Below, one piece after another: positions 1 to 64,000 of a stretch of 64,000 bases of DNA. The translations under genes were made by a program, and so were the position numbers. Below the pieces are notes generated by a model. It had not been told where the DNA came from. It saw only the letters and a program-made list of their open reading frames with translations, and ran no database searches. Source of the stretch: a virus; IMG/VR virus record IMGVR_UViG_3300020463_000014, positions 1-64,000 of that record; one strand, 5' to 3'. Each line of letters begins with the position of its first letter. Positions within the stretch are counted from its first letter, which is position 1.

Positions 1-80
1 GGTACGTTGGGTACGCCATTTGTTAAGTCAATTTCTCTTGTAACTACTGCCGGAGACTCTGATGGTGTGTATATTGCCAT
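1..80 (-). CDS. 18: Tail sheath protein gp18, N-terminal 26 codons only
   Basis: The window begins inside this gene. Reading the minus strand from the ATG at 80-78 gives MAIYTPSESPAVVTREIDLT followed by NGVPNV. This resembles the start of T4-like marine phage tail sheath proteins, which share an xxREIDLTxGV segment near the N-terminus. An AAAAGGAAA ribosome site lies just upstream and an exact T4-type late promoter lies about 65 bases upstream. The position directly after gene 17 matches the T4 order 16-17-18. The sheath is the contractile tube around the tail core. Most of the gene lies outside the window, so the call rests on 26 residues plus synteny. Confidence 0.8.
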   Translation of the reverse strand, partial: MAIYTPSESPAVVTREIDLTNGVPNV

Positions 81-145
81 GTCGTTTCCTTTTCCAATCT
101 AATAGAAATTATAAGTTTCATAATACGGTTATGTTCAATTAGTTA

Positions 146-153
146 TATTTATA
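146..153 (-). promoter_or_regulatory. T4-type late promoter for gene 18
   Basis: Exact TATAAATA on the minus strand in the gap between genes 17 and 18, 66 bases before the gene 18 start. In T4 this octamer is the -10-like element recognised by the gp55 sigma factor with the gp45 sliding clamp. The same octamer recurs before many other structural units in this window. Confidence 0.7.
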
Positions 154-172
154 TACATTTGATTTTAGAAGC

Positions 173-1795
173 CTACCACTTATTACCCCATTCTTCAATT
201 TGAATGCCTCGATCTGTCGGATCTAGTGACCAAGGTGTATCAGCTGGAGTTGTTATAGGAGCTGATCCTAATCCATCGTCGACGAATCCCCAATCTAAAA
301 CATCATCTTCTATTTCTTTCATTCTCTGTTGAAACATAAGATCTCGTATACTAATATCAGTTAATTCACCAAATGCACTAGTACCGGCAAAATATCCAAA
401 CATAATTAAATTCATAACAATATCATCATGATTACCATCTGATGCTTCATACGACTGGCCTCTTGCAGTAAATGTAGAAATTTCTATGATTGTATCTTCA
501 TCTACAATTTCAAGTTTATTATTTTCTAGTAAATCTTTAAATGAAGAACATCCAATTCGTTTTACTTTACGAGTCATAAGAATACCAAGCGCATCCGCTT
601 TAATAGCTGATTCAACAAACATATTTTCATATTCTAATTCATGGTATAAACCATTACACACAACCATTCCAGCATCATTTGATTCTATTACAACCATCGC
701 TTGATTATAGGAATTTGCATACTTATATATAATATTAGGGAAGAGGAGAGGAGAGATAAGATTATTGCGATATACAGCAACCTGCTTAAACGGCTCCGCG
801 CTAATATCGATTACACTAAAAGTACTATAGTCCTGTCCTCTTCCTTTAGCAACATCAACTAACATTACATAATTGTGATCTTTGATTAGTTGATTATAAA
901 CTTTTACACCATCCTTCGTAATTTCTAATGGATCATGTCTTCTTAATTCAAGAAGTGTGTTAGCATTAATAAGAGTATCTCCTGTACCAAAGAATGTGTT
1001 TCCAAACTCTTGATCAAATTGTACAGGCGAAGTATTGGCTACTGTAGCTTTTTTCCACTCTTCGTCTCTTCCTGGAACATCCCACCAGTCAACTCGAAAT
1101 GGAATGAATTCATTTGTTTCTTGTATTGCACCTTCCCATATTTTATGAAAAACATTACCTAAACCGTTTGCTGTAGATGTAATAATAACTTTTGTATCTT
1201 TACCTGATGATACAACTGGATAAGTTGAAGTATAAAACTCTGAAGCTCGTTCAACAAATGCAAACTCGTCAAGGTAAAGAAGATTAACTGACATACCGCG
1301 AATAGATGATCCTGATGTTGCAGCAGCAACAATCCTTGAATTATTACTAAATTCAATAGATCCTTTGTTAAGAGCTTTACATCCTGGCTGTAAAAAGAAT
1401 GGTAAGTTTTCTAGCATGAGTGTAACTCTACCAAGCATTTCACGAGCGGTAGCACCTTTGTTTGCCATAACAGCAATAACTTTTTCGCTATTAAAAAGTG
1501 CAAACCAAAGTAGATATGCCACTGATGAAATAGATTTACCAGATTGCCGGCATGCTAAAACAATATTAAATCTGTTTGTATTAAAATGATTAAACATTTT
1601 TTCTTGATATGGGTATAGATCAAATGGAACTAAACCTTTATCAAGGTGAATTACTTTACAATATTTTCTTGCAAAGTATGTAGGATCTTGCATGCATTTA
1701 GCATATTCTTTAACTTCATTATTTGTCCAATTAGTAACAACACCATCACGTTTAACACTTGGGTTGCCTAAATAAGAATCATTCTTTTCCATCAT
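173..1795 (-). CDS. 17: Terminase large subunit gp17 (packaging ATPase and nuclease)
   Basis: T4-like large terminase of 540 aa, which pumps DNA into the prohead and cuts concatemers. An N-terminal ATPase carries a Walker A-type loop ACRQSGKS at residues 81-88 and a Walker B segment LLYLDE near 171-176. The C-terminal RNase H-like nuclease shows acidic motifs MLVDVAKGRGQD near 313, VIESNDAG near 375 and DGNHDDIV near 457. It is shorter than T4 gp17 (610 aa) but all catalytic motifs are present. The gene overlaps the 3' end of gene 16 by 17 bases. Two adjacent ATG codons are possible starts and neither has a strong ribosome site, so the first residue is uncertain. Confidence 0.97.
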   Translation of the reverse strand: MMEKNDSYLGNPSVKRDGVVTNWTNNEVKEYAKCMQDPTYFARKYCKVIHLDKGLVPFDLYPYQEKMFNHFNTNRFNIVLACRQSGKSISSVAYLLWFALFNSEKVIAVMANKGATAREMLGRVTLMLENLPFFLQPGCKALNKGSIEFSNNSRIVAAATSGSSIRGMSVNLLYLDEFAFVERASEFYTSTYPVVSSGKDTKVIITSTANGLGNVFHKIWEGAIQETNEFIPFRVDWWDVPGRDEEWKKATVANTSPVQFDQEFGNTFFGTGDTLINANTLLELRRHDPLEITKDGVKVYNQLIKDHNYVMLVDVAKGRGQDYSTFSVIDISAEPFKQVAVYRNNLISPLLFPNIIYKYANSYNQAMVVIESNDAGMVVCNGLYHELEYENMFVESAIKADALGILMTRKVKRIGCSSFKDLLENNKLEIVDEDTIIEISTFTARGQSYEASDGNHDDIVMNLIMFGYFAGTSAFGELTDISIRDLMFQQRMKEIEDDVLDWGFVDDGLGSAPITTPADTPWSLDPTDRGIQIEEWGNKW

Positions 1796-2171
1796 CTAAT
1801 CTATCTGTAATATCAATTACGTTATCATTCTTAACAGGGTTATTCATATCTTGTAACATTCTTTGTAAATCTACAGTAGATCCTACAAATAAATTATTTG
1901 TAGTTCCTTCAGGAGCTGTTACCTGCAAAACATCTTTCTTTTCAAATTCTTTCTTTTTCTTATGTAAATCCATAAGACGGTCATTTACATCTGAAACATT
2001 TTTAATCATACCAGACACAACTTCAAAAGCTCGAGGATGTTCGAGATTTCTAGCTACTTCAATCATATCCTCAAGTGCAGCATTACCTTTTTCGATTAAA
2101 TCGTAATATGTTTTACGAGAATAATCGAAGTCATCTTCTGGTAAATTGTCTGATTTTTTCCAATCACTCAT
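1779..2171 (-). CDS. 16: Terminase small subunit gp16
   Basis: A 130-aa protein resembling gp16 of T4-like marine phages, in particular the central helical segment with EHPRAFEVVSGMIKNVSDVN near residues 48-67 followed by a lysine-rich coiled-coil stretch (LHKKKKEFEKKD). The small terminase forms a ring that recognises DNA and regulates the gp17 motor. It lies directly upstream of gene 17 and overlaps it, as in T4. Its ATG follows the stop of the preceding small gene with no gap (TAAATG), so translational coupling is likely; no strong Shine-Dalgarno sequence is visible. Confidence 0.93.
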   Translation of the reverse strand: MSDWKKSDNLPEDDFDYSRKTYYDLIEKGNAALEDMIEVARNLEHPRAFEVVSGMIKNVSDVNDRLMDLHKKKKEFEKKDVLQVTAPEGTTNNLFVGSTVDLQRMLQDMNNPVKNDNVIDITDRLDDGKE

Positions 2172-2411
2172 TTATTTAGCTTTTCTTGTTCCACCAATTA
2201 AACCAGCCATAGAATTTTCTGGTCCAGTTGGTCCGCTTTTCATTTTATTCATATGGTCACGAGCAGCTTGTGATATATCAATTCTATCTGGTTGCACTTC
2301 ACGCGCTTTCTTAGATTTATTTGTAGTAACATTTGGTGGTTGATTTCTGCCATAAGGATCCGTTAAGCTACCAATAACCGATTCTGTAGAATATTCTTTA
2401 AATGATAACAT
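2172..2411 (-). CDS. Small basic protein with possible capsid-targeting leader
   Basis: A 79-aa protein of unknown function. It starts MLSFKEYSTES, which resembles the MKTYQEF-type leader of T4 internal proteins and other prohead-packaged proteins, although the strict gp21 protease motif (hydrophobic-x-Glu) is not evident. The remainder is polar and basic, with a KKAREVQPDRIDISQAARDH helix-like segment and a Lys/Arg-rich C-terminus. AAAGGA precedes the ATG at a useful distance. It sits between a glycine-zipper protein with a similar leader and gene 16, an addition to the T4 order 15-16. Real gene by context; capsid packaging is an inference. Confidence 0.75.
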   Translation of the reverse strand: MLSFKEYSTESVIGSLTDPYGRNQPPNVTTNKSKKAREVQPDRIDISQAARDHMNKMKSGPTGPENSMAGLIGGTRKAK

Positions 2412-2432
2412 TATTAATTCCTTTATATTTAT

Positions 2433-3053
2433 TTACGGTGCTTTTCGACCAGTTACGGCTGCATGAGCATTTTTATACATATTTCTAACAGCTTGTGCTC
2501 GTACTGATGGCGCCGCTCTTTTTTGAGCTTTTTGCTGAGTTCTCCAATTTTTAGCTGCTCTTTTTGCAGCATTTTTTACTATTGTCGCATGTTGCTTAAA
2601 ATCAGAATTATCATGAGAAATAGTTGTTGGTTTGCCATCGACACCTCTTAAAACTTTTTTTCCAGTAGAAGTTTTCATAACTTTACCATGATCTGGATGA
2701 ACCACCGATGATGGTGGTGTAGGTTTCATTGCTTCCATACCAGCACGACCAACACTTTTTGCTACTTTTTTAATTCCTCTTCCGGTTGCGTTTACCGCTC
2801 TTTCACCACGTTTTCCATCACCAGTAATAAAGTTGCCAATTTTTCCTCCAATGTTTCCACCAACACTTGCACCTGCAACACCACCTGTGCCAAATCCAAT
2901 AGCATTACCAATTCCAGGAGCAACCAAGCCGCCTGCAGTGCCACCAGCAATTGCTCCACCTAATCCACCAACAGCTGTACCAATCCCTTTACCAATAGCT
3001 TTACCTATTTTGCCTTCATTAAGTTCTTCTCTTAATTGAAAATATGTTTTCAT
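2433..3053 (-). CDS. Glycine-zipper protein with T4 internal-protein-like leader
   Basis: A 206-aa protein that I cannot assign to a family. The N-terminus MKTYFQLREEL resembles the T4 internal-protein leader MKTYQEFIAEA, and LRE at residues 8-10 fits the hydrophobic-x-Glu rule of the gp21 prohead protease. Residues about 16-85 form a long glycine zipper with repeated GxxxG spacing (GTAVGGLGGAIAGG, GGVAGASVGGNIGG), a pattern of membrane-inserting or tightly packed helices. The C-terminal half is strongly basic (RAAKNWRTQQKAQKRAA). The start overlaps the gene 15 stop as ATGA. A plausible but unproven reading is an internal head protein delivered with the DNA. A minor tail component is also possible. 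Confidence 0.8.
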   Translation of the reverse strand: MKTYFQLREELNEGKIGKAIGKGIGTAVGGLGGAIAGGTAGGLVAPGIGNAIGFGTGGVAGASVGGNIGGKIGNFITGDGKRGERAVNATGRGIKKVAKSVGRAGMEAMKPTPPSSVVHPDHGKVMKTSTGKKVLRGVDGKPTTISHDNSDFKQHATIVKNAAKRAAKNWRTQQKAQKRAAPSVRAQAVRNMYKNAHAAVTGRKAP

Positions 3054-3847
3054 TGTGATGAATCTCCGTAATATTCTGTGGCAGTTGTAAATCCAAAATC
3101 ACTAAACGGTTGAGCATTTGCTGGATTAGATGTAGTAATTTGTTTAACGTATAAACCATCAGAATCCGCTCCAGAAGTTAATAATGTGGTTTTGTCTATA
3201 TAAACATCGGTTGTAGTTTTCTTAATAATTCTATCTTGACGGATCGGTCCATGAAAATTAACTCTCATTCCAAAATCAAGAGTATAAATTATGGTTCTTC
3301 TTTGTTCTAATGATCCTTCAAAATCATCTTGAAATGCTACTGATTGTAAAGTAATTGGAACATCTTCTTTTATATCTTCAAATCCAGAAAGTGGTTTAAG
3401 AGTTAAGGTATATTGTGGATTAAAATATGGTAAAATTTGCTCAACAATTTGAAGAGCATCATCTTGTAACTTAGCATAAATGTTTAAAGAGAAAAATATA
3501 GTATATGGAGCTGGTGAATATATTTTATTTACATGAGTAGTACTTGCACCGTATGCTTTATTATAGTTATTATTCTTTGGAAGAATTCTTTCTGGATCAT
3601 AAGCTAATGAAGTAATTTCAAAAGACATTCGTGGTAACTTTAAAGCCACTTTAGTATTGTCAACTAAAGATGGATTTTCTCTAATTCTTTCTAAATATTT
3701 ATCTTTTGGTGCATATGCTAAAGGCACTTTTGTTTGGTCTATTATAGAACCATTTTTTGCAGTCCTTTGAACATGAATATCGTTAAATATTGTGCCAAAT
3801 GTAGCAACAGCTTTTCTAATTCTTTCGTGATAAAAATATTGAAACAT
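3050..3847 (-). CDS. 15: Proximal tail sheath stabilisation protein gp15
   Basis: A 265-aa T4-like gp15, the ring that caps the finished tail tube and sheath and joins the tail to the head. Recognisable parts are the N-terminus MFQYFYHERIRKAVATFGT, the PLAYAPKDKYLERI segment near residue 42, the LPRMSFEI strand near 71 and the YTLDFGMRVNFHGPI segment near residues 188-202. The start overlaps the gene 14 stop as TAATG, which indicates translational coupling. Order 13-14-15 is as in T4. No unusual features. Confidence 0.94.
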   Translation of the reverse strand: MFQYFYHERIRKAVATFGTIFNDIHVQRTAKNGSIIDQTKVPLAYAPKDKYLERIRENPSLVDNTKVALKLPRMSFEITSLAYDPERILPKNNNYNKAYGASTTHVNKIYSPAPYTIFFSLNIYAKLQDDALQIVEQILPYFNPQYTLTLKPLSGFEDIKEDVPITLQSVAFQDDFEGSLEQRRTIIYTLDFGMRVNFHGPIRQDRIIKKTTTDVYIDKTTLLTSGADSDGLYVKQITTSNPANAQPFSDFGFTTATEYYGDSSQ

Positions 3848-4899
3848 TATGGATCCTCTGCATCACCAAATGGGTTACCTTCAGAAAAATCTAAAAAGTC
3901 TATAGATGCTGTTGAATTAGCATCAAATATATCGTTTTGTGCTGAAAGATAACCAGTGTCTTCATTAATTGAAAGAATAGTTCGTGTTCTTGGATATAGG
4001 TATGTGTTTGAATCTACATTTCTTCCATAGAACACATTGAATGGGAATACAAACTGATCATCAGGTCTATCATTAACAATTGTTTTACCAACCGTAAATC
4101 CAATTAATCCAGTTGCACCTGCTCCATTTGAATCAAGAGCGCTATCAACACCAACATGTCCGAGTACAAGTGTTCGAGTAGTAGGACTATATTCAATAAC
4201 TTCTCCAACAATTTTAGGATGTCTACCAGTAATAGTTCTAAGTGCCGAATCAATCTGATAAATATTTTCTCCAACAAAGAAGTCTACACCACCTTCCATT
4301 CTATCACTATCACCAAAGAGAACACCATTTTGATTACGTGCTGAATCAAGACCAAGCGTAATATTTGCTGCATCATTTTCAATACTATCAATTGTTTCTA
4401 TTCCAGTATCTAGATCTTCTCCACTATATACAAATAGCTCACAACGTAAATTATATGTTGGAACATTATTTAACTGATAAAACGGTTGCTCATGTTCGAC
4501 ATGCATAATTTCAAACATTGAATTAGAAAGTGGAAGATATAATACATCACCTTCTCTTGGTCTTTCTGATGAAATTTCATTTGCGTTTTGTTCAACAACA
4601 TGACGCCATCTTCTACGCGATACTACAAAATTAGCAGCGTCTCTGATTTCAACACCAAATTTTGTAAAGAGATCTCCTTCTCCATCAAATCCCTGTTGAT
4701 TCTCAATATACATTTCAATCTTATATGCAGTAGAAAAACGAGAAGGAACATCTTCACCCAAAATTTTATCTTCATTGACGATTTCACGCGGCATGTAATA
4801 AACATCTTGACCATAGATTTTTAACGATTCTATGATAATATCTTCGTATAAATTTTGTTCATTTACCGGTTTATCGGCAAAAAAGAGATTCTTTGCCAT
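3847..4899 (-). CDS. 14: Neck protein gp14
   Basis: A 350-aa homologue of gp14 of T4-like marine phages, one of the two head-completion proteins that seal the portal after packaging and bind the tail. The conserved N-terminal block includes EDIIIESLKIYGQDVYYMPR near residues 20-39, ILGEDVPSRFSTAY, and FTKFGVEIRDAANF. An AGGATAA ribosome site precedes the ATG. It lies three bases after gene 13. The C-terminal half carries many Asp-Ser pairs (DSALDSN, NVDSN), a trait shared with several other virion proteins here. Confidence 0.95.
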   Translation of the reverse strand: MAKNLFFADKPVNEQNLYEDIIIESLKIYGQDVYYMPREIVNEDKILGEDVPSRFSTAYKIEMYIENQQGFDGEGDLFTKFGVEIRDAANFVVSRRRWRHVVEQNANEISSERPREGDVLYLPLSNSMFEIMHVEHEQPFYQLNNVPTYNLRCELFVYSGEDLDTGIETIDSIENDAANITLGLDSARNQNGVLFGDSDRMEGGVDFFVGENIYQIDSALRTITGRHPKIVGEVIEYSPTTRTLVLGHVGVDSALDSNGAGATGLIGFTVGKTIVNDRPDDQFVFPFNVFYGRNVDSNTYLYPRTRTILSINEDTGYLSAQNDIFDANSTASIDFLDFSEGNPFGDAEDP

Positions 4900-4902
4900 A
4901 AG

Positions 4903-5667
4903 TTATCCTACAAATAAATCAATGGGTAATTCAAATTCTAGTCTGAGTTTTTCATCTAATTGTTGTATTTCAATATTTGCATCATCATATATTTGTCTAC
5001 CATTTAGCATTACTCCACCTGGTAAAGTCATTCCTTCAAATTTCATGAGGTTTGATCCCCATTGCCTTTTAATTAAAGCAGTAGCATACATCTTTAACCA
5101 CATATCGTTAAAAATAGATTTAGTTCCTGATGTTGTTGATGGATCTACAAGAGCATAACATTCGGCTACAAGATAATCACCTTCTTTAATATCTCTATCT
5201 GAAAAGTCACCAAAAATATGTAATCTATTTTGTCTACGCTGATAAGATACCTGGGGAGTGCCATTTAGCGTCATATTAATAAGATCAAGATATTGTTTCA
5301 TTTGTACAAAGTAGTCTAAACCACCAGTAAAATTATTTAAATTTATCATGTCATTTAGCATCATTTGATATTTAATATCAAACATTCCTGCGCCAGTAGA
5401 TGAACCAACTCGAATAGGAAATAAATGAGTTACAAAAATAATATTATTTGCGACTGGAATGTATTTGTTTGTAACATCAGTTGCAGTAACTAAATGTTTA
5501 AAGTATGTTTTAACAGTAGCATCAGAATGATATTCTTGGTATACTTCAAGAGCTTCATCGATTCTATCATCAATTTGCTCATCAGCAACATTAATATCAA
5601 TTACAGGAGCACCTAGTTTACGTAAACAATATTCCTCTAACTCAGTTCGTGTGGTTACTATAGCCAT
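4903..5667 (-). CDS. 13: Neck protein gp13
   Basis: A 254-aa homologue of T4 gp13, the head-completion protein that works with gp14 at the portal-tail joint. The N-terminus MAIVTTRTELEEYCLRKLGA followed by PVIDINVADEQIDDRIDEAL is the family signature in marine T4-like phages. The C-terminus has the conserved LMKFEGMTLPGGVMLNG segment. It is the first gene of the neck and packaging unit. It has its own TATAAATA late promoter 31 bases upstream and an AGGATG ribosome site. Confidence 0.94.
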   Translation of the reverse strand: MAIVTTRTELEEYCLRKLGAPVIDINVADEQIDDRIDEALEVYQEYHSDATVKTYFKHLVTATDVTNKYIPVANNIIFVTHLFPIRVGSSTGAGMFDIKYQMMLNDMINLNNFTGGLDYFVQMKQYLDLINMTLNGTPQVSYQRRQNRLHIFGDFSDRDIKEGDYLVAECYALVDPSTTSGTKSIFNDMWLKMYATALIKRQWGSNLMKFEGMTLPGGVMLNGRQIYDDANIEIQQLDEKLRLEFELPIDLFVG

Positions 5668-5697
5668 ATTGACATCCTATTTAAATAGTCTTTGTAC

Positions 5698-5705
5698 TAT
5701 TTATA
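5698..5705 (-). promoter_or_regulatory. T4-type late promoter for the gene 13-17 unit
   Basis: Exact TATAAATA on the minus strand followed by G, in the 66-base gap between gene 13 and the 65-aa gene. It is 31 bases before the gene 13 ATG, a spacing shared with other late promoters in this window. It probably starts the neck and packaging transcript. Confidence 0.75.
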
Positions 5706-5733
5706 TAGTTTTTTGTTTTAACCTATTATTAAA

Positions 5734-5931
5734 TTAGCCATCTGACCAAGATTGAGCGGCAGCACCTGTTGGTGCGGCGCCACCGCCCGCAGGTGGACCA
5801 TATAACTTATTATTCGTAATTTTGGTTACTTTAGTAGATACTAAAACTCCACCATTTTGCACACGTTGAGCGCACCCTATTCCATTAAGACTATGAGGTG
5901 GTGAGGACGATACTGATACCATGAGTGCCAT
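5734..5931 (-). CDS. Small protein of unknown function, 65 aa
   Basis: A 65-aa protein at the end of the fibre transcription unit. It begins MALMVSVSSSPPHSLNGIG, contains NNKLYGPPAGGGAAPTGAA near its C-terminus, and ends in WSDG. It is Ser/Gly/Pro/Ala rich with no membrane segment. Its ribosome site, AGGATAGGAT, is strong, and it lies 15 bases after the 389-aa virion-type gene, so it is probably translated. A minor structural or capsid-decorating role would fit the neighbourhood, but nothing in the sequence proves it. Confidence 0.65.
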   Translation of the reverse strand: MALMVSVSSSPPHSLNGIGCAQRVQNGGVLVSTKVTKITNNKLYGPPAGGGAAPTGAAAQSWSDG

Positions 5932-5946
5932 TTATATTATCCTATC

Positions 5947-7113
5947 CTATGCATAAGGTACATTATCTTCTGGAAATGCATAACATGCATTTACATCAGC
6001 CTCATATCCATATACATAACCACATTTATGAGGTTTAACAATTCGATATCTAGTAGTACCCTCTAATATTACATCTCCATCATCACCAGCATTATCTGAT
6101 ATTCTATACATATTCATCATTCTACCGCGCCTTGGATTTTTATTAATCGCAGTAGCCGTGGTGATCCCCGCAAGCCTAAGCGAATGATGACCAATAAATT
6201 GCACAGGAGTTAGTTGATGAATAGGTGCATCTCCACCAGATACATTAAAATGTTCTTGATTAAGAGCAGGAGGTGGACTTATAGTGGAATACTGTCGAGA
6301 TGAAGTATGATCCACACCAAAATGAAAATTTGCATTGTGTGGAGAAAATTCTGCAGTTCTTACAACACCATTATAATCAATATATCTAGGTTGACCAACT
6401 CCGAAATGAGCATAATTTGAATTAGTTTCAGCAGGAACAGGATTGTCCATAACATTCATCCATGCAGAATGTATAAGAACAGAAGGACAATATGTATCAT
6501 CTACACTATATGCCCAGTTATCTATTGTTGGAGCATATTCAAGATCATTAAGAACAAACCACCCATGATCACGATCAGTATCTGTCCCGCCATTATAAAA
6601 TCCTTCACTAGCAGATACTTTAAACATAAAGGTAGTATCATTTGCAATCATATGAATGGCTTTTACAGCAGCACCATACGCCCCACCTACTCTATTATAA
6701 CCAGCATTGGTATTACCGCCTATACCAACAGAGGTACTTGATGTAGGGGTTGAATTGTTGCCATTATCATCATAAACATTCACTCTCCAACCATCAGCAG
6801 CGTCAACATTTATTATAATTTTATAACTCGGAGTATATCCAGCGGTTTGACCTGTTGCATAATGTTTTTTGTAAAAAATTACTTGACCAGATGCTGATCC
6901 GCCACTGGCTGATATCGTGTGGTAAATACCACTTGTTGGATTTGTGCCAGCATAGTTACCTGCTGAACCGTTAAATCCAGTGGTTCCAGTTGCTTTAGCG
7001 TCATTGCGCCAATCACTACCTTCTAAAAAATCTGCGATACTATAACACATGTCTCTTACATCATAATTATAGTTTGATCCTGGATTTCTAGGAGTTCCGT
7101 AAAAATATGCCAT
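5947..7113 (-). CDS. Virion-associated protein of unknown function, 389 aa
   Basis: The reading frame stays open upstream to 7143, but the start is best placed at the ATG at 7113. There it overlaps the preceding stop as TAATG behind a GGGGGAGAAGGA ribosome site and gives MAYFYGTPRNPGSNYNYDVR. The protein is rich in Gly, Asn, Thr and aromatics, has few lysines and no membrane segment. Near the C-terminus it has RRGRMMNMYRISDNAGDDGD and TTRYRIVKPHKCGYVYGY. It is in the fibre module directly before a small gene and the neck genes. The composition suggests a beta-rich virion surface protein. I do not recognise a defined domain. Confidence 0.8.
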   Translation of the reverse strand: MAYFYGTPRNPGSNYNYDVRDMCYSIADFLEGSDWRNDAKATGTTGFNGSAGNYAGTNPTSGIYHTISASGGSASGQVIFYKKHYATGQTAGYTPSYKIIINVDAADGWRVNVYDDNGNNSTPTSSTSVGIGGNTNAGYNRVGGAYGAAVKAIHMIANDTTFMFKVSASEGFYNGGTDTDRDHGWFVLNDLEYAPTIDNWAYSVDDTYCPSVLIHSAWMNVMDNPVPAETNSNYAHFGVGQPRYIDYNGVVRTAEFSPHNANFHFGVDHTSSRQYSTISPPPALNQEHFNVSGGDAPIHQLTPVQFIGHHSLRLAGITTATAINKNPRRGRMMNMYRISDNAGDDGDVILEGTTRYRIVKPHKCGYVYGYEADVNACYAFPEDNVPYA

Positions 7114-7397
7114 TATCCTTCTCCCCCTGTCCATTCTACCCATACATTATTTTCATCTTTTAAAGATGATACACCAAAAGTTACAATTTCTAATGGTGAC
7201 CTTAGAGAAAACACACCCATTGTACTTCCGTCAAAATTTTCTACTAAATAGTCTATATTCATATTTGCTTTATTATATTCAGCACCGTCTTTATATCTAT
7301 AAACTTTAAAGTCAGTAATATAATTATCTGCAGCAGAATCATTATTAAGACTATGCCTATGTCTAACTGCTAATTTTTCCGCATCGGTTAATGCCAT
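7113..7397 (-). CDS. Small virion-module protein, 94 aa
   Basis: A 94-aa protein starting MALTDAEKLAVRHRHSLNND. Residues about 24-85 look like mixed beta strands (DFKVYRYKDGAEYN, GVFSLRSPLEIVTFGVSSL). AGAGGAC precedes the ATG. It lies 12 bases after the 589-aa cupredoxin-bearing gene and overlaps the next gene by one base (TAATG), so these genes are co-transcribed and translationally coupled. A fibre accessory or assembly role is possible. No family recognised. Confidence 0.75.
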   Translation of the reverse strand: MALTDAEKLAVRHRHSLNNDSAADNYITDFKVYRYKDGAEYNKANMNIDYLVENFDGSTMGVFSLRSPLEIVTFGVSSLKDENNVWVEWTGGEG

Positions 7398-7409
7398 TTT
7401 GTTGTCCTC

Positions 7410-9179
7410 TTATGAATATGTAAACGTAACAGTAAGATCAGATCCCGCTGTAGTGCTACCAATTTGTGTTATATCTACTGTTAAATAATCATCTTCAGCT
7501 AATGTTATACTTGGTGAACTATTTATAATCTTTGTTCCACCGTCAGCAATCACTAAAGTCGCTCCAGATGAACCATTCTTATTTACAGTTATATTTATTG
7601 CTGCTCCTACTGGTGCTGTATTAACTCTTGCAACAATTCTATCTATTGTTACTGCTTTTGGGGCATACCACCTTTTAGTTCCAGTCGTAACTTCTAATAC
7701 GCCAGTTTGAACTAGATTTGTAAAAGAAGATGGTGAAGCGGTCGCAATTTGCCATCCAGTTCCAGTTTTAAAAATATGTAAGTTACTGGTATCTTCAGCA
7801 AAAGCTAAGTCACCATTAACATTACCAATTGCTGGAAGATATGTAGCATCTGCAAAAATACTTACTGACGCAACTAATGAAGTTCCATCTGGCGCAACCA
7901 ACGTTGCAGTGCCAGCAACTTCCTTAATTTTATTTTTAAACGAAGGTGTATTTTCTACATAAGTTGCCATATCTTGAGGAACAAATTTACTATTTGTTGC
8001 GTCGTATACAATACACATCTGATTCACAAGTGATGGAATAGGTCTTAATTCAATCGCATTTTTATGACCTTCTTGATCATGCTGACCATAAATTACATAG
8101 TTTCCATTTTCATTAGTTTCTACTGCTAAGTCTTTTATAACAATAGTGCCTCTCATCGAAGAGTGAATTCCACATTGATAATATAAAGTATCAGGCGCAT
8201 TAGCAGGTACAGTAAATACTAATGAACCAGTTTGATTTCTTGAACCTGTTACTCCAGTTGTATATTCTCCGACATAAGATCCAGAAACATAATTTGTCCC
8301 GTTATCTGTGGTTAAATAAAATGGATGGCCGGTGGCGGTTAAATTGAATGTGTATGTACCGCCTCTACGTAATGGTCCTATTTCAGGATTATTGCCGGAT
8401 TGCGTTCCGCTAAATGTATATACACCAGAACCAGAAGCTACAGTATATGTAACAGTTGGAGCAGTCAAAGTTGGTGGTGTAATACTAGAAGGTACTGTAA
8501 ACGATAATCTTTGTACTGAAGTAGACGCACCACCATTAATACTTGCATGTGTATGATTTACTATTGTAGTTGTTGGCCAACTTACTAAATTTTGATCACC
8601 AGCTCCATCAATCCACTTTAATTTAAAATCATGTCTTTGTGTCATACTTCCATATTGAGTATTTGCAAAGTTATTAATTTGATATGTACCTTGCATATAA
8701 AGAGGAACATTTGTTTGTACTTCATTTGTAATAGAAGTTCTTGCGTAAGGAAGAGAACTTGTTAACCATGTCCATACCCAAGATGTTCCATGTCCAGCAG
8801 TTGGATCAGCAACTTGAATTTCTAATACTTCAGGGGCAATAGTTAAATCAACATTATCAAGCTGTTCAATTTGTTCAACATTAGGTTTTGATGGCTGTTC
8901 AACTCCACCTACAGTAGATTTTGTTTCAAGTTTACCAGAAGCACTCGCTTCTAATTTAATGGTATTTGCTCCAGTACCAATTTTAATTGCTGGCAATGCA
9001 ATTGATCCACCAGATCCTGCTGAAATAGATCCACTATCTCCTAAAAATAATGTATTACCACTTAAATGAAGCGATTTCCATTTTTTTGTCGGTGACCCTA
9101 AATCATAGGCTGAATCTGCGTCTGGAATCCAAGAACCATGTGGTTCTAAGTTAGCTAATGATCTACCTTTAGTTGACAT
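7410..9179 (-). CDS. Virion fibre protein with an intact cupredoxin-type copper-site motif
   Basis: A 589-aa structural-type protein. Residues about 240-350 form a cupredoxin-like domain. It has a PLRRGGTYTFNL strand, GHPFYL with His285, a FTVPANAP turn, and YYQCGIHSSMRG with Cys336, His339 and Met342. This His-Cys-His-Met set has the order and spacing of a type 1 blue-copper site. Similar domains are common in marine phage fibre proteins. The N-terminus (GSWIPDADSAYDLGSPTKKW) is a typical fibre strand motif. The C-terminal part (residues 470-589) resembles a beta-sandwich fibre tip. It has its own late promoter. Copper binding itself is inferred from ligands; the domain may serve for adhesion only. 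Confidence 0.82.
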   Translation of the reverse strand: MSTKGRSLANLEPHGSWIPDADSAYDLGSPTKKWKSLHLSGNTLFLGDSGSISAGSGGSIALPAIKIGTGANTIKLEASASGKLETKSTVGGVEQPSKPNVEQIEQLDNVDLTIAPEVLEIQVADPTAGHGTSWVWTWLTSSLPYARTSITNEVQTNVPLYMQGTYQINNFANTQYGSMTQRHDFKLKWIDGAGDQNLVSWPTTTIVNHTHASINGGASTSVQRLSFTVPSSITPPTLTAPTVTYTVASGSGVYTFSGTQSGNNPEIGPLRRGGTYTFNLTATGHPFYLTTDNGTNYVSGSYVGEYTTGVTGSRNQTGSLVFTVPANAPDTLYYQCGIHSSMRGTIVIKDLAVETNENGNYVIYGQHDQEGHKNAIELRPIPSLVNQMCIVYDATNSKFVPQDMATYVENTPSFKNKIKEVAGTATLVAPDGTSLVASVSIFADATYLPAIGNVNGDLAFAEDTSNLHIFKTGTGWQIATASPSSFTNLVQTGVLEVTTGTKRWYAPKAVTIDRIVARVNTAPVGAAINITVNKNGSSGATLVIADGGTKIINSSPSITLAEDDYLTVDITQIGSTTAGSDLTVTFTYS

Positions 9180-9210
9180 ATTTAATTTCCATTGCTATAT
9201 TACTTAACTC

Positions 9211-9218
9211 TATTTATA
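9211..9218 (-). promoter_or_regulatory. T4-type late promoter for the 589-aa fibre gene
   Basis: Exact TATAAATA followed by G on the minus strand, 32 bases before the ATG at 9179. The motif includes the TAA stop codon of the upstream 874-aa gene, so the promoter and the end of that gene share bases. Confidence 0.7.
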
Positions 9219-11838
9219 CACTTTTAACACTATAACTATTTTTAGTCTCAAATGTTTGAACTGTACTATTTGCTGATGACGTTCTACCAGTTATATTAAA
9301 TTTATCTCCTCCAGGCCACCAAGATATGCCATGCGCTTCTGCTGATGCAGGTGATGCAACTCCATAACTATTTGAATCAACTGTACTATTATGCAACAAA
9401 GTATCATCTAAATTAATTTGAAAAATTCTATTTGTACTACTAACATTTAATCTTCCATTTGAATCTGCAAATGACATTCCAGTAATTCCTGCTATAGGAA
9501 TATTAGCTGAAGATGAATCTAAACTATAATTCCAAACACTATCACGAGTCATTCCTTCAATTCCAGAATCATAATTATATTTTTGAATTTCATATATATC
9601 ATGACCACCAATATAAAATTTAGTACTAATACTATCTGTAAAATCTATTTCTAAACCACCTGGACCAATATCACTATCAAATGTTATAATCTTTTTTGTA
9701 TGTTCTCTTACAGCAGTATTAGGATCATTTGGTGTATTCATTTTCCATTGTGAAATAATACCAGTTTCATTATGAACATATAGCCTATCATTAAAAGTAT
9801 TAACACTTGAGATATTATTTGTACTAGTCATACTTGAATTTGAATCAGATTTTACTAAATTTGATACTAAATCAAATGAATTTAATTCAATTGTATGAAT
9901 ATACCTATTGCCAGAAAGAAACATTTTATTTGAATCAATTATATTAATACTGTGAAAAGTATCTAAATCATCACCAAGTCTAGAATTAGCTGAGTCTAAA
10001 GTGTTCAATAATATTCTTAAATCATATCCACCTGGTCCAAAATCTTTAGAGCCTGTTATAATAGGAGTAGGTAAATTATATATGCTATATTCGCTATCTG
10101 CAAGTGGCGCAGGAATATTATATTGATATATTATATTTGTATTTTTAGTTAAAACATAAAATTTAGATCCATCTGGACTAAGTCTTATACTTTCGGGCCC
10201 ATGAGGTAATCTAGTATTAGGAAAATTGAAACTTGGATTTTCAAACCTTTCACTAGCAGTTGGAATTCCAATTTCATGCATACCATTCGGAAAACCGGTA
10301 CGAGTTGGTCCAATAGCTGGTCCAGTTGATTGAGACGTCCACTCATTTGTACCATACTTATTTTCAGGATTGCTTCTTGAAGAAGGATCCCATGGTGTAG
10401 ATAAACGATATTCAACAAATCTACCGTGAGTAGCTGCTATTGTTTCACCAATAATCATTCTAGTACCAGAGTAATTAAAACATATTGATTGTGGTAAACC
10501 ATGATGATTATATCTTGCCCATGATTGAGTCACCAACCCATACCGGACCGGGCTAAAGCTTATAAATCCATTATACCTTTTGGACCAACTGTATGCTCCA
10601 TTTGGACCGTATGCTCTAAAATAACCATAAAAACCGCCAGGAAGCTGCTCTTCAAATATTCTTTCATAGCCTGGAACTGTTTCTGTAATTATAGTATCAC
10701 TTGAATCAACAGACAATGAATATATTTGTCCTGAATCTTCTAAACTATATCTATTAATTGTTCCACCAGTTATAACTTGATTGCTTTGATCATAAAATCT
10801 ACTACCAGTTTGTATTGCAACACTAGGCTTTACAAGAGTATAATAGTATTTTCCATCTGGACTTATAAATCCATCTGCTTGATTATTTAATTTTGAAAAA
10901 TGATTTTTAAAGTTATCTTTTCTTATTCCAGTATGCAAATCATATGCAGTAGTTAACCAATATTCTGCAATTTGATTTAAAGTTTTATCAATTACAAATA
11001 ATTTAAGACCATTATAACTAAAACTAAATGTTGAAGCATCATTACTATTCCAAGTATTATTTTTTAAATTTAAAGTTTTTTCAGTAGCATGATCAATGGT
11101 TGAAATATCATAAGCAATATCTAAATTATATGATAATAATTTATTTCCTCCTACATCTAATAAAAATATCATTGTTCCATTTGGATTAAATTTTAAATCA
11201 GAATATCTATCACTAGATGATTTTGTATCTTTACTAGCTAAATATTGTATTAAAGGCACGGTAAAATTACACATAGGTATAACTCTCTCGTGATTAAATT
11301 CAATAAGGTCAGCAGTTTCCCAATTATACAAAAATTTTAATTCTAAATTTGATATATGGTCCCTACCAAAACCTAATGAATCTGCAGTAAAACCACTGTC
11401 TATAATAGGTGTAATATTAACTTCTTTAAACTTTGGACAAGAATCTACTCCAGTAGGATTTATTACTCCATTAAATGTTATAATTGCTGATTTTTCATCA
11501 TCTCCTTCTGATTTTCTTGGAACAAATGAAAATTCTGGACTATTTCCTGTAATTTCTACAATTGGATCAGAAGAACTTGAAGACCATGTAATATTATTAC
11601 CATCACTATCAGTTGAAAATAAAACTAATTGCGCAATAATAGCATTTTGTAAAGGATCAAAAAGAGAATCGTATTCAGCTGATAATCCAATTGTAGTATT
11701 TTTCTTTGATATAGATTTCTCATTACATAATCCAACTGTAACCCAAGAATTGGTTATTTTACTATATTGATAAATTTTGTTTTCTGGAGCAACTAAAACT
11801 TTTCCATTATTTTCTTTTATAAATGTTAAATCTGTCAT
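9214..11838 (-). CDS. Large virion protein with beta-propeller-like repeats, 874 aa
   Basis: An 874-aa fibre-module protein. Residues about 60-130 look like a cadherin-type beta domain (SAEYDSLFDP, SPEFSFVPRKSEGDD). From about 190 onward there are repeated propeller-blade motifs of the form xxPDGxxxYxL plus YxLxTxYD: KFNPNGTMIFLLD, FISPDGKYYYTLV, RLSPDGSKFYVLTKNTNIIY, and LSYNLDIAYD, EYWLTTAYD, EYRLSTPWD. Such YVTN-like blades recur in marine phage tail proteins and suggest a carbohydrate- or surface-binding propeller. It overlaps the preceding 1702-aa gene as ATGA. GGAGC precedes the start. Function in host binding is inferred from fold type and location. Confidence 0.82.
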   Translation of the reverse strand: MTDLTFIKENNGKVLVAPENKIYQYSKITNSWVTVGLCNEKSISKKNTTIGLSAEYDSLFDPLQNAIIAQLVLFSTDSDGNNITWSSSSSDPIVEITGNSPEFSFVPRKSEGDDEKSAIITFNGVINPTGVDSCPKFKEVNITPIIDSGFTADSLGFGRDHISNLELKFLYNWETADLIEFNHERVIPMCNFTVPLIQYLASKDTKSSSDRYSDLKFNPNGTMIFLLDVGGNKLLSYNLDIAYDISTIDHATEKTLNLKNNTWNSNDASTFSFSYNGLKLFVIDKTLNQIAEYWLTTAYDLHTGIRKDNFKNHFSKLNNQADGFISPDGKYYYTLVKPSVAIQTGSRFYDQSNQVITGGTINRYSLEDSGQIYSLSVDSSDTIITETVPGYERIFEEQLPGGFYGYFRAYGPNGAYSWSKRYNGFISFSPVRYGLVTQSWARYNHHGLPQSICFNYSGTRMIIGETIAATHGRFVEYRLSTPWDPSSRSNPENKYGTNEWTSQSTGPAIGPTRTGFPNGMHEIGIPTASERFENPSFNFPNTRLPHGPESIRLSPDGSKFYVLTKNTNIIYQYNIPAPLADSEYSIYNLPTPIITGSKDFGPGGYDLRILLNTLDSANSRLGDDLDTFHSINIIDSNKMFLSGNRYIHTIELNSFDLVSNLVKSDSNSSMTSTNNISSVNTFNDRLYVHNETGIISQWKMNTPNDPNTAVREHTKKIITFDSDIGPGGLEIDFTDSISTKFYIGGHDIYEIQKYNYDSGIEGMTRDSVWNYSLDSSSANIPIAGITGMSFADSNGRLNVSSTNRIFQINLDDTLLHNSTVDSNSYGVASPASAEAHGISWWPGGDKFNITGRTSSANSTVQTFETKNSYSVKSV

Positions 11839-14800
11839 ACTGTCAAAGCTCCTATACTATCAACTACTTCAAATAGTAAATTACCTTCAACATATGAATC
11901 AAATCCAACTATTCCTTCACCGGCAAACTGATTTTGACCAATTCTACTAATGGTAGTGTATCGTAATATATGATCTGTTTTCATATCTGTAATACTAAAT
12001 TTATTTCTATCATATCTAAAATTAAATGAAAACTTATCGTTATGCAAATTTCCAAGAATATCAGTTCTTATTATTGGATTAGCTCCAGTAATTCTATTTC
12101 TACCTTCTATTACACCAAATGCCATATTAGGTCTTTGACCAAAAGAATCATCGTAATCAAAATAGTCATTAAAATAAAAATTGGTTTGACTGTATTCACT
12201 ATCTTTAATTGTTTCAACAATAGGTTCAAATAATTGTGAAGTAGAAATTTTCCAATCTATCCAATTATTTGCATCATCTTTATTAAACAAAGAAACTTTT
12301 AATTGTAGACCTGGATTATAACCAATATCCCCAGATTCTTTTACATCATACCAAGCAGGAAAATCAGTACTATCTCTATCAATTACCACTGCATTATTAG
12401 CATCTAAAGTAACAATACCAGATGCATTTAGATCTACATTATTTGTATTAACAATGCTAGTAGTAAACCAATTTACAGATGATACATTAGTGGTTTGATA
12501 TGGTGTAAGAGCAAATGGTGTAACTGTTCCTAAAGAGCTGCTAAAATTAGTTAAAGTTCTTCCGCCATCTAATGTTAAAGGCACAGATGAATCAGTTGGT
12601 AGTATTATAGTATTGCCAACTGCAGTAGTTTGATCTTGAGTAGGTGGATTAAAACTATCTCCAGTAAATTGTAAACCTGTTTGAATTCTAAAATCTTTTA
12701 GCTTTCCATGATATGATTTAAATTCGTTTGCTGTTGATACATTTTTTAAACCTCCAAATGTTCTACCTTTTATTTGATTTCCAGCTCCAATATATAATTT
12801 AGCATTAAAAATAGAAAGATGAGGAGTTAAAAATGGACCATATGCGCTATCAAATTGTTTGCCATCTCTCCATATTCTAATTTTATCGGAATCAACAGTT
12901 ATTGCATTGTGAATCCATCTTGGAGCAAGTATAGCTGCAGAAGTAGAATCTTGAGCATGTATTGTAGCAATTTCTCTTTGATTAGCTGTATATTGATAAT
13001 TTGAATTTTTTGCTACTACCATTTGCCCTAAAGTATCAAGAGATAATAAAGTTCCGCCCTTAAATTCTCCACCACCTTGAGCTTGAATTCCGCCCATTAT
13101 TTTAAACGATGAATCGATTGAAGCATATCCAGATAAATCATTATTCCAACTATTAATATGATATGTAGAATAACTATCGTTTGGTAATCCAAAATGTTGA
13201 TGTAAATTTGGTGGATGTGTATATGAATATACTACATACGAATCAGGTTGATTATGAAAATTGATTCCTGAATTGACTATATTCCAACCACCTGCTCTTT
13301 GAGAATCAGCTCCGGCACCAAAATCTGCAATTCTATTATCAGCAATATCATCATAGATATGAAAATCTTTTAAATATCCTTTAAATGGAGAAGTTATAAT
13401 ATTAGAGTCTTTAATTGCACTAAAATCATTATTATTCCACCAAGGATCTAAAGTAGTATATTTATAAATGTCATGAGAATATTTTCCGCCGGCAGTTCCA
13501 AATAAAATATCATCATTTATTCCGCTTCCCTTTGAAAATATAGGATCAATAACGTTAACATTAGATTTAAAATCTGTAAGAGTTCCACCTATTGTACTAC
13601 TATTTTCATTTTCAGCGCTTACATAATTTGAAAATACACATTTATTAAATGTTGTTGTTGATCCTAAGATTGTGTCATTGCTAGTTGGTTTATTGAAGAA
13701 ATTATGAGTCCATGTAAATTTTTCTGTGCCAGATAAATCAAAATGAACTTTATATGCAGTTGGACCAGTTGATAAAAATGATAATGCGGTATGACCAAGT
13801 AAAGGATTATTAGAATTATTATCAAATTTCTTAAACGTTAAAAATGCTAGTTCAGTATTACTAGTTTGATTTGGTCCAAATATTGGAGAAATAATATCGG
13901 TTGCTGTTCCAGTATAATTAATGTGAACAAGTTTAATGTCATTAGTGTTTCCACAAATCATAATATCTTTAATACCAAATGGTGTTTTAAGAGATGCTAA
14001 ATGTGTTCCCATTGAAGTGGTAACACCCCATGATCCACCGTTTATTGCAGTTACTGAATAATTACCTGGTTCTAATAATAAACAATCTCCATCAGTCATA
14101 CCAGCTATAGTAGATGTAATATCTCCAGGAGTTGAATAGTTTACAATTGATCCACCTGTTCTTAGAATGTAAGATCTAGCTTTATTAATACCATGATCGG
14201 AGCCTTTATATTTTGCTAATCTTCCACCCCAACTTACATGAGAATTTTTGTATTCATCAGTTTCTCCTAAAACAGTTTTATTAACATTAGTTGTTATTGT
14301 AGGAGTATATGCTTCTTTATAATATAACAAATTGTTAGATAAAGGCCATTCTCTACTACCCGATCCATATGAATCTCTGTTAAAATAATAATTTCTTACA
14401 TTTTCGTTAGGCATAATACTAGTATCAATAAAGGGATTTATATTATGTGGTTCTGATAAACCTGTGCTAGAATAATAAATACCATCATTTAAAAATAGAT
14501 CTATACCTAAAGAAGCTCGAGCGTTATTTACTAATTTTACTGGATCATACACCCAATCTTTTTTAATTAACGCAACTTTCAGTTCGAGCTGCTGTTTTAC
14601 AGTTGCATCTTCAAGCCATCCTCTATACGATCCTACGTAATCAGTTCCAGCTCCGTATGTCGCACCTAATTTTGTTAATGTCGTTGCAGCAACTGAATTA
14701 GTTAAAGGATCATTATCTATGCCTTCAGGGTGAAATGTACCACTAAAATCTATATGAGCATGAACATAGTTAATCAGTTTAACATAATCCCACCTGTTAT

Positions 14801-16943
14801 CAAATTGAAATCCAAGTTCAAGGCTAGTATCTGCTCCTATATTTGAAGTAAAATTGACACTTGAAACATATACACCATCTTTATATGTATGCATTTGACC
14901 AGATTGTTCATCAATAATATAACTAGGTATAGCGTACTGTAGACTTTTTGTAGAACTTATTGTTGGAAATTTATATGAATTTGGATAACCAATATGATCT
15001 ATAATTGTAGATCCAGCTCCGGCCATAATATTTTTAACGTTAAAAGTATCTGCAGAAGTATTTGCGGTCAACTGATGCACCATATTACTTGATGTTAAAA
15101 ATGGCGTAATTTTTTCTAATCCAAACATGCTTGCAGGTAAGACATTGTCTAAATTACCAGCTGAACCTCGATGATGTATTTCAAAATATATTATTCTACC
15201 ATTAAGGTTTAAATTTGAACTAGTTCCACAATTAGACAATACTACATTATCGTTTAAACCACCATCAGCGCTTAAAACAGAATAGCCTTCTACTCTTTTT
15301 TCTCCTAATCTTAAAAACAGATTTCCTGCAGCGTCTGTTCTAAATGGATCTGGACCGGGCGGCCCCCATGCTAATGTTTGAGGTGGGAATGTGCTATATA
15401 TTCTTCTATCACCTTCGTGTTTTGTTCCCATATTTGGCTGGTTTTTTAAAATTTTAAATTCTGAAACACCGCCTGGTCCGCCATTTGCCCATCTTAATAA
15501 ACCACTTGTATTACTTGGCCTATGATTAGAAATTTTTATATCATCTTTTCCATTTGGAAAATATCTTTGATTTGAATTATAGTAACTTGGTAAATTTCCA
15601 ATCTTTTTAGTCATTAATGTTATTTCAGCAGGCTGTAATTTAACTGACATTCTTACTTCGTGCCATCTATTTCCTCTTCGCCTCGGAGTGCCAACATCGG
15701 CTTCAAGTTGGCTGTAAGGTATAGGTAAACTGCATGCTAAATAACCGTTGCCAGCTGAAAGATGTAAGTTACTGCCACTTACCTTTAATTCTAAAGCCTC
15801 ATCATCAGCTCCAACTTTAAATACCGTTTTATTGTTAACTGGTGCGCTGTCAAACCAAATATATCCAGCAAATGTAGCATCGTTATATGTGTCAAAATTA
15901 GCTGCAATTATATTTCTTTTTCCAGTAAGATAGCTACTATTAATTACATCATTTGTTCTATACAGTCGATCTGAATCTGGATATAAAAAAGCGCCTTTTT
16001 TATAATCATATACACTAATCATATCATTGACACTAAGGTATCCCATTTTTGGGGCAGTTAAATCAATATCAGTAGTAATATTTTCCCAATTTAAATTTTT
16101 TCCTATAGTATATTGACCTAATTCTGTACTATCATAATAAGACCAATCCAATCCTTTAATACGAATTCCATTAGTATGAACCATTGCTATATTATCTAGA
16201 CCATCATCTATACTTTGATAAGAAAAATTTGAAGTGGCATAGTCATGATTATTATATCCAGGATAAGTTTGTCCAGAAAGTCCATCATTTTTTCTATACC
16301 ATCCACCCATAGATATATGAGTAGATTTTGAAGAATCTAAAACATCATTAGAAGTTAAAACATATGCACCAGAATCTGTTCCTAATGAAGAACTTCTTTC
16401 ATTTACTGTTGAAGTACCAGAAACAAATGATGGAGAACTAACTGACCCAGAAGGATGTGATACTGAACTATGACTTGTTTCACCAAATAAATATGAACTA
16501 CCACCGTGACCACTTCTATATGGATTAATTCCTCTAGAAATTTGAATAGGGCCACCAGCACTAGTAAGAGAGTATGGTTGGTTTGGAATTAAATTTATTG
16601 CTTCAGGAGTACTTGAATCTTTTTCAACAATATCAAAAAGAACTTCTGCATCGTCTTGAGTTTTTGATAATGTATATTGTGAAAAATCTATACTAAACTT
16701 ATCATCAATTGGATCATTATAACCAGTAATTGGAAACTTAAAAGCGCTATCCATAAATAAGTGCGGACCAAGAAAGTTACTTGATGTATGGCCAGCAAAA
16801 AATAAACTATTGCTTGAAGAAACATTTAAGTTAAGTTTAATTACTGTAGAACCAGTTTCTTTTACAAATGCTTCTAGTCCTAAATCAACTGGATCAGAAG
16901 TAGGTGATAAATCACTTGTTAAATTTTTAATATAATCAACCAA
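11835..16943 (-). CDS. Giant fibre/adhesin protein with LamG and beta-helix features, 1702 aa (TTG start)
   Basis: A 1702-aa virion protein. The best start is a TTG at 16943-16941: AAGGAA lies eight bases upstream and the next in-frame ATG is 60 codons later. The protein has a LamG/concanavalin-like region near residues 1330-1510, with ILAPRWIHNAITVDSDKIRI, WRDGKQFDSAYGP, KLYIGAGNQ and GKLKDFRI. Another similar region lies near 330-470. A possible pectin-lyase-type helix lies near 930-1060 (MTDGDCLLLEPGNYSV, KDIMICGNTNDIKLVHIN). These domains typically bind or cleave surface polysaccharide; no catalytic triad is evident, so binding is the safer inference. The gene has its own late promoter. 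Confidence 0.83.
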   Translation of the reverse strand: MVDYIKNLTSDLSPTSDPVDLGLEAFVKETGSTVIKLNLNVSSSNSLFFAGHTSSNFLGPHLFMDSAFKFPITGYNDPIDDKFSIDFSQYTLSKTQDDAEVLFDIVEKDSSTPEAINLIPNQPYSLTSAGGPIQISRGINPYRSGHGGSSYLFGETSHSSVSHPSGSVSSPSFVSGTSTVNERSSSLGTDSGAYVLTSNDVLDSSKSTHISMGGWYRKNDGLSGQTYPGYNNHDYATSNFSYQSIDDGLDNIAMVHTNGIRIKGLDWSYYDSTELGQYTIGKNLNWENITTDIDLTAPKMGYLSVNDMISVYDYKKGAFLYPDSDRLYRTNDVINSSYLTGKRNIIAANFDTYNDATFAGYIWFDSAPVNNKTVFKVGADDEALELKVSGSNLHLSAGNGYLACSLPIPYSQLEADVGTPRRRGNRWHEVRMSVKLQPAEITLMTKKIGNLPSYYNSNQRYFPNGKDDIKISNHRPSNTSGLLRWANGGPGGVSEFKILKNQPNMGTKHEGDRRIYSTFPPQTLAWGPPGPDPFRTDAAGNLFLRLGEKRVEGYSVLSADGGLNDNVVLSNCGTSSNLNLNGRIIYFEIHHRGSAGNLDNVLPASMFGLEKITPFLTSSNMVHQLTANTSADTFNVKNIMAGAGSTIIDHIGYPNSYKFPTISSTKSLQYAIPSYIIDEQSGQMHTYKDGVYVSSVNFTSNIGADTSLELGFQFDNRWDYVKLINYVHAHIDFSGTFHPEGIDNDPLTNSVAATTLTKLGATYGAGTDYVGSYRGWLEDATVKQQLELKVALIKKDWVYDPVKLVNNARASLGIDLFLNDGIYYSSTGLSEPHNINPFIDTSIMPNENVRNYYFNRDSYGSGSREWPLSNNLLYYKEAYTPTITTNVNKTVLGETDEYKNSHVSWGGRLAKYKGSDHGINKARSYILRTGGSIVNYSTPGDITSTIAGMTDGDCLLLEPGNYSVTAINGGSWGVTTSMGTHLASLKTPFGIKDIMICGNTNDIKLVHINYTGTATDIISPIFGPNQTSNTELAFLTFKKFDNNSNNPLLGHTALSFLSTGPTAYKVHFDLSGTEKFTWTHNFFNKPTSNDTILGSTTTFNKCVFSNYVSAENENSSTIGGTLTDFKSNVNVIDPIFSKGSGINDDILFGTAGGKYSHDIYKYTTLDPWWNNNDFSAIKDSNIITSPFKGYLKDFHIYDDIADNRIADFGAGADSQRAGGWNIVNSGINFHNQPDSYVVYSYTHPPNLHQHFGLPNDSYSTYHINSWNNDLSGYASIDSSFKIMGGIQAQGGGEFKGGTLLSLDTLGQMVVAKNSNYQYTANQREIATIHAQDSTSAAILAPRWIHNAITVDSDKIRIWRDGKQFDSAYGPFLTPHLSIFNAKLYIGAGNQIKGRTFGGLKNVSTANEFKSYHGKLKDFRIQTGLQFTGDSFNPPTQDQTTAVGNTIILPTDSSVPLTLDGGRTLTNFSSSLGTVTPFALTPYQTTNVSSVNWFTTSIVNTNNVDLNASGIVTLDANNAVVIDRDSTDFPAWYDVKESGDIGYNPGLQLKVSLFNKDDANNWIDWKISTSQLFEPIVETIKDSEYSQTNFYFNDYFDYDDSFGQRPNMAFGVIEGRNRITGANPIIRTDILGNLHNDKFSFNFRYDRNKFSITDMKTDHILRYTTISRIGQNQFAGEGIVGFDSYVEGNLLFEVVDSIGALTV

Positions 16944-16971
16944 TAGGAATTTCCTTAATAGTATTTTCTAC

Positions 16972-16979
16972 TATTTATA
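16972..16979 (-). promoter_or_regulatory. T4-type late promoter for the 1702-aa fibre gene
   Basis: Exact TATAAATA followed by G, 29 bases before the TTG start at 16943. It lies in the 39-base gap after the 457-aa gene. Confidence 0.75.
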
Positions 16980-16982
16980 TAC

Positions 16983-18356
16983 TTAATTCCAACCAAAAGA
17001 TCCATTTCCAGTGAATGAATAATATGTATAAGTTCCAACTGTTGTTATTGTAGGAGATCCAGTTACATTTTGTGGTTGCGTTTTTGCAGTTAATACTCTA
17101 AATCTTACTGTCCCATCAGCACCAGCTGCAGGCGATCCACTACTATTAAACATACCTCCACCACCTGAACCCGTATTTGCCGCACCTGATGATGCTGTAG
17201 ATGCTGGACCACTTGTACCACCAACTCCGGATGCACTTGTAGTTGTTCCATATTTCTGTGCTCCAGAGCCACCAGCAGCGTACCAGTTCCCATCTACCCA
17301 TTGTTTACCAATACCACCGGCACCACCAGTATTATGAGAGCCATTACCTCCAGCCCCTCCAGCACCACCGCCACCGCCAGAACCTGGATCACCACTAGTA
17401 AAATTACCACCAGTATTTCTATAACCAGGCGGAGTCTGAAGGTCGGTTGGAGTTCTAAGATTTGCAGCTGGATTACTACTACCACCAGTAGAACCACCAG
17501 CACTTACTGCAGCTTGATAACCATAGCCAGGACCAGCACCACCGCCACCAGATTGTATGTCTGTAGATGCATCAGATGCTAGTACACGACTTAATGTTCC
17601 TGGGTTTGCTGGACCTTGCGAACCACTCCATCCAGTAACGGCAGCGCCTCCAGTCCCAACTGTGACAGCGTATGTAACACCTGCAACTGGAACTAATGTA
17701 CTTTCTCTATATTCACCAGCACCACCGCCACCGCCGTGGCGCATAGCTCCAGAGCCGCCACCACCAACAATTAATAAATCAATTGTTGGTATGAATGCTA
17801 ATGTAAATGCACTTACAGTACTAACTGATCCATTGATTCCATCATTAACATTAAATGTAATGCTAAAAGTTCCCGCATCTGATTCTGATGAAGATGGAGT
17901 TATTGTAAATACATTATCAGCCTGAGCCACTGTTGCTGTACTACCAAGAGAACCTGTTGTAACTGCATAAGACCAAGTTAAAGCAAATCCTTCTGGATCA
18001 GTTGACACCGCAGTAATTACGGTTGGAGTTGCATCTTGTGTTAGTGCATACGTAGCATCAACTCCAGTAATTGCAGTTGGAGATGCATTTGTAACAGTAG
18101 CAATAATAAACCAACCAACTCCATTATAAACATATATTTTATTAGTGGCAGTAACTAACACTGTATCACCAGTATTCATTCCTGTTAATGTTGCAAGATC
18201 ATTAAATGATGCTACCACAGATTGTCCACTTGCACCTGCACCCATACCTGCTGAAGATATTTTTCTATTAGAAGCAGGTGTTGAAGCTTCAGCTACTGAT
18301 GCTAAAGCTCCAGATTTTCCAAATGCTCTTGAGATAAGAGATGCTCTCGATACCAT
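16983..18356 (-). CDS. Glycine-rich adhesin-like virion protein, 457 aa
   Basis: A 457-aa protein. Residues about 40-90 resemble a short fibre-tip domain (TGDTVLVTATNKIYVYNGVG), residues 90-190 a cadherin-like beta domain (ITPSSSESDAGTFSITFNVN). From about 195 to 430 it is extremely glycine-rich, with DLLIVGGGGSGAMRHGGGGG, GSGGGGGAGGAGGNGSHN and GSGGGGMFNSSG. Polyglycine stretches of this kind form packed PII-helix sandwiches in receptor-binding adhesins such as gp38 of phage S16 and T2. A host-recognition role is therefore likely but inferred. A ribosome site, AAAGGAC, precedes the ATG, 12 bases after the end of the giant fibre gene. Confidence 0.82.
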   Translation of the reverse strand: MVSRASLISRAFGKSGALASVAEASTPASNRKISSAGMGAGASGQSVVASFNDLATLTGMNTGDTVLVTATNKIYVYNGVGWFIIATVTNASPTAITGVDATYALTQDATPTVITAVSTDPEGFALTWSYAVTTGSLGSTATVAQADNVFTITPSSSESDAGTFSITFNVNDGINGSVSTVSAFTLAFIPTIDLLIVGGGGSGAMRHGGGGGAGEYRESTLVPVAGVTYAVTVGTGGAAVTGWSGSQGPANPGTLSRVLASDASTDIQSGGGGAGPGYGYQAAVSAGGSTGGSSNPAANLRTPTDLQTPPGYRNTGGNFTSGDPGSGGGGGAGGAGGNGSHNTGGAGGIGKQWVDGNWYAAGGSGAQKYGTTTSASGVGGTSGPASTASSGAANTGSGGGGMFNSSGSPAAGADGTVRFRVLTAKTQPQNVTGSPTITTVGTYTYYSFTGNGSFGWN

Positions 18357-18368
18357 TACTTTTGTCCT

Positions 18369-21300
18369 TTATTTTTCTGTAAATAACCAACCATTAGCCA
18401 CATTATAATATACCAATCCAAACGCAGCTCTATTAACATCAATTGTTAAATCTGAATCAGTACCTTCAATTTTATGACCATTTCTTCCAATTGTAATAGC
18501 GTTTGTAGAAGCTTGTCCTGTTCCATCAATAATTCTAACTTCATCTCCAAGCGTTGCTGTTGCTGGAAGATTAACTGTTTTAGCAGTACTTGTATCAACA
18601 ATTAATCTTTGACCAGCAGTTAATGTTAATGGTGTTGTAGTAACCTCTATCCAAGTATCAGGAGCAGTGGATGATGGTGTTCTTGCTATAACGTACGCAC
18701 TATCAACTAAATTAAATAGAGCCTGGGCATCTACTGTAACATTTGAAGCTTTATTTTCAATTGCAGTAATTACAATTTCATCAGATGTAGAAGCACCAGA
18801 CGTTAGCGTAATAGTATTTGTTATTGGATTAGATGCAAAGTCATCTGAATCCATAAGTTTAATACCATTTTGGAATACATTAAAGTTACTTGAATCAATT
18901 CCTAATGTTTTAGAATTAGCATCAGCACCAGTAAACACTGTTTGACCGTTTGTAGCGATAAACTTAAAGGTGTTCATAAATGTATCGCCAACAACTATAT
19001 GCGATTGTGTAACAGTTTGTGATAAAGTATTAATTACAAGATCATCACCTGAGTCAGCAGTAAATCCATTTAATGTTACTGAATTTGCTGCAGCATTAAC
19101 TGTATAATCTACACCAGATACTAATCGAATACCATTATTAAATACTTGATAATTAGCAGTATCAATTGCAAGAGCTGCACCGTTAGCATCATTTCCAGAG
19201 AATACTGTTTGACCAGAATCTGCTACATAATAATAATTAGCAAAGTTAACAGCATTTGTAAATGTTCCACCCGATGTTCTAGCTTCAATGTATGCGCTAT
19301 CAATCATTCCAGTTACAGCAGCTGAATCTGTACCTGCTGGTAACACACCTGGAGCCCAATAACTATTTGAGTTATCCCAAATTAATATCTGACCTTCAGT
19401 TGGCGCAGTTGTATGAACATCAGCTAATGAAGTAATTGAAGATGTATTATCTAATTTTGTTCCAAGAGCTGTTGCTGTAGTAGCAGCATAATTCGCATCA
19501 TCGCCAAGAGCGGCAGCTAATTCATTTAAAGTATTTAATGTAGCAGGAGCAGCATCTACTAGAGCGGCAACTGCCGAATCAACTGAAGATGAAACTGCAG
19601 CTCCAAGAACATTACCCGTTGGTGATGTAGTTAATGTTTGAATAATTACATCATCTGAATCAGCAGCAGCTAATGTTAAAGTAACAGTATTAGTACTAGC
19701 GTTAACATTATAATCTTCAACTCTATTTAAACGAATACCATTTATGAATACTTGATGATTACTATCTGTTATTGATAGAGATTGTGAATTAAGATCATTG
19801 CCAGTAAATGCCGTTTGGCCAGCTGTTGCTCTAAACTTATAGTCTTTAAAATTAGCTTGACCAGCTACAATGTAGTTAGCTTTAGCGCCAGTGCTAATAT
19901 TAGTTATGACTAAATCATCTCCAACATTTGCTCCAGTAGTAAGAACAACTGCTGTTTTTCCAGATACTGTATAATCAATATCTTTAAGAAGGTGAATACC
20001 ATTTAAATATACTTGAATTCCAGTAGCAGTTACTGCAAGAGTATTACCAGCAACATCTGCGCCACTATATGTTGTTTGGTTAGCAGTTGCAGTAAATCTA
20101 AAGTTAGAATATTCAGATGAAACTGCAGCACCACTAGAAGTTTGTCTTGCTTGAATATAATCGCTATCAATTAAAGCTATTATTGCTGCACTATCTGCAG
20201 AACCTCCACCACTTGCGACAGTACCTGGAATCCAGCTACTTGTTCCAGCATCATATACTAATGCTTGACCATCTGTTGGAGATGAATAAGTAACATCTGT
20301 AAGCCCACCAAGTGTTGTTACACCAGCTGAAGATCTTGCAAGGATATAATCACTATCAATTAACTGAAGAACTTCAGCAGAATCAAATGATGATAATATT
20401 TGTCTTGCTTGAACATATGCTGAATCAACCATTCCACTTACAGCTGAACTATCAATACCAGCCGGAACAACTCTTGCTTGGACATATGCTGAATCGATAA
20501 GAGTAATTGCTTTATCAGAATCTAATTTTGATCCAATAAGAGCAGTAATAGTAGTTGCAAAGTTTTCATCATTTCCAAGTGCAGTTGCAAACTCATTTAA
20601 AGTATCCATTGCAGCTGGAGCGCCATCAATTAAGTTATTAATAGCGGTTGTAATATCAGCACCAGAAGCAAGATCTATCCAGGCTCCGGCATGGGCAAAA
20701 TATGCTTTGCCAGTTGCGTGTACATGAGCAAACATACCGTGATAAGATGAAGCACTTGGAAGATCACCTAATGTTGCATAAACATTAGAATATAGGATCT
20801 TATTTGCGCCCATGTCCAGATCTTTACCAGTAATATTGCTATCTACTCTAGCATCTGTGTAATAAAGATTTGAACCTTCAGCTAATTGACCAGTATTTGC
20901 TCCACTTAGATCAAGCGCAGTTGCAACTCCAAGAGAATCAGTAGTAAGGAATACTCCTCCACTATCTTTAAGTCTTAATCCACCAAGATGAATAGTTGAA
21001 CCGCTTATATACAAATCTTTCCATGCAGCAGTTGGGCTACCAAGATCATATAACTTATCTCCACCTGGAAGAATAGTATTGAACGTTACATTAGTATTTT
21101 CTAATGGAATAGCAGTCCAAGATCCACCTTTAGATATTCTTGCTTTATTATCACTTGTTGTTACTGCAGTCATACCAGGATATGTTACAGGATTTGGTAA
21201 TGATCCAGCAGCAGCTCCTACAGACTTAAAGGTAATTTGATGCGGGCCAAAATCAACTGGTCGGCTACCTATTCCAGTTATTAGATCAACATGAGCACTA

Positions 21301-24300
21301 TCAACGATGCCTTTAATATAATCTGAATCTGCGATTGACTTAACATAATCACTATCAGCAATTGACTTAATATAGTCAGAATCTGCGATCGACTTAACAT
21401 AATCACTATCAGCAATTGATTTAATATAGTCACTATCAGCAATTGATTTAATATAGTCACTATCAGCAATAAACTTAATGTAATCTGAATCCGCAATTGA
21501 TTTGATATAATCTGAATCAGCTATGCCTTTAATGTAATCTGAATCTGCGATACCTTTAATATAATCACTATCAGCTACAAATTTTATATAGTCTGAATCT
21601 GCGATACCTTTAATATAATCACTATCAGCTACAAACTTGATATAGTCTGAATCTGCAATTAATTTGACATAATCACTATCAGCTACAAACTTGATATAGT
21701 CACTATCAGCTACAAACTTGATATAGTCTGAATCGATAATAAATTTAAAATGATCTGAATCAAGTTTACCAGAAGCAGTTAAATCTTCTTTTTGAACTCT
21801 AATATTAACAAAATTAGAATCTAATACTGATGTAAAAATATCTTGACCATCAATATAATACGACATACCTGCAGCAACATTAATACCGTCTTTTAATCCA
21901 CCACCAACAATATCTGTACCAACATTGATTGCATATAAACTACCAGGAGAATTATGATCAATACCAATACCAGATCTGCTACCAGTTGCAGCTGGCAAAT
22001 ATACTGTACCACCAAAAGTTTGTACTAATGGAGATTCAGTTTCTAATTTAACAAAACTGCCACTTGGTTGCTTTATTTTAATATCGCCATCAACTTGAAG
22101 ATCTCCATCAACAATATTGACAATACCTTTAATATTCATGGTATATGCAGGATCAAAGTTAGTACGTACACCCATTCTAAATAAGTTAGATGGTTCTGAT
22201 GCTTTTTGCGAGACATTTTTCTGGAAAGCATAATTTGATGTTTCACTTGCAATTAAAGACACTGCTTCGGCAGAATCTAAGAATCTATCGTCGTCAATTA
22301 AAGCATTAATATAATTTGCATTAATTACACCCTGATATGTTTCATACTGATTAAATCCATAATTTTGTTGTCTTGCAAAAATATAATCAGAATCAAAGAA
22401 ATGTGTCGCAGAATCAGGATCAATGAAGAATTGAGCAACCTGGTGTGTAAGATAAACTTGATTGCCTTGATTTGAATCAAGAATTCTATCACCTTGCCAA
22501 TATAGTGATTGTACATTAACACTACCATTAACATCTAAATTATATCCAGGTGTAGCTGTGTTAATACCAACTCTTGGAGCAGTTGTATGAAGATAACCAG
22601 ATCCAGCTGTATTATAAAAATACTGAGATGCTGGCATACTTGCACGATAATGTGATGTATCAATATGTGACCGAACATAAGTAGCATTAGCATTTGCTCT
22701 AATCCATGCTTGGTTAGCAACATCCTGTTGAATATATTGATATAACGGTTTGGTATTAATAGCAATATTACTTGTAAAGTTTGCTAAATCTTGAACATCT
22801 AATCCATATGTTGCTCCAGCAGCTACTTTACCAATTGCTACTGCGCCACCCATGATAGACAGTGTATTATTAGCAGATACAGTATTAGTATTTGCATCCA
22901 AACCAATTCCAATGGAACCTTCGCCTGTAGCTTTAATTTTTCTACCAATAGCAACAGAACCTACGCCTGTGGCTTCTACTTCGGTACCTAATGTGATACC
23001 ACCATTTGCAGCTACAGTAGTAATACCAATGCCAATGCCACCTAAAGTTGCTTGGTTACCTTCACCAAATCCATATGCCTTTGTTGTAGTGCCATCGACA
23101 ATATTAGCAAATCCATAAGCAAAAGCTTCATTATCAACTGTATTCGAATGCCCGAACGCATAACCAAAATCAGTTATTGTATTGTCTCTACCGTATGCAT
23201 CTCCACCATCAGTAATTATATTATTTGATCCATAAATATTACCGCCGCCGGTTTGCTGGTTTATCCCACCAAAGATATATCCACCATTTGCAGATGCAGC
23301 AGAACCAGCACCAGAACCAAAGTTTCCGCTGCCGTAGATTTTAATATCATAGAAATCTTTATTATCATCACCAAAAATATTAGAAAGTTGTTTAAAGTTT
23401 TTATTATTATCACCATATGCTGCTGTATTGTCTATAAGGCTTTCATTACCATCACCCCAAACCTTTGACTGTTTGTTAATGCTTTTATTATTATCACCAT
23501 GGACTGTGGCTTCATCAATAGAAGTATTATTTCTACCAGCTACAAAGTTGCTTCTAGAAACACTATTACTTCTACCGAAAACTGTAGCATTATTGCCATT
23601 TGTTGTATTTCCGTAACCAATTCCAACAGAGTTATTACCTCTTACTACATTAGATCGACCCATGGCCACGGCACTATTACCCATGCCTTCTGAACTAATA
23701 CCAATTCCAATACCTGAAGCTCCAGATTTTACTGATGTACCAAAAGAAACACCACCAGTTCCTGTTGTAGTATTAATACCAACACTAAATCCATTTGTTC
23801 CAGCATTAGCAGTATGTCCAATTGCAACTCCATTATTGCTAGCTGAGCTATTTACTCCAATTACCAAACTATTAGTACCAACAGTACCAGTATTATCTCT
23901 ACCAATATTTAAAGCGCCCTGGCCACCTTTGAGGTTATATCCTATTACAACAGAATTTCTTGCGGTGTTAGTAAGCTTATTACCAATAGCAGTATTTTTG
24001 AAACAATCATTATGATTACCAGGATCACCAGTAATTTCTTTACCAATTACAACACCAATACCAGTTTCTAGATCTTTACCGATAGCAATTCCGCCGTCAA
24101 GTGTAATTCCAGTCCCGGTTCGACCTGTATTTGTAATTTCAAGACCAATAGATACTGATTTTTGCTTATTGCTGTTTGTAATATCTTTACCAAGAGCAAC
24201 GCTAAATTGACCTGGATTAGTAACAGTATGTCCTACTGAAACTGATGCAGTAGTATGAAGAGGACCTTTTGATATTCCAACATAAGATACATTACCAGCT

Positions 24301-27300
24301 TTTGCGTCATAACCAATAGCCGTTGAATAATCAGTAGCTAAAGTATTATAGCCAATGCCTTGTGATTGATAACCAACTTCATTACTATCCCATGTTACAT
24401 TTGTTCCATCAACTTCACCAGCTCTGAAAGCGCCATATTCTGGGATCCACATAAGTCTTGAACCAGCACCAATTTGAGTACCAGTTTTACTTAATGGAAC
24501 AACACCAGCTTTTGGATGTTGAGCAATAGTTGCAATATTTGAGCTAAGGAATAATACATTACCAGAATCCACTGCAAATCTTGTTGTTGGATCATTTGGA
24601 TGAATAGTATTCTTTTGACCAACAATTACAGCACCTTCTTCATCATAATAAATTTGTTGATTACCACCTGCTGGACCTATTCTATTCCAAGGAGTAATTA
24701 ATCTTTCGCCAATATAAGTTGAATCTATAACTCTCATAAGGTTAGAATCGAAAGATCTTCCAATATAAGGATTAACTAAATTAAAACCTAGCGCTGAATC
24801 ATAAGAAGATGGATAATAAGGGCCAAAATAGAATTCAGCGCTATCTCCGGCCGTCATAGTTTGATTAGTATTATCCCAAAGTAGTCCGCCATTAATTACT
24901 CTATAATCAGAATCAGCTCTGCGAGTACCACCAAATAATAACCCGCCGTTTTGTATTTTAGCAATTTTACCGTCTACAGTAAATCCAGTTTTAAATATTG
25001 CACTATCTTTAAATGTAAATTGAGTATTCGTCTGAGCGGAACCACTATCTTCACCAGTAGCACTTTTGCTACTTGTAATATTAAGATTACCACTTAAGGT
25101 AATAGGTGGATTTTCTAATTGAAACCCTGATGCTACTGTAAGAGGACCTCTAACTGTAAGTGACGCATCATTCTTTCTACTTCTTGCTTCAACTCTAATT
25201 ACATCATTTAATTTTAATCTTGTATTTGCGGTAGAGTCAAAGATATGAATAAGACTATTAGATACTTCTTCCCATTTTTCTCCATCTGATTCAAGTTCAA
25301 CACCATTAATATATACTTTTGTTAGACCATTTTTAACATAGTTAAGAATTTTACTTGGGCTTGAGTTGTCACTATCTTGAAGTCTCAAAGCAGTAAGATT
25401 TGGAGTACCTTTAAGAGATGTTATTTGGTGATGCAGTCCTCTATTATCAATTCTAATATCTGTTATACTAGAAGTATTTAATCGAGGTGTGCCTGTACCC
25501 CATTGAGGAAGTGATGCTAGCCTTAATTCAATAGTATTGGTTCCAGTTACTACAAAATCTCCAGTTTGGACGCCGAGAGCTGCGCTTCCTGTACCATGCT
25601 GTAAACCTCCAGCTTGCAGTGGACCTACAGAATCGCCTATAGCAGACCAAGTACCAGGTCTAAATGATACTACAATATGACTATCATCTAAAGCTGGACC
25701 AGGTATTCCAATTATAGTAATTGAAGAATCACCGAGTGGTAAATTGGTATCTGTTCCGGATGCGATTGCAAGAAATGATGCTAAAGTTCCATCAGTATTA
25801 CTAATGGTTTTATGACCTCTTGAAACTACATAGCTATCAGCATGATCAATCGTAGGATCTTGATTATCAATAAAATTAAATATAAATGTATCGTCTGGTG
25901 TTATTGTATGTCCTTCAATAAGGCTATGTCCACCAGCACTAAATCCAGAATCAACTCTTACATCACCTTTAACATATAATCTAGATCCTGGATGATCAAT
26001 AGGAGCACTATCTGCACCAATTGCAACTTGAGTTTCAGCATTAAATCCAACACCACCAAAATAAAGAGTATGACCATCAACAGATCTTCTCCAATGTGAA
26101 CTATCATTAGCATTATGAAGAATATAGTTAGGACTAATAACAGTTTTCAGATAACCAGAATCGATAACAGAAGCAATTACTGCTGAGTCAATGTTCATTC
26201 TATCTTTTACATAATCATTAGTAACAATTGTTGCAATATAGTCTTGAGTTGGCCAAGCGACCTGAGTACCTTGAGCAGATGTAGTAATAATAGGAGATTT
26301 ATGATCAATTGCGGCTTGTAAAGAAGCATTATCTTCTGCAGGCCTATTTCCTAAAGATGCGCCTGCTACCTGATAATTTGGAAGATCAATGCGAGCTTTA
26401 CCAAGAACATCAAGCGAAAATTTCTTATACTGTATTCCATCAACAATATCTTTATAAGCTATATCACCTACACTAACATCATTTCTAGCAATTGTAACAG
26501 CATTACCTTGTGGAATGTCTGCAGCAAGAGATGCATCTGGTTGAAAGTTAATAAGTTGATCGCCCTCTTTTAAGGCCCAGAAATTATCAATAGAAACTCT
26601 TGCTTGAACATATGCGGAATCTAGATGATTTTCTAGAATTGGAATAAGTCCACCAGTTGGTCTTACAACAAAACTGTCAAATGACATTCTTTCGCCAGTA
26701 CCAGGATTATCACCAATTGTAAATGTACTACCTGAAACAGATTGTCTAAAATGAATTGAGCCTTCTACAGTAGCGCTATCACCGACAGTTAATTTTCCAA
26801 TTACATTTAAATCAGCGCTTGGTGTAGTAGCTACAGCTGGAACAACTTGAGCATAAAGTGCTGATGATGTATCAAATGTTCCGCTGTAATCTGTGGTAGT
26901 AACTGGTTGAGTTAATGCTTGATCGTGAAATAATTCAAATACATTAGTATTAGTTATATTTCCAGTTCCATCATCTGGTCCAACAAAGAAAGTAATTGCA
27001 TCAATAATACCAGCGGGTGATGTAATATTAACTCCTTGGAATCGAACAGCATCGCCTATTACTAAACCATGAGTGCCACCGCTTGGTAAAGTAACTTCTG
27101 TTTTTGTGGCAAATGCAGCAATAGTAAAATTTGATACTAAGGCTGCAACATTTATAACTTCATAGGTACCATTGACCGTATATATACTAGGTTCGCTTGA
27201 CATATCAAGTGCTACTGTACATGCTCTATCAGTAAATAAATTAAATGTATTCGCATCAACTGCCTGAACAAAATATATATTATCGGCTGTGCTATTATAA

Positions 27301-30300
27301 TTAAAACTACTAGAAGTTCCAGAAGTACTATCAGTCTCAACATTAACAAATTTAATAGCTAATCCGCTACCTGGGCCACCTGCAGTAGCCATCGAACTGG
27401 ATGGTGCAAGTTTATGACCACCGAGTGGAGTTACTGTTAAATTATTGTAGGGAGTATTTGCTGTTACACTTCCATTTCCACTAGTGGCGTCAATATTAAT
27501 AGTAAATCCATCGGGAAATGTAGAAACTGGTGTTGTAACTTGTGTATGTGTAACAATAACAGTCGGGGCTGTGCCTTTAATAAAGTCTTTGATATTCACA
27601 TCACCAATATAAAGTGTAGCACCACTATCAATATTTACATCACCATGAATGTCAAGAGTATAATTTGGATTAAATCCAGAAGCATATTTTGCAGTATTAT
27701 TATGAGGTCTCTTAGCAGTTTTACCAATCATAATATTGGTATTATTTAAACCTTTATTTACATAATTACTATCAATAATATTAGTACCAGAATCATTAAA
27801 GATCTCTGGCTTCATAATTACAATGCCATTAGTTAATCCAGTTGGAATGAATGTATTACCACCAATGAATATAGTCTTATTAGCAGTACCACCTACTACA
27901 GTTCCGCCATACTGCGCATTTGCTCCAGTTGTGTGTGAATCTTTCCAACCTGTACCAATTACAATATTATTAGCACTAGTATTATTAAGAAGACTATTAT
28001 CTTTACCAATTACATAATTATTATCTCCAGCGTTATCAAGTATATTACCTTCACCAATAATAATTGATTTATTAGCAGCCTTTGGAGCAGTATTAGATAA
28101 TCCAAATTTATTATCAATACCAAATGCATAAAGTTGAGTTCCAGTGTTGTTTGAATCTTGTAAATTACCTTCACCTAGGAACATGTTTTGATCTGTTATG
28201 ATTTCATTACTTTTACCAATCGCAATGGAATGATGACCCAAGTTGCCTGTTCGGCCAAGAGTCTGTTGACCTTTACTTACTCTTTGTCCAACTCTATTTT
28301 TATAACCAAGAGATACAGAAGCTCTTCCTTTGGCATAGGGTTGTTCACCCATTCCCATAGAAAAATAGCCTAAATCAGAATTTTGATGTTCACCTAAATC
28401 TATTTTACCAGCTCTTACTATAGCAGCTCTTGAGCTATATAAGAACATATTATTATATGTAAGACTTGCTGGCCCACCATCAGAATCAAATACTGCCGAA
28501 TCACCCGCATCATATAAAGTACTTTTTAGAATACCATCAACTTGAAAATCACCACGAACATCAAACTCAGTATTAGGATCTGTTTTTTGTACACCTATAT
28601 TTCTTGGCGCAGCTGTAAGAATAAATCTTCCATCATCTACAAATGGATTGCCGGCAATTGGAGCGCCACCTTCCGGATTGTTCTGAAAAATATTTCCGCC
28701 ATATATAATATTGCCGCCAACAAATAAGTTACCCGCACCGTCAATGGCATCAAACATATCAGATTCTCTACCAATTGATACGTTACCACCTTGAATAGCC
28801 ATAAGGTTATCATCTACAACAACACCCGGTATTGTTCTATTTGGATTACCTATGAGATCTGCACCAGCTCCATATATAGGAGTAGTAGTGACCATTTGAA
28901 AATTTATGCTTTTATTAGCAGTATTAGCAATGTGGCCATTCATACCAAATGCGTAAGAACTTTGTCCTGAGACTATATTTTCTCTACCAAATGCAAACGC
29001 ATCGCCGCCACCAACTTTATTATAAGAGCCAATTGCAAACGATAAAGCACCACCAACAGAATCTTCCACACCGAAAGCAAAACCAGCATTACTTTGAGCT
29101 GTGTTGTTTTGTCCAAGTAGAAAATTAAAATTGCCACCGGCCGATTTATTGCCAAGACCAATAAATACTTGTTCTTTACCACCATTTGATACAATATTGC
29201 TTTTACCTAAAATAAATGTATCATCACCCTTTGCAGCGTTTTCTGCACCAAGTAAAACATTTCTATCACCACCATCAGAATTGTTTGATCCAATACCAAC
29301 TGAATATATACCAGTTATTTTATTTTTGAAACCCATAGCAATAGAAGCAAGCCCGGCGGCTCGACTACTATCACCAGTTGCAAAGCTACTTTGACCAGAA
29401 GCTTTAACATTTAAACCAAAGGCTGCTGAAAAAAGACCTAACTCATCCCAAGCAAAATCCTTATGGTTTGTAAAGTATCCACCACGCGTTGATGCTTTTC
29501 CTGGAACAAACGAAAATCTAGATCCTTTAGCTGAATCAGCAAGAGCGCTTAGTGACGGATCGCCGTAATTAATTACAAGATCATGCGCCATAGAAATCTC
29601 GCCAGAGATAGCATCATTATAGTCTGCGCTTTGTGGAATTGATCCAACTCCTTGAAAGCCACCTTTTACCTGAAATGGCCCTCCATGAACTTCGAACCTA
29701 GATTTAGGTTTATCTGTACCAACTGCAATTCTACCAAATCCACCATATGGATAAGTTGCTTTAAAATCTCTTGGAACAAAAAATGCATCGTCTAGAGCGG
29801 TAGCAGTAAATAATCCACCACCTGTAAATGGTACACCATTTTGTAAGAGCTCGCCAGTAAAGTTAATACTACCATCTTTATGAACTTCAAATAAAGAACT
29901 ATCTTCAAGTGATATAGCTCTTATTAAAACTGAAACATCTGAATCGTTAGCGCTAACTCCATCACCTGGAAATCTTCTAAGATCTCTTCCACTATCTTTA
30001 TGTAAATCACTTTTAAAATAGTTAATAGGTAGAGTAGAAGTTAATGAATATTTACGCCCTGCAAATTCGGTAGAGTCACCATCAGTAGTTACGGTTAAAC
30101 CATAAAAGTCTCTGGCTTGAGAATCATTAGGATAAATTATTGAGTTTGGATCAATTGTTAACAATCCAGGTTTTGATTTGTATGAACCTACTTTAACTCC
30201 TGCAGCATCAACTACACCTGTATTCTTATCAACAACAAATCTATACCAGCCAGAATCTTGTATGATTTGTTCTGCAACCATAAGACCAAATCGAGTACCA

Positions 30301-31895
30301 TTAGCTCTATCAGTTTTTTCACCGTAAAATAATTCTCCACCTTCAATAGAGTCTAAATTGCCAGAAGTTAAAACAGAACCCGGAAGTAAATCTGTAACTC
30401 TTAAATTTTTAAACATTGCTGGAGAATATGATACTATTTCTCCAGTTGGCTTAATAGTTAAACCTTTAAAGCTACCTTGAGTATGCCCAATTTTTAAACC
30501 ATTGGTCGAATCATACATGAAATCTGAATCGCCGCCAAGTGTTTTGTCAGTGTTAACAAATGGAACTGTACCAGGTGCAAGTGATGTGCCTGGCGCATCA
30601 AATTCTAATCTATTGACTCTAAGAAAATCAACATCGCCAGAATCCGCTCTAAAGTATTTAAAATATGCTGAGTCAGCTTGTAAATCTTTATTATAAAAAA
30701 GTCTATTTGTTGTCCAATAATTTTCGTATTGTGTTCCAGCAGCCCCGGCCTGCCAGGTAAAAGCTGCTCCAACTGGACCACCAACTGTAATACCTGCCCC
30801 AGATGCAAATGCAGAATCTGCCGCAGAATCTGCTAAAAGAATATTAGTATCTTTAATAACGACTTCTGTAGATCTAACAGATGTCATTTGACCAGCAACA
30901 AATAAGTCACCTTTAATATTTACCCGACCTTCGGGTGCTCCAAACGGAAATGGATCAATATTAATTACACCTGGTCCACGATATTCTGGGCTATGTGCAA
31001 TATTGAAACTATGATATACGGAATGACCACTATCAACATCAAGTTGACTAATATATGCATTTGTTATTTTTGCAGAATCAGCATCAAATTGGCCAATATA
31101 ACCAGAATCAGCGCTTATTCTCGAAATATATGCGCTATCAACATCTAACTGGCTAATATATGCGCTATCACCTTTTAATCTTGAAATGAATGCGCTATCA
31201 ACATCAAGTTGACTGATATAGGCACTATCACCTTTCAATCTAGAAATAAATGCTGAGTCTACATCTAACTGGCTAATATAGGCACTATCACCTTTCAATC
31301 TAGAAATAAATGCTGAGTCTACATCTAACTGGCTAATATAAGCCGAATCTGACATTAATCTTGAAATGAATGCGCTATCAACATCAAGTTGACTGATATA
31401 TGCCGAGTCAACCATCAATCGACTAATATAACCACTATCAACATCAAGTTGTAAAATATGAGATGAGTCAGCAGTTAGTCTTGAAATGTATGCTGAATCT
31501 ACGTCCAATTTCCATATAAATGCAGAATCTGCTGTTAAACGTTTTAAATGTGCGCTATCAACATCTAAATCTTTAATATGAGCTGAGTCTGCAGTCAGTC
31601 CATGAACGTATAATAGATCAACTGCTCTTTCTGAATCAAGAAGAAGAAATTTATTTCCAACAGCAATACCAGGATTTCCTGCTGTCTCCAAGAGAGTCAT
31701 GAATTTTTCACCACCAATAGCCGCTACTCGACTTGCTATTTGAGGAACTGCAAGTGAATCAACAGCTGGCCCAATGCCGGCATATAAAACTCCACCATTA
31801 ATACTATCATAATATGAATATGCAAGTTCACCTAGTGCTAAACTTGAAGGGGTAGCTTGTGTGCCTGATCTCTTAATCTGGATTATAGATGCCAT
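18369..31895 (-). CDS. 4508-aa giant fibre protein with two repeat arrays and trimeric-adhesin-like heads
   Basis: One uninterrupted 13.5-kb frame. The N-terminus (IQIKRSGTQA, SLALGELAYSYYDS) is the attachment-type motif of marine T4-like fibres. Residues 103-272 are 17 ten-residue units (DSAYISQLDV, DSAFISRLKG). YadA-like head repeats (xAIGxxxxA) occur near residues 820-1000, 1150-1330 and 2500-3030, for example STAIGYDAKAG and NSVGIGYGNT. Residues about 3379-3540 are 18 nine-residue units (DSDYIKFVA). About 3920-4390 hold four homologous beta domains ending near VFxNGIxL plus a strand, and the C-terminus ends NVANGWLFTEK. The architecture is that of a very long, probably trimeric, fibre. 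It has a late promoter and AGGTTG before the ATG. No frameshift is visible. Confidence 0.9.
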   Translation of the reverse strand: MASIIQIKRSGTQATPSSLALGELAYSYYDSINGGVLYAGIGPAVDSLAVPQIASRVAAIGGEKFMTLLETAGNPGIAVGNKFLLLDSERAVDLLYVHGLTADSAHIKDLDVDSAHLKRLTADSAFIWKLDVDSAYISRLTADSSHILQLDVDSGYISRLMVDSAYISQLDVDSAFISRLMSDSAYISQLDVDSAFISRLKGDSAYISQLDVDSAFISRLKGDSAYISQLDVDSAFISRLKGDSAYISQLDVDSAYISRISADSGYIGQFDADSAKITNAYISQLDVDSGHSVYHSFNIAHSPEYRGPGVINIDPFPFGAPEGRVNIKGDLFVAGQMTSVRSTEVVIKDTNILLADSAADSAFASGAGITVGGPVGAAFTWQAGAAGTQYENYWTTNRLFYNKDLQADSAYFKYFRADSGDVDFLRVNRLEFDAPGTSLAPGTVPFVNTDKTLGGDSDFMYDSTNGLKIGHTQGSFKGLTIKPTGEIVSYSPAMFKNLRVTDLLPGSVLTSGNLDSIEGGELFYGEKTDRANGTRFGLMVAEQIIQDSGWYRFVVDKNTGVVDAAGVKVGSYKSKPGLLTIDPNSIIYPNDSQARDFYGLTVTTDGDSTEFAGRKYSLTSTLPINYFKSDLHKDSGRDLRRFPGDGVSANDSDVSVLIRAISLEDSSLFEVHKDGSINFTGELLQNGVPFTGGGLFTATALDDAFFVPRDFKATYPYGGFGRIAVGTDKPKSRFEVHGGPFQVKGGFQGVGSIPQSADYNDAISGEISMAHDLVINYGDPSLSALADSAKGSRFSFVPGKASTRGGYFTNHKDFAWDELGLFSAAFGLNVKASGQSSFATGDSSRAAGLASIAMGFKNKITGIYSVGIGSNNSDGGDRNVLLGAENAAKGDDTFILGKSNIVSNGGKEQVFIGLGNKSAGGNFNFLLGQNNTAQSNAGFAFGVEDSVGGALSFAIGSYNKVGGGDAFAFGRENIVSGQSSYAFGMNGHIANTANKSINFQMVTTTPIYGAGADLIGNPNRTIPGVVVDDNLMAIQGGNVSIGRESDMFDAIDGAGNLFVGGNIIYGGNIFQNNPEGGAPIAGNPFVDDGRFILTAAPRNIGVQKTDPNTEFDVRGDFQVDGILKSTLYDAGDSAVFDSDGGPASLTYNNMFLYSSRAAIVRAGKIDLGEHQNSDLGYFSMGMGEQPYAKGRASVSLGYKNRVGQRVSKGQQTLGRTGNLGHHSIAIGKSNEIITDQNMFLGEGNLQDSNNTGTQLYAFGIDNKFGLSNTAPKAANKSIIIGEGNILDNAGDNNYVIGKDNSLLNNTSANNIVIGTGWKDSHTTGANAQYGGTVVGGTANKTIFIGGNTFIPTGLTNGIVIMKPEIFNDSGTNIIDSNYVNKGLNNTNIMIGKTAKRPHNNTAKYASGFNPNYTLDIHGDVNIDSGATLYIGDVNIKDFIKGTAPTVIVTHTQVTTPVSTFPDGFTINIDATSGNGSVTANTPYNNLTVTPLGGHKLAPSSSMATAGGPGSGLAIKFVNVETDSTSGTSSSFNYNSTADNIYFVQAVDANTFNLFTDRACTVALDMSSEPSIYTVNGTYEVINVAALVSNFTIAAFATKTEVTLPSGGTHGLVIGDAVRFQGVNITSPAGIIDAITFFVGPDDGTGNITNTNVFELFHDQALTQPVTTTDYSGTFDTSSALYAQVVPAVATTPSADLNVIGKLTVGDSATVEGSIHFRQSVSGSTFTIGDNPGTGERMSFDSFVVRPTGGLIPILENHLDSAYVQARVSIDNFWALKEGDQLINFQPDASLAADIPQGNAVTIARNDVSVGDIAYKDIVDGIQYKKFSLDVLGKARIDLPNYQVAGASLGNRPAEDNASLQAAIDHKSPIITTSAQGTQVAWPTQDYIATIVTNDYVKDRMNIDSAVIASVIDSGYLKTVISPNYILHNANDSSHWRRSVDGHTLYFGGVGFNAETQVAIGADSAPIDHPGSRLYVKGDVRVDSGFSAGGHSLIEGHTITPDDTFIFNFIDNQDPTIDHADSYVVSRGHKTISNTDGTLASFLAIASGTDTNLPLGDSSITIIGIPGPALDDSHIVVSFRPGTWSAIGDSVGPLQAGGLQHGTGSAALGVQTGDFVVTGTNTIELRLASLPQWGTGTPRLNTSSITDIRIDNRGLHHQITSLKGTPNLTALRLQDSDNSSPSKILNYVKNGLTKVYINGVELESDGEKWEEVSNSLIHIFDSTANTRLKLNDVIRVEARSRKNDASLTVRGPLTVASGFQLENPPITLSGNLNITSSKSATGEDSGSAQTNTQFTFKDSAIFKTGFTVDGKIAKIQNGGLLFGGTRRADSDYRVINGGLLWDNTNQTMTAGDSAEFYFGPYYPSSYDSALGFNLVNPYIGRSFDSNLMRVIDSTYIGERLITPWNRIGPAGGNQQIYYDEEGAVIVGQKNTIHPNDPTTRFAVDSGNVLFLSSNIATIAQHPKAGVVPLSKTGTQIGAGSRLMWIPEYGAFRAGEVDGTNVTWDSNEVGYQSQGIGYNTLATDYSTAIGYDAKAGNVSYVGISKGPLHTTASVSVGHTVTNPGQFSVALGKDITNSNKQKSVSIGLEITNTGRTGTGITLDGGIAIGKDLETGIGVVIGKEITGDPGNHNDCFKNTAIGNKLTNTARNSVVIGYNLKGGQGALNIGRDNTGTVGTNSLVIGVNSSASNNGVAIGHTANAGTNGFSVGINTTTGTGGVSFGTSVKSGASGIGIGISSEGMGNSAVAMGRSNVVRGNNSVGIGYGNTTNGNNATVFGRSNSVSRSNFVAGRNNTSIDEATVHGDNNKSINKQSKVWGDGNESLIDNTAAYGDNNKNFKQLSNIFGDDNKDFYDIKIYGSGNFGSGAGSAASANGGYIFGGINQQTGGGNIYGSNNIITDGGDAYGRDNTITDFGYAFGHSNTVDNEAFAYGFANIVDGTTTKAYGFGEGNQATLGGIGIGITTVAANGGITLGTEVEATGVGSVAIGRKIKATGEGSIGIGLDANTNTVSANNTLSIMGGAVAIGKVAAGATYGLDVQDLANFTSNIAINTKPLYQYIQQDVANQAWIRANANATYVRSHIDTSHYRASMPASQYFYNTAGSGYLHTTAPRVGINTATPGYNLDVNGSVNVQSLYWQGDRILDSNQGNQVYLTHQVAQFFIDPDSATHFFDSDYIFARQQNYGFNQYETYQGVINANYINALIDDDRFLDSAEAVSLIASETSNYAFQKNVSQKASEPSNLFRMGVRTNFDPAYTMNIKGIVNIVDGDLQVDGDIKIKQPSGSFVKLETESPLVQTFGGTVYLPAATGSRSGIGIDHNSPGSLYAINVGTDIVGGGLKDGINVAAGMSYYIDGQDIFTSVLDSNFVNIRVQKEDLTASGKLDSDHFKFIIDSDYIKFVADSDYIKFVADSDYVKLIADSDYIKFVADSDYIKGIADSDYIKFVADSDYIKGIADSDYIKGIADSDYIKSIADSDYIKFIADSDYIKSIADSDYIKSIADSDYVKSIADSDYIKSIADSDYVKSIADSDYIKGIVDSAHVDLITGIGSRPVDFGPHQITFKSVGAAAGSLPNPVTYPGMTAVTTSDNKARISKGGSWTAIPLENTNVTFNTILPGGDKLYDLGSPTAAWKDLYISGSTIHLGGLRLKDSGGVFLTTDSLGVATALDLSGANTGQLAEGSNLYYTDARVDSNITGKDLDMGANKILYSNVYATLGDLPSASSYHGMFAHVHATGKAYFAHAGAWIDLASGADITTAINNLIDGAPAAMDTLNEFATALGNDENFATTITALIGSKLDSDKAITLIDSAYVQARVVPAGIDSSAVSGMVDSAYVQARQILSSFDSAEVLQLIDSDYILARSSAGVTTLGGLTDVTYSSPTDGQALVYDAGTSSWIPGTVASGGGSADSAAIIALIDSDYIQARQTSSGAAVSSEYSNFRFTATANQTTYSGADVAGNTLAVTATGIQVYLNGIHLLKDIDYTVSGKTAVVLTTGANVGDDLVITNISTGAKANYIVAGQANFKDYKFRATAGQTAFTGNDLNSQSLSITDSNHQVFINGIRLNRVEDYNVNASTNTVTLTLAAADSDDVIIQTLTTSPTGNVLGAAVSSSVDSAVAALVDAAPATLNTLNELAAALGDDANYAATTATALGTKLDNTSSITSLADVHTTAPTEGQILIWDNSNSYWAPGVLPAGTDSAAVTGMIDSAYIEARTSGGTFTNAVNFANYYYVADSGQTVFSGNDANGAALAIDTANYQVFNNGIRLVSGVDYTVNAAANSVTLNGFTADSGDDLVINTLSQTVTQSHIVVGDTFMNTFKFIATNGQTVFTGADANSKTLGIDSSNFNVFQNGIKLMDSDDFASNPITNTITLTSGASTSDEIVITAIENKASNVTVDAQALFNLVDSAYVIARTPSSTAPDTWIEVTTTPLTLTAGQRLIVDTSTAKTVNLPATATLGDEVRIIDGTGQASTNAITIGRNGHKIEGTDSDLTIDVNRAAFGLVYYNVANGWLFTEK
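21276..21761 (-). repeat. Array of 18 in-frame 27-bp repeats (nine-residue units)
   Basis: Coding tandem array inside the giant fibre gene. Each unit encodes nine residues of the form DSDYIKxxA. Sixteen units contain DSDY; the outer two are degenerate (DSDHFKFII and DSAHVDLIT). Variation is concentrated at positions 7-8 (FV, GI, SI, LI). Serine codons alternate between TCA and AGT types between units, so protein sequence is conserved more than DNA. Nine-residue periodicity differs from the ten-residue array at the N-terminus. Confidence 0.9.
31080..31589 (-). repeat. Array of 17 in-frame 30-bp repeats (ten-residue units)
   Basis: Coding tandem array near the N-terminus of the giant fibre protein. 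Units alternate between DSAYISQLDV and DSAFISRLKG types, giving a higher-order period of 20 residues (60 bp). The two 60-bp units at 31201-31320 are nearly identical at the DNA level, which suggests recent unequal duplication. An irregular 15-residue unit and one more half unit follow downstream. Confidence 0.9.
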
Positions 31896-31935
31896 GAAAT
31901 AAACAACCTATCTAAATGCTTTTATTATTTAATCT

Positions 31936-31943
31936 TATTTATA
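31936..31943 (-). promoter_or_regulatory. T4-type late promoter for the giant fibre gene
   Basis: Exact TATAAATA on the minus strand, 41 bases before the ATG at 31895, in the 53-base gap after the 79-aa gene. Confidence 0.72.
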
Positions 31944-31948
31944 TGATT

Positions 31949-32188
31949 TTAGAAGGTATCTCCACCATCTACTATTTGCCCTTGATTTAAATGTTTTGTA
32001 GCTGTCCATTTTTCGGTTACACCATTAAATGCAATCATTGTTCCTTCTGGAATTTGCCCTGCGCCAATAGCAGTATCACTTACATCTCTAAGACTATTTC
32101 TAATTCTAATTTCTTTAATAGCTGGAAGAGGAGTTCCAACTTTAATATTTTTAACGATTGTACGATTTGATGTTATTTTAATTGCCAT
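31949..32188 (-). CDS. Small virion-module protein, 79 aa
   Basis: A 79-aa protein starting MAIKITSNRTIVKNIKVGTP. It has two predicted beta stretches and the segment IPEGTMIAFNGVTEKWTATK, which resembles the fibre-surface beta domains of marine myoviruses. AGGATAA precedes the ATG. It lies between a 129-aa small protein and the giant fibre gene, transcribed with the former. A fibre attachment or assembly role is plausible from position. No named family. Confidence 0.75.
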   Translation of the reverse strand: MAIKITSNRTIVKNIKVGTPLPAIKEIRIRNSLRDVSDTAIGAGQIPEGTMIAFNGVTEKWTATKHLNQGQIVDGGDTF

Positions 32189-32197
32189 ATCGTTATC

Positions 32198-32587
32198 CTA
32201 TGTTGTTACTTGAGGAGAAAGTGTTAATTTTCCTTCTAGTATTCTTTCAACTACACCTAATCCTGTATTACTATCTGTTCCTTCTAACTCAACATCATAC
32301 ACATATCTACCAGCTTTCATACGGGTTGTTTGTGCATTTGTTAATGATAGTTGTAAAATATTTTCTTGATTAAGTGGGTTAAATGCTGTAACGTTAAATA
32401 ATTCAGCTGAATCTGTAGAATTATAGCTTTTTTTAATCTTACCTCTCATGAGATAATATGATCCAAACGTACCAGCATCTGAATCCCAATTGATTAAAAG
32501 TTTTCTACTTCCATCAGGATTAAATAATTCAAGTTGGATAGTAACGTCTGATCCTTGGTCGATTGTTAAGTCTTCGTAGTGTGCCAT
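32198..32587 (-). CDS. Small beta-rich virion-module protein, 129 aa
   Basis: The frame extends to a GTG at 32593, but that GTG overlaps the ribosome site AAGAGGTG, so the ATG at 32587 is preferred and gives MAHYEDLTIDQGSDVTIQLE. The sequence then has two beta-sheet halves (YYLMRGKIKKSYNSTD, TRMKAGRYVYDVELEG). Similar proteins with the EDLTIDQGSD start occur beside fibre genes in marine T4-like phages. It is the first gene of the fibre unit and has two tandem late promoter motifs upstream. Its exact role is unknown. Confidence 0.8.
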   Translation of the reverse strand: MAHYEDLTIDQGSDVTIQLELFNPDGSRKLLINWDSDAGTFGSYYLMRGKIKKSYNSTDSAELFNVTAFNPLNQENILQLSLTNAQTTRMKAGRYVYDVELEGTDSNTGLGVVERILEGKLTLSPQVTT

Positions 32588-32611
32588 ACCCACCTCTTAT
32601 CTATTTTACTG

Positions 32612-32619
32612 TATTTATA
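32612..32619 (-). promoter_or_regulatory. T4-type late promoter, proximal copy
   Basis: Exact TATAAATA on the minus strand, 25 bases before the preferred ATG at 32587. It is the nearer of two such motifs in this divergent gap. Confidence 0.62.
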
Positions 32620-32642
32620 ATGCTTTACACATGTAGGTGTAG

Positions 32643-32664
32643 GCAGAATAATGATCTATTCTGC
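32643..32664. other. Perfect 8-bp inverted repeat between two late promoter motifs
   Basis: GCAGAATA and TATTCTGC face each other across a six-base loop. The hairpin abuts the distal late promoter motif, so a minus-strand transcript starting there would carry the hairpin near its 5' end. On the plus strand it is followed by an AT-rich tract but no clean U-run. It may be an mRNA stability element or a protein-binding site. Confidence 0.5.
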
Positions 32665-32672
32665 TATTTATA
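32665..32672 (-). promoter_or_regulatory. T4-type late promoter, distal copy
   Basis: Exact TATAAATA followed by G on the minus strand, 78 bases before the ATG at 32587 and 53 bases upstream of a second copy. Tandem late promoters could raise expression of the fibre unit. Confidence 0.6.
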
Positions 32673-32704
32673 TATTTTTATTTTCAAAAAGTTGAAAATA
32701 GTCC

Positions 32705-32733
32705 TTTACAATCGCTCAAAAATGTGTTATAAA
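32705..32733 (+). promoter_or_regulatory. Sigma70-type promoter for the plus-strand island
   Basis: TTTACA at 32705-32710 and TATAAA at 32728-32733, separated by 17 bases. Each hexamer has one mismatch to consensus. The 176-aa gene begins at 32758, with AAAGGAG at 32744-32750 as ribosome site. This host-type promoter contrasts with the late motifs on the other strand and implies early or middle expression. Confidence 0.7.
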
Positions 32734-32757
32734 GGTATTAACAAAGGAGAACACTAA

Positions 32758-33288
32758 ATGGAACAGATCATTTCAAACTTAGAAAATGTCTTTACCGATC
32801 TCGATAAAAAATTCATCAAAGGGCAAATTGAATGGGCCTTAGGACGGAAAGTAGCTCTTAAAGAATGGCGGATGGATAACATCCTCGGACATCCTTATGG
32901 CGCAAAAGTAAACGAAGGTTACAAAAATTGGGGTAGAGATAGCTGGGGTTTCTACGAAGAAATGTTTCGGATTTGCGGTGGTAAAGGTCACTATAACACA
33001 ATCACTCAAAATAACAATGCAGGAATTACTCAGATATTTGAAAAGAACTGCAAAAAAACAATTGAAGCAAGAAATGCTAAAGTAGCTAAAAAGCTGGAAA
33101 AATTTGGCATTACAGAAGTTAAAGACTCAAATATTTCTAAAACCTCAGATGGTTTTCACGGAGTCTTTAATGTAGAAACAGACAAAGGAAACAAGCGGAT
33201 TGAAATCGATACAATCTTAGCTGGTGGATATAACATCCAATGTCTCCACCTTCGTACTTTAGTAAAAATGAAAAAAGGAGTTTTATAA
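32758..33288 (+). CDS. Early-type protein of unknown function, 176 aa
   Basis: One of only two convincing plus-strand genes in the window. The protein is charged and soluble. It begins MEQIISNLENVFTDLDKKFI, has an aromatic segment near residues 60-80 (NWGRDSWGFYEEMFR), and a lysine-rich helix near 100-120. The C-terminus looks beta-rich (FNVETDKGNKRIEIDT). The gene uses CGG arginine codons that are scarce in the surrounding minus-strand genes, which hints at a different history. It has a good sigma70-type promoter and ribosome site and is coupled to the next gene (TAATG). A takeover or defence-related early function is possible from context alone. Confidence 0.82.
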   Translation: MEQIISNLENVFTDLDKKFIKGQIEWALGRKVALKEWRMDNILGHPYGAKVNEGYKNWGRDSWGFYEEMFRICGGKGHYNTITQNNNAGITQIFEKNCKKTIEARNAKVAKKLEKFGITEVKDSNISKTSDGFHGVFNVETDKGNKRIEIDTILAGGYNIQCLHLRTLVKMKKGVL

Positions 33289-33533
33289 TGCAAGTCGTAA
33301 CAGTTAGATTTACAGGATCGATGGTTGAACCATCACATCACGATTGTCAAATCGTAGAAGGTTCTATGAATATGAGATATGATGTACGGAAAGATTCTTC
33401 CGCACTCGTATTATATGATGTACGAAAAGATGATATTAATCCGCCAGTATGTAAAATTATCTCTCCATTTGGTAAAGATAATACATTAGAAGCATTTTAT
33501 ATGAATGAACAATGGAATTGTAACTTAGATTAA
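33288..33533 (+). CDS. Small early-type protein, 81 aa
   Basis: The start at 33288 is chosen because ATG overlaps the preceding stop (TAATG) behind an AAAAGGAG ribosome site. The product begins MQVVTVRFTGSMVEPSHHDC and contains two copies of YDVRKD spaced by nine residues, likely paired beta strands. It ends YMNEQWNCNLD. No family recognised. It is the second and last gene of the plus-strand unit, followed after 13 bases by a hairpin terminator. Confidence 0.75.
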   Translation: MQVVTVRFTGSMVEPSHHDCQIVEGSMNMRYDVRKDSSALVLYDVRKDDINPPVCKIISPFGKDNTLEAFYMNEQWNCNLD

Positions 33534-33546
33534 AAAAGATAGTAAT

Positions 33547-33572
33547 AAAGAGCTCTTAGGAGCTCTTTTTTT
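33547..33572 (+). terminator. Rho-independent terminator of the plus-strand unit
   Basis: Nine-base stem AAAGAGCTC and GAGCTCTTT around a TTAG loop, followed by an uninterrupted T-run to 33572. It lies just after the 81-aa gene. The TAA stop of the converging 191-aa oxygenase gene sits in the loop, so the hairpin may also end minus-strand transcripts, although their T-run is weaker. Confidence 0.85.
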
Positions 33573-34131
33573 GTTTAATAAAAATATCGACTGGAACAGC
33601 CAGTCTGAGATTAGAATGATATGTTTTTACTAGATGATAAACATATCCTGGCATAATTATTACATCACCAGTTTTAGGTGCGTACTCAATAGGTTTAAAC
33701 ATTTCGGCGGTTTTACCAAAATAACCTCTATTGGCATTTGCTCTTGGATCATATGACACTAGTTCTCCACCTTTATCAATATCATCAGAAAGAACATAAA
33801 ATACTGCAGCAAATTGAGCTCCAGAATGATTATGAATATTCATTGAATATCCCTTTTGAGATCCTGTTAACCAAGAACTAAATTCGTAAGACATATCATT
33901 TAGGTCGATACTAAATACTTCTTTAAAAAATTCTGAATATTTTTCTATAGCCAAATCTTTTAACAATGGAATTTTATCTGTAAGTGAACCACTATCGTAT
34001 TCAGCCTGTGGTTTCATAATATTAGTACTAAGTAAAATTTCTTGAACTAATTCTTCACATTGGTCTAAAGTAATTTGAGTTTTGTATATTGGTGTGGACC
34101 AACACTGATTAATACCCGATTTCAACATCAT
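33556..34131 (-). CDS. 2OG-Fe(II) oxygenase-like protein, 191 aa
   Basis: Predicted 2-oxoglutarate and iron dependent oxygenase, last gene of the modification cassette. The double-stranded beta-helix core shows MNIHNHSGAQFAAVFYVLSD with His100 and His102, then GGELVSYDPR, then GDVIIMPGYVYHLV with distal His166, and Arg176 (NLRLAV) as likely 2OG-binding residue. This HxH...H...R pattern resembles the TIGR02466-type putative 2OG oxygenases rather than the classic HxD. The typical reaction is hydroxylation of a protein or small-molecule C-H bond; the substrate is unknown. AAAGGAT precedes the ATG. The gene overlaps its upstream neighbour by 23 bases. Confidence 0.85.
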   Translation of the reverse strand: MMLKSGINQCWSTPIYKTQITLDQCEELVQEILLSTNIMKPQAEYDSGSLTDKIPLLKDLAIEKYSEFFKEVFSIDLNDMSYEFSSWLTGSQKGYSMNIHNHSGAQFAAVFYVLSDDIDKGGELVSYDPRANANRGYFGKTAEMFKPIEYAPKTGDVIIMPGYVYHLVKTYHSNLRLAVPVDIFIKQKKSS

Positions 34132-34513
34132 AATATCCTTTTATGTCACGAACCATACCATGAATTACCATCAATGGCCAATCTATATTGTTAAGTATAC
34201 TATCGTATATTTCCTTACTATTTTCGTATGTTTTAAAATATGGATCATTACCGGCTAAAAGCATTGGTTCATTTAACAAATCATAAAAATCTTCGTTAAA
34301 ATCTCTACTAATCCAATAAGCATAACATATTGCTACAACATAACTCTTGGCTGGATATAACCACTCATCTACTTTCTCATTAAAGTGTCGAATAGCATTT
34401 TTAATAATGACCTCTTGATTATCGTCAAAAACTATTTCTACTTTATTCAAATCATCTGTATGATTTTTATTTAATCTATGATAAACTTCTTGTTTAACTT
34501 GCCATTCTTTCAT
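34109..34513 (-). CDS. Cassette protein of unknown function, 134 aa
   Basis: A 134-aa soluble, mostly helical-looking protein starting MKEWQVKQEVYHRLNKNHTD, with an aromatic patch (DEWLYPAKSYVVAICYAYWI near residues 49-68). No metal-binding motif is visible. It overlaps the upstream radical SAM gene by 20 bases and the downstream oxygenase gene by 23, so it is tightly built into the operon. Its ribosome site is weak, which fits coupled translation. It could be a substrate-binding partner or small accessory subunit for the neighbouring enzymes, but this rests on context alone. Confidence 0.72.
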   Translation of the reverse strand: MKEWQVKQEVYHRLNKNHTDDLNKVEIVFDDNQEVIIKNAIRHFNEKVDEWLYPAKSYVVAICYAYWISRDFNEDFYDLLNEPMLLAGNDPYFKTYENSKEIYDSILNNIDWPLMVIHGMVRDIKGYYDVEIGY

Positions 34514-35402
34514 GATACCAATCCAATAATCCTCTATATCCGTTACAGCTATTATTTAAATCTTTGACATATCGATAATGCTCTGTTAAGCAGTTTCCAA
34601 AATACTTACATGAGGCGCATATAGGACTTATCATTTCTTCTTTTTCTTTGTTTGTCCAATCAATGTATTGTTTCCAAGAATCCAATTCAAGAAAGAATTC
34701 TTTATCCTCTTCATCAAATTCCAAGACACCAAATTTGCCAGAAGGAGTGATGTATATATGATCATCCGAAAATGCATTGTATCTTCCTTTCACTGATTCT
34801 ATAATTCTATCTTCATTTACAAATTCAAACTTCATAGTGTCTTTTAACTTAAGCCACTTTATAACAAAATCTTCAAAGTCTTTGTGGGTCACGTTATGTG
34901 CATTTGCTTGATTTATTGAATATGGTTTAATCTCAACAGATGTAATTGACGAGCACATATTCAACATATTAATCATTTCAGATACATCTTTTTCTAGCAC
35001 CTTTGGAGAAGCTAAAATCAAAACTGCAATAGGTACTGTACTCATTAACATATTATTAAATACAAGTTCAGACTTTTCTCTTGCTTCAAAATCATATGAG
35101 ACAGAAAGATATACATCATCATCAAAAAAGCCTGGATGCATCATAGAATAATTAGTATTGATGCTAATTTCACCTGAATAATATTTTCTTATAACATCTT
35201 TAATACCATAAAAATATGACTTTTTCATTGCACCAACTTCACCACCATATAAGTCAATATGTTCTATATCTGGCACTTGAGATAGCAACTCATCTAGTTT
35301 ATCAAATGAAATTTGTTTCTGATCACCAAGTTGCTTAGTAGATAGGTAGCAAAAATCACATCTAAAATTACAAAAATATGAAGGATTGATCGATACAATC
35401 AT
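34494..35402 (-). CDS. Radical SAM protein with C-terminal cysteine cluster, 302 aa
   Basis: Radical SAM enzyme. The [4Fe-4S]-SAM motif is CNFRCDFC (Cys11, Cys15, Cys18), and the SAM-binding GGE is LYGGEVG at residues 50-56. A shortened C-terminal domain has PICASCKYFGNC followed by a final cysteine (NNSCNGY), consistent with a twitch- or SPASM-like auxiliary cluster. Such proteins modify peptides or proteins by radical chemistry. The start overlaps the upstream oxygenase stop by one base (TAATG). It pairs with that oxygenase in the alternating pattern of the cassette. Substrate unknown. Confidence 0.88.
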   Translation of the reverse strand: MIVSINPSYFCNFRCDFCYLSTKQLGDQKQISFDKLDELLSQVPDIEHIDLYGGEVGAMKKSYFYGIKDVIRKYYSGEISINTNYSMMHPGFFDDDVYLSVSYDFEAREKSELVFNNMLMSTVPIAVLILASPKVLEKDVSEMINMLNMCSSITSVEIKPYSINQANAHNVTHKDFEDFVIKWLKLKDTMKFEFVNEDRIIESVKGRYNAFSDDHIYITPSGKFGVLEFDEEDKEFFLELDSWKQYIDWTNKEKEEMISPICASCKYFGNCLTEHYRYVKDLNNSCNGYRGLLDWYHERMAS

Positions 35403-36013
35403 TACCTAGATGGAAAGGAAATATTCATTACTACTGCAAGTCTATCTTCTTCACCATAATAAGGAGTTACTTCATGCCATACATGTGCCGGAACAATAAT
35501 AATTGTATTTTTTTCAGTCTCAATAGACATTTTAGATTTAGGTCTTGTTTTTATAACCTGGTTAAATGCTGGGTCATGAAAAATTAATTTGCCTCCATCT
35601 TTATCATTATCTACACAGTCTAAATAATAAACTGCAACCATCGAAGCACCACTATGACAATGCAAACCTTTATAATCACCATTTCTCATAAAGGGTAATC
35701 TTCCGGTGGTCTGTTCCATACGTTCTAAAATTTCAGCATGTGTAATTGATTCATCATATTCATTAGCTAGTTTTAAAAATGATTTCGCAAAAAAATCATA
35801 TAAATTTTTTATTTCATTATAATTTTTAATATTATCATCGGTAAAAAGCGGAATGTGTACTCCATCATCTCCACCATCTTGATATGAAAGACCGGCCATA
35901 GCTAAATGATTTCTAAATATTGCTTGGCATACTGAATTAAGAGTACTACTTTCTTCTTCATTAATATTATGTAACTCATGTAACATTTTTATTGGAAAAA
36001 TAGTTTTTATCAT
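35402..36013 (-). CDS. 2OG-Fe(II) oxygenase-like protein, 203 aa
   Basis: Second predicted 2OG-Fe(II) oxygenase. The motif KGLHCHSGASMVAVYYLD carries His118 and His120, GGKLIFHDP follows, then IIIVPAHVWHEV with distal His180 and DRLAV with Arg191. The spacing and HxHSGA core match the 191-aa oxygenase of the same cassette, so the two probably arose by duplication, although the remaining sequence is diverged. The start overlaps the preceding radical SAM gene as ATGA behind AGAGGGAA. A TATAAATA motif lies 41 bases upstream, inside that gene, and might give extra late expression. Confidence 0.86.
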   Translation of the reverse strand: MIKTIFPIKMLHELHNINEEESSTLNSVCQAIFRNHLAMAGLSYQDGGDDGVHIPLFTDDNIKNYNEIKNLYDFFAKSFLKLANEYDESITHAEILERMEQTTGRLPFMRNGDYKGLHCHSGASMVAVYYLDCVDNDKDGGKLIFHDPAFNQVIKTRPKSKMSIETEKNTIIIVPAHVWHEVTPYYGEEDRLAVVMNISFPSR

Positions 36014-37044
36014 GCGTATTCCCTCTCATACGGCGTCAATTGTCTATCGATGCTATTTATACTGATTATATCAGTTGCTAAAGTCTTCATATGTTTACAA
36101 TGATCTTCTACCATATTATGCTGTTTTAAATCTTTAATAGTTTTTTTACATCCATTACAAATTTCAAACATTGGACAAGTATAACACGCATTTTTTAAAC
36201 TCATTAAACTTAAATCTGTTGCAAGAGGTGTTGAAAACCCACCACTCATTTCATAATCAAAATCAATAGCCTTATCTAAATCATCACCAAATGCACCACA
36301 TGAATAGTAGTCACCTTCAGGTTGAAGTGTTCGAATGCCAGAATCACATGTTCTTGTCTGTGGACATATAGTAGATTCTCCTCTTAATCGTACCATCATC
36401 TGTTGAGTGTTATGTTCCCAATCGCTTAATCCAGCTTTCCATATTTCAACATAACGTTCATATATTTTTGATAATTGATATGGAGCAGACTGAGAACCTG
36501 ATGCCATGGCATAATTTACTTTACAGACTACATCCATTTTTTTTGCAAGTTCAACTGTCTTAATATGAGTATCTTCATTCTCTTCAACAATCACTGCTAT
36601 GAATGATGGTCTATATCCAACATGTTCTAGCATCGCATCTGAACACTTCCAAAAATCTTCTTCTGTAAACTCACTATAATCACCTTTTAATCTTCCTCCA
36701 CCATATTGAAATGATGTAGCTACACCAATTCGAGGATGGTTAAAAAGTTCTTTCCATTTCATTGGTTTCATAAGAAATGGATATAAATTTGTTGTAAGTG
36801 ATATTGTTGCCGGCAGATCATACTTATCAAGATACTCTATAATTTTCCAATAGTAATTTGGTTTCATCATTAATGGATCGCCACCATTAACAATAATTGT
36901 TTGAGTATCTGGAAAACGTTTTAAAAACTTAAATATCTTATTTAAATCAAGAGTAGCAGTATTATCTTCAAACGTAATTTTAGATGATGAACAAAATGAA
37001 CATTTAAAATTACACAATTCTGTTGGTTTGACAATTAGGTCCAT
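36010..37044 (-). CDS. Radical SAM/SPASM-type protein, 344 aa
   Basis: Radical SAM enzyme with CNFKCSFC (Cys11, Cys15, Cys18) and IIVNGGDPLM as the GGE-like loop near residue 53. The C-terminus is a SPASM-type region: TICPQTRTCDSG and YYSCGAFGDD near residues 225-253, then NACYTCPMFEICNGC near 285-300 and a last DHC near 320. Seven or more cysteines here can hold auxiliary Fe-S clusters, as in peptide-modifying maturases. It overlaps the preceding oxygenase gene by 10 bases and the next by four (ATGA). In the cassette this enzyme is flanked on both sides by oxygenases. Confidence 0.9.
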   Translation of the reverse strand: MDLIVKPTELCNFKCSFCSSSKITFEDNTATLDLNKIFKFLKRFPDTQTIIVNGGDPLMMKPNYYWKIIEYLDKYDLPATISLTTNLYPFLMKPMKWKELFNHPRIGVATSFQYGGGRLKGDYSEFTEEDFWKCSDAMLEHVGYRPSFIAVIVEENEDTHIKTVELAKKMDVVCKVNYAMASGSQSAPYQLSKIYERYVEIWKAGLSDWEHNTQQMMVRLRGESTICPQTRTCDSGIRTLQPEGDYYSCGAFGDDLDKAIDFDYEMSGGFSTPLATDLSLMSLKNACYTCPMFEICNGCKKTIKDLKQHNMVEDHCKHMKTLATDIISINSIDRQLTPYEREYA

Positions 37045-37580
37045 GGCGAATTATTAACTTTAAACCCAAAATTCATAGTGATTCTATGCATATCTGGATC
37101 TCTGAAATGTTCAACTCTATGTTCAAACTGTTTATCTTGGCTTCCTACTACTACATCGTATTTTTGAGGTAAATGAAAGGCTGTGATTCTATTATTCTGT
37201 GATATATTTCTAAACATAATTTCACCACCAGCGTCTTTATTCATATCAGTAAAATATAAAAGAAACATTATATTTGCACCTTCACAAAAATCATTATGCC
37301 AATTACACGAAGTTTGTTCAGTGCCATTCCAACAGTGATAATAAATCAAATCTTTTTTTTCTGAATATGGTCTTAAATACTGATTAAAAAGATAATCAGC
37401 AGTCATTAGCATTTTCTTTCGCATACCCAATATATAATAATTTAAAGGGAATCGATAATCTTTTCTATTACCAATACCTCTAAGCCATTTTATATTAGGA
37501 ATAGTATCTTCTAAATATTGAAACGCTTGAACGTTATTTTCTGTGTAAAATCCATCATCCATTTTCCAACCATTTTTCAC
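37035..37580 (-). CDS. Prolyl-hydroxylase-like 2OG-Fe(II) oxygenase, 181 aa (GTG start)
   Basis: Third 2OG-Fe(II) oxygenase, of the classic type. CNWHNDF gives the HxD pair His95-Asp97, GGEIMFRN follows, QFEHRVEHF gives distal His154, and MHRITMNFGF contains Arg166 for 2OG. The pattern is close to prolyl 4-hydroxylase-like enzymes. The start is a GTG at 37580-37578 that overlaps the upstream stop as GTGA, with AAAGGT about ten bases before; an ATG six codons later is an alternative. Two oxygenases in this cassette have HxH and this one HxD, so they are different lineages. Confidence 0.85.
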   Translation of the reverse strand: MKNGWKMDDGFYTENNVQAFQYLEDTIPNIKWLRGIGNRKDYRFPLNYYILGMRKKMLMTADYLFNQYLRPYSEKKDLIYYHCWNGTEQTSCNWHNDFCEGANIMFLLYFTDMNKDAGGEIMFRNISQNNRITAFHLPQKYDVVVGSQDKQFEHRVEHFRDPDMHRITMNFGFKVNNSPWT

Positions 37581-38722
37581 AGCATTTTTACCTTTTGTCT
37601 AAATCCATATGATAGATCATCTTCACCATCGCGTTTTGGTTTAAATCCTTTTGTTTTTTTAACGTAGTTAAACGTTTCTTTAAAAACACATTCTTCCATA
37701 TCGTTATGATCACCTGGCATATCAGCTTTTACAAAGCATGTGAATGGACAGTTTTCATAATATTCACACTCAAAACAATTATATTTTTTTAAAAACTTTT
37801 CTACCATCTCTCCTGTTTCAAAGGGTGTTTCACCAGTTTTTTTATCTCGCTGATATGCTACACCACAACATCCACCGGGTGATGAACCATCAGGCTGAAT
37901 AGTTATTGAATTACCTCTTGTACACATCATTGCACCAGTTTGATTCAATGGATCATGAAACGCATCCATGTTTTCACAATCAGGATAGTTATCCACTAAG
38001 TATTTGTTAAACGCTAATAGCTCACTATCTTTAGGAATTAATTTTGCATCTGCTTTAATTAATGGTGATGGCATATAAGCATCAAAATCAACTGGAAAGT
38101 TTTTATACAAATAATCAAAAGTGCTTTTATCGTTACTCTTTATAATTGTTTGTATATTTTGGCTAGTAGTAACAATTGAAACGTTTCTAATATAATCTTT
38201 AAAAGTCTCAACATTTTCTAAGAATATTTCTAGTTGACCTTTATTAAATCTACCTCTTGGATCATAAGAAGTTGAAAGCTTTATATCATGCTTATTACAA
38301 AAGTCCATAACTTTATCTGAATTTTTTTTATCAAACATAAAATTAGTAAGATAATTAAAATAAATTCTTTTGTTGCCGATGTTAATCTTGGATCTAACTA
38401 AATTCATAAATTCTTCATATACATCTAAAAAGCCTTTTTCAATCCATAGATCTTCAAATAATTCTCCACCTAATAGATGTAATTTATAGTCTTTTGATCT
38501 TGGCGAATTGTTAATAAATTTAGCAACAGTATCGCTTTTTGCTAAAATTTCTTCTCGAGTAGCTCCAACCATTGAGTTATGATCTTGCGGACAGAACACA
38601 CATTTTAAATTACAATGTTCAAAAAATATTATAACAAGCTCACTTGATCGAGTAATCTTGCTTCCTAAAATTTTGTATATATCAAAATCAAGTGGAGCTG
38701 GATTAATAGGTGCTACAGACAT
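37577..38722 (-). CDS. Radical SAM/SPASM-type protein, 381 aa
   Basis: Radical SAM enzyme with a 30-residue N-terminal extension. The cluster motif is CNLKCVFC (Cys37, Cys41, Cys44), and LHLLGGELFED supplies the GGE loop. The C-terminal region has GAMMCTRGNSITIQPDGSSP, GGCCGVAY, YNCFECEYYENCPFTC and EECVF, a SPASM-type cysteine set. The start is preceded by AGAGGT. The gene overlaps the B12-type radical SAM gene by ten bases. A TATAAATA motif lies 50 bases upstream inside that gene. It is one of four cassette enzymes with extra C-terminal clusters, typical of enzymes acting on ribosomally made peptides or proteins. Confidence 0.9.
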   Translation of the reverse strand: MSVAPINPAPLDFDIYKILGSKITRSSELVIIFFEHCNLKCVFCPQDHNSMVGATREEILAKSDTVAKFINNSPRSKDYKLHLLGGELFEDLWIEKGFLDVYEEFMNLVRSKINIGNKRIYFNYLTNFMFDKKNSDKVMDFCNKHDIKLSTSYDPRGRFNKGQLEIFLENVETFKDYIRNVSIVTTSQNIQTIIKSNDKSTFDYLYKNFPVDFDAYMPSPLIKADAKLIPKDSELLAFNKYLVDNYPDCENMDAFHDPLNQTGAMMCTRGNSITIQPDGSSPGGCCGVAYQRDKKTGETPFETGEMVEKFLKKYNCFECEYYENCPFTCFVKADMPGDHNDMEECVFKETFNYVKKTKGFKPKRDGEDDLSYGFRQKVKML

Positions 38723-40383
38723 TCTTTACTTACCTCTGACATAATTATATGTCTATTTTTTTCTATAAATTTATTTATAGTATTTGCTCTAAACTCTTGA
38801 TTTAAAACTTTAATGCTTTTTGGTTGAGAATTTGGATTAAATATATCTCTTATTTCAGAATGTATATCATCCCATCTATCTAATTTACTTATAACTTCAT
38901 ATGCTTTTTTAGTAAAGACTGACGGTGATAGACTATTTTCAAGCATAGGATAAAAGTGCTGCAGTAAATAATTTCCAGCACTATTCATAAACCACATTTC
39001 ATGCATTTCTTCAGTTGTAAACGAAAAGCATGATGATATTGTTTTAAAATACGATTTTTTATTTTTATACAAATTATTCCAACTATCTATCCCTTGTTCA
39101 TCTGCAATATCAGTGTAAACTTCAACGGTTCGAATATCATATTTAATTTTATATTCCTGAGAATTAAGCGCTGAATCTGGAAGAAACATATAATCATGTC
39201 TGTAAGAACCAAACGATTTAAAATTCCAGATATATTCCATTTCATTATAAAAGTCATCTATTGTAGAACCTGGCATTGCAAGGATCATTTCTAAATTAGG
39301 TATTGGAAACCCGTGCTTTGAACATTGCTCATTAATGTGTTTACTTAATTCTAATTTATCTTCTGTATTTAAATCAACTCTTTCAGCTATTTTCATTGCA
39401 ATGTCAGAACTGCTTTGAATAGACACTGATGGAACTATCGATATATTGGCCATCTCACTCCACATATCTTTTCCATTTTTCATATTTGGAGAAGTATAAT
39501 TTGTTCCAACGATTTCAAAATACTTATCAATTAATTTTTTTCTTCTATTTAAATCCTTAGATTTCATGGTAGAAATATCAGTTAAATTAAAACCATTTGT
39601 CCAAGCGTATTCGAATATTTCAAAGTCTCTTTCAAAAAAGGCTCCAAAGTTTGCATCATTTAAATAAGCAGATCTATAACCGGCTTTTAGCATAGCATTG
39701 ATATCACGTTTCACTATGCCCAAGGATTTCTTATAAATCTTTGTATTAATACCTCCACCCCATTCGCAGAACACACACTTATAAGGACAACCTCTTGTCG
39801 TCTCTAAAACAATAAACGGTTCCATTTTATTATTACGAGCGTATTTAAGTAATTTTGTAAGATATTCTAAATGATCTTCGTATACTGAATAATCTTCTTT
39901 TGACAAATCATGTATTAATTTTACATCAGATCTTAATTCCCATGGAATACTTGTTGGATCTATTCTGTTTTCAATAAACTGATCGATAAGCTCAGCCATA
40001 AATGGCTCACCTGGTTTAGTAGGTCTACAAATTAAATCGTACTGAGGACGTGATGTTAATAGTTCTGGTTCATTGGTTCCAATATGTGGACCACCTAAAA
40101 CTAGTATTTTTTCTGGATATTTATTTTTAATTTTATTAGAAATTTCATCACATATCATATAGTTCCAAGTATAAGAAGAAAACATAATTATATCTGCTTC
40201 GATTATATCATCTATTACTTCATCATAAGATTTATAGCTATTCCATTTATATGGTGATTCTAACCACTTTACTTTTTTACTATATTTGCCAAAACGAGAA
40301 TAGTAACTTTGCATTAATAAAAATGTAAAGTTATTTGCTAGTGACCAGTCAGCGTGAGGAGGATTAATAAATGCTATAATCAT
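38713..40383 (-). CDS. B12-binding-domain-type radical SAM protein, 556 aa
   Basis: Radical SAM protein of the class with a Rossmann-like cobalamin-type N-terminal domain (residues about 1-140; IIAFINPPH at the start and VLGGPHIGTNEPELL at 95-109). The radical SAM motif is CPYKCVFC (Cys199, Cys203, Cys206). No DxHxxG cobalamin-ligand motif is visible, as in many members. The C-terminal 250 residues have no SPASM cysteines. Relatives perform methylations, ring contractions and other C-C reactions on peptides, lipids or antibiotics. It lies between two unknown cassette genes and the radical SAM series. Ribosome site is weak. Confidence 0.9.
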   Translation of the reverse strand: MIIAFINPPHADWSLANNFTFLLMQSYYSRFGKYSKKVKWLESPYKWNSYKSYDEVIDDIIEADIIMFSSYTWNYMICDEISNKIKNKYPEKILVLGGPHIGTNEPELLTSRPQYDLICRPTKPGEPFMAELIDQFIENRIDPTSIPWELRSDVKLIHDLSKEDYSVYEDHLEYLTKLLKYARNNKMEPFIVLETTRGCPYKCVFCEWGGGINTKIYKKSLGIVKRDINAMLKAGYRSAYLNDANFGAFFERDFEIFEYAWTNGFNLTDISTMKSKDLNRRKKLIDKYFEIVGTNYTSPNMKNGKDMWSEMANISIVPSVSIQSSSDIAMKIAERVDLNTEDKLELSKHINEQCSKHGFPIPNLEMILAMPGSTIDDFYNEMEYIWNFKSFGSYRHDYMFLPDSALNSQEYKIKYDIRTVEVYTDIADEQGIDSWNNLYKNKKSYFKTISSCFSFTTEEMHEMWFMNSAGNYLLQHFYPMLENSLSPSVFTKKAYEVISKLDRWDDIHSEIRDIFNPNSQPKSIKVLNQEFRANTINKFIEKNRHIIMSEVSKECL

Positions 40384-40416
40384 ATTTCATTCTATACATT
40401 ACAAATTAAAAAATAT

Positions 40417-41547
40417 TTAAACTGTTACATATTTAGCAATAGTTGTTTTATCAGAAACAGAATTAGCATCCAGCAGTGAATGAATTAAATAATGATTTAC
40501 AGTTTCAAGTTCTAATGCAAAGAATTTTTCAGGTTCTTTATCATCTGATGATTCAATTAAAATAAGCTTATCTAATAGTTCATCTGTTAATTCAGTATTA
40601 ATTGCTGGTAAGAATTCTAATATGCTATCATCTCTTAAAGTAAAATCAGACCATTGACTTTCTATAATAGCTACAAACTCTTTAATAGTATTAAGATCTG
40701 AATCAGAAATATTTTCGAATATTACATTATCACTACTAGAAGCGCCACTTAGATATTTTATAGACCACATATCGTCTTTAATAAACAGTTGAGCAAATTT
40801 AGAAGTATCTGTAAAAATGTCATTAATATTATTTAATGTGTAAGTTTTGTCTAAATTTAATTTATCAGCAAAAGATTTAGTTAAGAAATGTTGGAAAAAT
40901 ATTTCCTTTAATTCGTAAAGATATTGTTCAAACACTTTTTTCAGCAAAGGTCTGACTACGCCTTTTAACTCTGCTTTTGAAGATTTGTCATTAAGATAAT
41001 TTGCTAGTAGATGTTCAACACTTATTGTGCTTTTATATTTTGCCATAAATGCTTTTTTCTTGGCAGCAGAAGGAGCTTTAACACTATCATAAATGGTATT
41101 GAAATTTTCTACTTTTAAAATTTCACCAGATCCTAATTTTGCATTATTACTTGAAAACCTGCCTCTAAAAAATGTATTAAATTTAAAAGCATGGGCTTTT
41201 ACTAATGATTCTACTGAATCAACTTTCGGAGTTTTTAAAATAAATTTATACCAAGTAGACATAATAAATTGAAATGCTGCACTATCACAATAAACAACGA
41301 TTCTTTTATTTGTAGAATCACATTTGGCAGCTAATTCATCAAAAAGAGTTGTAGCATCTTTAAACGTTTTATCTTTTCCTAGAATATCATTCCATTCAAG
41401 TCCATATGCAATGAGTTGACCAGATAATATTTTTTGAAGATCTTCTAAAAGATTAAAACCGTTACTTTGCGATACAACAATACGATCAAAATTTGGATCG
41501 ATGATATTATCTGTTGTTACATAAATCTTTTTAAACAGATGTATCAT
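40417..41547 (-). CDS. Cassette protein of unknown function, 376 aa
   Basis: A 376-aa soluble protein with no recognised domain. It begins MIHLFKKIYVTTDNIIDPNF; residues about 55-115 read like alternating helices and strands (RIVVYCDSAAFQFIMSTW), and the remainder is helix-rich with many Phe, Leu and Lys. It contains no cysteine motif for a cluster and no iron-ligand signature. The start overlaps the 215-aa gene as ATGA behind AGGAGAAC. Because it follows the CHxS-tailed gene in one transcript, it may be a recognition or scaffold protein for the modification enzymes. That is inferred from position only. Confidence 0.75.
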   Translation of the reverse strand: MIHLFKKIYVTTDNIIDPNFDRIVVSQSNGFNLLEDLQKILSGQLIAYGLEWNDILGKDKTFKDATTLFDELAAKCDSTNKRIVVYCDSAAFQFIMSTWYKFILKTPKVDSVESLVKAHAFKFNTFFRGRFSSNNAKLGSGEILKVENFNTIYDSVKAPSAAKKKAFMAKYKSTISVEHLLANYLNDKSSKAELKGVVRPLLKKVFEQYLYELKEIFFQHFLTKSFADKLNLDKTYTLNNINDIFTDTSKFAQLFIKDDMWSIKYLSGASSSDNVIFENISDSDLNTIKEFVAIIESQWSDFTLRDDSILEFLPAINTELTDELLDKLILIESSDDKEPEKFFALELETVNHYLIHSLLDANSVSDKTTIAKYVTV

Positions 41548-42191
41548 AACTGTTCTCCTGTGGCGATAGCGCTTGTTATTAAAAACATTGGGTTATTAAC
41601 ATTCGCCCAATAACTAAATAGATTATTTCCTTTAAACATATACTCATTAAAGTATGATTTATAATATGTTTTATGATGTTCAATTACATTGGCATAAAAT
41701 AGATAAAAGCTTTCATATTTAAGTAAATTTACAAAATTTATTCCAGTTAGATCTTTTGTGTCATCTTCTGGAAATGATTTAACATAGTCTTTTAATTCAT
41801 CGCATTCAACTGTGTACAAATTATAAAGCGAAAGTGAATCTAATTTCTTAGCCCAAGTAGTAAGTATTTCAACGTTATCATCAATAAAATCTTTTTCTAT
41901 TAATTCACTAATACCTTTCATCTGTAATAATAAACTAATTACTCTTTCTTCAAGGATAGGAATACTTATAATAAAATTAGCTAAAAGATATTCTCTAGTA
42001 AGATCATCAAAATCTTTTTGATCAGTAAAACCAATATTACATGGCAATTCCAGATTACTGAGATATGTTAATAGCTTTGTTCCCTGCAATTGTGAATTTT
42101 CATAATCAACTATATAAAAAGTTTGATCATCTTCAAAATACAATTTCAAATCTTCAATACTAAATGGTGCAGTAACATCAATAACTTTCAT
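41544..42191 (-). CDS. Cassette protein of unknown function, 215 aa
   Basis: The start is placed at the ATG at 42191, which overlaps the stop of the CHxS-tailed gene (ATGA) behind GAGGAAG; an upstream in-frame ATG would overlap that coding tail further. The product begins MKVIDVTAPFSIEDLKLYFE, and then has long helical stretches rich in Leu, Asp and Lys, plus an aromatic C-terminal third (YKSYFNEYMFKGNNLFSYW). No domain recognised. Direct translational coupling to the putative substrate gene makes it a candidate chaperone or peptide-recognition partner, but no RRE-type winged helix can be claimed from the sequence by eye. Confidence 0.75.
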   Translation of the reverse strand: MKVIDVTAPFSIEDLKLYFEDDQTFYIVDYENSQLQGTKLLTYLSNLELPCNIGFTDQKDFDDLTREYLLANFIISIPILEERVISLLLQMKGISELIEKDFIDDNVEILTTWAKKLDSLSLYNLYTVECDELKDYVKSFPEDDTKDLTGINFVNLLKYESFYLFYANVIEHHKTYYKSYFNEYMFKGNNLFSYWANVNNPMFLITSAIATGEQL

Positions 42192-42751
42192 CTTCTTCCT
42201 CTCGAGCCATGGCAACTGCTATGACAACTTGCATGACAAATATTAATATTTACAGTAACGGTATTGGAAACTAAATTATTAAAACGTGTCTGTAAGTCTG
42301 TAAATTTAGCTTCAAGACCAGAAGCACTAATTTGAGTACCAGCAGTTAAAGTAACTCCAGCTGCAGATAACGTTTGTGCATAACTACTGTTTAAATAAGC
42401 TTTTGCTGTTTGATTAAAAATTTGTCCAGGATTAGGATATGTTCCTGTATTACCACCAGGACCTGTTACTGTTCGAATTGCATTTAAATTTCTAATTTGA
42501 CTATACGCAGCGGTTTCATTTTCAATTGCAGTATTGATAACAGAAGCAGTGATTGGATTTTGATTTATATCAGCTCCAGTAATTCCAATGCTTCTACCAG
42601 CAGTTGTTCCACCAAAATATGATGTAGCAAATCCACTAAACGGAACTGAATTGGTACCCCAAACAATACCAGAGTTTGCACTTGCCGGCGCAAAATCCGC
42701 AAATCTATCTATTATATTCTGTGCGTTAATTGGACTTGTTAATGTAGCCAT
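42188..42751 (-). CDS. CHxS-tailed late protein, candidate substrate of the modification cassette
   Basis: A 187-aa protein in two parts. Residues 1-171 are Ser, Thr, Ala, Gly and Asn rich and resemble virion or fibre sequences (GTNSVPFSGFATSYFGG, VTGPGGNTGTYPNPGQ), and contain no cysteine and no histidine. The last 16 residues are CHASCHSSCHGS plus RGRR: three CHxS tetrads at 172-183 and a basic end. His-x-Ser repeats beside radical SAM genes recall, but are not shown to belong to, the HxsA system of bacteria. It has a late promoter and a strong AGAGGA ribosome site. A RiPP-type precursor or a modified virion protein is the inference; a metal-binding tail without modification is the alternative. 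Confidence 0.85.
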   Translation of the reverse strand: MATLTSPINAQNIIDRFADFAPASANSGIVWGTNSVPFSGFATSYFGGTTAGRSIGITGADINQNPITASVINTAIENETAAYSQIRNLNAIRTVTGPGGNTGTYPNPGQIFNQTAKAYLNSSYAQTLSAAGVTLTAGTQISASGLEAKFTDLQTRFNNLVSNTVTVNINICHASCHSSCHGSRGRR

Positions 42752-42777
42752 TTCATTCCTCTTTTGTTATATACGTG

Positions 42778-42785
42778 TATTTATA
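42778..42785 (-). promoter_or_regulatory. T4-type late promoter for the CHxS-tailed gene
   Basis: Exact TATAAATA on the minus strand, 27 bases before the ATG at 42751. It overlaps the TAA stop of the upstream radical SAM gene. The same octamer precedes genes 13, 18, 25 and the fibre genes, so the candidate substrate and the downstream cassette genes are probably expressed with virion genes. Confidence 0.72.
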
Positions 42786-43800
42786 CATGTTTTGCGAGTT
42801 CCATCATTAAACTTTTTGGTGCACCACAAATATCTCCATCCCATCCTAATTGATGACAATCACCTCCACAAAATCTAGATACAGGGCAAGATAAACAATT
42901 AGGATTACGCATTTTTTCTTCTAATATAGTACGAATTCTTTTTGGACTTTTTAACAATGTATCAATTGAATCATCTAAACTTCCAAAAGCTTGTTCAGGC
43001 GCACTATTTGGGCAGCCTGCAATAGTTCCATCTCCATTTATGGTAAATAGTTTTTGTTCACAATCTCTACAAAATGTTCCACACGTAGTCATAGTCTTTT
43101 CAAATTTGGCATATACATTTTCTAAAAAGTCATTTTCAAACCAATCCCTTGCTCCGTGCTTTTCACTTTGCATGTGCATTTTTAAAAAATATTCATCAAG
43201 TTCTTTATTGCTTGGAAATATTTCTGATGCTTCTCGGGCACTACCATTATTAGTTAGTCTTTCCAGTGAAACTTCTTGTACACCAAGTCGCCGGCACCAT
43301 CTTAATAATACTATAGGATCTTTTGCAAGTGTATCTTTTGTAAGACTAATAAACAAACGAATAGTAACACCGTTTGCTAAAAGTGTTTTAACATTTTTAT
43401 GCCAAAGATTATATTGGTTTTTATTTTCAAATCGAATCTTACGATCCCACGATGTGCCAAGTCTATTTCCAAGAGGACCTTTAATAAAATCCATATGTTG
43501 ATCTTTTAATTTGAAAACTAAATTAGTTGTAGCACCCCACGACATTTGATTCCATAAACCATCACATGCATCATATACCTTTCGCATTTGGCCAACCGGT
43601 ACAAGAAACGGTTCACCACCATGAAATTCCATATGTATAGAATCTTGTGTTGCAGGTTTTTCTTTTCTAAATCTATGAATCCAGTCAACTAGCTTATCAG
43701 TATTCCAATAAATCTTTTGACCGCTTCTTCCACTGGTAAAACAGTGTGCACAATTAAGCTGACATGTTTCTGTTGTTTTGAGATACATCAGCCAGTTCAT
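42781..43800 (-). CDS. Radical SAM/SPASM maturase-like protein, 339 aa
   Basis: Radical SAM enzyme most like peptide and sulfatase maturases. The cluster motif is CQLNCAHC (Cys13, Cys17, Cys20), and MEFHGGEPFLVP supplies the GGE loop. The SPASM region is complete: TTCGTFCRDCEQ near residue 240, INGDGTIAGCPNSA near 263, then CLSCPVSRFCGGDC near 300-314 and DICGAP near the end. It lies immediately upstream of the CHxS-tailed gene, the usual neighbour position for a RiPP maturase. AGAGGA precedes the ATG with a slightly long gap. It overlaps the cupin-like gene by 47 bases. Confidence 0.92.
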   Translation of the reverse strand: MNWLMYLKTTETCQLNCAHCFTSGRSGQKIYWNTDKLVDWIHRFRKEKPATQDSIHMEFHGGEPFLVPVGQMRKVYDACDGLWNQMSWGATTNLVFKLKDQHMDFIKGPLGNRLGTSWDRKIRFENKNQYNLWHKNVKTLLANGVTIRLFISLTKDTLAKDPIVLLRWCRRLGVQEVSLERLTNNGSAREASEIFPSNKELDEYFLKMHMQSEKHGARDWFENDFLENVYAKFEKTMTTCGTFCRDCEQKLFTINGDGTIAGCPNSAPEQAFGSLDDSIDTLLKSPKRIRTILEEKMRNPNCLSCPVSRFCGGDCHQLGWDGDICGAPKSLMMELAKHV

Positions 43801-44281
43801 TATTAATTTTATCCTCTGTATAATTTTCTAAACCAAAGCTTAACGTCAATGCTTCATCTTTATTTAATGCTTGATGAGGTGTATAAGCTGGTATATGTAT
43901 ATATTCTCCTTGGATAATAGTCACTGGCTTATTATCAATTATTAAAGATTTAGATCCTTCACAGCAATATATAACAACATCATCTGGATCAGTATGCATA
44001 TCGAAAGAATAAGATCCAGCCGCTGCAAAAAATAAATGACATGTTACATGCTGTTCATGTTTCCAATCAGTTTTTATTTTCCAACAATATTCATATATTG
44101 TTGAATTAAAGTTTTCCATACGTTCGATTTTTATAGAATGGTTTTGTTTTTGCACTTTGCAAAAATCACTGAAACTAGTAATTAGCTGTTCACGACCCTG
44201 TTCATCTATAGCATAAACCATATTTTGTTCATACATATGACTCGCAGTAAGTGCAGATATGAGTTGAGATTTATTAATCAT
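43754..44281 (-). CDS. Cupin/JmjC-like oxygenase, 175 aa
   Basis: Predicted cupin-fold protein. FDMHTDPDDVVIYCCEG carries an HxD pair (His96, Asp98), and GEYIHIPAYTPHQALN carries the distal His136, the layout of JmjC- and ribosomal-oxygenase-type 2OG-Fe(II) enzymes. It would be the fourth non-heme iron oxygenase of the cassette and its first gene. It could also be a non-catalytic cupin. A weak -10-like late motif (TAAAAATA) lies about 16 bases upstream and there is no clear Shine-Dalgarno sequence, so its expression level is uncertain. It overlaps the radical SAM maturase gene by 47 bases. Confidence 0.78.
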   Translation of the reverse strand: MINKSQLISALTASHMYEQNMVYAIDEQGREQLITSFSDFCKVQKQNHSIKIERMENFNSTIYEYCWKIKTDWKHEQHVTCHLFFAAAGSYSFDMHTDPDDVVIYCCEGSKSLIIDNKPVTIIQGEYIHIPAYTPHQALNKDEALTLSFGLENYTEDKINNELADVSQNNRNMSA

Positions 44282-44323
44282 TATTTAATTATATACTATT
44301 TTTAATCAAATGTAAATAGTTAT

Positions 44324-45883
44324 TTACACTTTAAGGATACATTCTATCAATTTTTCTTCATCTACAGTAGACGATTCTAAAGCTACACCTACCATCATAG
44401 CTCCATTAAATTCTTTACTTGCTCGGCCATTATGGTGTGTATATACTGGATCACCTTTATGAACTCCACCAATAACCCTTACTGGAACTCTTCCCTTAAG
44501 ACCTAAAGCTTGACCAGGAGCGTCTGCATTCATTAAATAAGCAGGTTGAGCTGAAATTACGCCGACTGGAATTCCGCTTGATGTGCAAGGAGTAGTTTCT
44601 TCAGTTTTATTAAATGACGCCATCATTACTGTTCCAACTGGATGCTCTTCACTTGTAGTATATTTTTCTGCAAGGTCAGCATAATTTGCAGTTTGAGCAT
44701 TACCAGCAACTGTACCGGCAGATAATGTTTGTGTTGATGGATTATACATTAAATGCCCATTATCAGTATCAATATAAGGTCTTTGATAACCTGTACCATT
44801 ATTATCGCTAAATAATACTTGGTAATTTACATCGTCATTTTTTTCATCAACTTTTACAAAATCGGCCTCGCCTCCAGAAACTGTACAAGCACCAGTATTT
44901 GCCATTGTAACATGACCAGATAATGCTGCAGTAGTAAAACCTGAGCCATTACCAATTAGAATTTGAGTGTCTGCTACTATAATATCTGAAGGATCTGATG
45001 CTGAAGAACTATTTCCAACTTTTACTGAATTTGCTGGCATATTAGCAAGCTTATCATTAGTCACAGCATCATCAGTTATTTGACCTGTTATTACTTGTCC
45101 TGCCTGAATACCTCCAGATGCTTGGCGACCAATTACAGTATTAGTTCCTGCTTGTACAGAGCCAATATCACCAGCAGCTGATCTACCAATAACTGAATGA
45201 TCTGGTATTGCTAAATCTCCTGGATCACCACTAGTACCTGCCTGGCGAGTTTTTATTGTATATCCTGCCATATTAGCAAGCTTAGCATTAGTTACTTGAT
45301 CATCTGATATCATATCAGTTTGAATTTGCACTTCTTCAACTGTGCCCGCTGTTGTTTTGCCAAGAACTCTATTTGCAGTTACAATGTCTTGCATTTTATC
45401 ATAGGTCACAACATCAGGCTGAATTGTGACCACGCCGGCGTTTGTCATAAGAACATCTTGAGATAAAGCGGTAGATGTAAAACCAGTTCCATTACCAATT
45501 AAAATTTGTTCGTTAGTAACTGCCTTATTTGATGATGCTCCAGTAGTTCCTGCATCTCTTACTTTAACAGTGTTTGCTGGCATATCTTCTAATTTAAGAC
45601 CAGATGCTTCTTGAGTTAAACCGTGACCACCTGCTACTGAAAATGTTCCACTTGAATCTCCAGTAAGGTTTCCACCAACGCTAGTCTTTAAAATTCCATT
45701 TCCTGCATTATAGTTTCTTCGCACTGCTTTACTAAAATTTAAGGCTGTTACTATACTTGAATCATGGCCAGCATAGTCACTACTAAGATTATCTAGATCA
45801 CCGATCTGAGCAGCAATAGTATTAGATTTTACTCTAAAAGTGTTAATTGTATCACTTAAATTTATAACTGTCTGTCTAGCCAT
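44324..45883 (-). CDS. Fibre protein with Peptidase_G2-type C-terminal domain, 519 aa
   Basis: A 519-aa fibre-type protein. Residues 1-390 contain repeated beta motifs such as ILIGNGTGFTSTALSQDV, ILIGNGSGFTTAALSGHV and ANMPANSVKVGN, typical of trimeric phage shafts. From about 395 the sequence matches the C-terminal Peptidase_G2 (autoproteolytic IMC) type: YADLAEKYTTSEEHPVGTVM, GIPVGVISAQPAYLMN, LKGRVPVRVIGGVHKGDPVY. Such domains assist trimer folding and are often removed by self-cleavage; whether this copy cleaves is not visible. The start overlaps the coiled-coil gene by eight bases. It belongs to the baseplate unit upstream, not to the radical SAM cassette. Confidence 0.85.
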   Translation of the reverse strand: MARQTVINLSDTINTFRVKSNTIAAQIGDLDNLSSDYAGHDSSIVTALNFSKAVRRNYNAGNGILKTSVGGNLTGDSSGTFSVAGGHGLTQEASGLKLEDMPANTVKVRDAGTTGASSNKAVTNEQILIGNGTGFTSTALSQDVLMTNAGVVTIQPDVVTYDKMQDIVTANRVLGKTTAGTVEEVQIQTDMISDDQVTNAKLANMAGYTIKTRQAGTSGDPGDLAIPDHSVIGRSAAGDIGSVQAGTNTVIGRQASGGIQAGQVITGQITDDAVTNDKLANMPANSVKVGNSSSASDPSDIIVADTQILIGNGSGFTTAALSGHVTMANTGACTVSGGEADFVKVDEKNDDVNYQVLFSDNNGTGYQRPYIDTDNGHLMYNPSTQTLSAGTVAGNAQTANYADLAEKYTTSEEHPVGTVMMASFNKTEETTPCTSSGIPVGVISAQPAYLMNADAPGQALGLKGRVPVRVIGGVHKGDPVYTHHNGRASKEFNGAMMVGVALESSTVDEEKLIECILKV

Positions 45884-46115
45884 TTGATTCTACCATTTTC
45901 TTTGTTATTTGCGCCAGCATTTGTTTTATTTCGCTTACATCATTTTTCAACTCGGCAAGTTCTTTTTCTTTTTCAGCATCTAATTTTTTCTTCATTCTAG
46001 CTCTATTAATAGCATCACTATTAATATTTAATATAGCACCACTATTTAAATCTTTAACTAAATTGGGATGGCCCTGAATTTTTATACTGTTTATTTTACT
46101 TTTCAATTTAAACAC
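45876..46115 (-). CDS. Small coiled-coil protein, up to 79 aa
   Basis: The frame begins with GTG at 46115 inside the end of the 1757-aa gene; a TTG at 46106, right after that gene's stop and behind TTAGGTG, is an equally credible start. The product has a short beta-like head (INSIKIQGHPNLVKDLNSGA) and then a charged coiled coil (KKKLDAEKEKELAELKNDVS) to the end. It overlaps both neighbours by eight bases. Small coiled-coil proteins beside fibres often act in fibre assembly or attachment. No family recognised. Confidence 0.7.
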   Translation of the reverse strand: MFKLKSKINSIKIQGHPNLVKDLNSGAILNINSDAINRARMKKKLDAEKEKELAELKNDVSEIKQMLAQITKKMVESNG

Positions 46116-49100
46116 CTAATGCTATAACTCTTAAATCTTTAATTGTCGGAACTTTTGAACTATTATTAGCAAAAAGTACTATTTTTACTTGGAACGTAGT
46201 AAATGCTGGTATAGTTCCATCAGTTCCACCAATTAAATAATTGTATTCTTTATATGAATATGGATCATCTGATATTGAAACTGGCGCTTCAAGTGTGGCA
46301 AGTGTCCAATTAATATCTGTCAATATAGTATCTTCTGTACCTGTTTTAAAATATACATCAAATAAAGCACCAGTTGGTCTATTTGCTGCTAACATTACTT
46401 TTAAACCAACTGCAGTGTTTGTTAATGTTACAGGTTTTGTAATATGTTTAGCAAGAGCACTTCCACTAAATGGTGTTGTTTCTGCAGCATAATCAAAGAC
46501 CACATTTTGGCCAGAAGTAGCTACATCAATAGGTCTATCAATTTCATTTTTTGTAAGTACTAATGAAGCTCTTTGTAAATCTATTACTGGAGAAACAAAT
46601 GAGCTTGTTGTACTTAATGATATTCTTAAAGATCCAGTATTAACTCCACCTAATCCACCAATACCTGTTGCAGTATCTTCTTTTACAGCATTCGCCACCA
46701 TTATTGAATTTTCAAAATGATTTTTCTGATTAAGCGCAATATCAGTATATCCTCCAGCCGGTGCAATATATGGCGTTTCTAATGCAACATTAGAATATCC
46801 ACTATAAATGCTGGCTTTTGGAATTACACTTGTTAAAGGTGGATTAAGCATTTGAACAATAGGATATAAAGTATTTCCTTGAATATTTTTAGTTGCAAAT
46901 ACTGCACTACCGCCACCTTGAGCAGCTGAAGTAGCTGATCCAGCTGCTAATGTAATTTTATATCCTGTTGGATCTATATGCGTTATTGTATGAGTAACAT
47001 TAAGTTGAACGGCTGTAACACCACCAACTGCTGTTGCTCCAGTAATAGCAACTTTATCTCCAACAAATAAATTATGATTCTTATGGAAAACTCTTATTGA
47101 AGTTGGAGCTGAAGTATTTGTTAAAATTGGACTAGGACCTAATAGTGCAAGAGGTAAATCTGCTGTATTAAGTTGAGCAACTGCTTGTATATTAGTAGCA
47201 AAATCAGCTCTATATAATGTAAATTTCATATCTTGTTCTTGACAAGCTTCCCAGGTCGTACTGTTTTGTGATTTAAAGAAAGATCCTAAGAATGGTTGTT
47301 TTGTAATTCTTCTTGCAGTAGAACCTAATTCAAAATCACCCATAAATGATGTCCACAATAAATAATCAGTATTGTCGGTTATGCATACAATTGCATATTC
47401 AGTTCTACCAGAAAGATATATCGGCTCATCAAATTCAAATGTTGTAGGAAGAGATGCATCATCAGAAATACTAACATTTCCAGGTGATAAGTATTTTCTA
47501 GATCCTGGTACAATTGTATTAGACGCTGGATAGCCATTTATAAGAGGTCTTAATTCAATCCATACTGGTAATGTAGCATGTTTTGTTTTAAAGTATAAGT
47601 CAACTTTACAAGTAAATATACCTTCATCTTGAGGAACATAAAACGATTGCGCTAAAGGATCACGTTGATCATTCCTATTTGAATCATTGTCCCCTATAAA
47701 ATCCTCTCTTGGCTGCAATCTAGATCCAGTAACTACTCTACTACTACTTGAAACTCTAGAGCCAACTACAGTAAGATGTCGAGTGGACAATATTTCTTCT
47801 TGAAAAGTTTCTAGAGCACCAGAAGCATTATATGATGTTACTGCAGATGATCCTGGAACACCTCCATTTTTAGGAGTTTCTGTAACATCAAGTAACATAA
47901 AATCAGCTTGACCAGTTCTAAATTTAGTTGTACTATTATTAGGAATAAAAAATGATCCTGAGATTCCTCCTAGTGCATCACTAAGTAAAGCACCAGACCC
48001 ATCTGGGTGAGTTGTAAGATTATTTGGTGATTCAAATTCAACTCTTGCTGAATTAATTCTATCAAAGTTTCCAGTACTTCTAACAAAATCATTCATTTTA
48101 AAGTCATTAAAATATGCAAAATGATATGCGTTTGGTCTTAATCCAATAGCTTCAAAACTAACTTTTCTACTTCTCATAAATGGTATAACTGCTACATCAA
48201 TAATTCTATCGCCTAATGATGTTCTAATAGTTTCAGAAGCTACTACTCTATTTACAATTGAACTTGTGGTTTGATCAAATCCCCAAACTGTTAACCTTCC
48301 ACTGGTCTGAGAGAATGCTCGACTAGATGATGTTGTAGTTCCTGCTACTGTATTTTCATCACCTACTTCTAATCCTTCAATATCATTACCTAACCAACCC
48401 CATTCGGATTGATCAAAGAGAAGTGCTTGGTCAAGATTTAATCTTGTTCCACCATCTATTACTTTTGCTGCTGCTCTTTGATCCACTTTCCATTCATCTG
48501 ATTGAGGAGATAGATTTATTGACCCACTATAAGTAGAAATCATATATGGATTAACATTTTCTGTACGAGATACAACTGTTTGACTAATATATTCAGCATG
48601 TCCATATTTAATATAAACGTTATCGCCCATTAAAACAGTATCTGGAGTATCTACACCACTAACAGTCCTTGAAGAAGAAGTTGCAGCATCATAAATAAGT
48701 CCTACATTGTATTCAGTAAATGGTGGATGTAAAGTCATAGTTTTTGGATTAACTGAAGCTCTATATTCTACTGAATTAGTATTTGAATGAAATAAATCTT
48801 TAAAGTTGTCTACAAGAAATCCAGATTTAGTTCTATTATTTCCACTACCGTCAACTACTTCAAAAGCGTTTGTATCAAGTTCTAATAAACTAAGTGATAC
48901 TGTTTCTTCAAGTAGATCTACTCGCTTATCGATTTTACCAATATCTTTCATGGTATAACCTTTATTTTCAATAAACTTAACAACCATGTCGGAAGCAGAA
49001 ATTGTACCACCGTTAAGTGATGATCTATATAGTTCTAAAGATTTGGGTGGCTGAGATGGTAATACTGGATTATCGGCTGGAGTTCCTTCTAAATTTTCTA

Positions 49101-51381
49101 AAATGCCCTCAGCATTTATAATAATTCTATCTTGTCTTGGTAGATAGTGCTCGATTCTAACATTTATGAGTGTATCATTTTGAGGCAATTCGTTAACTAC
49201 ACCACCAGTTGCTCCACCAGTGTCGTTAAATACTGTTCCACCTGGTGCAATTGCTGATCTAAAATCTACTACATCTCTTAATTGAACTACTGTTCCATCT
49301 CTCATAATATATTCTGGAATATCACCATATGCTGCTGGAAGACCAGGATAAGATCCTACAGCAAAACACACACCAGCTCCATGTTGATAATATGTAAATT
49401 CAACATAAACATTACCTGTAAGACCACTTGTAGATTTTCTTATTAATTTCCCAAGACCATAAAAGCCATCTCGCTGACCATTATCGACTACAAATTGATC
49501 GCTTACATCAGCGCCACTTGAAGATCCAGCTTTAATCATTGTTACTGCAATAATATCATTTTGATCTAAATCGACTGTACCAATACCACCACTTACAGAA
49601 ATAGCAATTGTTTTTTGCTGATTAGTAGAGATTGTTTTTGATCTAACAGAGATATTACTTGATTTTTTAACATAAGCTAAAACTTCTACGTCATTTGTAG
49701 CATGTGGTAACCCAGTAATTTGAATTGTTTGACTACCTGGCGATCCTATTGTTGCTGCTGTTGTAACTGTTCCACCTTGCATTACAATCCAATCACCAGT
49801 ATTATCAAATACTTCTCCAGAAAGTGCTGTAAGTGTTATGGAATTACTTGAAGGTGTTCCAGTAAATTTTCTCATTACTGTTAAATCAACAATTGCAATA
49901 TCTTTAGGTCTTTTATAAGGGACTTCAAAGAATAAATTATTATCATTTGCTTCTTTAAGAACTGCTCCAGCAGGGCTTCCTTCTAATACTAATGTTGAAC
50001 GAGCACTTGTACTAGGACCAATTTTAACTGCATCTCTAAAGCTATTTGTACCTGTCATTACTACATCAAATATAAAGACTCTAAAGTTTGAACCAAATGC
50101 TGCTGGTGCATCTACATGACGTACTCTACAAGTTCCTAATACTGAATCATCAGCTTTGTAAATATTGACTGCTGGAAATGTAGTTTTTTGATTACCACTT
50201 GGTGAATCCATAGGTAATGCGCCAACAAATTCTGATACAATTACATAACTTCCATATTCTGCAGGAATAGAACTAATATCGCCAGTTGAAGTATTTCCAG
50301 CAAATGAAGTTGCTTTATTAACAGACAATGTTGTTTGAGTAGGACGATTAATTCTATGTCCATTCACATATGCTTTACCTGAACTTAATACTGCATTAAG
50401 TGTTGAAGCTGATCCAGAATCATATGTTAAATAAAATGGATCTACAACATAATTACCAGATTCTTCAGAAGTTCTTTGAGCAATTAAATCATTAATTTTA
50501 TTGTATTGATTAAAGCCAGTTGCTTGTTCGACTATTACGGAATTAATTATATTTGCAATATACATAAACGTTTCTAAACCTGGAGTAGATGGTTTAGTTG
50601 CAAGTGCTAACGTTATTCTATAACGATCAGCTCCAGGAGCAGAAATATTTGGAAATTGTCCTTGATTATCAAATAACGAAACGTCGTCAGATGCTGTAAC
50701 AATATCTTGAACTACATTAAATCCTACAATTCCTGTAAAATCATTACTATATTTAGAAATAATTTTTGATTGTGATTTAGCATGGACAAAATGTCCTTGA
50801 GCAAAATAATCACCAGCCGCAACCGATAGTCTTACACCTTGACCATATGATGGATCAGCATCTGTATGGTTAGCTTTAATTTTATATGACTCACTACCAT
50901 TGTCTATTTGAATAGTTTCATCTGGTAAAAATCTTAATGTAGATGTTCCAGCAGTTTGCGATCCTCCACTTCGATACATAATATAAAGTGTAGGTGGACA
51001 ACTTGCAGTGCCATCGCCATTTTCAGCAGAAATAATTTCAGCACTAATACCAGATGTTAATCCATTAAATATGGCGCCTGGTACAGCTAATGTATTTGCC
51101 GGCCATTCAATTGCAGGAGCTTGTAAAACACTAGGTTGTAATTTAACAAATTCAATACGAGAATTAATACTAATGCCGCCGGGATTAACCATTGCTCCTT
51201 CTTTAAATATATTTCTACCAAACCGCTCCAGATCTTTTTGAATAATAGTTTGAGACTGAGTTAGTTCTCTAGCCTGTAGAGCTCGCCGAGGATTAAAAAG
51301 AATTCTTTTAAAACCGTCACTATCGGAAAAATCATCCTTATAGGTAGCCCTCATTAAGTTTTCTGAAAAAGTTACTGTCAT
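46108..51381 (-). CDS. Large baseplate-associated virion protein (DUF4815-like), 1757 aa
   Basis: A 1757-aa structural protein. Its N-terminus (FNPRRALQARELTQSQTIIQ, FGRNIFKEGAMVNPG) matches the DUF4815-type start found in large marine T4-like baseplate proteins. The rest is beta-rich with segments such as YNVGLIYDAATSSSRTVSG, LDQALLFDQSEWGWLGN and a LADPLAQSF-like strand, RDPLAQSFYVPQDEG. It lies after gene 8, where T4 carries genes 9 and 10, so a peripheral baseplate role is likely. Assignment to gp10 itself is not supported. No internal break is seen. Confidence 0.85.
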   Translation of the reverse strand: MTVTFSENLMRATYKDDFSDSDGFKRILFNPRRALQARELTQSQTIIQKDLERFGRNIFKEGAMVNPGGISINSRIEFVKLQPSVLQAPAIEWPANTLAVPGAIFNGLTSGISAEIISAENGDGTASCPPTLYIMYRSGGSQTAGTSTLRFLPDETIQIDNGSESYKIKANHTDADPSYGQGVRLSVAAGDYFAQGHFVHAKSQSKIISKYSNDFTGIVGFNVVQDIVTASDDVSLFDNQGQFPNISAPGADRYRITLALATKPSTPGLETFMYIANIINSVIVEQATGFNQYNKINDLIAQRTSEESGNYVVDPFYLTYDSGSASTLNAVLSSGKAYVNGHRINRPTQTTLSVNKATSFAGNTSTGDISSIPAEYGSYVIVSEFVGALPMDSPSGNQKTTFPAVNIYKADDSVLGTCRVRHVDAPAAFGSNFRVFIFDVVMTGTNSFRDAVKIGPSTSARSTLVLEGSPAGAVLKEANDNNLFFEVPYKRPKDIAIVDLTVMRKFTGTPSSNSITLTALSGEVFDNTGDWIVMQGGTVTTAATIGSPGSQTIQITGLPHATNDVEVLAYVKKSSNISVRSKTISTNQQKTIAISVSGGIGTVDLDQNDIIAVTMIKAGSSSGADVSDQFVVDNGQRDGFYGLGKLIRKSTSGLTGNVYVEFTYYQHGAGVCFAVGSYPGLPAAYGDIPEYIMRDGTVVQLRDVVDFRSAIAPGGTVFNDTGGATGGVVNELPQNDTLINVRIEHYLPRQDRIIINAEGILENLEGTPADNPVLPSQPPKSLELYRSSLNGGTISASDMVVKFIENKGYTMKDIGKIDKRVDLLEETVSLSLLELDTNAFEVVDGSGNNRTKSGFLVDNFKDLFHSNTNSVEYRASVNPKTMTLHPPFTEYNVGLIYDAATSSSRTVSGVDTPDTVLMGDNVYIKYGHAEYISQTVVSRTENVNPYMISTYSGSINLSPQSDEWKVDQRAAAKVIDGGTRLNLDQALLFDQSEWGWLGNDIEGLEVGDENTVAGTTTSSSRAFSQTSGRLTVWGFDQTTSSIVNRVVASETIRTSLGDRIIDVAVIPFMRSRKVSFEAIGLRPNAYHFAYFNDFKMNDFVRSTGNFDRINSARVEFESPNNLTTHPDGSGALLSDALGGISGSFFIPNNSTTKFRTGQADFMLLDVTETPKNGGVPGSSAVTSYNASGALETFQEEILSTRHLTVVGSRVSSSSRVVTGSRLQPREDFIGDNDSNRNDQRDPLAQSFYVPQDEGIFTCKVDLYFKTKHATLPVWIELRPLINGYPASNTIVPGSRKYLSPGNVSISDDASLPTTFEFDEPIYLSGRTEYAIVCITDNTDYLLWTSFMGDFELGSTARRITKQPFLGSFFKSQNSTTWEACQEQDMKFTLYRADFATNIQAVAQLNTADLPLALLGPSPILTNTSAPTSIRVFHKNHNLFVGDKVAITGATAVGGVTAVQLNVTHTITHIDPTGYKITLAAGSATSAAQGGGSAVFATKNIQGNTLYPIVQMLNPPLTSVIPKASIYSGYSNVALETPYIAPAGGYTDIALNQKNHFENSIMVANAVKEDTATGIGGLGGVNTGSLRISLSTTSSFVSPVIDLQRASLVLTKNEIDRPIDVATSGQNVVFDYAAETTPFSGSALAKHITKPVTLTNTAVGLKVMLAANRPTGALFDVYFKTGTEDTILTDINWTLATLEAPVSISDDPYSYKEYNYLIGGTDGTIPAFTTFQVKIVLFANNSSKVPTIKDLRVIALGV

Positions 51382-51396
51382 ATTATTACTCTACTT

Positions 51397-52806
51397 TTAT
51401 AGTTGGATGATGACTTTAATGTCTTCGGATTGGTTTGCAGTTCGTTGAACTGATGCTCTATTATCTAGATATAATACATCTCCAGTTAATCTATCAACTT
51501 CAGCGTTATTATCAAATGATTCCATTACACCTTCACCATTTCCATCTACTTCTTGAATAGTTTCACCTACATTAAATAATTTAAATCCTGTATCAGGAGA
51601 TTGATGATAGTGAATTCTTGTTCCACCTGAAACACTTGAATCTACATTATCTATATACGCTTGTGCACTTGAGCTTATACCTTTAATTTTACGATCTTTA
51701 CTAAATGCAACAGTATAAGACGATAATTTCATATTTCTTGTAGCTATGCCAGTAAGCTCTGTAAAAAGGCCTGTAGAATCAGGTTGAAGTGGATTTTTAA
51801 TAAGACCAACTTGTCTAAAATCCTGAGATAAAATAAAATCTTCATCATTATCTAAAATTTTAGATCTAAACATTACTGCATCAGCTTTTAAATCTTTTCT
51901 AGCGTCAAATCCAAATCCTGGAGTTGGACCTACGACTGCCCTTGCTCGTGCACTATCACCACCAGAGCCATCTGGTAAAATAATAAGTTCAGCATAATCA
52001 TAACTATCTAAATAATTTAAAGTAGCACCAGATGTTTTAGTTTGAATTGCTGTAATTGTTCCATTATCTGAGTCAATTATAGGTTTTAAAAAGTTTGCAG
52101 CAGAATCACCGAATGTTAGTGTACCGTTACCTCTAAGAACAAGATTAGGAAATGCACCAGCAGTGCCATATCCACTGCCGCCATTTGTCATCACAAATGA
52201 AGTAATTCTACCTGGTATAGCATTTTGTTGAATTTCATGTTGTTTAATTTCAATACCAGTAGAGTTAGAATCAGGCGCGGTTTCCTGAATATGAACAGGC
52301 ATATATTGAGAAGATAAAAAGAAATTTGCTTTCAAGGCACTAATTGTATAAAGAAATTTCCACACATAACCATCAGATGTAGAAAACGGAGCAACATTTT
52401 CATTGCCACTGGGTTTAACAAGAGATGGTTGAGGAACTCCTTGTTTATTTACACCTGTTCTTAAACAAATATATACTCCAAAATTATCTGTTAAAACATA
52501 ATATCTTTTACCGACACTTAAAGTTCCTGCTCGTTGGTCATCCCATTGTGGATAAATTGTTCCATATACCCAATCTTGTCTTGGTACAATAAAACTGGCT
52601 GCTTCTACTTTTTTAACAGCTTGAAGTTTTTCTTTAAATTCAATTACATCAAATTTTGAGTTTAATGGGGTGGTAGCGGCGTCATTACTATCCCATTGTT
52701 CAGATCTTCCAATTCCAATATAATACTCACTACCAGCTGAATTATAATCAGCTAATAACTCTTTTAAAATATTGTGTTTTAAATCATCAGTGACGATAGC
52801 TACCAT
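51397..52806 (-). CDS. 8: Baseplate wedge protein gp8-like
   Basis: A 469-aa protein resembling gp8 of T4-like marine phages. It has an N-terminal block with YYIGIGRSEQWDSNDAATTP, and a central block with TSDGYVWKFLYTISALKANF followed by SSQYMPVH, both typical. gp8 forms part of the T4 baseplate wedge. The gene has its own TATAAATA late promoter 66 bases upstream. It is followed directly by the 1757-aa gene. Like other virion proteins here it has frequent Asp-Ser pairs (PDSNSTG, IIDSDNG, NVDSSV). Confidence 0.85.
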   Translation of the reverse strand: MVAIVTDDLKHNILKELLADYNSAGSEYYIGIGRSEQWDSNDAATTPLNSKFDVIEFKEKLQAVKKVEAASFIVPRQDWVYGTIYPQWDDQRAGTLSVGKRYYVLTDNFGVYICLRTGVNKQGVPQPSLVKPSGNENVAPFSTSDGYVWKFLYTISALKANFFLSSQYMPVHIQETAPDSNSTGIEIKQHEIQQNAIPGRITSFVMTNGGSGYGTAGAFPNLVLRGNGTLTFGDSAANFLKPIIDSDNGTITAIQTKTSGATLNYLDSYDYAELIILPDGSGGDSARARAVVGPTPGFGFDARKDLKADAVMFRSKILDNDEDFILSQDFRQVGLIKNPLQPDSTGLFTELTGIATRNMKLSSYTVAFSKDRKIKGISSSAQAYIDNVDSSVSGGTRIHYHQSPDTGFKLFNVGETIQEVDGNGEGVMESFDNNAEVDRLTGDVLYLDNRASVQRTANQSEDIKVIIQL

Positions 52807-52871
52807 AGTTTATTTCCTATCTTAATATGTTCAAATTGTAATACTAAAAATATTAATTCTATTGTTGGTTA

Positions 52872-52879
52872 TATTTATA
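52872..52879 (-). promoter_or_regulatory. T4-type late promoter for gene 8
   Basis: Exact TATAAATA on the minus strand in the 86-base gap between the 392-aa gene and gene 8, 66 bases before the gene 8 ATG. The same spacing occurs before gene 18. Confidence 0.72.
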
Positions 52880-52892
52880 TAGTTTTTTGCCT

Positions 52893-54071
52893 TTATGGTC
52901 TTAAATCTGAATCATAAAGTGGATAAGCTTGTGTCATATCAGAATCTGCAGCAAAGTGAGATGCACCAAGTTCAGCATATGCAAGCGATGTAGTAATAAT
53001 AGATGGATACGGAGTTTTCATATAGCTTGGATTATCTCCAGTGCCAACATAGAATGATGGATATGTTCCATAGTAACCATAAGAATCTATACCGTTTCCA
53101 AGATGAAGCGATGGATTACTATCAACTCTAATTAAAGTAGCACTATCAGTTGTTGTATTCCAACTTTTTCGTGTTTGTGCTGCCCAAGCATATGTAGTAG
53201 GGTATGCTGCATTTAATTCAGCTATAGTTCTATTTAAATAAATATCTTCGCTTAATGGTCTAACATGTAATCGATAGTTATAAGAAATTCCATTATATAC
53301 TTCTGATACAAGAGCAGTAATGTCAACTAATTGTAAAGTATCTTCAACTGGTCTTGTTCCAATCGAATCATATAGAAAATTATCTGATAAATTTGCACTA
53401 CCAGTTACAGAAAATGGAAAAATATCTGCGAATGGTACAGGTGCAGCTGAGATTGCAGTATTAATTGCCGGCTCTTGAATTACTATTTCAGCCGCTAAAT
53501 GAAAACCTGCAGGATGCACAAATTTCTTATATAACTCTTCCCAATCTGGCATACCTCTATCTGTTCTGATAAGGTGTGATAATAACTGATATATTCCGCC
53601 GTCTTGTAAAACTTTTTGTTGGTCCACACCAATTTCAGAACTACTATCATTAAGATAAAACAAATCATTTTTTGGATAATGTATTTCGGCATCGGTTAAA
53701 AAGAAAGCTCTAAAAAATCCTTCAGATGAATATTTAGAACCTTTTACTCGATAAAATTTTGCAAAATTACGAATAATTTCTCTTGGGTTAACTGGAAATT
53801 TTTTAATGCCTACACCTAAAGCAACTTCATTTAATAATAAATCTAATTGCTGTAAAGAATTATCTTCAATATCTCTACATGTGTAAATATCTTTTATTAA
53901 ACTGCCAAATCCTTCAGCATCCATAAAGTCATAATAATATTCTAAAAATAAAATAATATTTGGATATTCTGTAATAAAATATTCTGGTAAGATTTCTTTT
54001 ACAGAACTCCTATGTAATTCTAATGGAAGTCTATTAAAATCTTTTAATGTTCTTTCGCGGCCATTTGACAT
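52893..54071 (-). CDS. Baseplate wedge-region protein, 392 aa
   Basis: A 392-aa protein that stands between genes 6 and 8 in many T4-like marine phages. The N-terminal 150 residues are helical and conserved-looking (EYPNIILFLEYYYDFMDAEG, PREIIRNFAKFYRVKGSKYS, EGFFRAFF). The C-terminal half is beta-rich with Asp-Ser pairs. T4 has gene 7 (a much larger protein) at this place, so this may fill part of that role, but equivalence to gp7 cannot be shown here. It overlaps no neighbour and follows gene 6 by two bases. Confidence 0.8.
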   Translation of the reverse strand: MSNGRERTLKDFNRLPLELHRSSVKEILPEYFITEYPNIILFLEYYYDFMDAEGFGSLIKDIYTCRDIEDNSLQQLDLLLNEVALGVGIKKFPVNPREIIRNFAKFYRVKGSKYSSEGFFRAFFLTDAEIHYPKNDLFYLNDSSSEIGVDQQKVLQDGGIYQLLSHLIRTDRGMPDWEELYKKFVHPAGFHLAAEIVIQEPAINTAISAAPVPFADIFPFSVTGSANLSDNFLYDSIGTRPVEDTLQLVDITALVSEVYNGISYNYRLHVRPLSEDIYLNRTIAELNAAYPTTYAWAAQTRKSWNTTTDSATLIRVDSNPSLHLGNGIDSYGYYGTYPSFYVGTGDNPSYMKTPYPSIITTSLAYAELGASHFAADSDMTQAYPLYDSDLRP

Positions 54072-54073
54072 TA

Positions 54074-56005
54074 TTAATACCCGCCTCCACCAGAACCACT
54101 AGAACTAGATGATGTGCTGGAACTGCCAGTTGATGATGTACCTACCACAGTTCTACCACTTGAACTATTTAATACTATATTTGTATTTTGATAATCAATA
54201 TTAACACCAACAACTAAATTTGTTTCAGCAACTTTTAAAATATAATTTCTAAGAGGTTTAACCGATGTTTGATCTTGAGGAGTAGCTGAAATTTTAATGG
54301 TTGTTGAACCATCAATAATTGCTCTTGGTTCAAATCCATTTAATTGAACCAATCCACTTTGTGGAAAGTAAGATCCAATATTATCAACTAACACTGAACT
54401 ATTTGCATCAATAATTTGAAGTATTGTAGTATTTAATTTATTTCTCATTCTTGCAATAGTATTATTTTCACCATATGTAAAAGATGTAGATGTAATACTA
54501 TAAGAATCTAAACCAGGCTGTTCTAATCTTATTGGAAAATATATGCTATAAGTATCTTGTAAATTTAATGTCGGTTTAAATTCAATTTGAAGCCTAACAT
54601 CCATGCTTGAAGAAAGAATTGATTGGTCATATGCATCAATCTGAGTTAGTAATGTTGATCTTCTAAAGGTTTTACCAAATCCTCTTAATACTGTATTAAA
54701 ATGAGTAGTAATAAGTTCTTTTACTCTGCCTTCAATATTACCAGATTTTAGACCAGTAAGATTAGGATCCCATTGAACTCTTGTATCTAGTTCAAAATTT
54801 AAAACTACTGGATCTACAAATTTTGTTCCAATAGCCATAATTCCAAGATTGTTTGCATATGTATTAACTATATTTGCTTTAATATCTGTTTGTTCTGCTG
54901 CAGTAGTAGTATCAGCAAATTGAGTGCTAATATAAACACATCCATAATCAACCGGAATATTATCTTGACTACCCCAACAAGCTACTGCTTCTATTTGCGG
55001 AAAATTAGCTTTGATCATTGATTCATAATCTAATGCAGTGACTAATCTTTGTTGAGTAGCAAATGCTGCTGGAGCTAACTGTTTAATAGTATCAATAGAC
55101 TGTAATTCTGAACCACTAATAGATTTTGTAATTCCAATAACATTTACGGGGTAACTTTGACCAAGTACACCAATGGTATCATTAGCTGTAAATGTAACTC
55201 CACCATTACCAGCAGATCCTGCTGTACTAAGATAATTAATAATAATTTTATTACCAGCAACTGGTGCTCGACCAAATGATACACCATCACCAAAATTTAA
55301 CTCATAATATCCATTAGGCATTTCTCTTAATGTATAATAAGCTGAAGTAGAATCTACTGTTACTGCTCTACTTAATTCAGTATAAGTGTCAAAATCTTCT
55401 GATGTTGTAGAATTATATACACTTACAACTGCAGTTTTAATATCCATATTTGGATCTGGTATTATATAAACTTGTCTATCAGATGTCTCACCAACATAAA
55501 AAGTTTTTGTAGTTACTTTACCCTCAAATGCTGTAATTTCTTGAACACCAGTATCTGTTGTAAATGTATATACGCCATTTGCTTCTGTACCAGTATATTT
55601 TTGCCTAGTATGAAATTGATATGTGTTGCCATCAATATTTGTATTAAAGGTAAAACCAGAAGGAAGAAGAATTGAAGTAGGTCTTCCTACAACTAAACCA
55701 GTATTGATACTTACTCTTAATGTAACTTTTGAAGATGTTTTTGATGCAACATCTAAACCAAGCATTTCTGCGTGTGATACTACCGAAGGTCTTAATTGTG
55801 CTGTATCAAGAAATGATTCGTTTAATGCAAAATTAGCTATAAGTCCATTGTAGTGTGTATTATATGCTAATACATCTAAGATATTATTTAAACCCGATGC
55901 TTCAAAATCATAATCCGCAAACTCAGATTTTGCTTCAAAAAAAGTTTTTAATGAAGACTTAATATTTTCAAAGTCAAGCTGTGTTGATGTAATATTAGTT
56001 GCCAT
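54074..56005 (-). CDS. 6: Baseplate wedge protein gp6
   Basis: A 643-aa T4-like gp6, the wedge protein whose ring holds the baseplate together around the hub. Recognised by the N-terminus (DFENIKSSLKTFFEAKSEFA, YDFEASGLNNILDVLAYNTH), LRPSVVSHAEMLG, a central YELNFGDGVSFGR segment and VTALDYESMIKANFPQIEAV. These are typical of the baseplate J-like family. The C-terminus ends with a low-complexity Ser/Gly tail (SSTSSSSSGSGGGGY), which T4 gp6 lacks. The start directly follows the gene 25 stop (TAAATG), as in many T4-like phages where 25 and 6 are adjacent. Confidence 0.95.
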   Translation of the reverse strand: MATNITSTQLDFENIKSSLKTFFEAKSEFADYDFEASGLNNILDVLAYNTHYNGLIANFALNESFLDTAQLRPSVVSHAEMLGLDVASKTSSKVTLRVSINTGLVVGRPTSILLPSGFTFNTNIDGNTYQFHTRQKYTGTEANGVYTFTTDTGVQEITAFEGKVTTKTFYVGETSDRQVYIIPDPNMDIKTAVVSVYNSTTSEDFDTYTELSRAVTVDSTSAYYTLREMPNGYYELNFGDGVSFGRAPVAGNKIIINYLSTAGSAGNGGVTFTANDTIGVLGQSYPVNVIGITKSISGSELQSIDTIKQLAPAAFATQQRLVTALDYESMIKANFPQIEAVACWGSQDNIPVDYGCVYISTQFADTTTAAEQTDIKANIVNTYANNLGIMAIGTKFVDPVVLNFELDTRVQWDPNLTGLKSGNIEGRVKELITTHFNTVLRGFGKTFRRSTLLTQIDAYDQSILSSSMDVRLQIEFKPTLNLQDTYSIYFPIRLEQPGLDSYSITSTSFTYGENNTIARMRNKLNTTILQIIDANSSVLVDNIGSYFPQSGLVQLNGFEPRAIIDGSTTIKISATPQDQTSVKPLRNYILKVAETNLVVGVNIDYQNTNIVLNSSSGRTVVGTSSTGSSSTSSSSSGSGGGGY

Positions 56006-56449
56006 TTATCTTAGCCTCGCTACTGATGTTTCAATGACTTCTATTGAGCCTGTTGAAATTACTTGAAACTCTATTCTACAAAAAATATTGTTTAAGTCTG
56101 GTTGAATTACTGATTGAACATTTATAAGCCTAGCTCTTGGTTCCCAATTTTTTATTGCCATTGCAATTTCTTGATTTACATCATCTTCTATCAAATCATC
56201 ATTTAATTCAAATAATAAACCTGATAAATCAGCACCAAAATTATGTGAAAACGGTTTTTCAAATTTATTGGTCATTAATAAATTCTTTACAGCTTGTTTA
56301 ACTGCTGCAGCATCTTCTTTTTTAAAAATATCGCCATTAGTTTTTTTATTAAATGATAAATTAACATCCTTGCTCAGCCGCGTTCCCGAAGTAATAATAC
56401 TCGGAGTAGATAAAATGCCATCTTCTGTTGCAAAAGCTCTTGTTACCAT
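56006..56449 (-). CDS. 25: Baseplate wedge protein gp25
   Basis: A 147-aa T4-like gp25, the small wedge protein that with gp6 and gp53 forms the baseplate inner ring and serves as a sheath-assembly platform. Signature parts are DVNLSFNKKTNGDIFKKEDA near residue 28, KNLLMTNKFEKPFSHNFGAD near 52, and IAMAIKNWEPRARLINV near 90. The conserved EPR triplet is present at about residue 98. It has its own late promoter and precedes gene 6 without spacing. Confidence 0.95.
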   Translation of the reverse strand: MVTRAFATEDGILSTPSIITSGTRLSKDVNLSFNKKTNGDIFKKEDAAAVKQAVKNLLMTNKFEKPFSHNFGADLSGLLFELNDDLIEDDVNQEIAMAIKNWEPRARLINVQSVIQPDLNNIFCRIEFQVISTGSIEVIETSVARLR

Positions 56450-56474
56450 TTTGTTTATCTTCTATTGTTTATTC

Positions 56475-56482
56475 TATTTATA
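56475..56482 (-). promoter_or_regulatory. T4-type late promoter for gene 25
   Basis: Exact TATAAATA followed by G on the minus strand, 26 bases before the gene 25 ATG, in the 43-base gap after the spike gene. Confidence 0.74.
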
Positions 56483-56492
56483 CATTTATTTG

Positions 56493-59400
56493 TTAACTTA
56501 AACTCCAATTAAGACTTGTTTGTCCCAGCATAAACTCTTCCTGGCCAGATCCTATTTCAGCAGCCATGTATAGATGATTAGATGGAATAGCTCTGCTTAT
56601 ATAAACTCTATATTCAGTAGGACCAAAGTCATAGCCGTAGTTTCCATATTTTTTAAACCATTCCTGTTCACCATCAACATCATGATATATGAGAATACTT
56701 CCTGGAGCGTGTTTACCCGCTTTTGCTGCTGCTGTTAATTCTTCTACACTGCCATATGTGCCAAATGGTAATTTTGTTTCTATTCTATCTTTCTTTGGTT
56801 TAGGTTCTGGTACTTGTTTTTTCTCTTCAACTGGTTTTGCTGCTTCAGCTTTTGTTTCAGCAGTTTGATAAATTTTATTTGTCCTCGGGGCTGGAATAGA
56901 TCCACCTTCTTCATCTCTCATAGAAAACAAACTAGCATCTTTATATACAGAAAAATCACCGCCCCAGCCAAGACCATGTGCTCGAGCAATAAATGATATT
57001 GCATTAGGAAAATCATGAACTAATGTAGTACCTTTTAAATTTTGAGAAATATTTATGTTTATTCCTAATCCAGATGCATTTGATGTCCATAAATCTTCAC
57101 CAGTAAATTCATCTGGAAGATTTGAATATCTTTGAGTAGTAGTTGCATATCCATCAAGAGTTTTAATTTCATAATTATAATCTGGTCCTTCAAGCTTATT
57201 AATAAATGCTTGAAAGTTATTCCATACAGCAGCAGAAACAAATGTATAAAAGCCATTTTTTGTTTTAATTTTCTTTAAACCTTCATCAGTAATTGCTGGC
57301 GTTGTTGGTTCTTCAAGTTCAATTGATCCAGTTTCACTTAAAGCGATTTCAATTAAATCTTTAGTTGATTGAACTTCATTATTAAAGTGAGTTTCTATTT
57401 CTTGCTTAAAAGTAACATTATAATTTTGAGGTATTTCTGGCATTACTACAATAATACTAGCGTACAATATTTTTTCACCAGAAGATAATTCATCAACTTC
57501 ATAAGTGTCATAAGACATTATTAATTTATCGTATTCAGCATTATCTTTTAAGTATGCTGCTAAATCAAATGTAACACCTGGAGATAGATCTCCACTTCTT
57601 GAGTTACGTACTTCAAAACCAACTACTCTTCCCGTTGCAGATAATTTTGTTATAGAATCACTTGGTGCAGAAACATCTGTTGTTCCTAATTTTTGTACAC
57701 CTTCAACTATTTTTATGTTAAAGCCTTCCATAAACTTTGGTACTTTTACTAATTTTAATAATTTAACAGTTGCAACTAAATTTCTTGCCATTCTATGTCT
57801 TTCGACTTGACTCATATCATTCATTGTTTCAGAGTTCGGAAAGAATTTGGCTACTGGTATTCCAGGTGAAAGAAGCGTACCCATTTTAATGTCTTTTATA
57901 TTATTTGGATTATATTGCGCTTCAGGAACAATAAATTTAATTTGCTTTTTAGATGTGTCTGTTGGTTTATATCTAATAGTTTTAGCTCCTGGATCAGCAG
58001 CTCCAATAGTATTAGAACCCATTCGTGATTGAGTTTTCTTTCCTAATATTCTATTGACATGTTCCGGAACTTTTTCTGAATACGAAGAAGATAATGTGTC
58101 ATTTGCAATGCACTCATTAACAAATGCTAAGTTAGATTTATTTGCAGGGTTGCGCAATTTAATTCTTATTTCAGATGTGGTAAGTGGTTTATCAGTAACT
58201 CCAGCGGTTGTAACTGTTTTATCCATATAATTGTATATGCCATCATCGTCATCTACAAAAACTGATTGTACCATATAAGCAGATTTATCTAAAAATACTG
58301 ATGTTGTCGTTTCAGTTGGTAATGGTTTTAAATTATCTAATCCACTTGGACCATAATCACTTGCAGCATCAGTTGGCCATTTCTTTGGTCCTTTTGTAGT
58401 ATTTGCTGCAGTCACAGCTATAGCATCTTGTGTGCTACTTGTATAAGGATAAGGAGTACCAGTTGTTCCTCCCCCTGGATCCGGGTCAGCATAATTTTGA
58501 GCGGCTGTAATATTAGCTTGTAATGCAGTTCCATTTAAACTACCATGAAATGTAGTTGCATGCATAGATGTTGAATTTACTCGAGTTGAATTAATTGTTT
58601 GAGTATCTAATGTATCAGTTGCATACACACTTTTTGTAGTAACAGTGTCAATTGCATTTATTGAATGACCAGTAAACATATTATAGTTATACATTACAAT
58701 ATTCTCACCACCAATAGTTCCAGTATTACCTGTAGCAGTTAAATCTTGTGCAACAACATTAATGTTAGGTGATGTTAAACTAATTTCGGTTTGTGATGTA
58801 AGAGTTGTAGATCCTTTGTGATTATAATCTGATTCACCTCTTACAATAAATTCATAATCTTCTTTTACTGAAGTGCTTAGTTTTCCAAGAAATGTATTTG
58901 TAACATCTTTCAATACTGTAGTGCTTTTTACTTTTTGAATAGTTTCAGCCATCATACCAATAATTCGTTTAGTATAAGACCCAAAAACATTTACAATCCA
59001 ATGACCTCCAACTTTTAAATTATAATTACCACCAACATCAAGATTAAAATCTCCACCAATATTCATAGTCAAATCACCTGAATATGTAAGATTTCCATTA
59101 CCTTCTGTAAATAAATGATGATTGCCAGTTATTAAATCAACTCTATTGCCTCTTGCATTAACAATAACAGAACCATCTGGTTTTATTTCAACACCTGCAC
59201 CACATAAATGTTTTAAAAGAATTCTTTCACTTCCAATTGTATCATCATATAATGCTACATGACCTTTTGGCGTTGTTTTAATTGAAACCTGCGCGGCGTC
59301 AGATGGTGTTGAATGTGTCAATGATATATCTTCACGGCCAATTACAGTACTTACATCAGTTTCTAAATTATGAATCGAAACACCACGTGTGCTTTTTTCA

Positions 59401-59540
59401 GTACCCTGTTCAAAGAAATAATCAGCTGTTGGATTTTCACCTGATGCATCTTCAAAACCAGTTCCTCGAACAGTTCCTAATAGAAGAGCTCTTCTATCTC
59501 GTGCAGCTACATTTTCAAGTTCTTTATTATTTAAACTCAT
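56493..59540 (-). CDS. Baseplate hub/spike protein with beta-helix and degenerate M15-like domain, 1015 aa
   Basis: A 1015-aa hub protein. Residues about 50-230 contain gp5-type beta-helix spike repeats (MNIGGDFNLDVGGNYNLKVG). The middle is a large unassigned region. Residues about 770-872 resemble an M15/VanY or CwlK-type cell-wall peptidase: LDGYATTTQRYSN, SNASGLGINI, LGWGGDFSVYKDASLFSM. In active enzymes the corresponding motifs are SxHxxGxAxD and PHFxM; here the two His and the Asp are replaced by Asn, Leu and Asn, so the domain is probably a non-catalytic binding domain. The start overlaps the amidase stop as ATGA. The spike would pierce the outer membrane. Confidence 0.85.
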   Translation of the reverse strand: MSLNNKELENVAARDRRALLLGTVRGTGFEDASGENPTADYFFEQGTEKSTRGVSIHNLETDVSTVIGREDISLTHSTPSDAAQVSIKTTPKGHVALYDDTIGSERILLKHLCGAGVEIKPDGSVIVNARGNRVDLITGNHHLFTEGNGNLTYSGDLTMNIGGDFNLDVGGNYNLKVGGHWIVNVFGSYTKRIIGMMAETIQKVKSTTVLKDVTNTFLGKLSTSVKEDYEFIVRGESDYNHKGSTTLTSQTEISLTSPNINVVAQDLTATGNTGTIGGENIVMYNYNMFTGHSINAIDTVTTKSVYATDTLDTQTINSTRVNSTSMHATTFHGSLNGTALQANITAAQNYADPDPGGGTTGTPYPYTSSTQDAIAVTAANTTKGPKKWPTDAASDYGPSGLDNLKPLPTETTTSVFLDKSAYMVQSVFVDDDDGIYNYMDKTVTTAGVTDKPLTTSEIRIKLRNPANKSNLAFVNECIANDTLSSSYSEKVPEHVNRILGKKTQSRMGSNTIGAADPGAKTIRYKPTDTSKKQIKFIVPEAQYNPNNIKDIKMGTLLSPGIPVAKFFPNSETMNDMSQVERHRMARNLVATVKLLKLVKVPKFMEGFNIKIVEGVQKLGTTDVSAPSDSITKLSATGRVVGFEVRNSRSGDLSPGVTFDLAAYLKDNAEYDKLIMSYDTYEVDELSSGEKILYASIIVVMPEIPQNYNVTFKQEIETHFNNEVQSTKDLIEIALSETGSIELEEPTTPAITDEGLKKIKTKNGFYTFVSAAVWNNFQAFINKLEGPDYNYEIKTLDGYATTTQRYSNLPDEFTGEDLWTSNASGLGININISQNLKGTTLVHDFPNAISFIARAHGLGWGGDFSVYKDASLFSMRDEEGGSIPAPRTNKIYQTAETKAEAAKPVEEKKQVPEPKPKKDRIETKLPFGTYGSVEELTAAAKAGKHAPGSILIYHDVDGEQEWFKKYGNYGYDFGPTEYRVYISRAIPSNHLYMAAEIGSGQEEFMLGQTSLNWSLS

Positions 59541-61771
59541 TTTTTACCTACACTTTCATTATACGATTTAAGGCTATTAATAGGAATCCCTAACATATTT
59601 TTTATACCAAGCGCGCCTCGAGTAGCTTCAATTATAGATTTTCCTTCAGCTATAAATTCAGCTTGTTTTTCTCTATCTAGCACAACATTTACAACTTCAT
59701 CTGTAATTAATTCTTTTGGTTTTATTATATCACCTTCTTTTAATATATCATTATTAAGAAGTTGTACAATTTCATCATATCCATGAGCTAAAATAGGTAT
59801 AGCTCCAGGTAATGGCGCTGCAGTTTTTACTTGCTCTTTATCTGGTACAGGAGGAATTACAGCTGGAGCTGGAGAAGGTGTGACAAATGGAGCATTATTT
59901 TCTGTAATAGCATCAGATAACATAACTTGCTCTGCAACTAATGCATCTTGGTCTATATTTTCTAATTCTGGATCTGTTTGATTAGTAGTTTTAAATCTAT
60001 TTTTTAAATATCCTCCAACATCAAATCCAGGATCTTGAGCCCAATGTTCAACATCATTATGTCCAAAAACACTACAGCCCGGCCATATTGCATAATAAGA
60101 TTTTACTATTATATCAAGAGTTTTCATTTGAGCAGTCGTTAAAGATTCTTTACCTTGTTTCCAATATTCTTTCTTTTCAGTTGAATAAGAATTCAATCCG
60201 CCTATAAAGACTACACCAATACTATATTTGTCATGATTATCAGCATGACGGCCTTCAATATAAACTGGCCGGCCTCTTTCTATTTGTCCATTTTTCTTTA
60301 CAACATAATGATAACCAATACCATCTTGATTCAGCGCTATAGCTCTTTCATGTACTTCTTCAGCACCTGCATGAGATTGATCTAGAAAATGTTCACTCCA
60401 GTGCAATATGAGTTCTGTAACTTCTCTTTTAACACTATTAAATTCTGCAACTAATTCTTCAGGTGAATTAACTCGAGTAAATGCGTATTCACCTGGATTT
60501 TTAACTTTTCTTTTACTTTCAGAAATTACCGTTTGCGCACCTGACCAATTAGATGCAGCTTGACCTATTTCAATTCTTTCAGATGAAAGAGGAGGACTAT
60601 CTGCATCATCTGGCACAATATTGGTAGAAAGATCTGTTGTAAGACTATTAACCTTTGTTTCAATATCAGTAGTAAGTTTACCCATTTGATTTTCAATAAT
60701 AGCTCTGGCCTGTTCGGCTGGCATTCCTGGTATTGTTATTTTACCTGTGTCTGGATCTAAGTATGGAACAATCTCTGCGCCAAATGTTGTTAACTTACCT
60801 GTGTCTGGATCTAAGTATGGAACAATTTTTCCTAAGTTAGCACTTTGTGCTATTGCAGCTGAATTAATGTCATTAATCACTGATGTAAATTTTTCATTTT
60901 TTAAATTTTTTACAGCTTGTGCAACTTGGCTAACAGACAAAACACCGCCAGCTAAATCTTTTATTCCTCTTGTCAAATGATCATCTGCCGCTAATTTAGC
61001 ATTTTGAATTAATCCTAGTGCATTATTAATTCCAAAATCAACATTTGTTACTGTGTCTAAAATGTTATCTACATCTCTAATTGATACATTTAAATCCACA
61101 TTCAATGCGTTTTGCAAACCACCTAAGCCATTAGTTAATTTTTTTAGCTGATTAGGAAAAGCAGTTACATTATTTAATGCACCAGTTAGATTTGTGCCAA
61201 GAGCATTAGCAGCAGACTCTAATATAGCAACTTTTGCTAAACCATCTTTTGCAAAATCTGATAATTCTGCAGGAACAATTCCCTTCATAATTTTATCAAA
61301 ATCAGGAAGTTCACCTGTAACTTTATTAATAGCAGATTGAATTGATTGTGGCGTTCCAACTAATTTATTAGCTTTTTTTATTCCAGCTCTAAGTGTTGTA
61401 TATTCAGTTTTTGGTGTAAACACTTCTCCATCAGGATTTGTCCATGGTCGAGCACTCATTTGTTGAACAATTTCTTCTTCTGCAGTAGTTAAAGCCTTAT
61501 TCATTTTATCTTCAAGACCAGGCATTTCATTAGTTAAAGTTGCAATAGGTGCTACTGCTACTAAATTTGCTATGCTTTCTTTTGCTACTGGCAAAGATTC
61601 GGTAAGTGATTTAATACCATTGATAGAATTACCAACTTTATTTAAAGCCAATTTAGTTTCATTTAAAGCTTTTATTCCATTACTAACTTTATCTATTTTA
61701 GAAGTCAAGTTTTGAAAGTCTAATGTACCTCGTACATTATTTAATTTATCGTTTAATCCTCTAATATCCAT
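59537..61771 (-). CDS. Baseplate hub protein with N-acetylmuramoyl-L-alanine amidase domain, 744 aa
   Basis: A 744-aa protein. Residues 1-440 are helical and coiled-coil rich. Residues about 450-590 form an Amidase_2/PGRP-type domain, as in T7 lysozyme: ELILHWSEHF supplies the first zinc histidine, IGYHYVVKKNGQIERG and GVVFIGGLN are core strands, and FGHNDVEHWAQDPGFDV holds the second histidine and an Asp in the third-ligand position. It would cut the amide between muramic acid and the stem peptide during entry. AGGAGAT precedes the ATG. The C-terminal 150 residues are proline-rich, then helical. Its place between two hub genes suggests a tail-tip enzyme, not a lysis gene. Confidence 0.87.
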   Translation of the reverse strand: MDIRGLNDKLNNVRGTLDFQNLTSKIDKVSNGIKALNETKLALNKVGNSINGIKSLTESLPVAKESIANLVAVAPIATLTNEMPGLEDKMNKALTTAEEEIVQQMSARPWTNPDGEVFTPKTEYTTLRAGIKKANKLVGTPQSIQSAINKVTGELPDFDKIMKGIVPAELSDFAKDGLAKVAILESAANALGTNLTGALNNVTAFPNQLKKLTNGLGGLQNALNVDLNVSIRDVDNILDTVTNVDFGINNALGLIQNAKLAADDHLTRGIKDLAGGVLSVSQVAQAVKNLKNEKFTSVINDINSAAIAQSANLGKIVPYLDPDTGKLTTFGAEIVPYLDPDTGKITIPGMPAEQARAIIENQMGKLTTDIETKVNSLTTDLSTNIVPDDADSPPLSSERIEIGQAASNWSGAQTVISESKRKVKNPGEYAFTRVNSPEELVAEFNSVKREVTELILHWSEHFLDQSHAGAEEVHERAIALNQDGIGYHYVVKKNGQIERGRPVYIEGRHADNHDKYSIGVVFIGGLNSYSTEKKEYWKQGKESLTTAQMKTLDIIVKSYYAIWPGCSVFGHNDVEHWAQDPGFDVGGYLKNRFKTTNQTDPELENIDQDALVAEQVMLSDAITENNAPFVTPSPAPAVIPPVPDKEQVKTAAPLPGAIPILAHGYDEIVQLLNNDILKEGDIIKPKELITDEVVNVVLDREKQAEFIAEGKSIIEATRGALGIKNMLGIPINSLKSYNESVGKK
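60741..60826 (-). repeat. 32-bp in-frame direct repeat with 54-bp period
   Basis: Identical 32-base copies at 60741-60772 and 60795-60826 within the amidase hub gene. Each encodes a VPYLDPDTGK-type segment; the period of 54 bases adds 18 codons in frame. It looks like a recent tandem duplication in the linker region before the amidase domain. Confidence 0.85.
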
Positions 61772-61781
61772 AACTTATCTC

Positions 61782-62888
61782 CTATGTGCCACTAACAAAT
61801 TTACGATGATACACTAAAGCATGTGTAATTCGAGTTCTTAAAGTTGGTGACCAATATCTTCTGCCAGCAGAATTTTTATGAGTTCCTTGTGCTGTGTAAG
61901 GACACGCCCCAAATGATCCACCATACCTTACAAATTTACTTGATGGTCTTTCATAAAATCTACATACACTATAAGTAGCATTTGGAACATCAGCGCCACA
62001 TGCATTAACATATCCCCATGCTTTCTTTTCATTATGTGGCCCAGAATCTGTGCATTCGTGCCAAATAAATCTGCATTGAGCATCTAAACTTTGCCATGGT
62101 AATCCAACATTTTCTGAAAATTTTATTAAATTTTCCCAACGCTGACCTCTCCATTGGCATAAACCAAAAGCTGGCAAACCAACATCATCTGGATTAACTA
62201 TTTCACTCCATGGGCCGCTTTTAATAAATAGATTTTGGCCTTCGTATATGCTATCATAATCTTGCGATTCACTTACTTTACTTGTTGTATAGATTGCATT
62301 AAAATCTTTTCCTTGTCCAGGTCCGGATTCGGCTTTTATATTTCCCATGAATCCACAAACTTGCGCCGGTTCCATAAAGTTACTAAGTGAAGTAAATATT
62401 TTTTCTTCTACACCATTTCCTGGCATTGCCTTTGCAATTGCTTCAATTTCGGCAGCATTTGGCTGAACTGACGGAGCTTCTCCTGCTGAATACGTATTAT
62501 TTGTTCTTGAAGATGTAACACCACCTGCATCTACTAATGGTGATATAAGAGTGGGATCAGAGGCTTGTATATAAGAAGGTTCTTGTATAGTAACATAGCT
62601 TCCAAGAATTAGTGGTATTTGAGATAATTCTCCATCTAAAAACATGCCATGAACCATTGCACCTTTAGCCAATACTGAATTCTCTCCTTGGCCTGAAATT
62701 CCTGGAGAAGTTGTAGGAATTAAACATTGTGCCCAAGGCAGATCATTATCTTCTATTTCAAGATTATCATGAATGCCAAATATTCTAACTTGCACTCTTC
62801 CCATGCCTTTTGGATCGTCATTTCTTCTGACTTTTCCTATAAAAAATCTTGGATTATCACCCCAATATTCATTAGATATACTTTTCAT
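61782..62888 (-). CDS. Gp5-like hub protein: OB-fold plus phage tail lysozyme domain, 368 aa
   Basis: A 368-aa hub protein. Residues 1-110 are a gp5-type OB-fold (FFIGKVRRNDDPKGMGRVQV, PWAQCLIPTTSPGISG). After a short linker, residues about 160-368 resemble the phage tail lysozyme family: FMGNIKAESGPGQG with Glu187 as likely catalytic acid, GLCQWRGQRWENLIKF, and CRFIWHECTD. It would cut peptidoglycan glycan strands during infection. Unlike T4 gp5, the beta-helix spike is in a separate gene (56493-59540). AAAGG precedes the ATG. It is eleven bases from the gp27-like gene. Confidence 0.88.
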   Translation of the reverse strand: MKSISNEYWGDNPRFFIGKVRRNDDPKGMGRVQVRIFGIHDNLEIEDNDLPWAQCLIPTTSPGISGQGENSVLAKGAMVHGMFLDGELSQIPLILGSYVTIQEPSYIQASDPTLISPLVDAGGVTSSRTNNTYSAGEAPSVQPNAAEIEAIAKAMPGNGVEEKIFTSLSNFMEPAQVCGFMGNIKAESGPGQGKDFNAIYTTSKVSESQDYDSIYEGQNLFIKSGPWSEIVNPDDVGLPAFGLCQWRGQRWENLIKFSENVGLPWQSLDAQCRFIWHECTDSGPHNEKKAWGYVNACGADVPNATYSVCRFYERPSSKFVRYGGSFGACPYTAQGTHKNSAGRRYWSPTLRTRITHALVYHRKFVSGT

Positions 62889-62898
62889 TTATAAGCCT

Positions 62899-63987
62899 TT
62901 ATCTTTTCTGATGTGATAATTTACATAATCCTAAAGTGGTAGAAAAAGCACCATCACCTGCAGGACTAAATGTATGTTTAGCTGTGTATATTAAATAATT
63001 GCCAGACTTTTTTATATCTAATTCTTGACTATTTTCAATGTTATCATGCATTGCATTTTTTTTAATTTCTACACTTATTCTATTACTTATAGTCATATTT
63101 GCATCTTTTGCTAAAAAGTTTCTACCTGGTACTTCGATAGTTAAACTTGATTTATGCAAATACCCTCTCAATCCACGGGCCGTTACTTTTAAGTTATGTA
63201 AATCACCTGTATGATATTCGTTATACCCTCTAATAAGATCAGGTGAACCATTTGAAACTCCACTTTGTGAGCGAGTTGTAGTAATGTTAGTTATTGTTGA
63301 TGCATTATATTGACTCATATTTTTACCACCTAACATTGCTTTATCGTCATAAACTGGTATATCATCTTCAGGCATAATTCCTAACATTTTTGCTCGGGCA
63401 AATGTTTCTCCAGGATTATGTTTTCGTACATGTATTGTTCCACGATACGTATCGATAAAATTATATGTTGAAGGGCCTAAACCAATATTATTATATGTAT
63501 TCTGGCTTTCAGAGTTTTTCATTGAATAGCTTTTTATTATGAAAAGTTTTTCTATTGGTTTTAATGTATGAGCTTTAGCTGCAATCGATTCAGAATAAGT
63601 GTATGGTAATAATCCACTTCCAGGATTATTTACTGTTGGTAATTTAAGCATTGTTTCTAAATCTAAAAATCTAATTCTATCATCGCCCATACTAGCAAAA
63701 ACATAAAATGGATACCCATTGCCGCTTATACATCTATCACATAACCACAAAAGTGCATCTAAAGGGCCAATATTTGGTATCAATATTTTTAAAGTTCCAT
63801 CTATTAATGGTTCAATATCATCATTAAATAATAATTCATTATTTAAAAAATAATCTGATCCACTAAATGTGTATCTATTTAATTCATTTAATAAGCTTTG
63901 CATTATTTCAACTGGGTTACTTACAAACCCTCCGTCGTTAAATCCGCCGCGACTTTCAACTGCTTTAAATACTTTATTGATTGCCAT
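62899..63987 (-). CDS. Gp27-like baseplate hub protein, probably cut by the window edge
   Basis: A frame of at least 362 codons that stays open through the last 13 bases of the window. The ATG at 63987 has no ribosome site, and T4 gp27 is 391 aa, so the true start is probably beyond the edge. Segments such as VEIMQSLLNELNRYTFSGSD, IPNIGPLDALLWLCDRC and YLIYTAKHTFSPAGD fit a gp27/gp44-type hub ring protein, and it is followed by the OB-fold lysozyme protein as in the 27-5 functional pair. The family call is moderately confident; the middle of the protein is not diagnostic. Confidence 0.7.
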   Translation of the reverse strand: MAINKVFKAVESRGGFNDGGFVSNPVEIMQSLLNELNRYTFSGSDYFLNNELLFNDDIEPLIDGTLKILIPNIGPLDALLWLCDRCISGNGYPFYVFASMGDDRIRFLDLETMLKLPTVNNPGSGLLPYTYSESIAAKAHTLKPIEKLFIIKSYSMKNSESQNTYNNIGLGPSTYNFIDTYRGTIHVRKHNPGETFARAKMLGIMPEDDIPVYDDKAMLGGKNMSQYNASTITNITTTRSQSGVSNGSPDLIRGYNEYHTGDLHNLKVTARGLRGYLHKSSLTIEVPGRNFLAKDANMTISNRISVEIKKNAMHDNIENSQELDIKKSGNYLIYTAKHTFSPAGDGAFSTTLGLCKLSHQKR

Positions 63988-64000
63988 TAAATTAGATTGG

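What the first reader, a model, noticed from the sequence alone, without database searches (positions are those of the whole stretch)
18369..31895. One 4508-residue fibre protein fills a fifth of the window
The frame is unbroken for 13.5 kb and runs from a typical fibre N-terminus to a typical fibre C-terminus. It combines short-period arrays, three blocks of trimeric-adhesin-like head repeats and tandem C-terminal beta domains. If trimeric and extended, it would be among the longest phage fibres. The mosaic repeats suggest growth by duplication.
Basis: partly seen in the sequence, partly recalled or inferred. Interest (0 to 1): 0.72.

Follow-up and report, generated by a model that had tools for sequence, protein, structure and literature searches.

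The report
Giant conserved phage tail-fibre gene
A marine T4-like phage really does carry a single 13.5-kb gene for a 4508-residue tail fibre, and the same giant gene recurs in at least nine other assembled phages, where it looks like a long boom whose far end is built to hold other parts rather than to grip the host itself.

Summary
The frame is real. It lies on the minus strand (window 18369-31895, ATG to stop, 4508 aa, 474 kDa). Related frames without stops occur in independently assembled viral contigs: 4542, 4619, 4549, 4423, 4427, 5167 and 5747 aa, plus frames cut by contig ends. Two further relatives encode it as two genes (1003 + 3823 or 4062 aa). dN/dS against the nearest relatives is about 0.3. 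A T4 late-promoter word sits 40-48 nt before the ATG in every fused relative tested. The longest exact repeat is 65 bp, so a collapsed assembly is unlikely. The host is unknown.

Anatomy: N-module, 18 decads, three head-repeat blocks (two confirmed as YadA-type), 18 nonads matching the alpha/beta coiled-coil pattern, four gp10/TSP4-XD2-like jellyrolls, a final XD1 domain. Both arrays keep 18 units in most close relatives although the units are reshuffled, so their length looks fixed, not growing. Duplication did build the jellyrolls.

The C-terminus is a conserved docking-type module, not a variable tip. The adjacent 457-aa gene has a conserved N-terminus and three unrelated C-terminal alleles, so it is the better candidate for host recognition. 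Verdict: a new variant of a known kind. Trimerisation and length were not tested.

The parts
18369..31895 (-). giant tail-fibre gene, 4508 aa
   Evidence: open in relatives; dN/dS
31936..31943 (-). TATAAATA, T4-type late promoter word, 48 nt before the ATG
   Evidence: at 40-48 nt in all fused relatives tested and before the 1003-aa gene of the split relatives
31602..31895 (-). N-terminal module (aa 1-98), presumed virion attachment
   Evidence: shared with the separate 1003-aa proteins of G013/G014 and with Mosig_68 of pelagiphage Mosig, 37%
31050..31589 (-). decad array, 18 x 10 aa (DSAYISRLxx)
   Evidence: AlphaFold2 all-beta, pLDDT mostly 60-81
28896..29450 (-). YadA-type head block 1 (aa 816-1000)
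   Evidence: profile hits BpaC 7e-12, YadA 2e-8; AlphaFold2 beta, pLDDT up to 81
27696..28418 (-). head-like block 2 (aa about 1160-1400)
   Evidence: similar to blocks 1 and 3, E 1e-10 to 1e-6; no PDB hit
22776..24398 (-). YadA-type head block 3 (aa 2500-3040), with a hypervariable patch at about aa 2700-2900
   Evidence: BpaC 5e-15, a trimeric autotransporter adhesin 8e-10, YadA 4e-9; Pfam YadA_head in 5 of 6 members; patch
21276..21761 (-). nonad array, 18 x 9 aa (IADSDYIKS)
   Evidence: AlphaFold2 pattern HHHHHHH-- but pLDDT about 42
19893..20117 (-). XD2-like jellyroll 1 (aa 3927-4001)
19629..19856 (-). XD2-like jellyroll 2 (aa 4014-4089); missing in G003 and G010
19017..19250 (-). XD2-like jellyroll 3 (aa 4216-4293)
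18753..18983 (-). XD2-like jellyroll 4 (aa 4305-4381)
18372..18668 (-). C-terminal XD1 domain (aa 4410-4508)
   Evidence: phmmer to CBA120 TSP4 residues 94-175, E 1e-6
16983..18356 (-). adjacent 457-aa gene: conserved N-terminus, swapped C-terminus; candidate receptor-binding partner
   Evidence: phrog_2295
31949..32188 (-). 79-aa gene just upstream, conserved in synteny
   Evidence: phrog_13853
32198..32593 (-). 131-aa gene, fibre-assembly family
   Evidence: phrog_3304 L-shaped tail fibre assembly; also in G008, G011, G013, G014, C48C1

Best explanation
A single late gene encodes the long tail fibre of a marine T4-like myovirus. Three copies probably wind into one very long fibre (inferred from the YadA heads and from the trimeric families whose modules it shares). 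The N-module fixes it to the virion (inferred from its recurrence at the start of a separate fibre protein in relatives). The decads, three head blocks and nonads form a shaft of set length (the fixed array counts are shown, the selection is inferred). The four XD2-like jellyrolls and the XD1 domain at the far end form a conserved docking platform (the folds are supported by sequence or prediction, the docking is inferred). The neighbouring 457-aa protein, with a conserved N-terminus and swappable C-terminus, probably docks there or nearby and supplies receptor specificity (allele swapping is shown, binding is not).
For: Structural neighbourhood: terminase, neck, baseplate wedge gp6, gp25 and gp8 families. 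Conserved late promoter. Frame and purifying selection. Tail-fibre PHROGs at the C-terminal modules. YadA heads. XD1 sequence match E 1e-6. XD2 fold match: Foldseek E 4e-6 and 6e-4 to TSP4 and T4 gp10; VIA Z 8.7, rmsd 1.6 A over 64 residues to TSP4. XD domains dock other trimers (PMC8825819) and five of them are assigned to fibre branching in RaK2 gp528 (PMC10253068). Conserved tip against swapped neighbour. Fixed array counts with reshuffled units. The split relatives keep the same upstream genes.
Against: No virion, proteomic or EM data. Both AlphaFold2 models are monomers with low mean pLDDT (42 and 44), so shaft structure is unproven. In CBA120 the XD domains lie near the baseplate, here at the far end, so the analogy may fail. 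The XD2 sequence profile reaches PDB relatives only weakly (best E 0.006). No binding partner was identified, and the XD models found no XD domain in other window proteins.
Confidence: 0.62

Rival explanations
1. The giant fibre carries its own receptor-binding sites: the XD2/XD1 jellyrolls or the variable patch in head block 3 bind host glycans or proteins, and the 457-aa gene is an unrelated tail part.
For: XD1-type folds are glycan-binding modules in CpaA and StcE (PMC8825819). Head block 3 has a patch at 46% identity between genomes about 90% identical on both sides, as expected for a contact site.
Against: The C-terminal tip is highly conserved (94/99 in G008, 71/99 in a relative at 36% overall identity), while the neighbour has three unrelated C-terminal alleles.
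Confidence: 0.25
2. The polyprotein is processed: one translation product is cut into proximal and distal fibre parts after synthesis, as the two-gene relatives suggest.
For: G013 and G014 encode the N-module and the rest as two proteins.
Against: No protease or auto-cleavage domain was seen in the Pfam scans; at least seven relatives keep one uninterrupted frame.
Confidence: 0.1
3. Assembly artefact: repeats were wrongly joined to make one long frame.
For: Metagenome contigs with repeat arrays; no reads available.
Against: Independent contigs with the same order and array spans; longest exact repeat 65 bp; purifying selection.
Confidence: 0.03

Closest known systems
T4 long tail fibre (gp34-gp37)
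   Same: T4-like phage, late promoter, presumed trimeric fibre of the tail (PMC3004832)
   Different: one gene of 4508 aa instead of four; YadA heads and 9/10-residue arrays; no gp34 or gp37 relation was found
CBA120 TSP4 / T4 gp10 XD domains, and RaK2 gp528
   Same: XD1 by sequence (E 1e-6); XD2-like jellyrolls by predicted fold; RaK2 gp528 likewise has several XD copies
   Different: here at the C-terminal end, jellyrolls first and XD1 last, after a shaft of about 3900 residues
Trimeric autotransporter adhesins (YadA, BpaC, UspA1)
   Same: head repeats match by profile
   Different: no membrane anchor family found and no signal-like N-terminus; a phage virion gene
alpha/beta coiled coil of Tcar0761 (14 nonads, MATKDDIAN; PMC4786415)
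   Same: period 9, aliphatic-A-x at the beta-layer, I/V at position a
   Different: sequence otherwise different; 18 units; structure not determined
Phage C48C1 (OQ984149) and pelagiphage Mosig fibres
   Same: related T4-like baseplate genes; large repetitive tail proteins (3347 aa in C48C1)
   Different: the C48C1 giant has other repeats and no detectable relation; Mosig fibres share only the N-module and C-terminal domains

Membership tests
tail fibre of a T4-like phage | lies among late structural genes with T4-type late promoter | tested here: met
tail fibre of a T4-like phage | sequence relation to tail-fibre families | tested here: met
   PHROG tail-fibre families down to 3e-21, but only over the C-terminal part (aa about 3700-4030)
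tail fibre of a T4-like phage | trimeric, extended, attached to the baseplate | not testable with these tools
   needs EM or structure
trimeric autotransporter adhesin | YadA-type head | tested here: met
trimeric autotransporter adhesin | C-terminal membrane anchor and export signal | tested here: not met
   C-terminus is XD1; no YadA anchor in the Pfam scans; N-terminus MASIIQIKRSG is not signal-like by inspection
XD module of T4 gp10 / CBA120 TSP4 | XD1 sequence relation | tested here: met
   E 1e-6 to 7rfv
XD module of T4 gp10 / CBA120 TSP4 | XD2 jellyroll | tested here: inconclusive
   predicted fold matches: VIA Z 8.7, rmsd 1.6 A, 64 aligned to 7rfv; tied 9d84 Z 8.5, 1.7 A, 65; sequence profile only E 0.006-0.09
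XD module of T4 gp10 / CBA120 TSP4 | TSP4 order AD-XD1-XD2-XD3 at the N-terminus | tested here: not met
   order is XD2-like x4 then XD1, at the C-terminus
alpha/beta coiled coil | nonads with aliphatic first and small second beta-layer residue and hydrophobic a position | tested here: met
   191 units: position 1 mostly I/V, position 2 A in 145, position 7 I/V in 190; rule from PMC4786415
alpha/beta coiled coil | alternating helix and beta-layer in a parallel trimer | tested here: inconclusive
   monomer model shows 7 helical + 2 other residues per unit at pLDDT about 42

The most novel reading that the evidence does not exclude
A one-gene tail boom of about 150-250 nm with a length set by fixed-count repeat arrays (18 decads, 18 nonads, the latter an alpha/beta coiled coil) and a distal XD docking platform that carries exchangeable receptor-binding proteins, so that host range changes without touching the boom.
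Probability: 0.3. Interest if true: 0.68.

Novelty: new variant of a known kind. Interest (0 to 1): 0.5.

Why it matters
It shows that fibre genes of 4 to 6 thousand codons are a stable, selected feature of a group of uncultured marine T4-like phages rather than an oddity of one assembly. The one-gene and two-gene forms at the same spot let one test how multi-part fibres fuse or split. The fixed 18-unit arrays, with reshuffled units, make a molecular-ruler idea testable. The conserved platform beside a swapped neighbour gene suggests where host range is decided.

Tried and rejected
The plus-strand reading is full of stops. Pfam hits of the nonads to Med31 and Plasmodium HRP are below or barely above cut-off and come from short-period repeats: rejected. 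Pentapeptide-repeat identity of the decads: only E 0.3 to designed proteins; the predicted all-beta model aligns best to a tailspike (6e1r, Z 14.0, 3.5 A, 210 aligned) but also to other solenoids such as LRR proteins, and Foldseek itself gave E about 1: fold left open. Head block 2 against PDB: no hit. The first 965 residues found nothing in annotated phages at 1e-5. Looking for XD domains in other window proteins: none at threshold. psbA as a sign of a cyanobacterial host: absent from 12 records; host stays unknown. Paper searches found no report of this fibre family; the open-access library is incomplete. The C48C1 giant protein as a homologue: no relation.

Full report
OBSERVATION. The reported frame is real but on the minus strand: ATG at 31895, stop at 18369-18371, 4508 aa, 474 kDa, pI 4.7. 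The window is part of a 76,239-bp IMG/VR record and encodes a T4-like virion module: terminase, neck proteins, gp25, gp6, gp8 and hub families. The gp6-like protein is closest among annotated phages to phage C48C1 (40%) and pelagiphage HTVC008M (33%). The host is unknown.

IS IT AN ARTEFACT? Searching IMG/VR with the C-terminal and N-terminal parts brought relatives from other metagenomes. Uninterrupted frames: G005 4619, G004 4549, G008 4542, G001 4423, G003 4427, G011 5167, G006 5747 aa; G002 (4237+), G009 (2799+) and G010 (3809+) are cut by contig ends. Identities to the window protein are 86, 85, 84, 66, 66, 57 and 36% for G005, G004, G008, G001, G003, G002 and G006. Overall dN/dS is 0.099/0.288 against G005 and 0.102/0.385 against G004. 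The longest exact repeat inside the gene is 65 bp. TATAAATA, the T4 late-promoter word, begins 40-48 nt before the ATG in all nine fused genes whose start was checked, the window included. By count alone this word is not enriched in the window (14 found, 16 expected), so the weight lies in the conserved position.

SPLIT RELATIVES. G013 and G014 have the same two small upstream genes and promoter word, then a 1003-aa gene that begins with the N-module and a 3823- or 4062-aa gene that matches the rest of the shaft; no promoter word precedes the second gene. So the fibre exists as one chain and as two. Which form is older is not decided.

ARRAYS. The decad unit is L-D-V-D-S-A-Y-I-S-R-like, the nonad I-A-D-S-D-Y-I-K-S. 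Landmark to landmark, the nonad array spans 153 residues in 6 of 6 close relatives and the decad array 193 in 5 of 6 (198 in G003). Yet unit i of one genome is the best match of unit i in another for only 3 to 8 of 18 nonads, except in the closest pair (15 of 18); outer units match best. Exchange between units without change of number is the simple reading; selection on length is inference. The distant G006 has other counts.

NONAD STRUCTURE. In Tcar0761 the nonad MATKDDIAN gives three beta-layer residues, then efg and abc (PMC4786415). Set against it, IAD / SDY / IKS puts I or V at beta-1, A at beta-2 (145 of 191) and I/V at a (190 of 191). The monomer AlphaFold2 model shows seven helical and two other residues per unit, at pLDDT near 42. 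This fits but does not prove an alpha/beta coiled coil. I claim likeness, not common descent.

HEADS. The A2 profile (aa 2480-3100) finds BpaC (5e-15), a trimeric autotransporter adhesin (8e-10), YadA (4e-9) and UspA1 (3e-6); A4 (aa 690-1100) finds BpaC (7e-12) and YadA (2e-8). Block 2 is similar to both others but found nothing in the PDB. Inside block 3, aa 2700-2900 is 46-50% identical between the window and G005, with dS near 1 against about 0.2-0.4 in the adjoining stretches: probably a local allele exchange.

C-TERMINUS. Four jellyroll copies precede the last domain. Their models (pLDDT about 60-86) match CBA120 TSP4 (Foldseek 4e-6), Klebsiella phage KP1 baseplate (5e-7) and T4 gp10 (6e-4); VIA gives Z 8.7, 1.6 A, 64 residues to TSP4 and tied values for other phage attachment domains including T7 tail proteins. 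The last 99 residues match TSP4 residues 94-175, within its XD1, at E 1e-6 by sequence. In TSP4 the XD2 and XD3 domains bind other tailspikes, in gp10 they bind gp11 and gp12, and XD1 appears to act as a spacer (PMC8825819); RaK2 gp528, with five XD domains, is assigned to fibre branching (PMC10253068). Copy number is 4 in most of the window's near relatives, 3 in G003 and G010 (both lack copy 2 by the tree), 1 in the distant ones. This is evidence for growth by module duplication and later loss.

THE NEIGHBOUR. The 457-aa gene that follows after 12 bp has a homologous first 200 residues in all seven genomes compared (43-100%), but its C-terminal part comes in three sets with no detectable similarity: G000/G004/G005, G001/G003/G010, and G008. 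The fibre tip next to it is 94/99 identical between G000 and G008. A conserved dock with swapped ends is how receptor-binding proteins usually vary (general knowledge); that it docks on the fibre is inference.

MECHANISM. Shown: one conserved late gene; module order; fixed array counts; conserved tip; swapped neighbour. Inferred: trimer, attachment by the N-module, docking, host recognition by the neighbour. Length: T4 gp34 (1289 aa) makes about half of a 144-nm fibre (PMC3004832), about 0.055 nm per residue, so 4508 residues could reach about 250 nm; compact heads would shorten this, so I give 150-250 nm as a rough guess.

NOVELTY. Every module type is known. The combination, the size, the distal XD platform and the conserved array counts are new to me, and no paper in the library searched describes them. 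Large repetitive tail proteins are known in related phages (3347 aa in C48C1), so I call it a new variant of a known kind.

Noticed in passing
window 33556-44281 (-): A cassette of radical SAM proteins (one with a B12-binding domain), 2OG-Fe(II) oxygenases and a JmjC/cupin protein sits inside the tail module; it might modify virion or host molecules.
   Followed up: partly
window 16983-18356 (-): Neighbour gene with conserved N-terminus and three unrelated C-terminal alleles among relatives.
   Followed up: yes
window 59537-61771 (-): 744-aa protein in the baseplate-hub region carries an amidase domain (phrog_822, E 9e-24), unlike the T4 tail lysozyme.
   Followed up: no
L212 3439-18645 and L213 1870-16359: Relatives with the fibre split in two genes at the same spot.
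   Followed up: yes
L181 29012-39055 (OQ984149 141011-151054): Phage C48C1 has an unrelated 3347-aa protein of GNYxG/TYSR repeats annotated as hypothetical.
   Followed up: partly
Blautia phage Montmirail ON453898 13072-13533: The only annotated phage hit of the nonad array (23% over 154 aa, E 4e-12), in a hypothetical protein; may be shared period only.
   Followed up: no
window, 14 sites on the minus strand: TATAAATA occurs 14 times, all on the coding strand, often 26-79 nt before genes.
   Followed up: partly
window 22776-24398 (-): Hypervariable patch inside head block 3, aa 2700-2900.
   Followed up: partly

What the first reader, a model, noticed from the sequence alone, without database searches (positions are those of the whole stretch)
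33556..44281. Thirteen-gene phage cassette with five radical SAM enzymes and four non-heme iron oxygenases
Seen: five CxxxCxxC radical SAM proteins (four with extra C-terminal cysteine clusters, one with a B12-type domain), three 2OG-Fe(II) oxygenases, one cupin/JmjC-like protein, three unknown proteins and one short protein with a CHxS tail, in overlapping order on one strand. Known: SPASM-type maturases and 2OG oxygenases commonly modify ribosomal peptides and proteins. Inferred: the phage carries a multi-step post-translational modification system, used during late infection. Its position, roughly where T4 has genes 9-12, suggests that the product is a virion part. I know of no such described phage system.
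Basis: partly seen in the sequence, partly recalled or inferred. Interest (0 to 1): 0.92.

Follow-up and report, generated by a model that had tools for sequence, protein, structure and literature searches.

The report
Radical-SAM cassette modifying a virion protein
Large tailed phages, and some predatory bacteria, carry a conserved set of four or more radical-SAM enzymes next to a small virion or surface protein with a nearly invariant Cys-His-x-Ser tail, which suggests a previously undescribed way of chemically finishing a protein used to contact another cell.

Summary
In detail: 13 genes, including five radical SAM (rSAM) enzymes (four SPASM-like, one B12-binding), three 2OG-Fe(II)-type oxygenases and a JmjC-like cupin, surround a 187-aa protein ending CHASCHSSCHGSRGRR.

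It is not a one-off. A degenerate DNA pattern for the tail alone hits at least 119 stretches of viral contigs; the same pattern with His and Cys swapped hits none. Searching from the neighbouring rSAM, all 74 loci with room carry the tail. The tail follows at least eight N-terminal sequence families unrelated by BLAST. Every complete first-lineage locus has the same core: tail protein T, partner u and four rSAMs RA-RD. Eighteen of 369 Bdellovibrionota genomes, one a 4.15-Mb contig, carry RA homologues; those examined have the core, several beside a pilin/Peptidase_S74 hybrid gene.

T is probably a virion protein: in Atu_ph07 it begins a stretch rich in MS-detected virion genes (PMC6102473), and T genes are enriched for T4-type late promoters.

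Most likely, RA-RD install cross-links or oxidations on T's HxS-repeat tail, which then contacts host or prey. T as substrate is strongly supported; chemistry and function are inferred. I found no description of it.

The parts
42188..42751 (-). T: 187-aa CHxS-tail protein (tail ICHASCHSSCHGSRGRR), putative substrate and virion protein
   Evidence: tail conserved in 138 distinct proteins over at least 8 BLAST-unrelated N-terminal families; AF2 model pLDDT 85 with the tail itself at low confidence, no PDB fold match, BFVD match to T of Atu_ph07
42778..42785 (-). TATAAATA, T4-type late-promoter motif 34 nt upstream of the T start codon
   Evidence: enriched in front of T genes: 34/119 against 0/79 for u and 6/210 for rSAM
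42781..43800 (-). RA: lead SPASM radical SAM enzyme, 339 aa
   Evidence: NCBIfam SPASM TIGR04085 above cut-off; invariant CxxxCxxC and further invariant Cys; next to T in 74/74 loci found from RA
41544..42215 (-). u: 223-aa universal partner protein, function unknown (candidate adaptor/chaperone); start probably 42188
   Evidence: phrog_20767; present in phage lineages 1 and 2 and in the predators; AF2 pLDDT 96, no PDB match at E<=0.001
40417..41547 (-). v: 376-aa protein, unknown, common but not universal
   Evidence: cluster of 82 ORFs in 81 loci
36010..37044 (-). RB: core radical SAM/SPASM-like enzyme, 344 aa, 53-62% identical in cultured jumbo phages
37577..38722 (-). RC: core radical SAM enzyme with C-terminal Cys cluster, 381 aa
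34494..35402 (-). RD: core radical SAM enzyme, 302 aa
38713..40383 (-). B12-binding radical SAM enzyme, 556 aa, accessory
   Evidence: NF033712 KedN5 family 1e-22, below cut-off; 12 of 23 complete loci
43754..44281 (-). C: cupin/JmjC_2-like protein, HxD...H triad 100% conserved; putative protein hydroxylase
37035..37580 (-). 2OG-Fe(II)-type oxygenase by conserved HxD...H...R, accessory
35402..36013 (-). PF13759 2OG-Fe(II) oxygenase, accessory
33556..34131 (-). PF13759 2OG-Fe(II) oxygenase, accessory
34109..34513 (-). 134-aa protein, phrog_20737, unknown; similar gene in 18 of 23 complete loci
44324..45883 (-). F: tail-fibre-like protein directly upstream of the cassette
   Evidence: phrog_22593/19602; cluster found in 87 loci

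Best explanation
The cassette is a dedicated post-translational maturation system for one protein, T. T is made late in infection and has a small folded domain of variable sequence followed by a flexible C-terminal tail, (I/V/Y)CHxSCHxSCHxSRGRR. Four core radical SAM enzymes (RA, RB, RC, RD), helped by the universal partner u and in most loci by v and a JmjC-like cupin, modify the side chains of this tail. Accessory 2OG oxygenases and a B12 rSAM methylase-like enzyme add lineage-specific decorations. The finished T goes into the virion next to the tail fibre/baseplate and presents the modified cationic tail to the host surface. A homologous set in predatory Bdellovibrionota does the same for a pilus-like surface fibre. 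Shown: gene content, co-occurrence, tail conservation, chromosomal homologues, late-promoter motifs before T, and conserved catalytic motifs. From literature: T's position at the edge of the virion-protein-rich gene stretch in Atu_ph07. Inferred: that T is modified, the chemistry (most likely thioether or carbon-carbon type cross-links plus hydroxylation of His or Arg), and the role as a contact-making tip.
For: Tail conserved behind at least 8 BLAST-unrelated N-termini. The His/Cys-swapped pattern gives 0 hits against at least 119. Reverse test 74/74. Core RB+RC+RD in 23/23 complete lineage-1 loci; RA missing only where the contig is cut less than 200 bases upstream of T. The same seven of 50,697 phage records hold both RA and RB; T was read in one record each of the four kinds of phage represented. 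The core is kept with every predator tail variant, e.g. WCHSSHSSHSSHSSRGRR and YCHTNVPTPPPCHASRGRR. SPASM and related maturase hits (DynA, PapB, anSME, CteB-type structures) point to peptide/protein substrates, and JmjC_2 enzymes are protein His/Arg hydroxylases (own knowledge). AF2: folded T domain, low-confidence tail. Late-promoter motif before T in 34/119 against 0/79 u, 1/55 v, 6/210 R, 0/61 R2. Atu_ph07 stretch CDS 170-215 (PMC6102473) begins at T, gp170; numbering verified by gp215 = major head protein. Pilin + Peptidase_S74 hybrids beside the predator loci.
Against: No experiment shows a modified T. The proteome table naming gp170 could not be read; only the stretch boundary is in the text, so detection of T in virions is not confirmed. 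Several T loci lie in the neck region, not beside a tail fibre (L021), so a fibre-tip role is not general. The second lineage (two T genes, R2-type rSAMs) uses mostly different rSAM families. No leader peptide, protease or transporter was looked for systematically. Many viral contigs are near-duplicates or fragments.
Confidence: 0.72

Rival explanations
1. T's Cys/His-rich tail is an unmodified metal-binding (Zn, Fe or heme-like) tip, and the rSAM/oxygenase cassette acts on something else, for example the large fibre proteins, host molecules or a small metabolite.
For: CHxSCHxSCH could bind metal; phage spike tips bind metal through His/Cys (own knowledge). 2OG oxygenases also occur alone in phages (phrog_81 is filed under moron/auxiliary metabolism).
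Against: T and the rSAM core travel together in phages of several host groups and in predators without the neighbouring phage fibres. Tail variants with a single Cys or with PPP inserts keep all four rSAMs, which fits substrate evolution better than a fixed metal site.
Confidence: 0.15
2. The cassette makes a secreted or injected RiPP-like peptide (toxin or signal): T is cleaved and its modified C-terminal tail is released to act on the host or on competitors.
For: SPASM rSAMs are typical RiPP maturases; the tail is short, constant and terminal.
Against: The tail is constant and the preceding domain variable and folded, the reverse of most RiPPs; no protease or exporter was recognised among the cassette genes; Atu_ph07 T lies at the edge of the virion-protein-rich stretch.
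Confidence: 0.1
3. An ordinary collection of auxiliary metabolic genes (cofactor, nucleotide or LPS-modifying enzymes) accumulated in a variable region.
For: Published annotations list such genes as accessory or metabolic (PMC11898562, PMC2853527); the cassette is absent in some close relatives.
Against: Fixed core composition and invariant tail across widely different phages and bacterial chromosomes; none of the rSAMs reaches an equivalog cut-off of a known metabolic enzyme.
Confidence: 0.03

Closest known systems
His-Xaa-Ser (HxsABCD) rSAM system (Haft and Basu 2011, named in NCBIfam; cited in PMC9062424)
   Same: Repeated H-x-S units in the target's C-terminus and more than one rSAM enzyme; one predator T (L326) weakly hits HxsA TIGR03979 at its HSS repeats (E 0.008).
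   Different: RA scores 34.8 against the HxsB cut-off 370 and RB 27.7 against the HxsC cut-off 267.9; other partners (u, v), four core rSAMs, a phage or surface-fibre setting, and an SR[GS]RR end.
SPASM peptide maturases (DynA, PapB/CteB ranthipeptide and thioether enzymes, anaerobic sulfatase maturase)
   Same: rSAM plus auxiliary Cys clusters; best NCBIfam and PDB profile matches of RA and RB.
   Different: All far below equivalog cut-offs; the substrate is a 120-310-aa protein with a folded domain, not a short precursor.
JmjC_2 ribosomal oxygenases (YcfD/MINA53/NO66 type)
   Same: Cupin fold family with HxD...H, Pfam JmjC_2 in protein C.
   Different: Much shorter; substrate unknown; accessory in the cassette.
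Bdellovibrio MAT chimeric fibres with S74 domains (PMC10769870)
   Same: Predator surface fibres with phage-type S74 chaperone, like the pilin-S74 hybrids beside the predator T loci.
   Different: That paper describes no rSAM enzymes or CHxS proteins (no hit for radical SAM).
Campylobacter phage CP220/CPt10 five-rSAM clusters (PMC2853527)
   Same: Multi-rSAM module in T4-like phages.
   Different: No CP220 or CPt10 hit by tblastn with RA or RB at E<=1e-3/1e-4; amidinotransferase present; interpreted there as metabolic.

Membership tests
Radical SAM superfamily | CxxxCxxC motif in an rSAM core domain | tested here: met
   PF04055 matches; invariant C13, C17, C20 in 30 RA proteins
Radical SAM/SPASM maturases | SPASM/Twitch C-terminal auxiliary Cys clusters | tested here: met
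   TIGR04085 above cut-off for RA; invariant C302, C305, C311, C315. RB scores below the cut-off; RC and RD by Cys pattern only
His-Xaa-Ser (Hxs) system | HxsB and HxsC equivalogs | tested here: not met
   34.8 of 370 bits and 27.7 of 267.9 bits
His-Xaa-Ser (Hxs) system | Target with HxS repeats | tested here: inconclusive
   HxS units present in T; only the L326 T weakly hits HxsA, E 0.008, 16.1 bits against cut-off 121.65
RiPP biosynthetic cluster | Short precursor with leader and core, peptide-recognition domain, protease or exporter | tested here: not met
   T is 120-310 aa with a folded domain; no NCBIfam precursor family above cut-off; no protease or exporter family in Pfam hits of the cassette
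RiPP biosynthetic cluster / protein maturation | Actual modification of the target | not testable with these tools
   needs mass spectrometry
2OG-Fe(II) oxygenases | HxD/E...H facial triad | tested here: inconclusive
   met for 37035 and the cupin 43754; not met for the PF13759 pair, which has HxHxG...H...R
B12-dependent rSAM methylases | B12-binding domain plus rSAM core | tested here: inconclusive
   PF02310 28.6 of 32.1 bits; KedN5 NF033712 1e-22 but below cut-off
Virion protein | Present in purified particles | not tested
   Atu_ph07 T (gp170) is the first CDS of the virion-protein-rich stretch CDS 170-215 in PMC6102473; the table itself was not readable

The most novel reading that the evidence does not exclude
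A new class of protein maturation shared by phages and predatory bacteria: at least four radical SAM enzymes jointly convert a conserved C-terminal HxS-repeat tail into a cross-linked, non-standard tip, exposed on a virion or predator surface fibre and used to engage or breach the envelope of another bacterium.
Probability: 0.4. Interest if true: 0.95.

Novelty: new variant of a known kind. Interest (0 to 1): 0.86.

Why it matters
Radical SAM maturation is known for peptides and a few enzymes; I know of no virion protein finished this way. The system is widespread (at least 119 stretches of viral contigs, cultured jumbo phages of Agrobacterium, Sinorhizobium, Burkholderia and Pseudomonas) and homologous to a chromosomal set in predatory bacteria, two kinds of agent that must both dock to another bacterium. 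It offers cultured phages in which the chemistry can be read directly by mass spectrometry, at least four co-conserved rSAM enzymes of unknown reaction, and two protein families (T and u) whose confident models match no solved structure.

Tried and rejected
T against Pfam, NCBIfam and PDB profiles: nothing significant. Foldseek of T and u against PDB: no match at E<=0.001. u, v and x31 against PDB or each other: nothing. tblastn of T in cultured phages found only a chance-level piece, probably because the low-complexity filter masks the tail; the rSAMs were used instead. The second lineage (x31, short T) and the B12 rSAM have no cultured phage relative by tblastn. Considered and rejected: classic RiPP; HxsABCD membership (cut-offs not met); heme c binding through CxxxCH (tail variants with one Cys or PPP inserts argue against it); phage-only system (refuted by the chromosomal loci); ordinary metabolic AMG cluster. 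Sigma-70-type promoter and terminator scans were at chance level. TATAAATA is not more frequent in the window than expected (14 against 16), but all 14 lie on the coding strand. Literature searches for a phage rSAM/RiPP or virion-maturation system found none in the open-access library held.
Full report
WHAT IS THERE. Family searches confirm five radical SAM enzymes, two PF13759 oxygenases, a further oxygenase recognisable by a 100% conserved HxD...H...R motif, and a cupin/JmjC_2 protein with a 100% conserved HxD...H. The central part of the cassette is poorer in G+C (0.27-0.32) than most of the flanks (0.32-0.38). The window is part of a 76,239-base virus record.

THE CHxS PROTEIN (T). The 187-aa protein at 42188-42751 ends in ICHASCHSSCHGSRGRR. 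Of 138 distinct T proteins, residues that the pattern did not force are also nearly fixed (S/N at -9, S/A at -5, G/S at -3), and the N-terminal parts fall into at least eight groups with no BLAST similarity to each other. The two largest groups are alike in their last 57 residues by profile comparison. AlphaFold2 gives a confident domain (pLDDT 85) with a low-confidence tail. It matches no solved structure, but in the viral library its matches include T of Atu_ph07 despite no detectable sequence similarity outside the tail.

CO-OCCURRENCE. Searching in the other direction from the neighbouring rSAM (RA), 74 of 80 loci carry the strict tail, and the six others have less than 300 bases downstream or are cut. 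In lineage 1 (gene order F-C-RA-T-u-v-...), all 23 loci with at least 8.5 kb downstream encode RB, RC and RD; RA is missing only in the three cut less than 200 bases upstream of T. The B12 rSAM (12/23), the oxygenases (16, 6 and 14 of 23) and v (17/23) vary. Lineage 2 has two tandem T genes, u, a different partner (x31) and a different rSAM family (R2), with RC in some loci. Among 50,697 phage records the same seven carry RA and RB (Agrobacterium Atu_ph07 twice, Sinorhizobium Phosso, Burkholderia FLC6, FLC8 and SURPRISE13, Pseudomonas pPa_SNUABM_DT01); T was read in Atu_ph07, Phosso, FLC6 and pPa_SNUABM_DT01. Relatives of the neighbouring baseplate protein mostly lack the cassette, including one 72% identical with complete flanks (L239), so it is an accessory module.

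NOT ONLY PHAGES. Thirteen of 129 genomes of the order of a Halobacteriovoraceae assembly and 18 of 369 of its phylum, Bdellovibrionota, encode RA homologues at E<1e-60. Several loci sit in plainly chromosomal surroundings, one in a 4.15-Mb contig next to an rRNA operon. Loci read there with T contain T, u, RA, RB, RC and RD, one of them cut inside u at the edge of the fetched region. Their tails vary: CHSACHDNCHSSRGRR, YCHTNVPTPPPCHASRGRR, YCHGNFPPPCHGSRGRR, YCHSNHCSHSNHGSRGRR, WCHSSHSSHSSHSSRGRR, ICHSNCYTPPPKSRSRR. The common part is an aromatic or aliphatic residue, C-H-x-[SN], and a final SR[GS]RR. Because the single-Cys HSS-repeat tail keeps the same four rSAMs, the core chemistry probably targets the first Cys and the HxS units (or the Arg end), not Cys 2 and 3 as such (inference). 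In six predator loci the neighbours include a protein with a prepilin-type N-terminus; the three of these tested also carry Peptidase_S74, the phage-fibre intramolecular chaperone. Predators are known to use S74-type chimeric fibres for prey recognition (PMC10769870). In the RA tree 15 of 16 Bdellovibrionota sequences form a supported group among the phage sequences (the root was placed only by a distant outgroup); one groups apart.

IS T A VIRION PROTEIN? [quoted passage not shown] gp215 is the major head protein in the record, so numbering agrees, and gp170 is T. A stretch whose last member is a detected virion protein most probably also begins with one, but the supplementary table could not be read. 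The T4-type late-promoter motif TATAAATA occurs 14 times in the window, always on the coding strand; one copy lies 34 nt before T. In AT-rich contigs 34 of 119 T genes have it within 100 nt, against 0/79 u, 1/55 v, 6/210 R and 0/61 R2; one oxygenase group also has it in 12/49.

HOW IT MOST LIKELY WORKS. Late in infection T is made from its own late promoter; u, kept in every lineage though it resembles nothing solved, is a good candidate adaptor or chaperone; RA-RD act in turn on the tail, as SPASM enzymes do on peptides (best relatives: dynobactin, ranthipeptide and sulfatase maturases); the JmjC-like cupin and other oxygenases hydroxylate residues, His and Arg being the known targets of JmjC_2 enzymes (own knowledge); the finished T joins the tail region and presents a rigid, cationic, modified tail. 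Everything after transcription is inference, and a fibre-tip position is not general, since some T loci lie by neck genes instead.

KNOWN OR NEW. The nearest described idea is the His-Xaa-Ser system, but its enzyme models are missed by a wide margin. Published papers on carrier phages mention the rSAM and oxygenase genes only in annotation lists (PMC11898562, PMC8066314). I found no description of the system, within an open-access library only. I file it as a new variant of rSAM-directed protein maturation; if the tail is shown to be modified and surface-exposed it would be a new class.

LIMITS. Contigs are fragments and partly redundant; ORF calls are mechanical; some bacterial loci come from MAGs (the 4.15-Mb contig does not suffer from this); both structure predictions are monomers; no experiment was possible.

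Noticed in passing
L312 (4.15-Mb contig G110:C1), 12076-13796; also L311, L314: Hybrid protein with prepilin N-methylation motif (PF07963) and Peptidase_S74 chaperone domain beside the predator T loci, followed by a ~190-aa protein ending WGPEG..I.VNGRHWVKIK and near a small MNRR-type protein of 122-132 aa.
   Followed up: partly
window 33556-34131 and 35402-36013: The PF13759 oxygenases have HxHxG...H...R with no conserved carboxylate at the usual HxD position (57 sequences), reminiscent of carboxylate-lacking iron halogenase centres.
   Followed up: partly
window, 14 sites such as 42778-42785, 31936-31943, 56475-56482: All 14 TATAAATA motifs are on the coding strand, consistent with T4-type late promoters.
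   Followed up: yes
L016, L043, L071, L088 and similar: Second lineage with two tandem T genes after a fibre gene, a different partner x31 and up to five R2-type rSAMs; also in contigs binned as Rhodobacteraceae (L139, L142, L146); no cultured phage found by tblastn with x31 or T.
   Followed up: partly
BFVD A0A8S5USJ7, A0A8S5USJ8, A0A8S5USV2 (Myoviridae sp. ctijX18): Three larger proteins of one metagenomic phage resemble the T fold weakly (E 1.5e-3 to 8e-3); their tails were not examined.
   Followed up: no
L239: Relative with a baseplate protein 72% identical and the same fibre gene order but with other genes (308, 205, 191, 205, 163 aa) where the cassette would be.
   Followed up: no
window 18369-31895: Very large ORF of 4508 aa downstream of the cassette, probably a fibre or other structural protein.
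   Followed up: no
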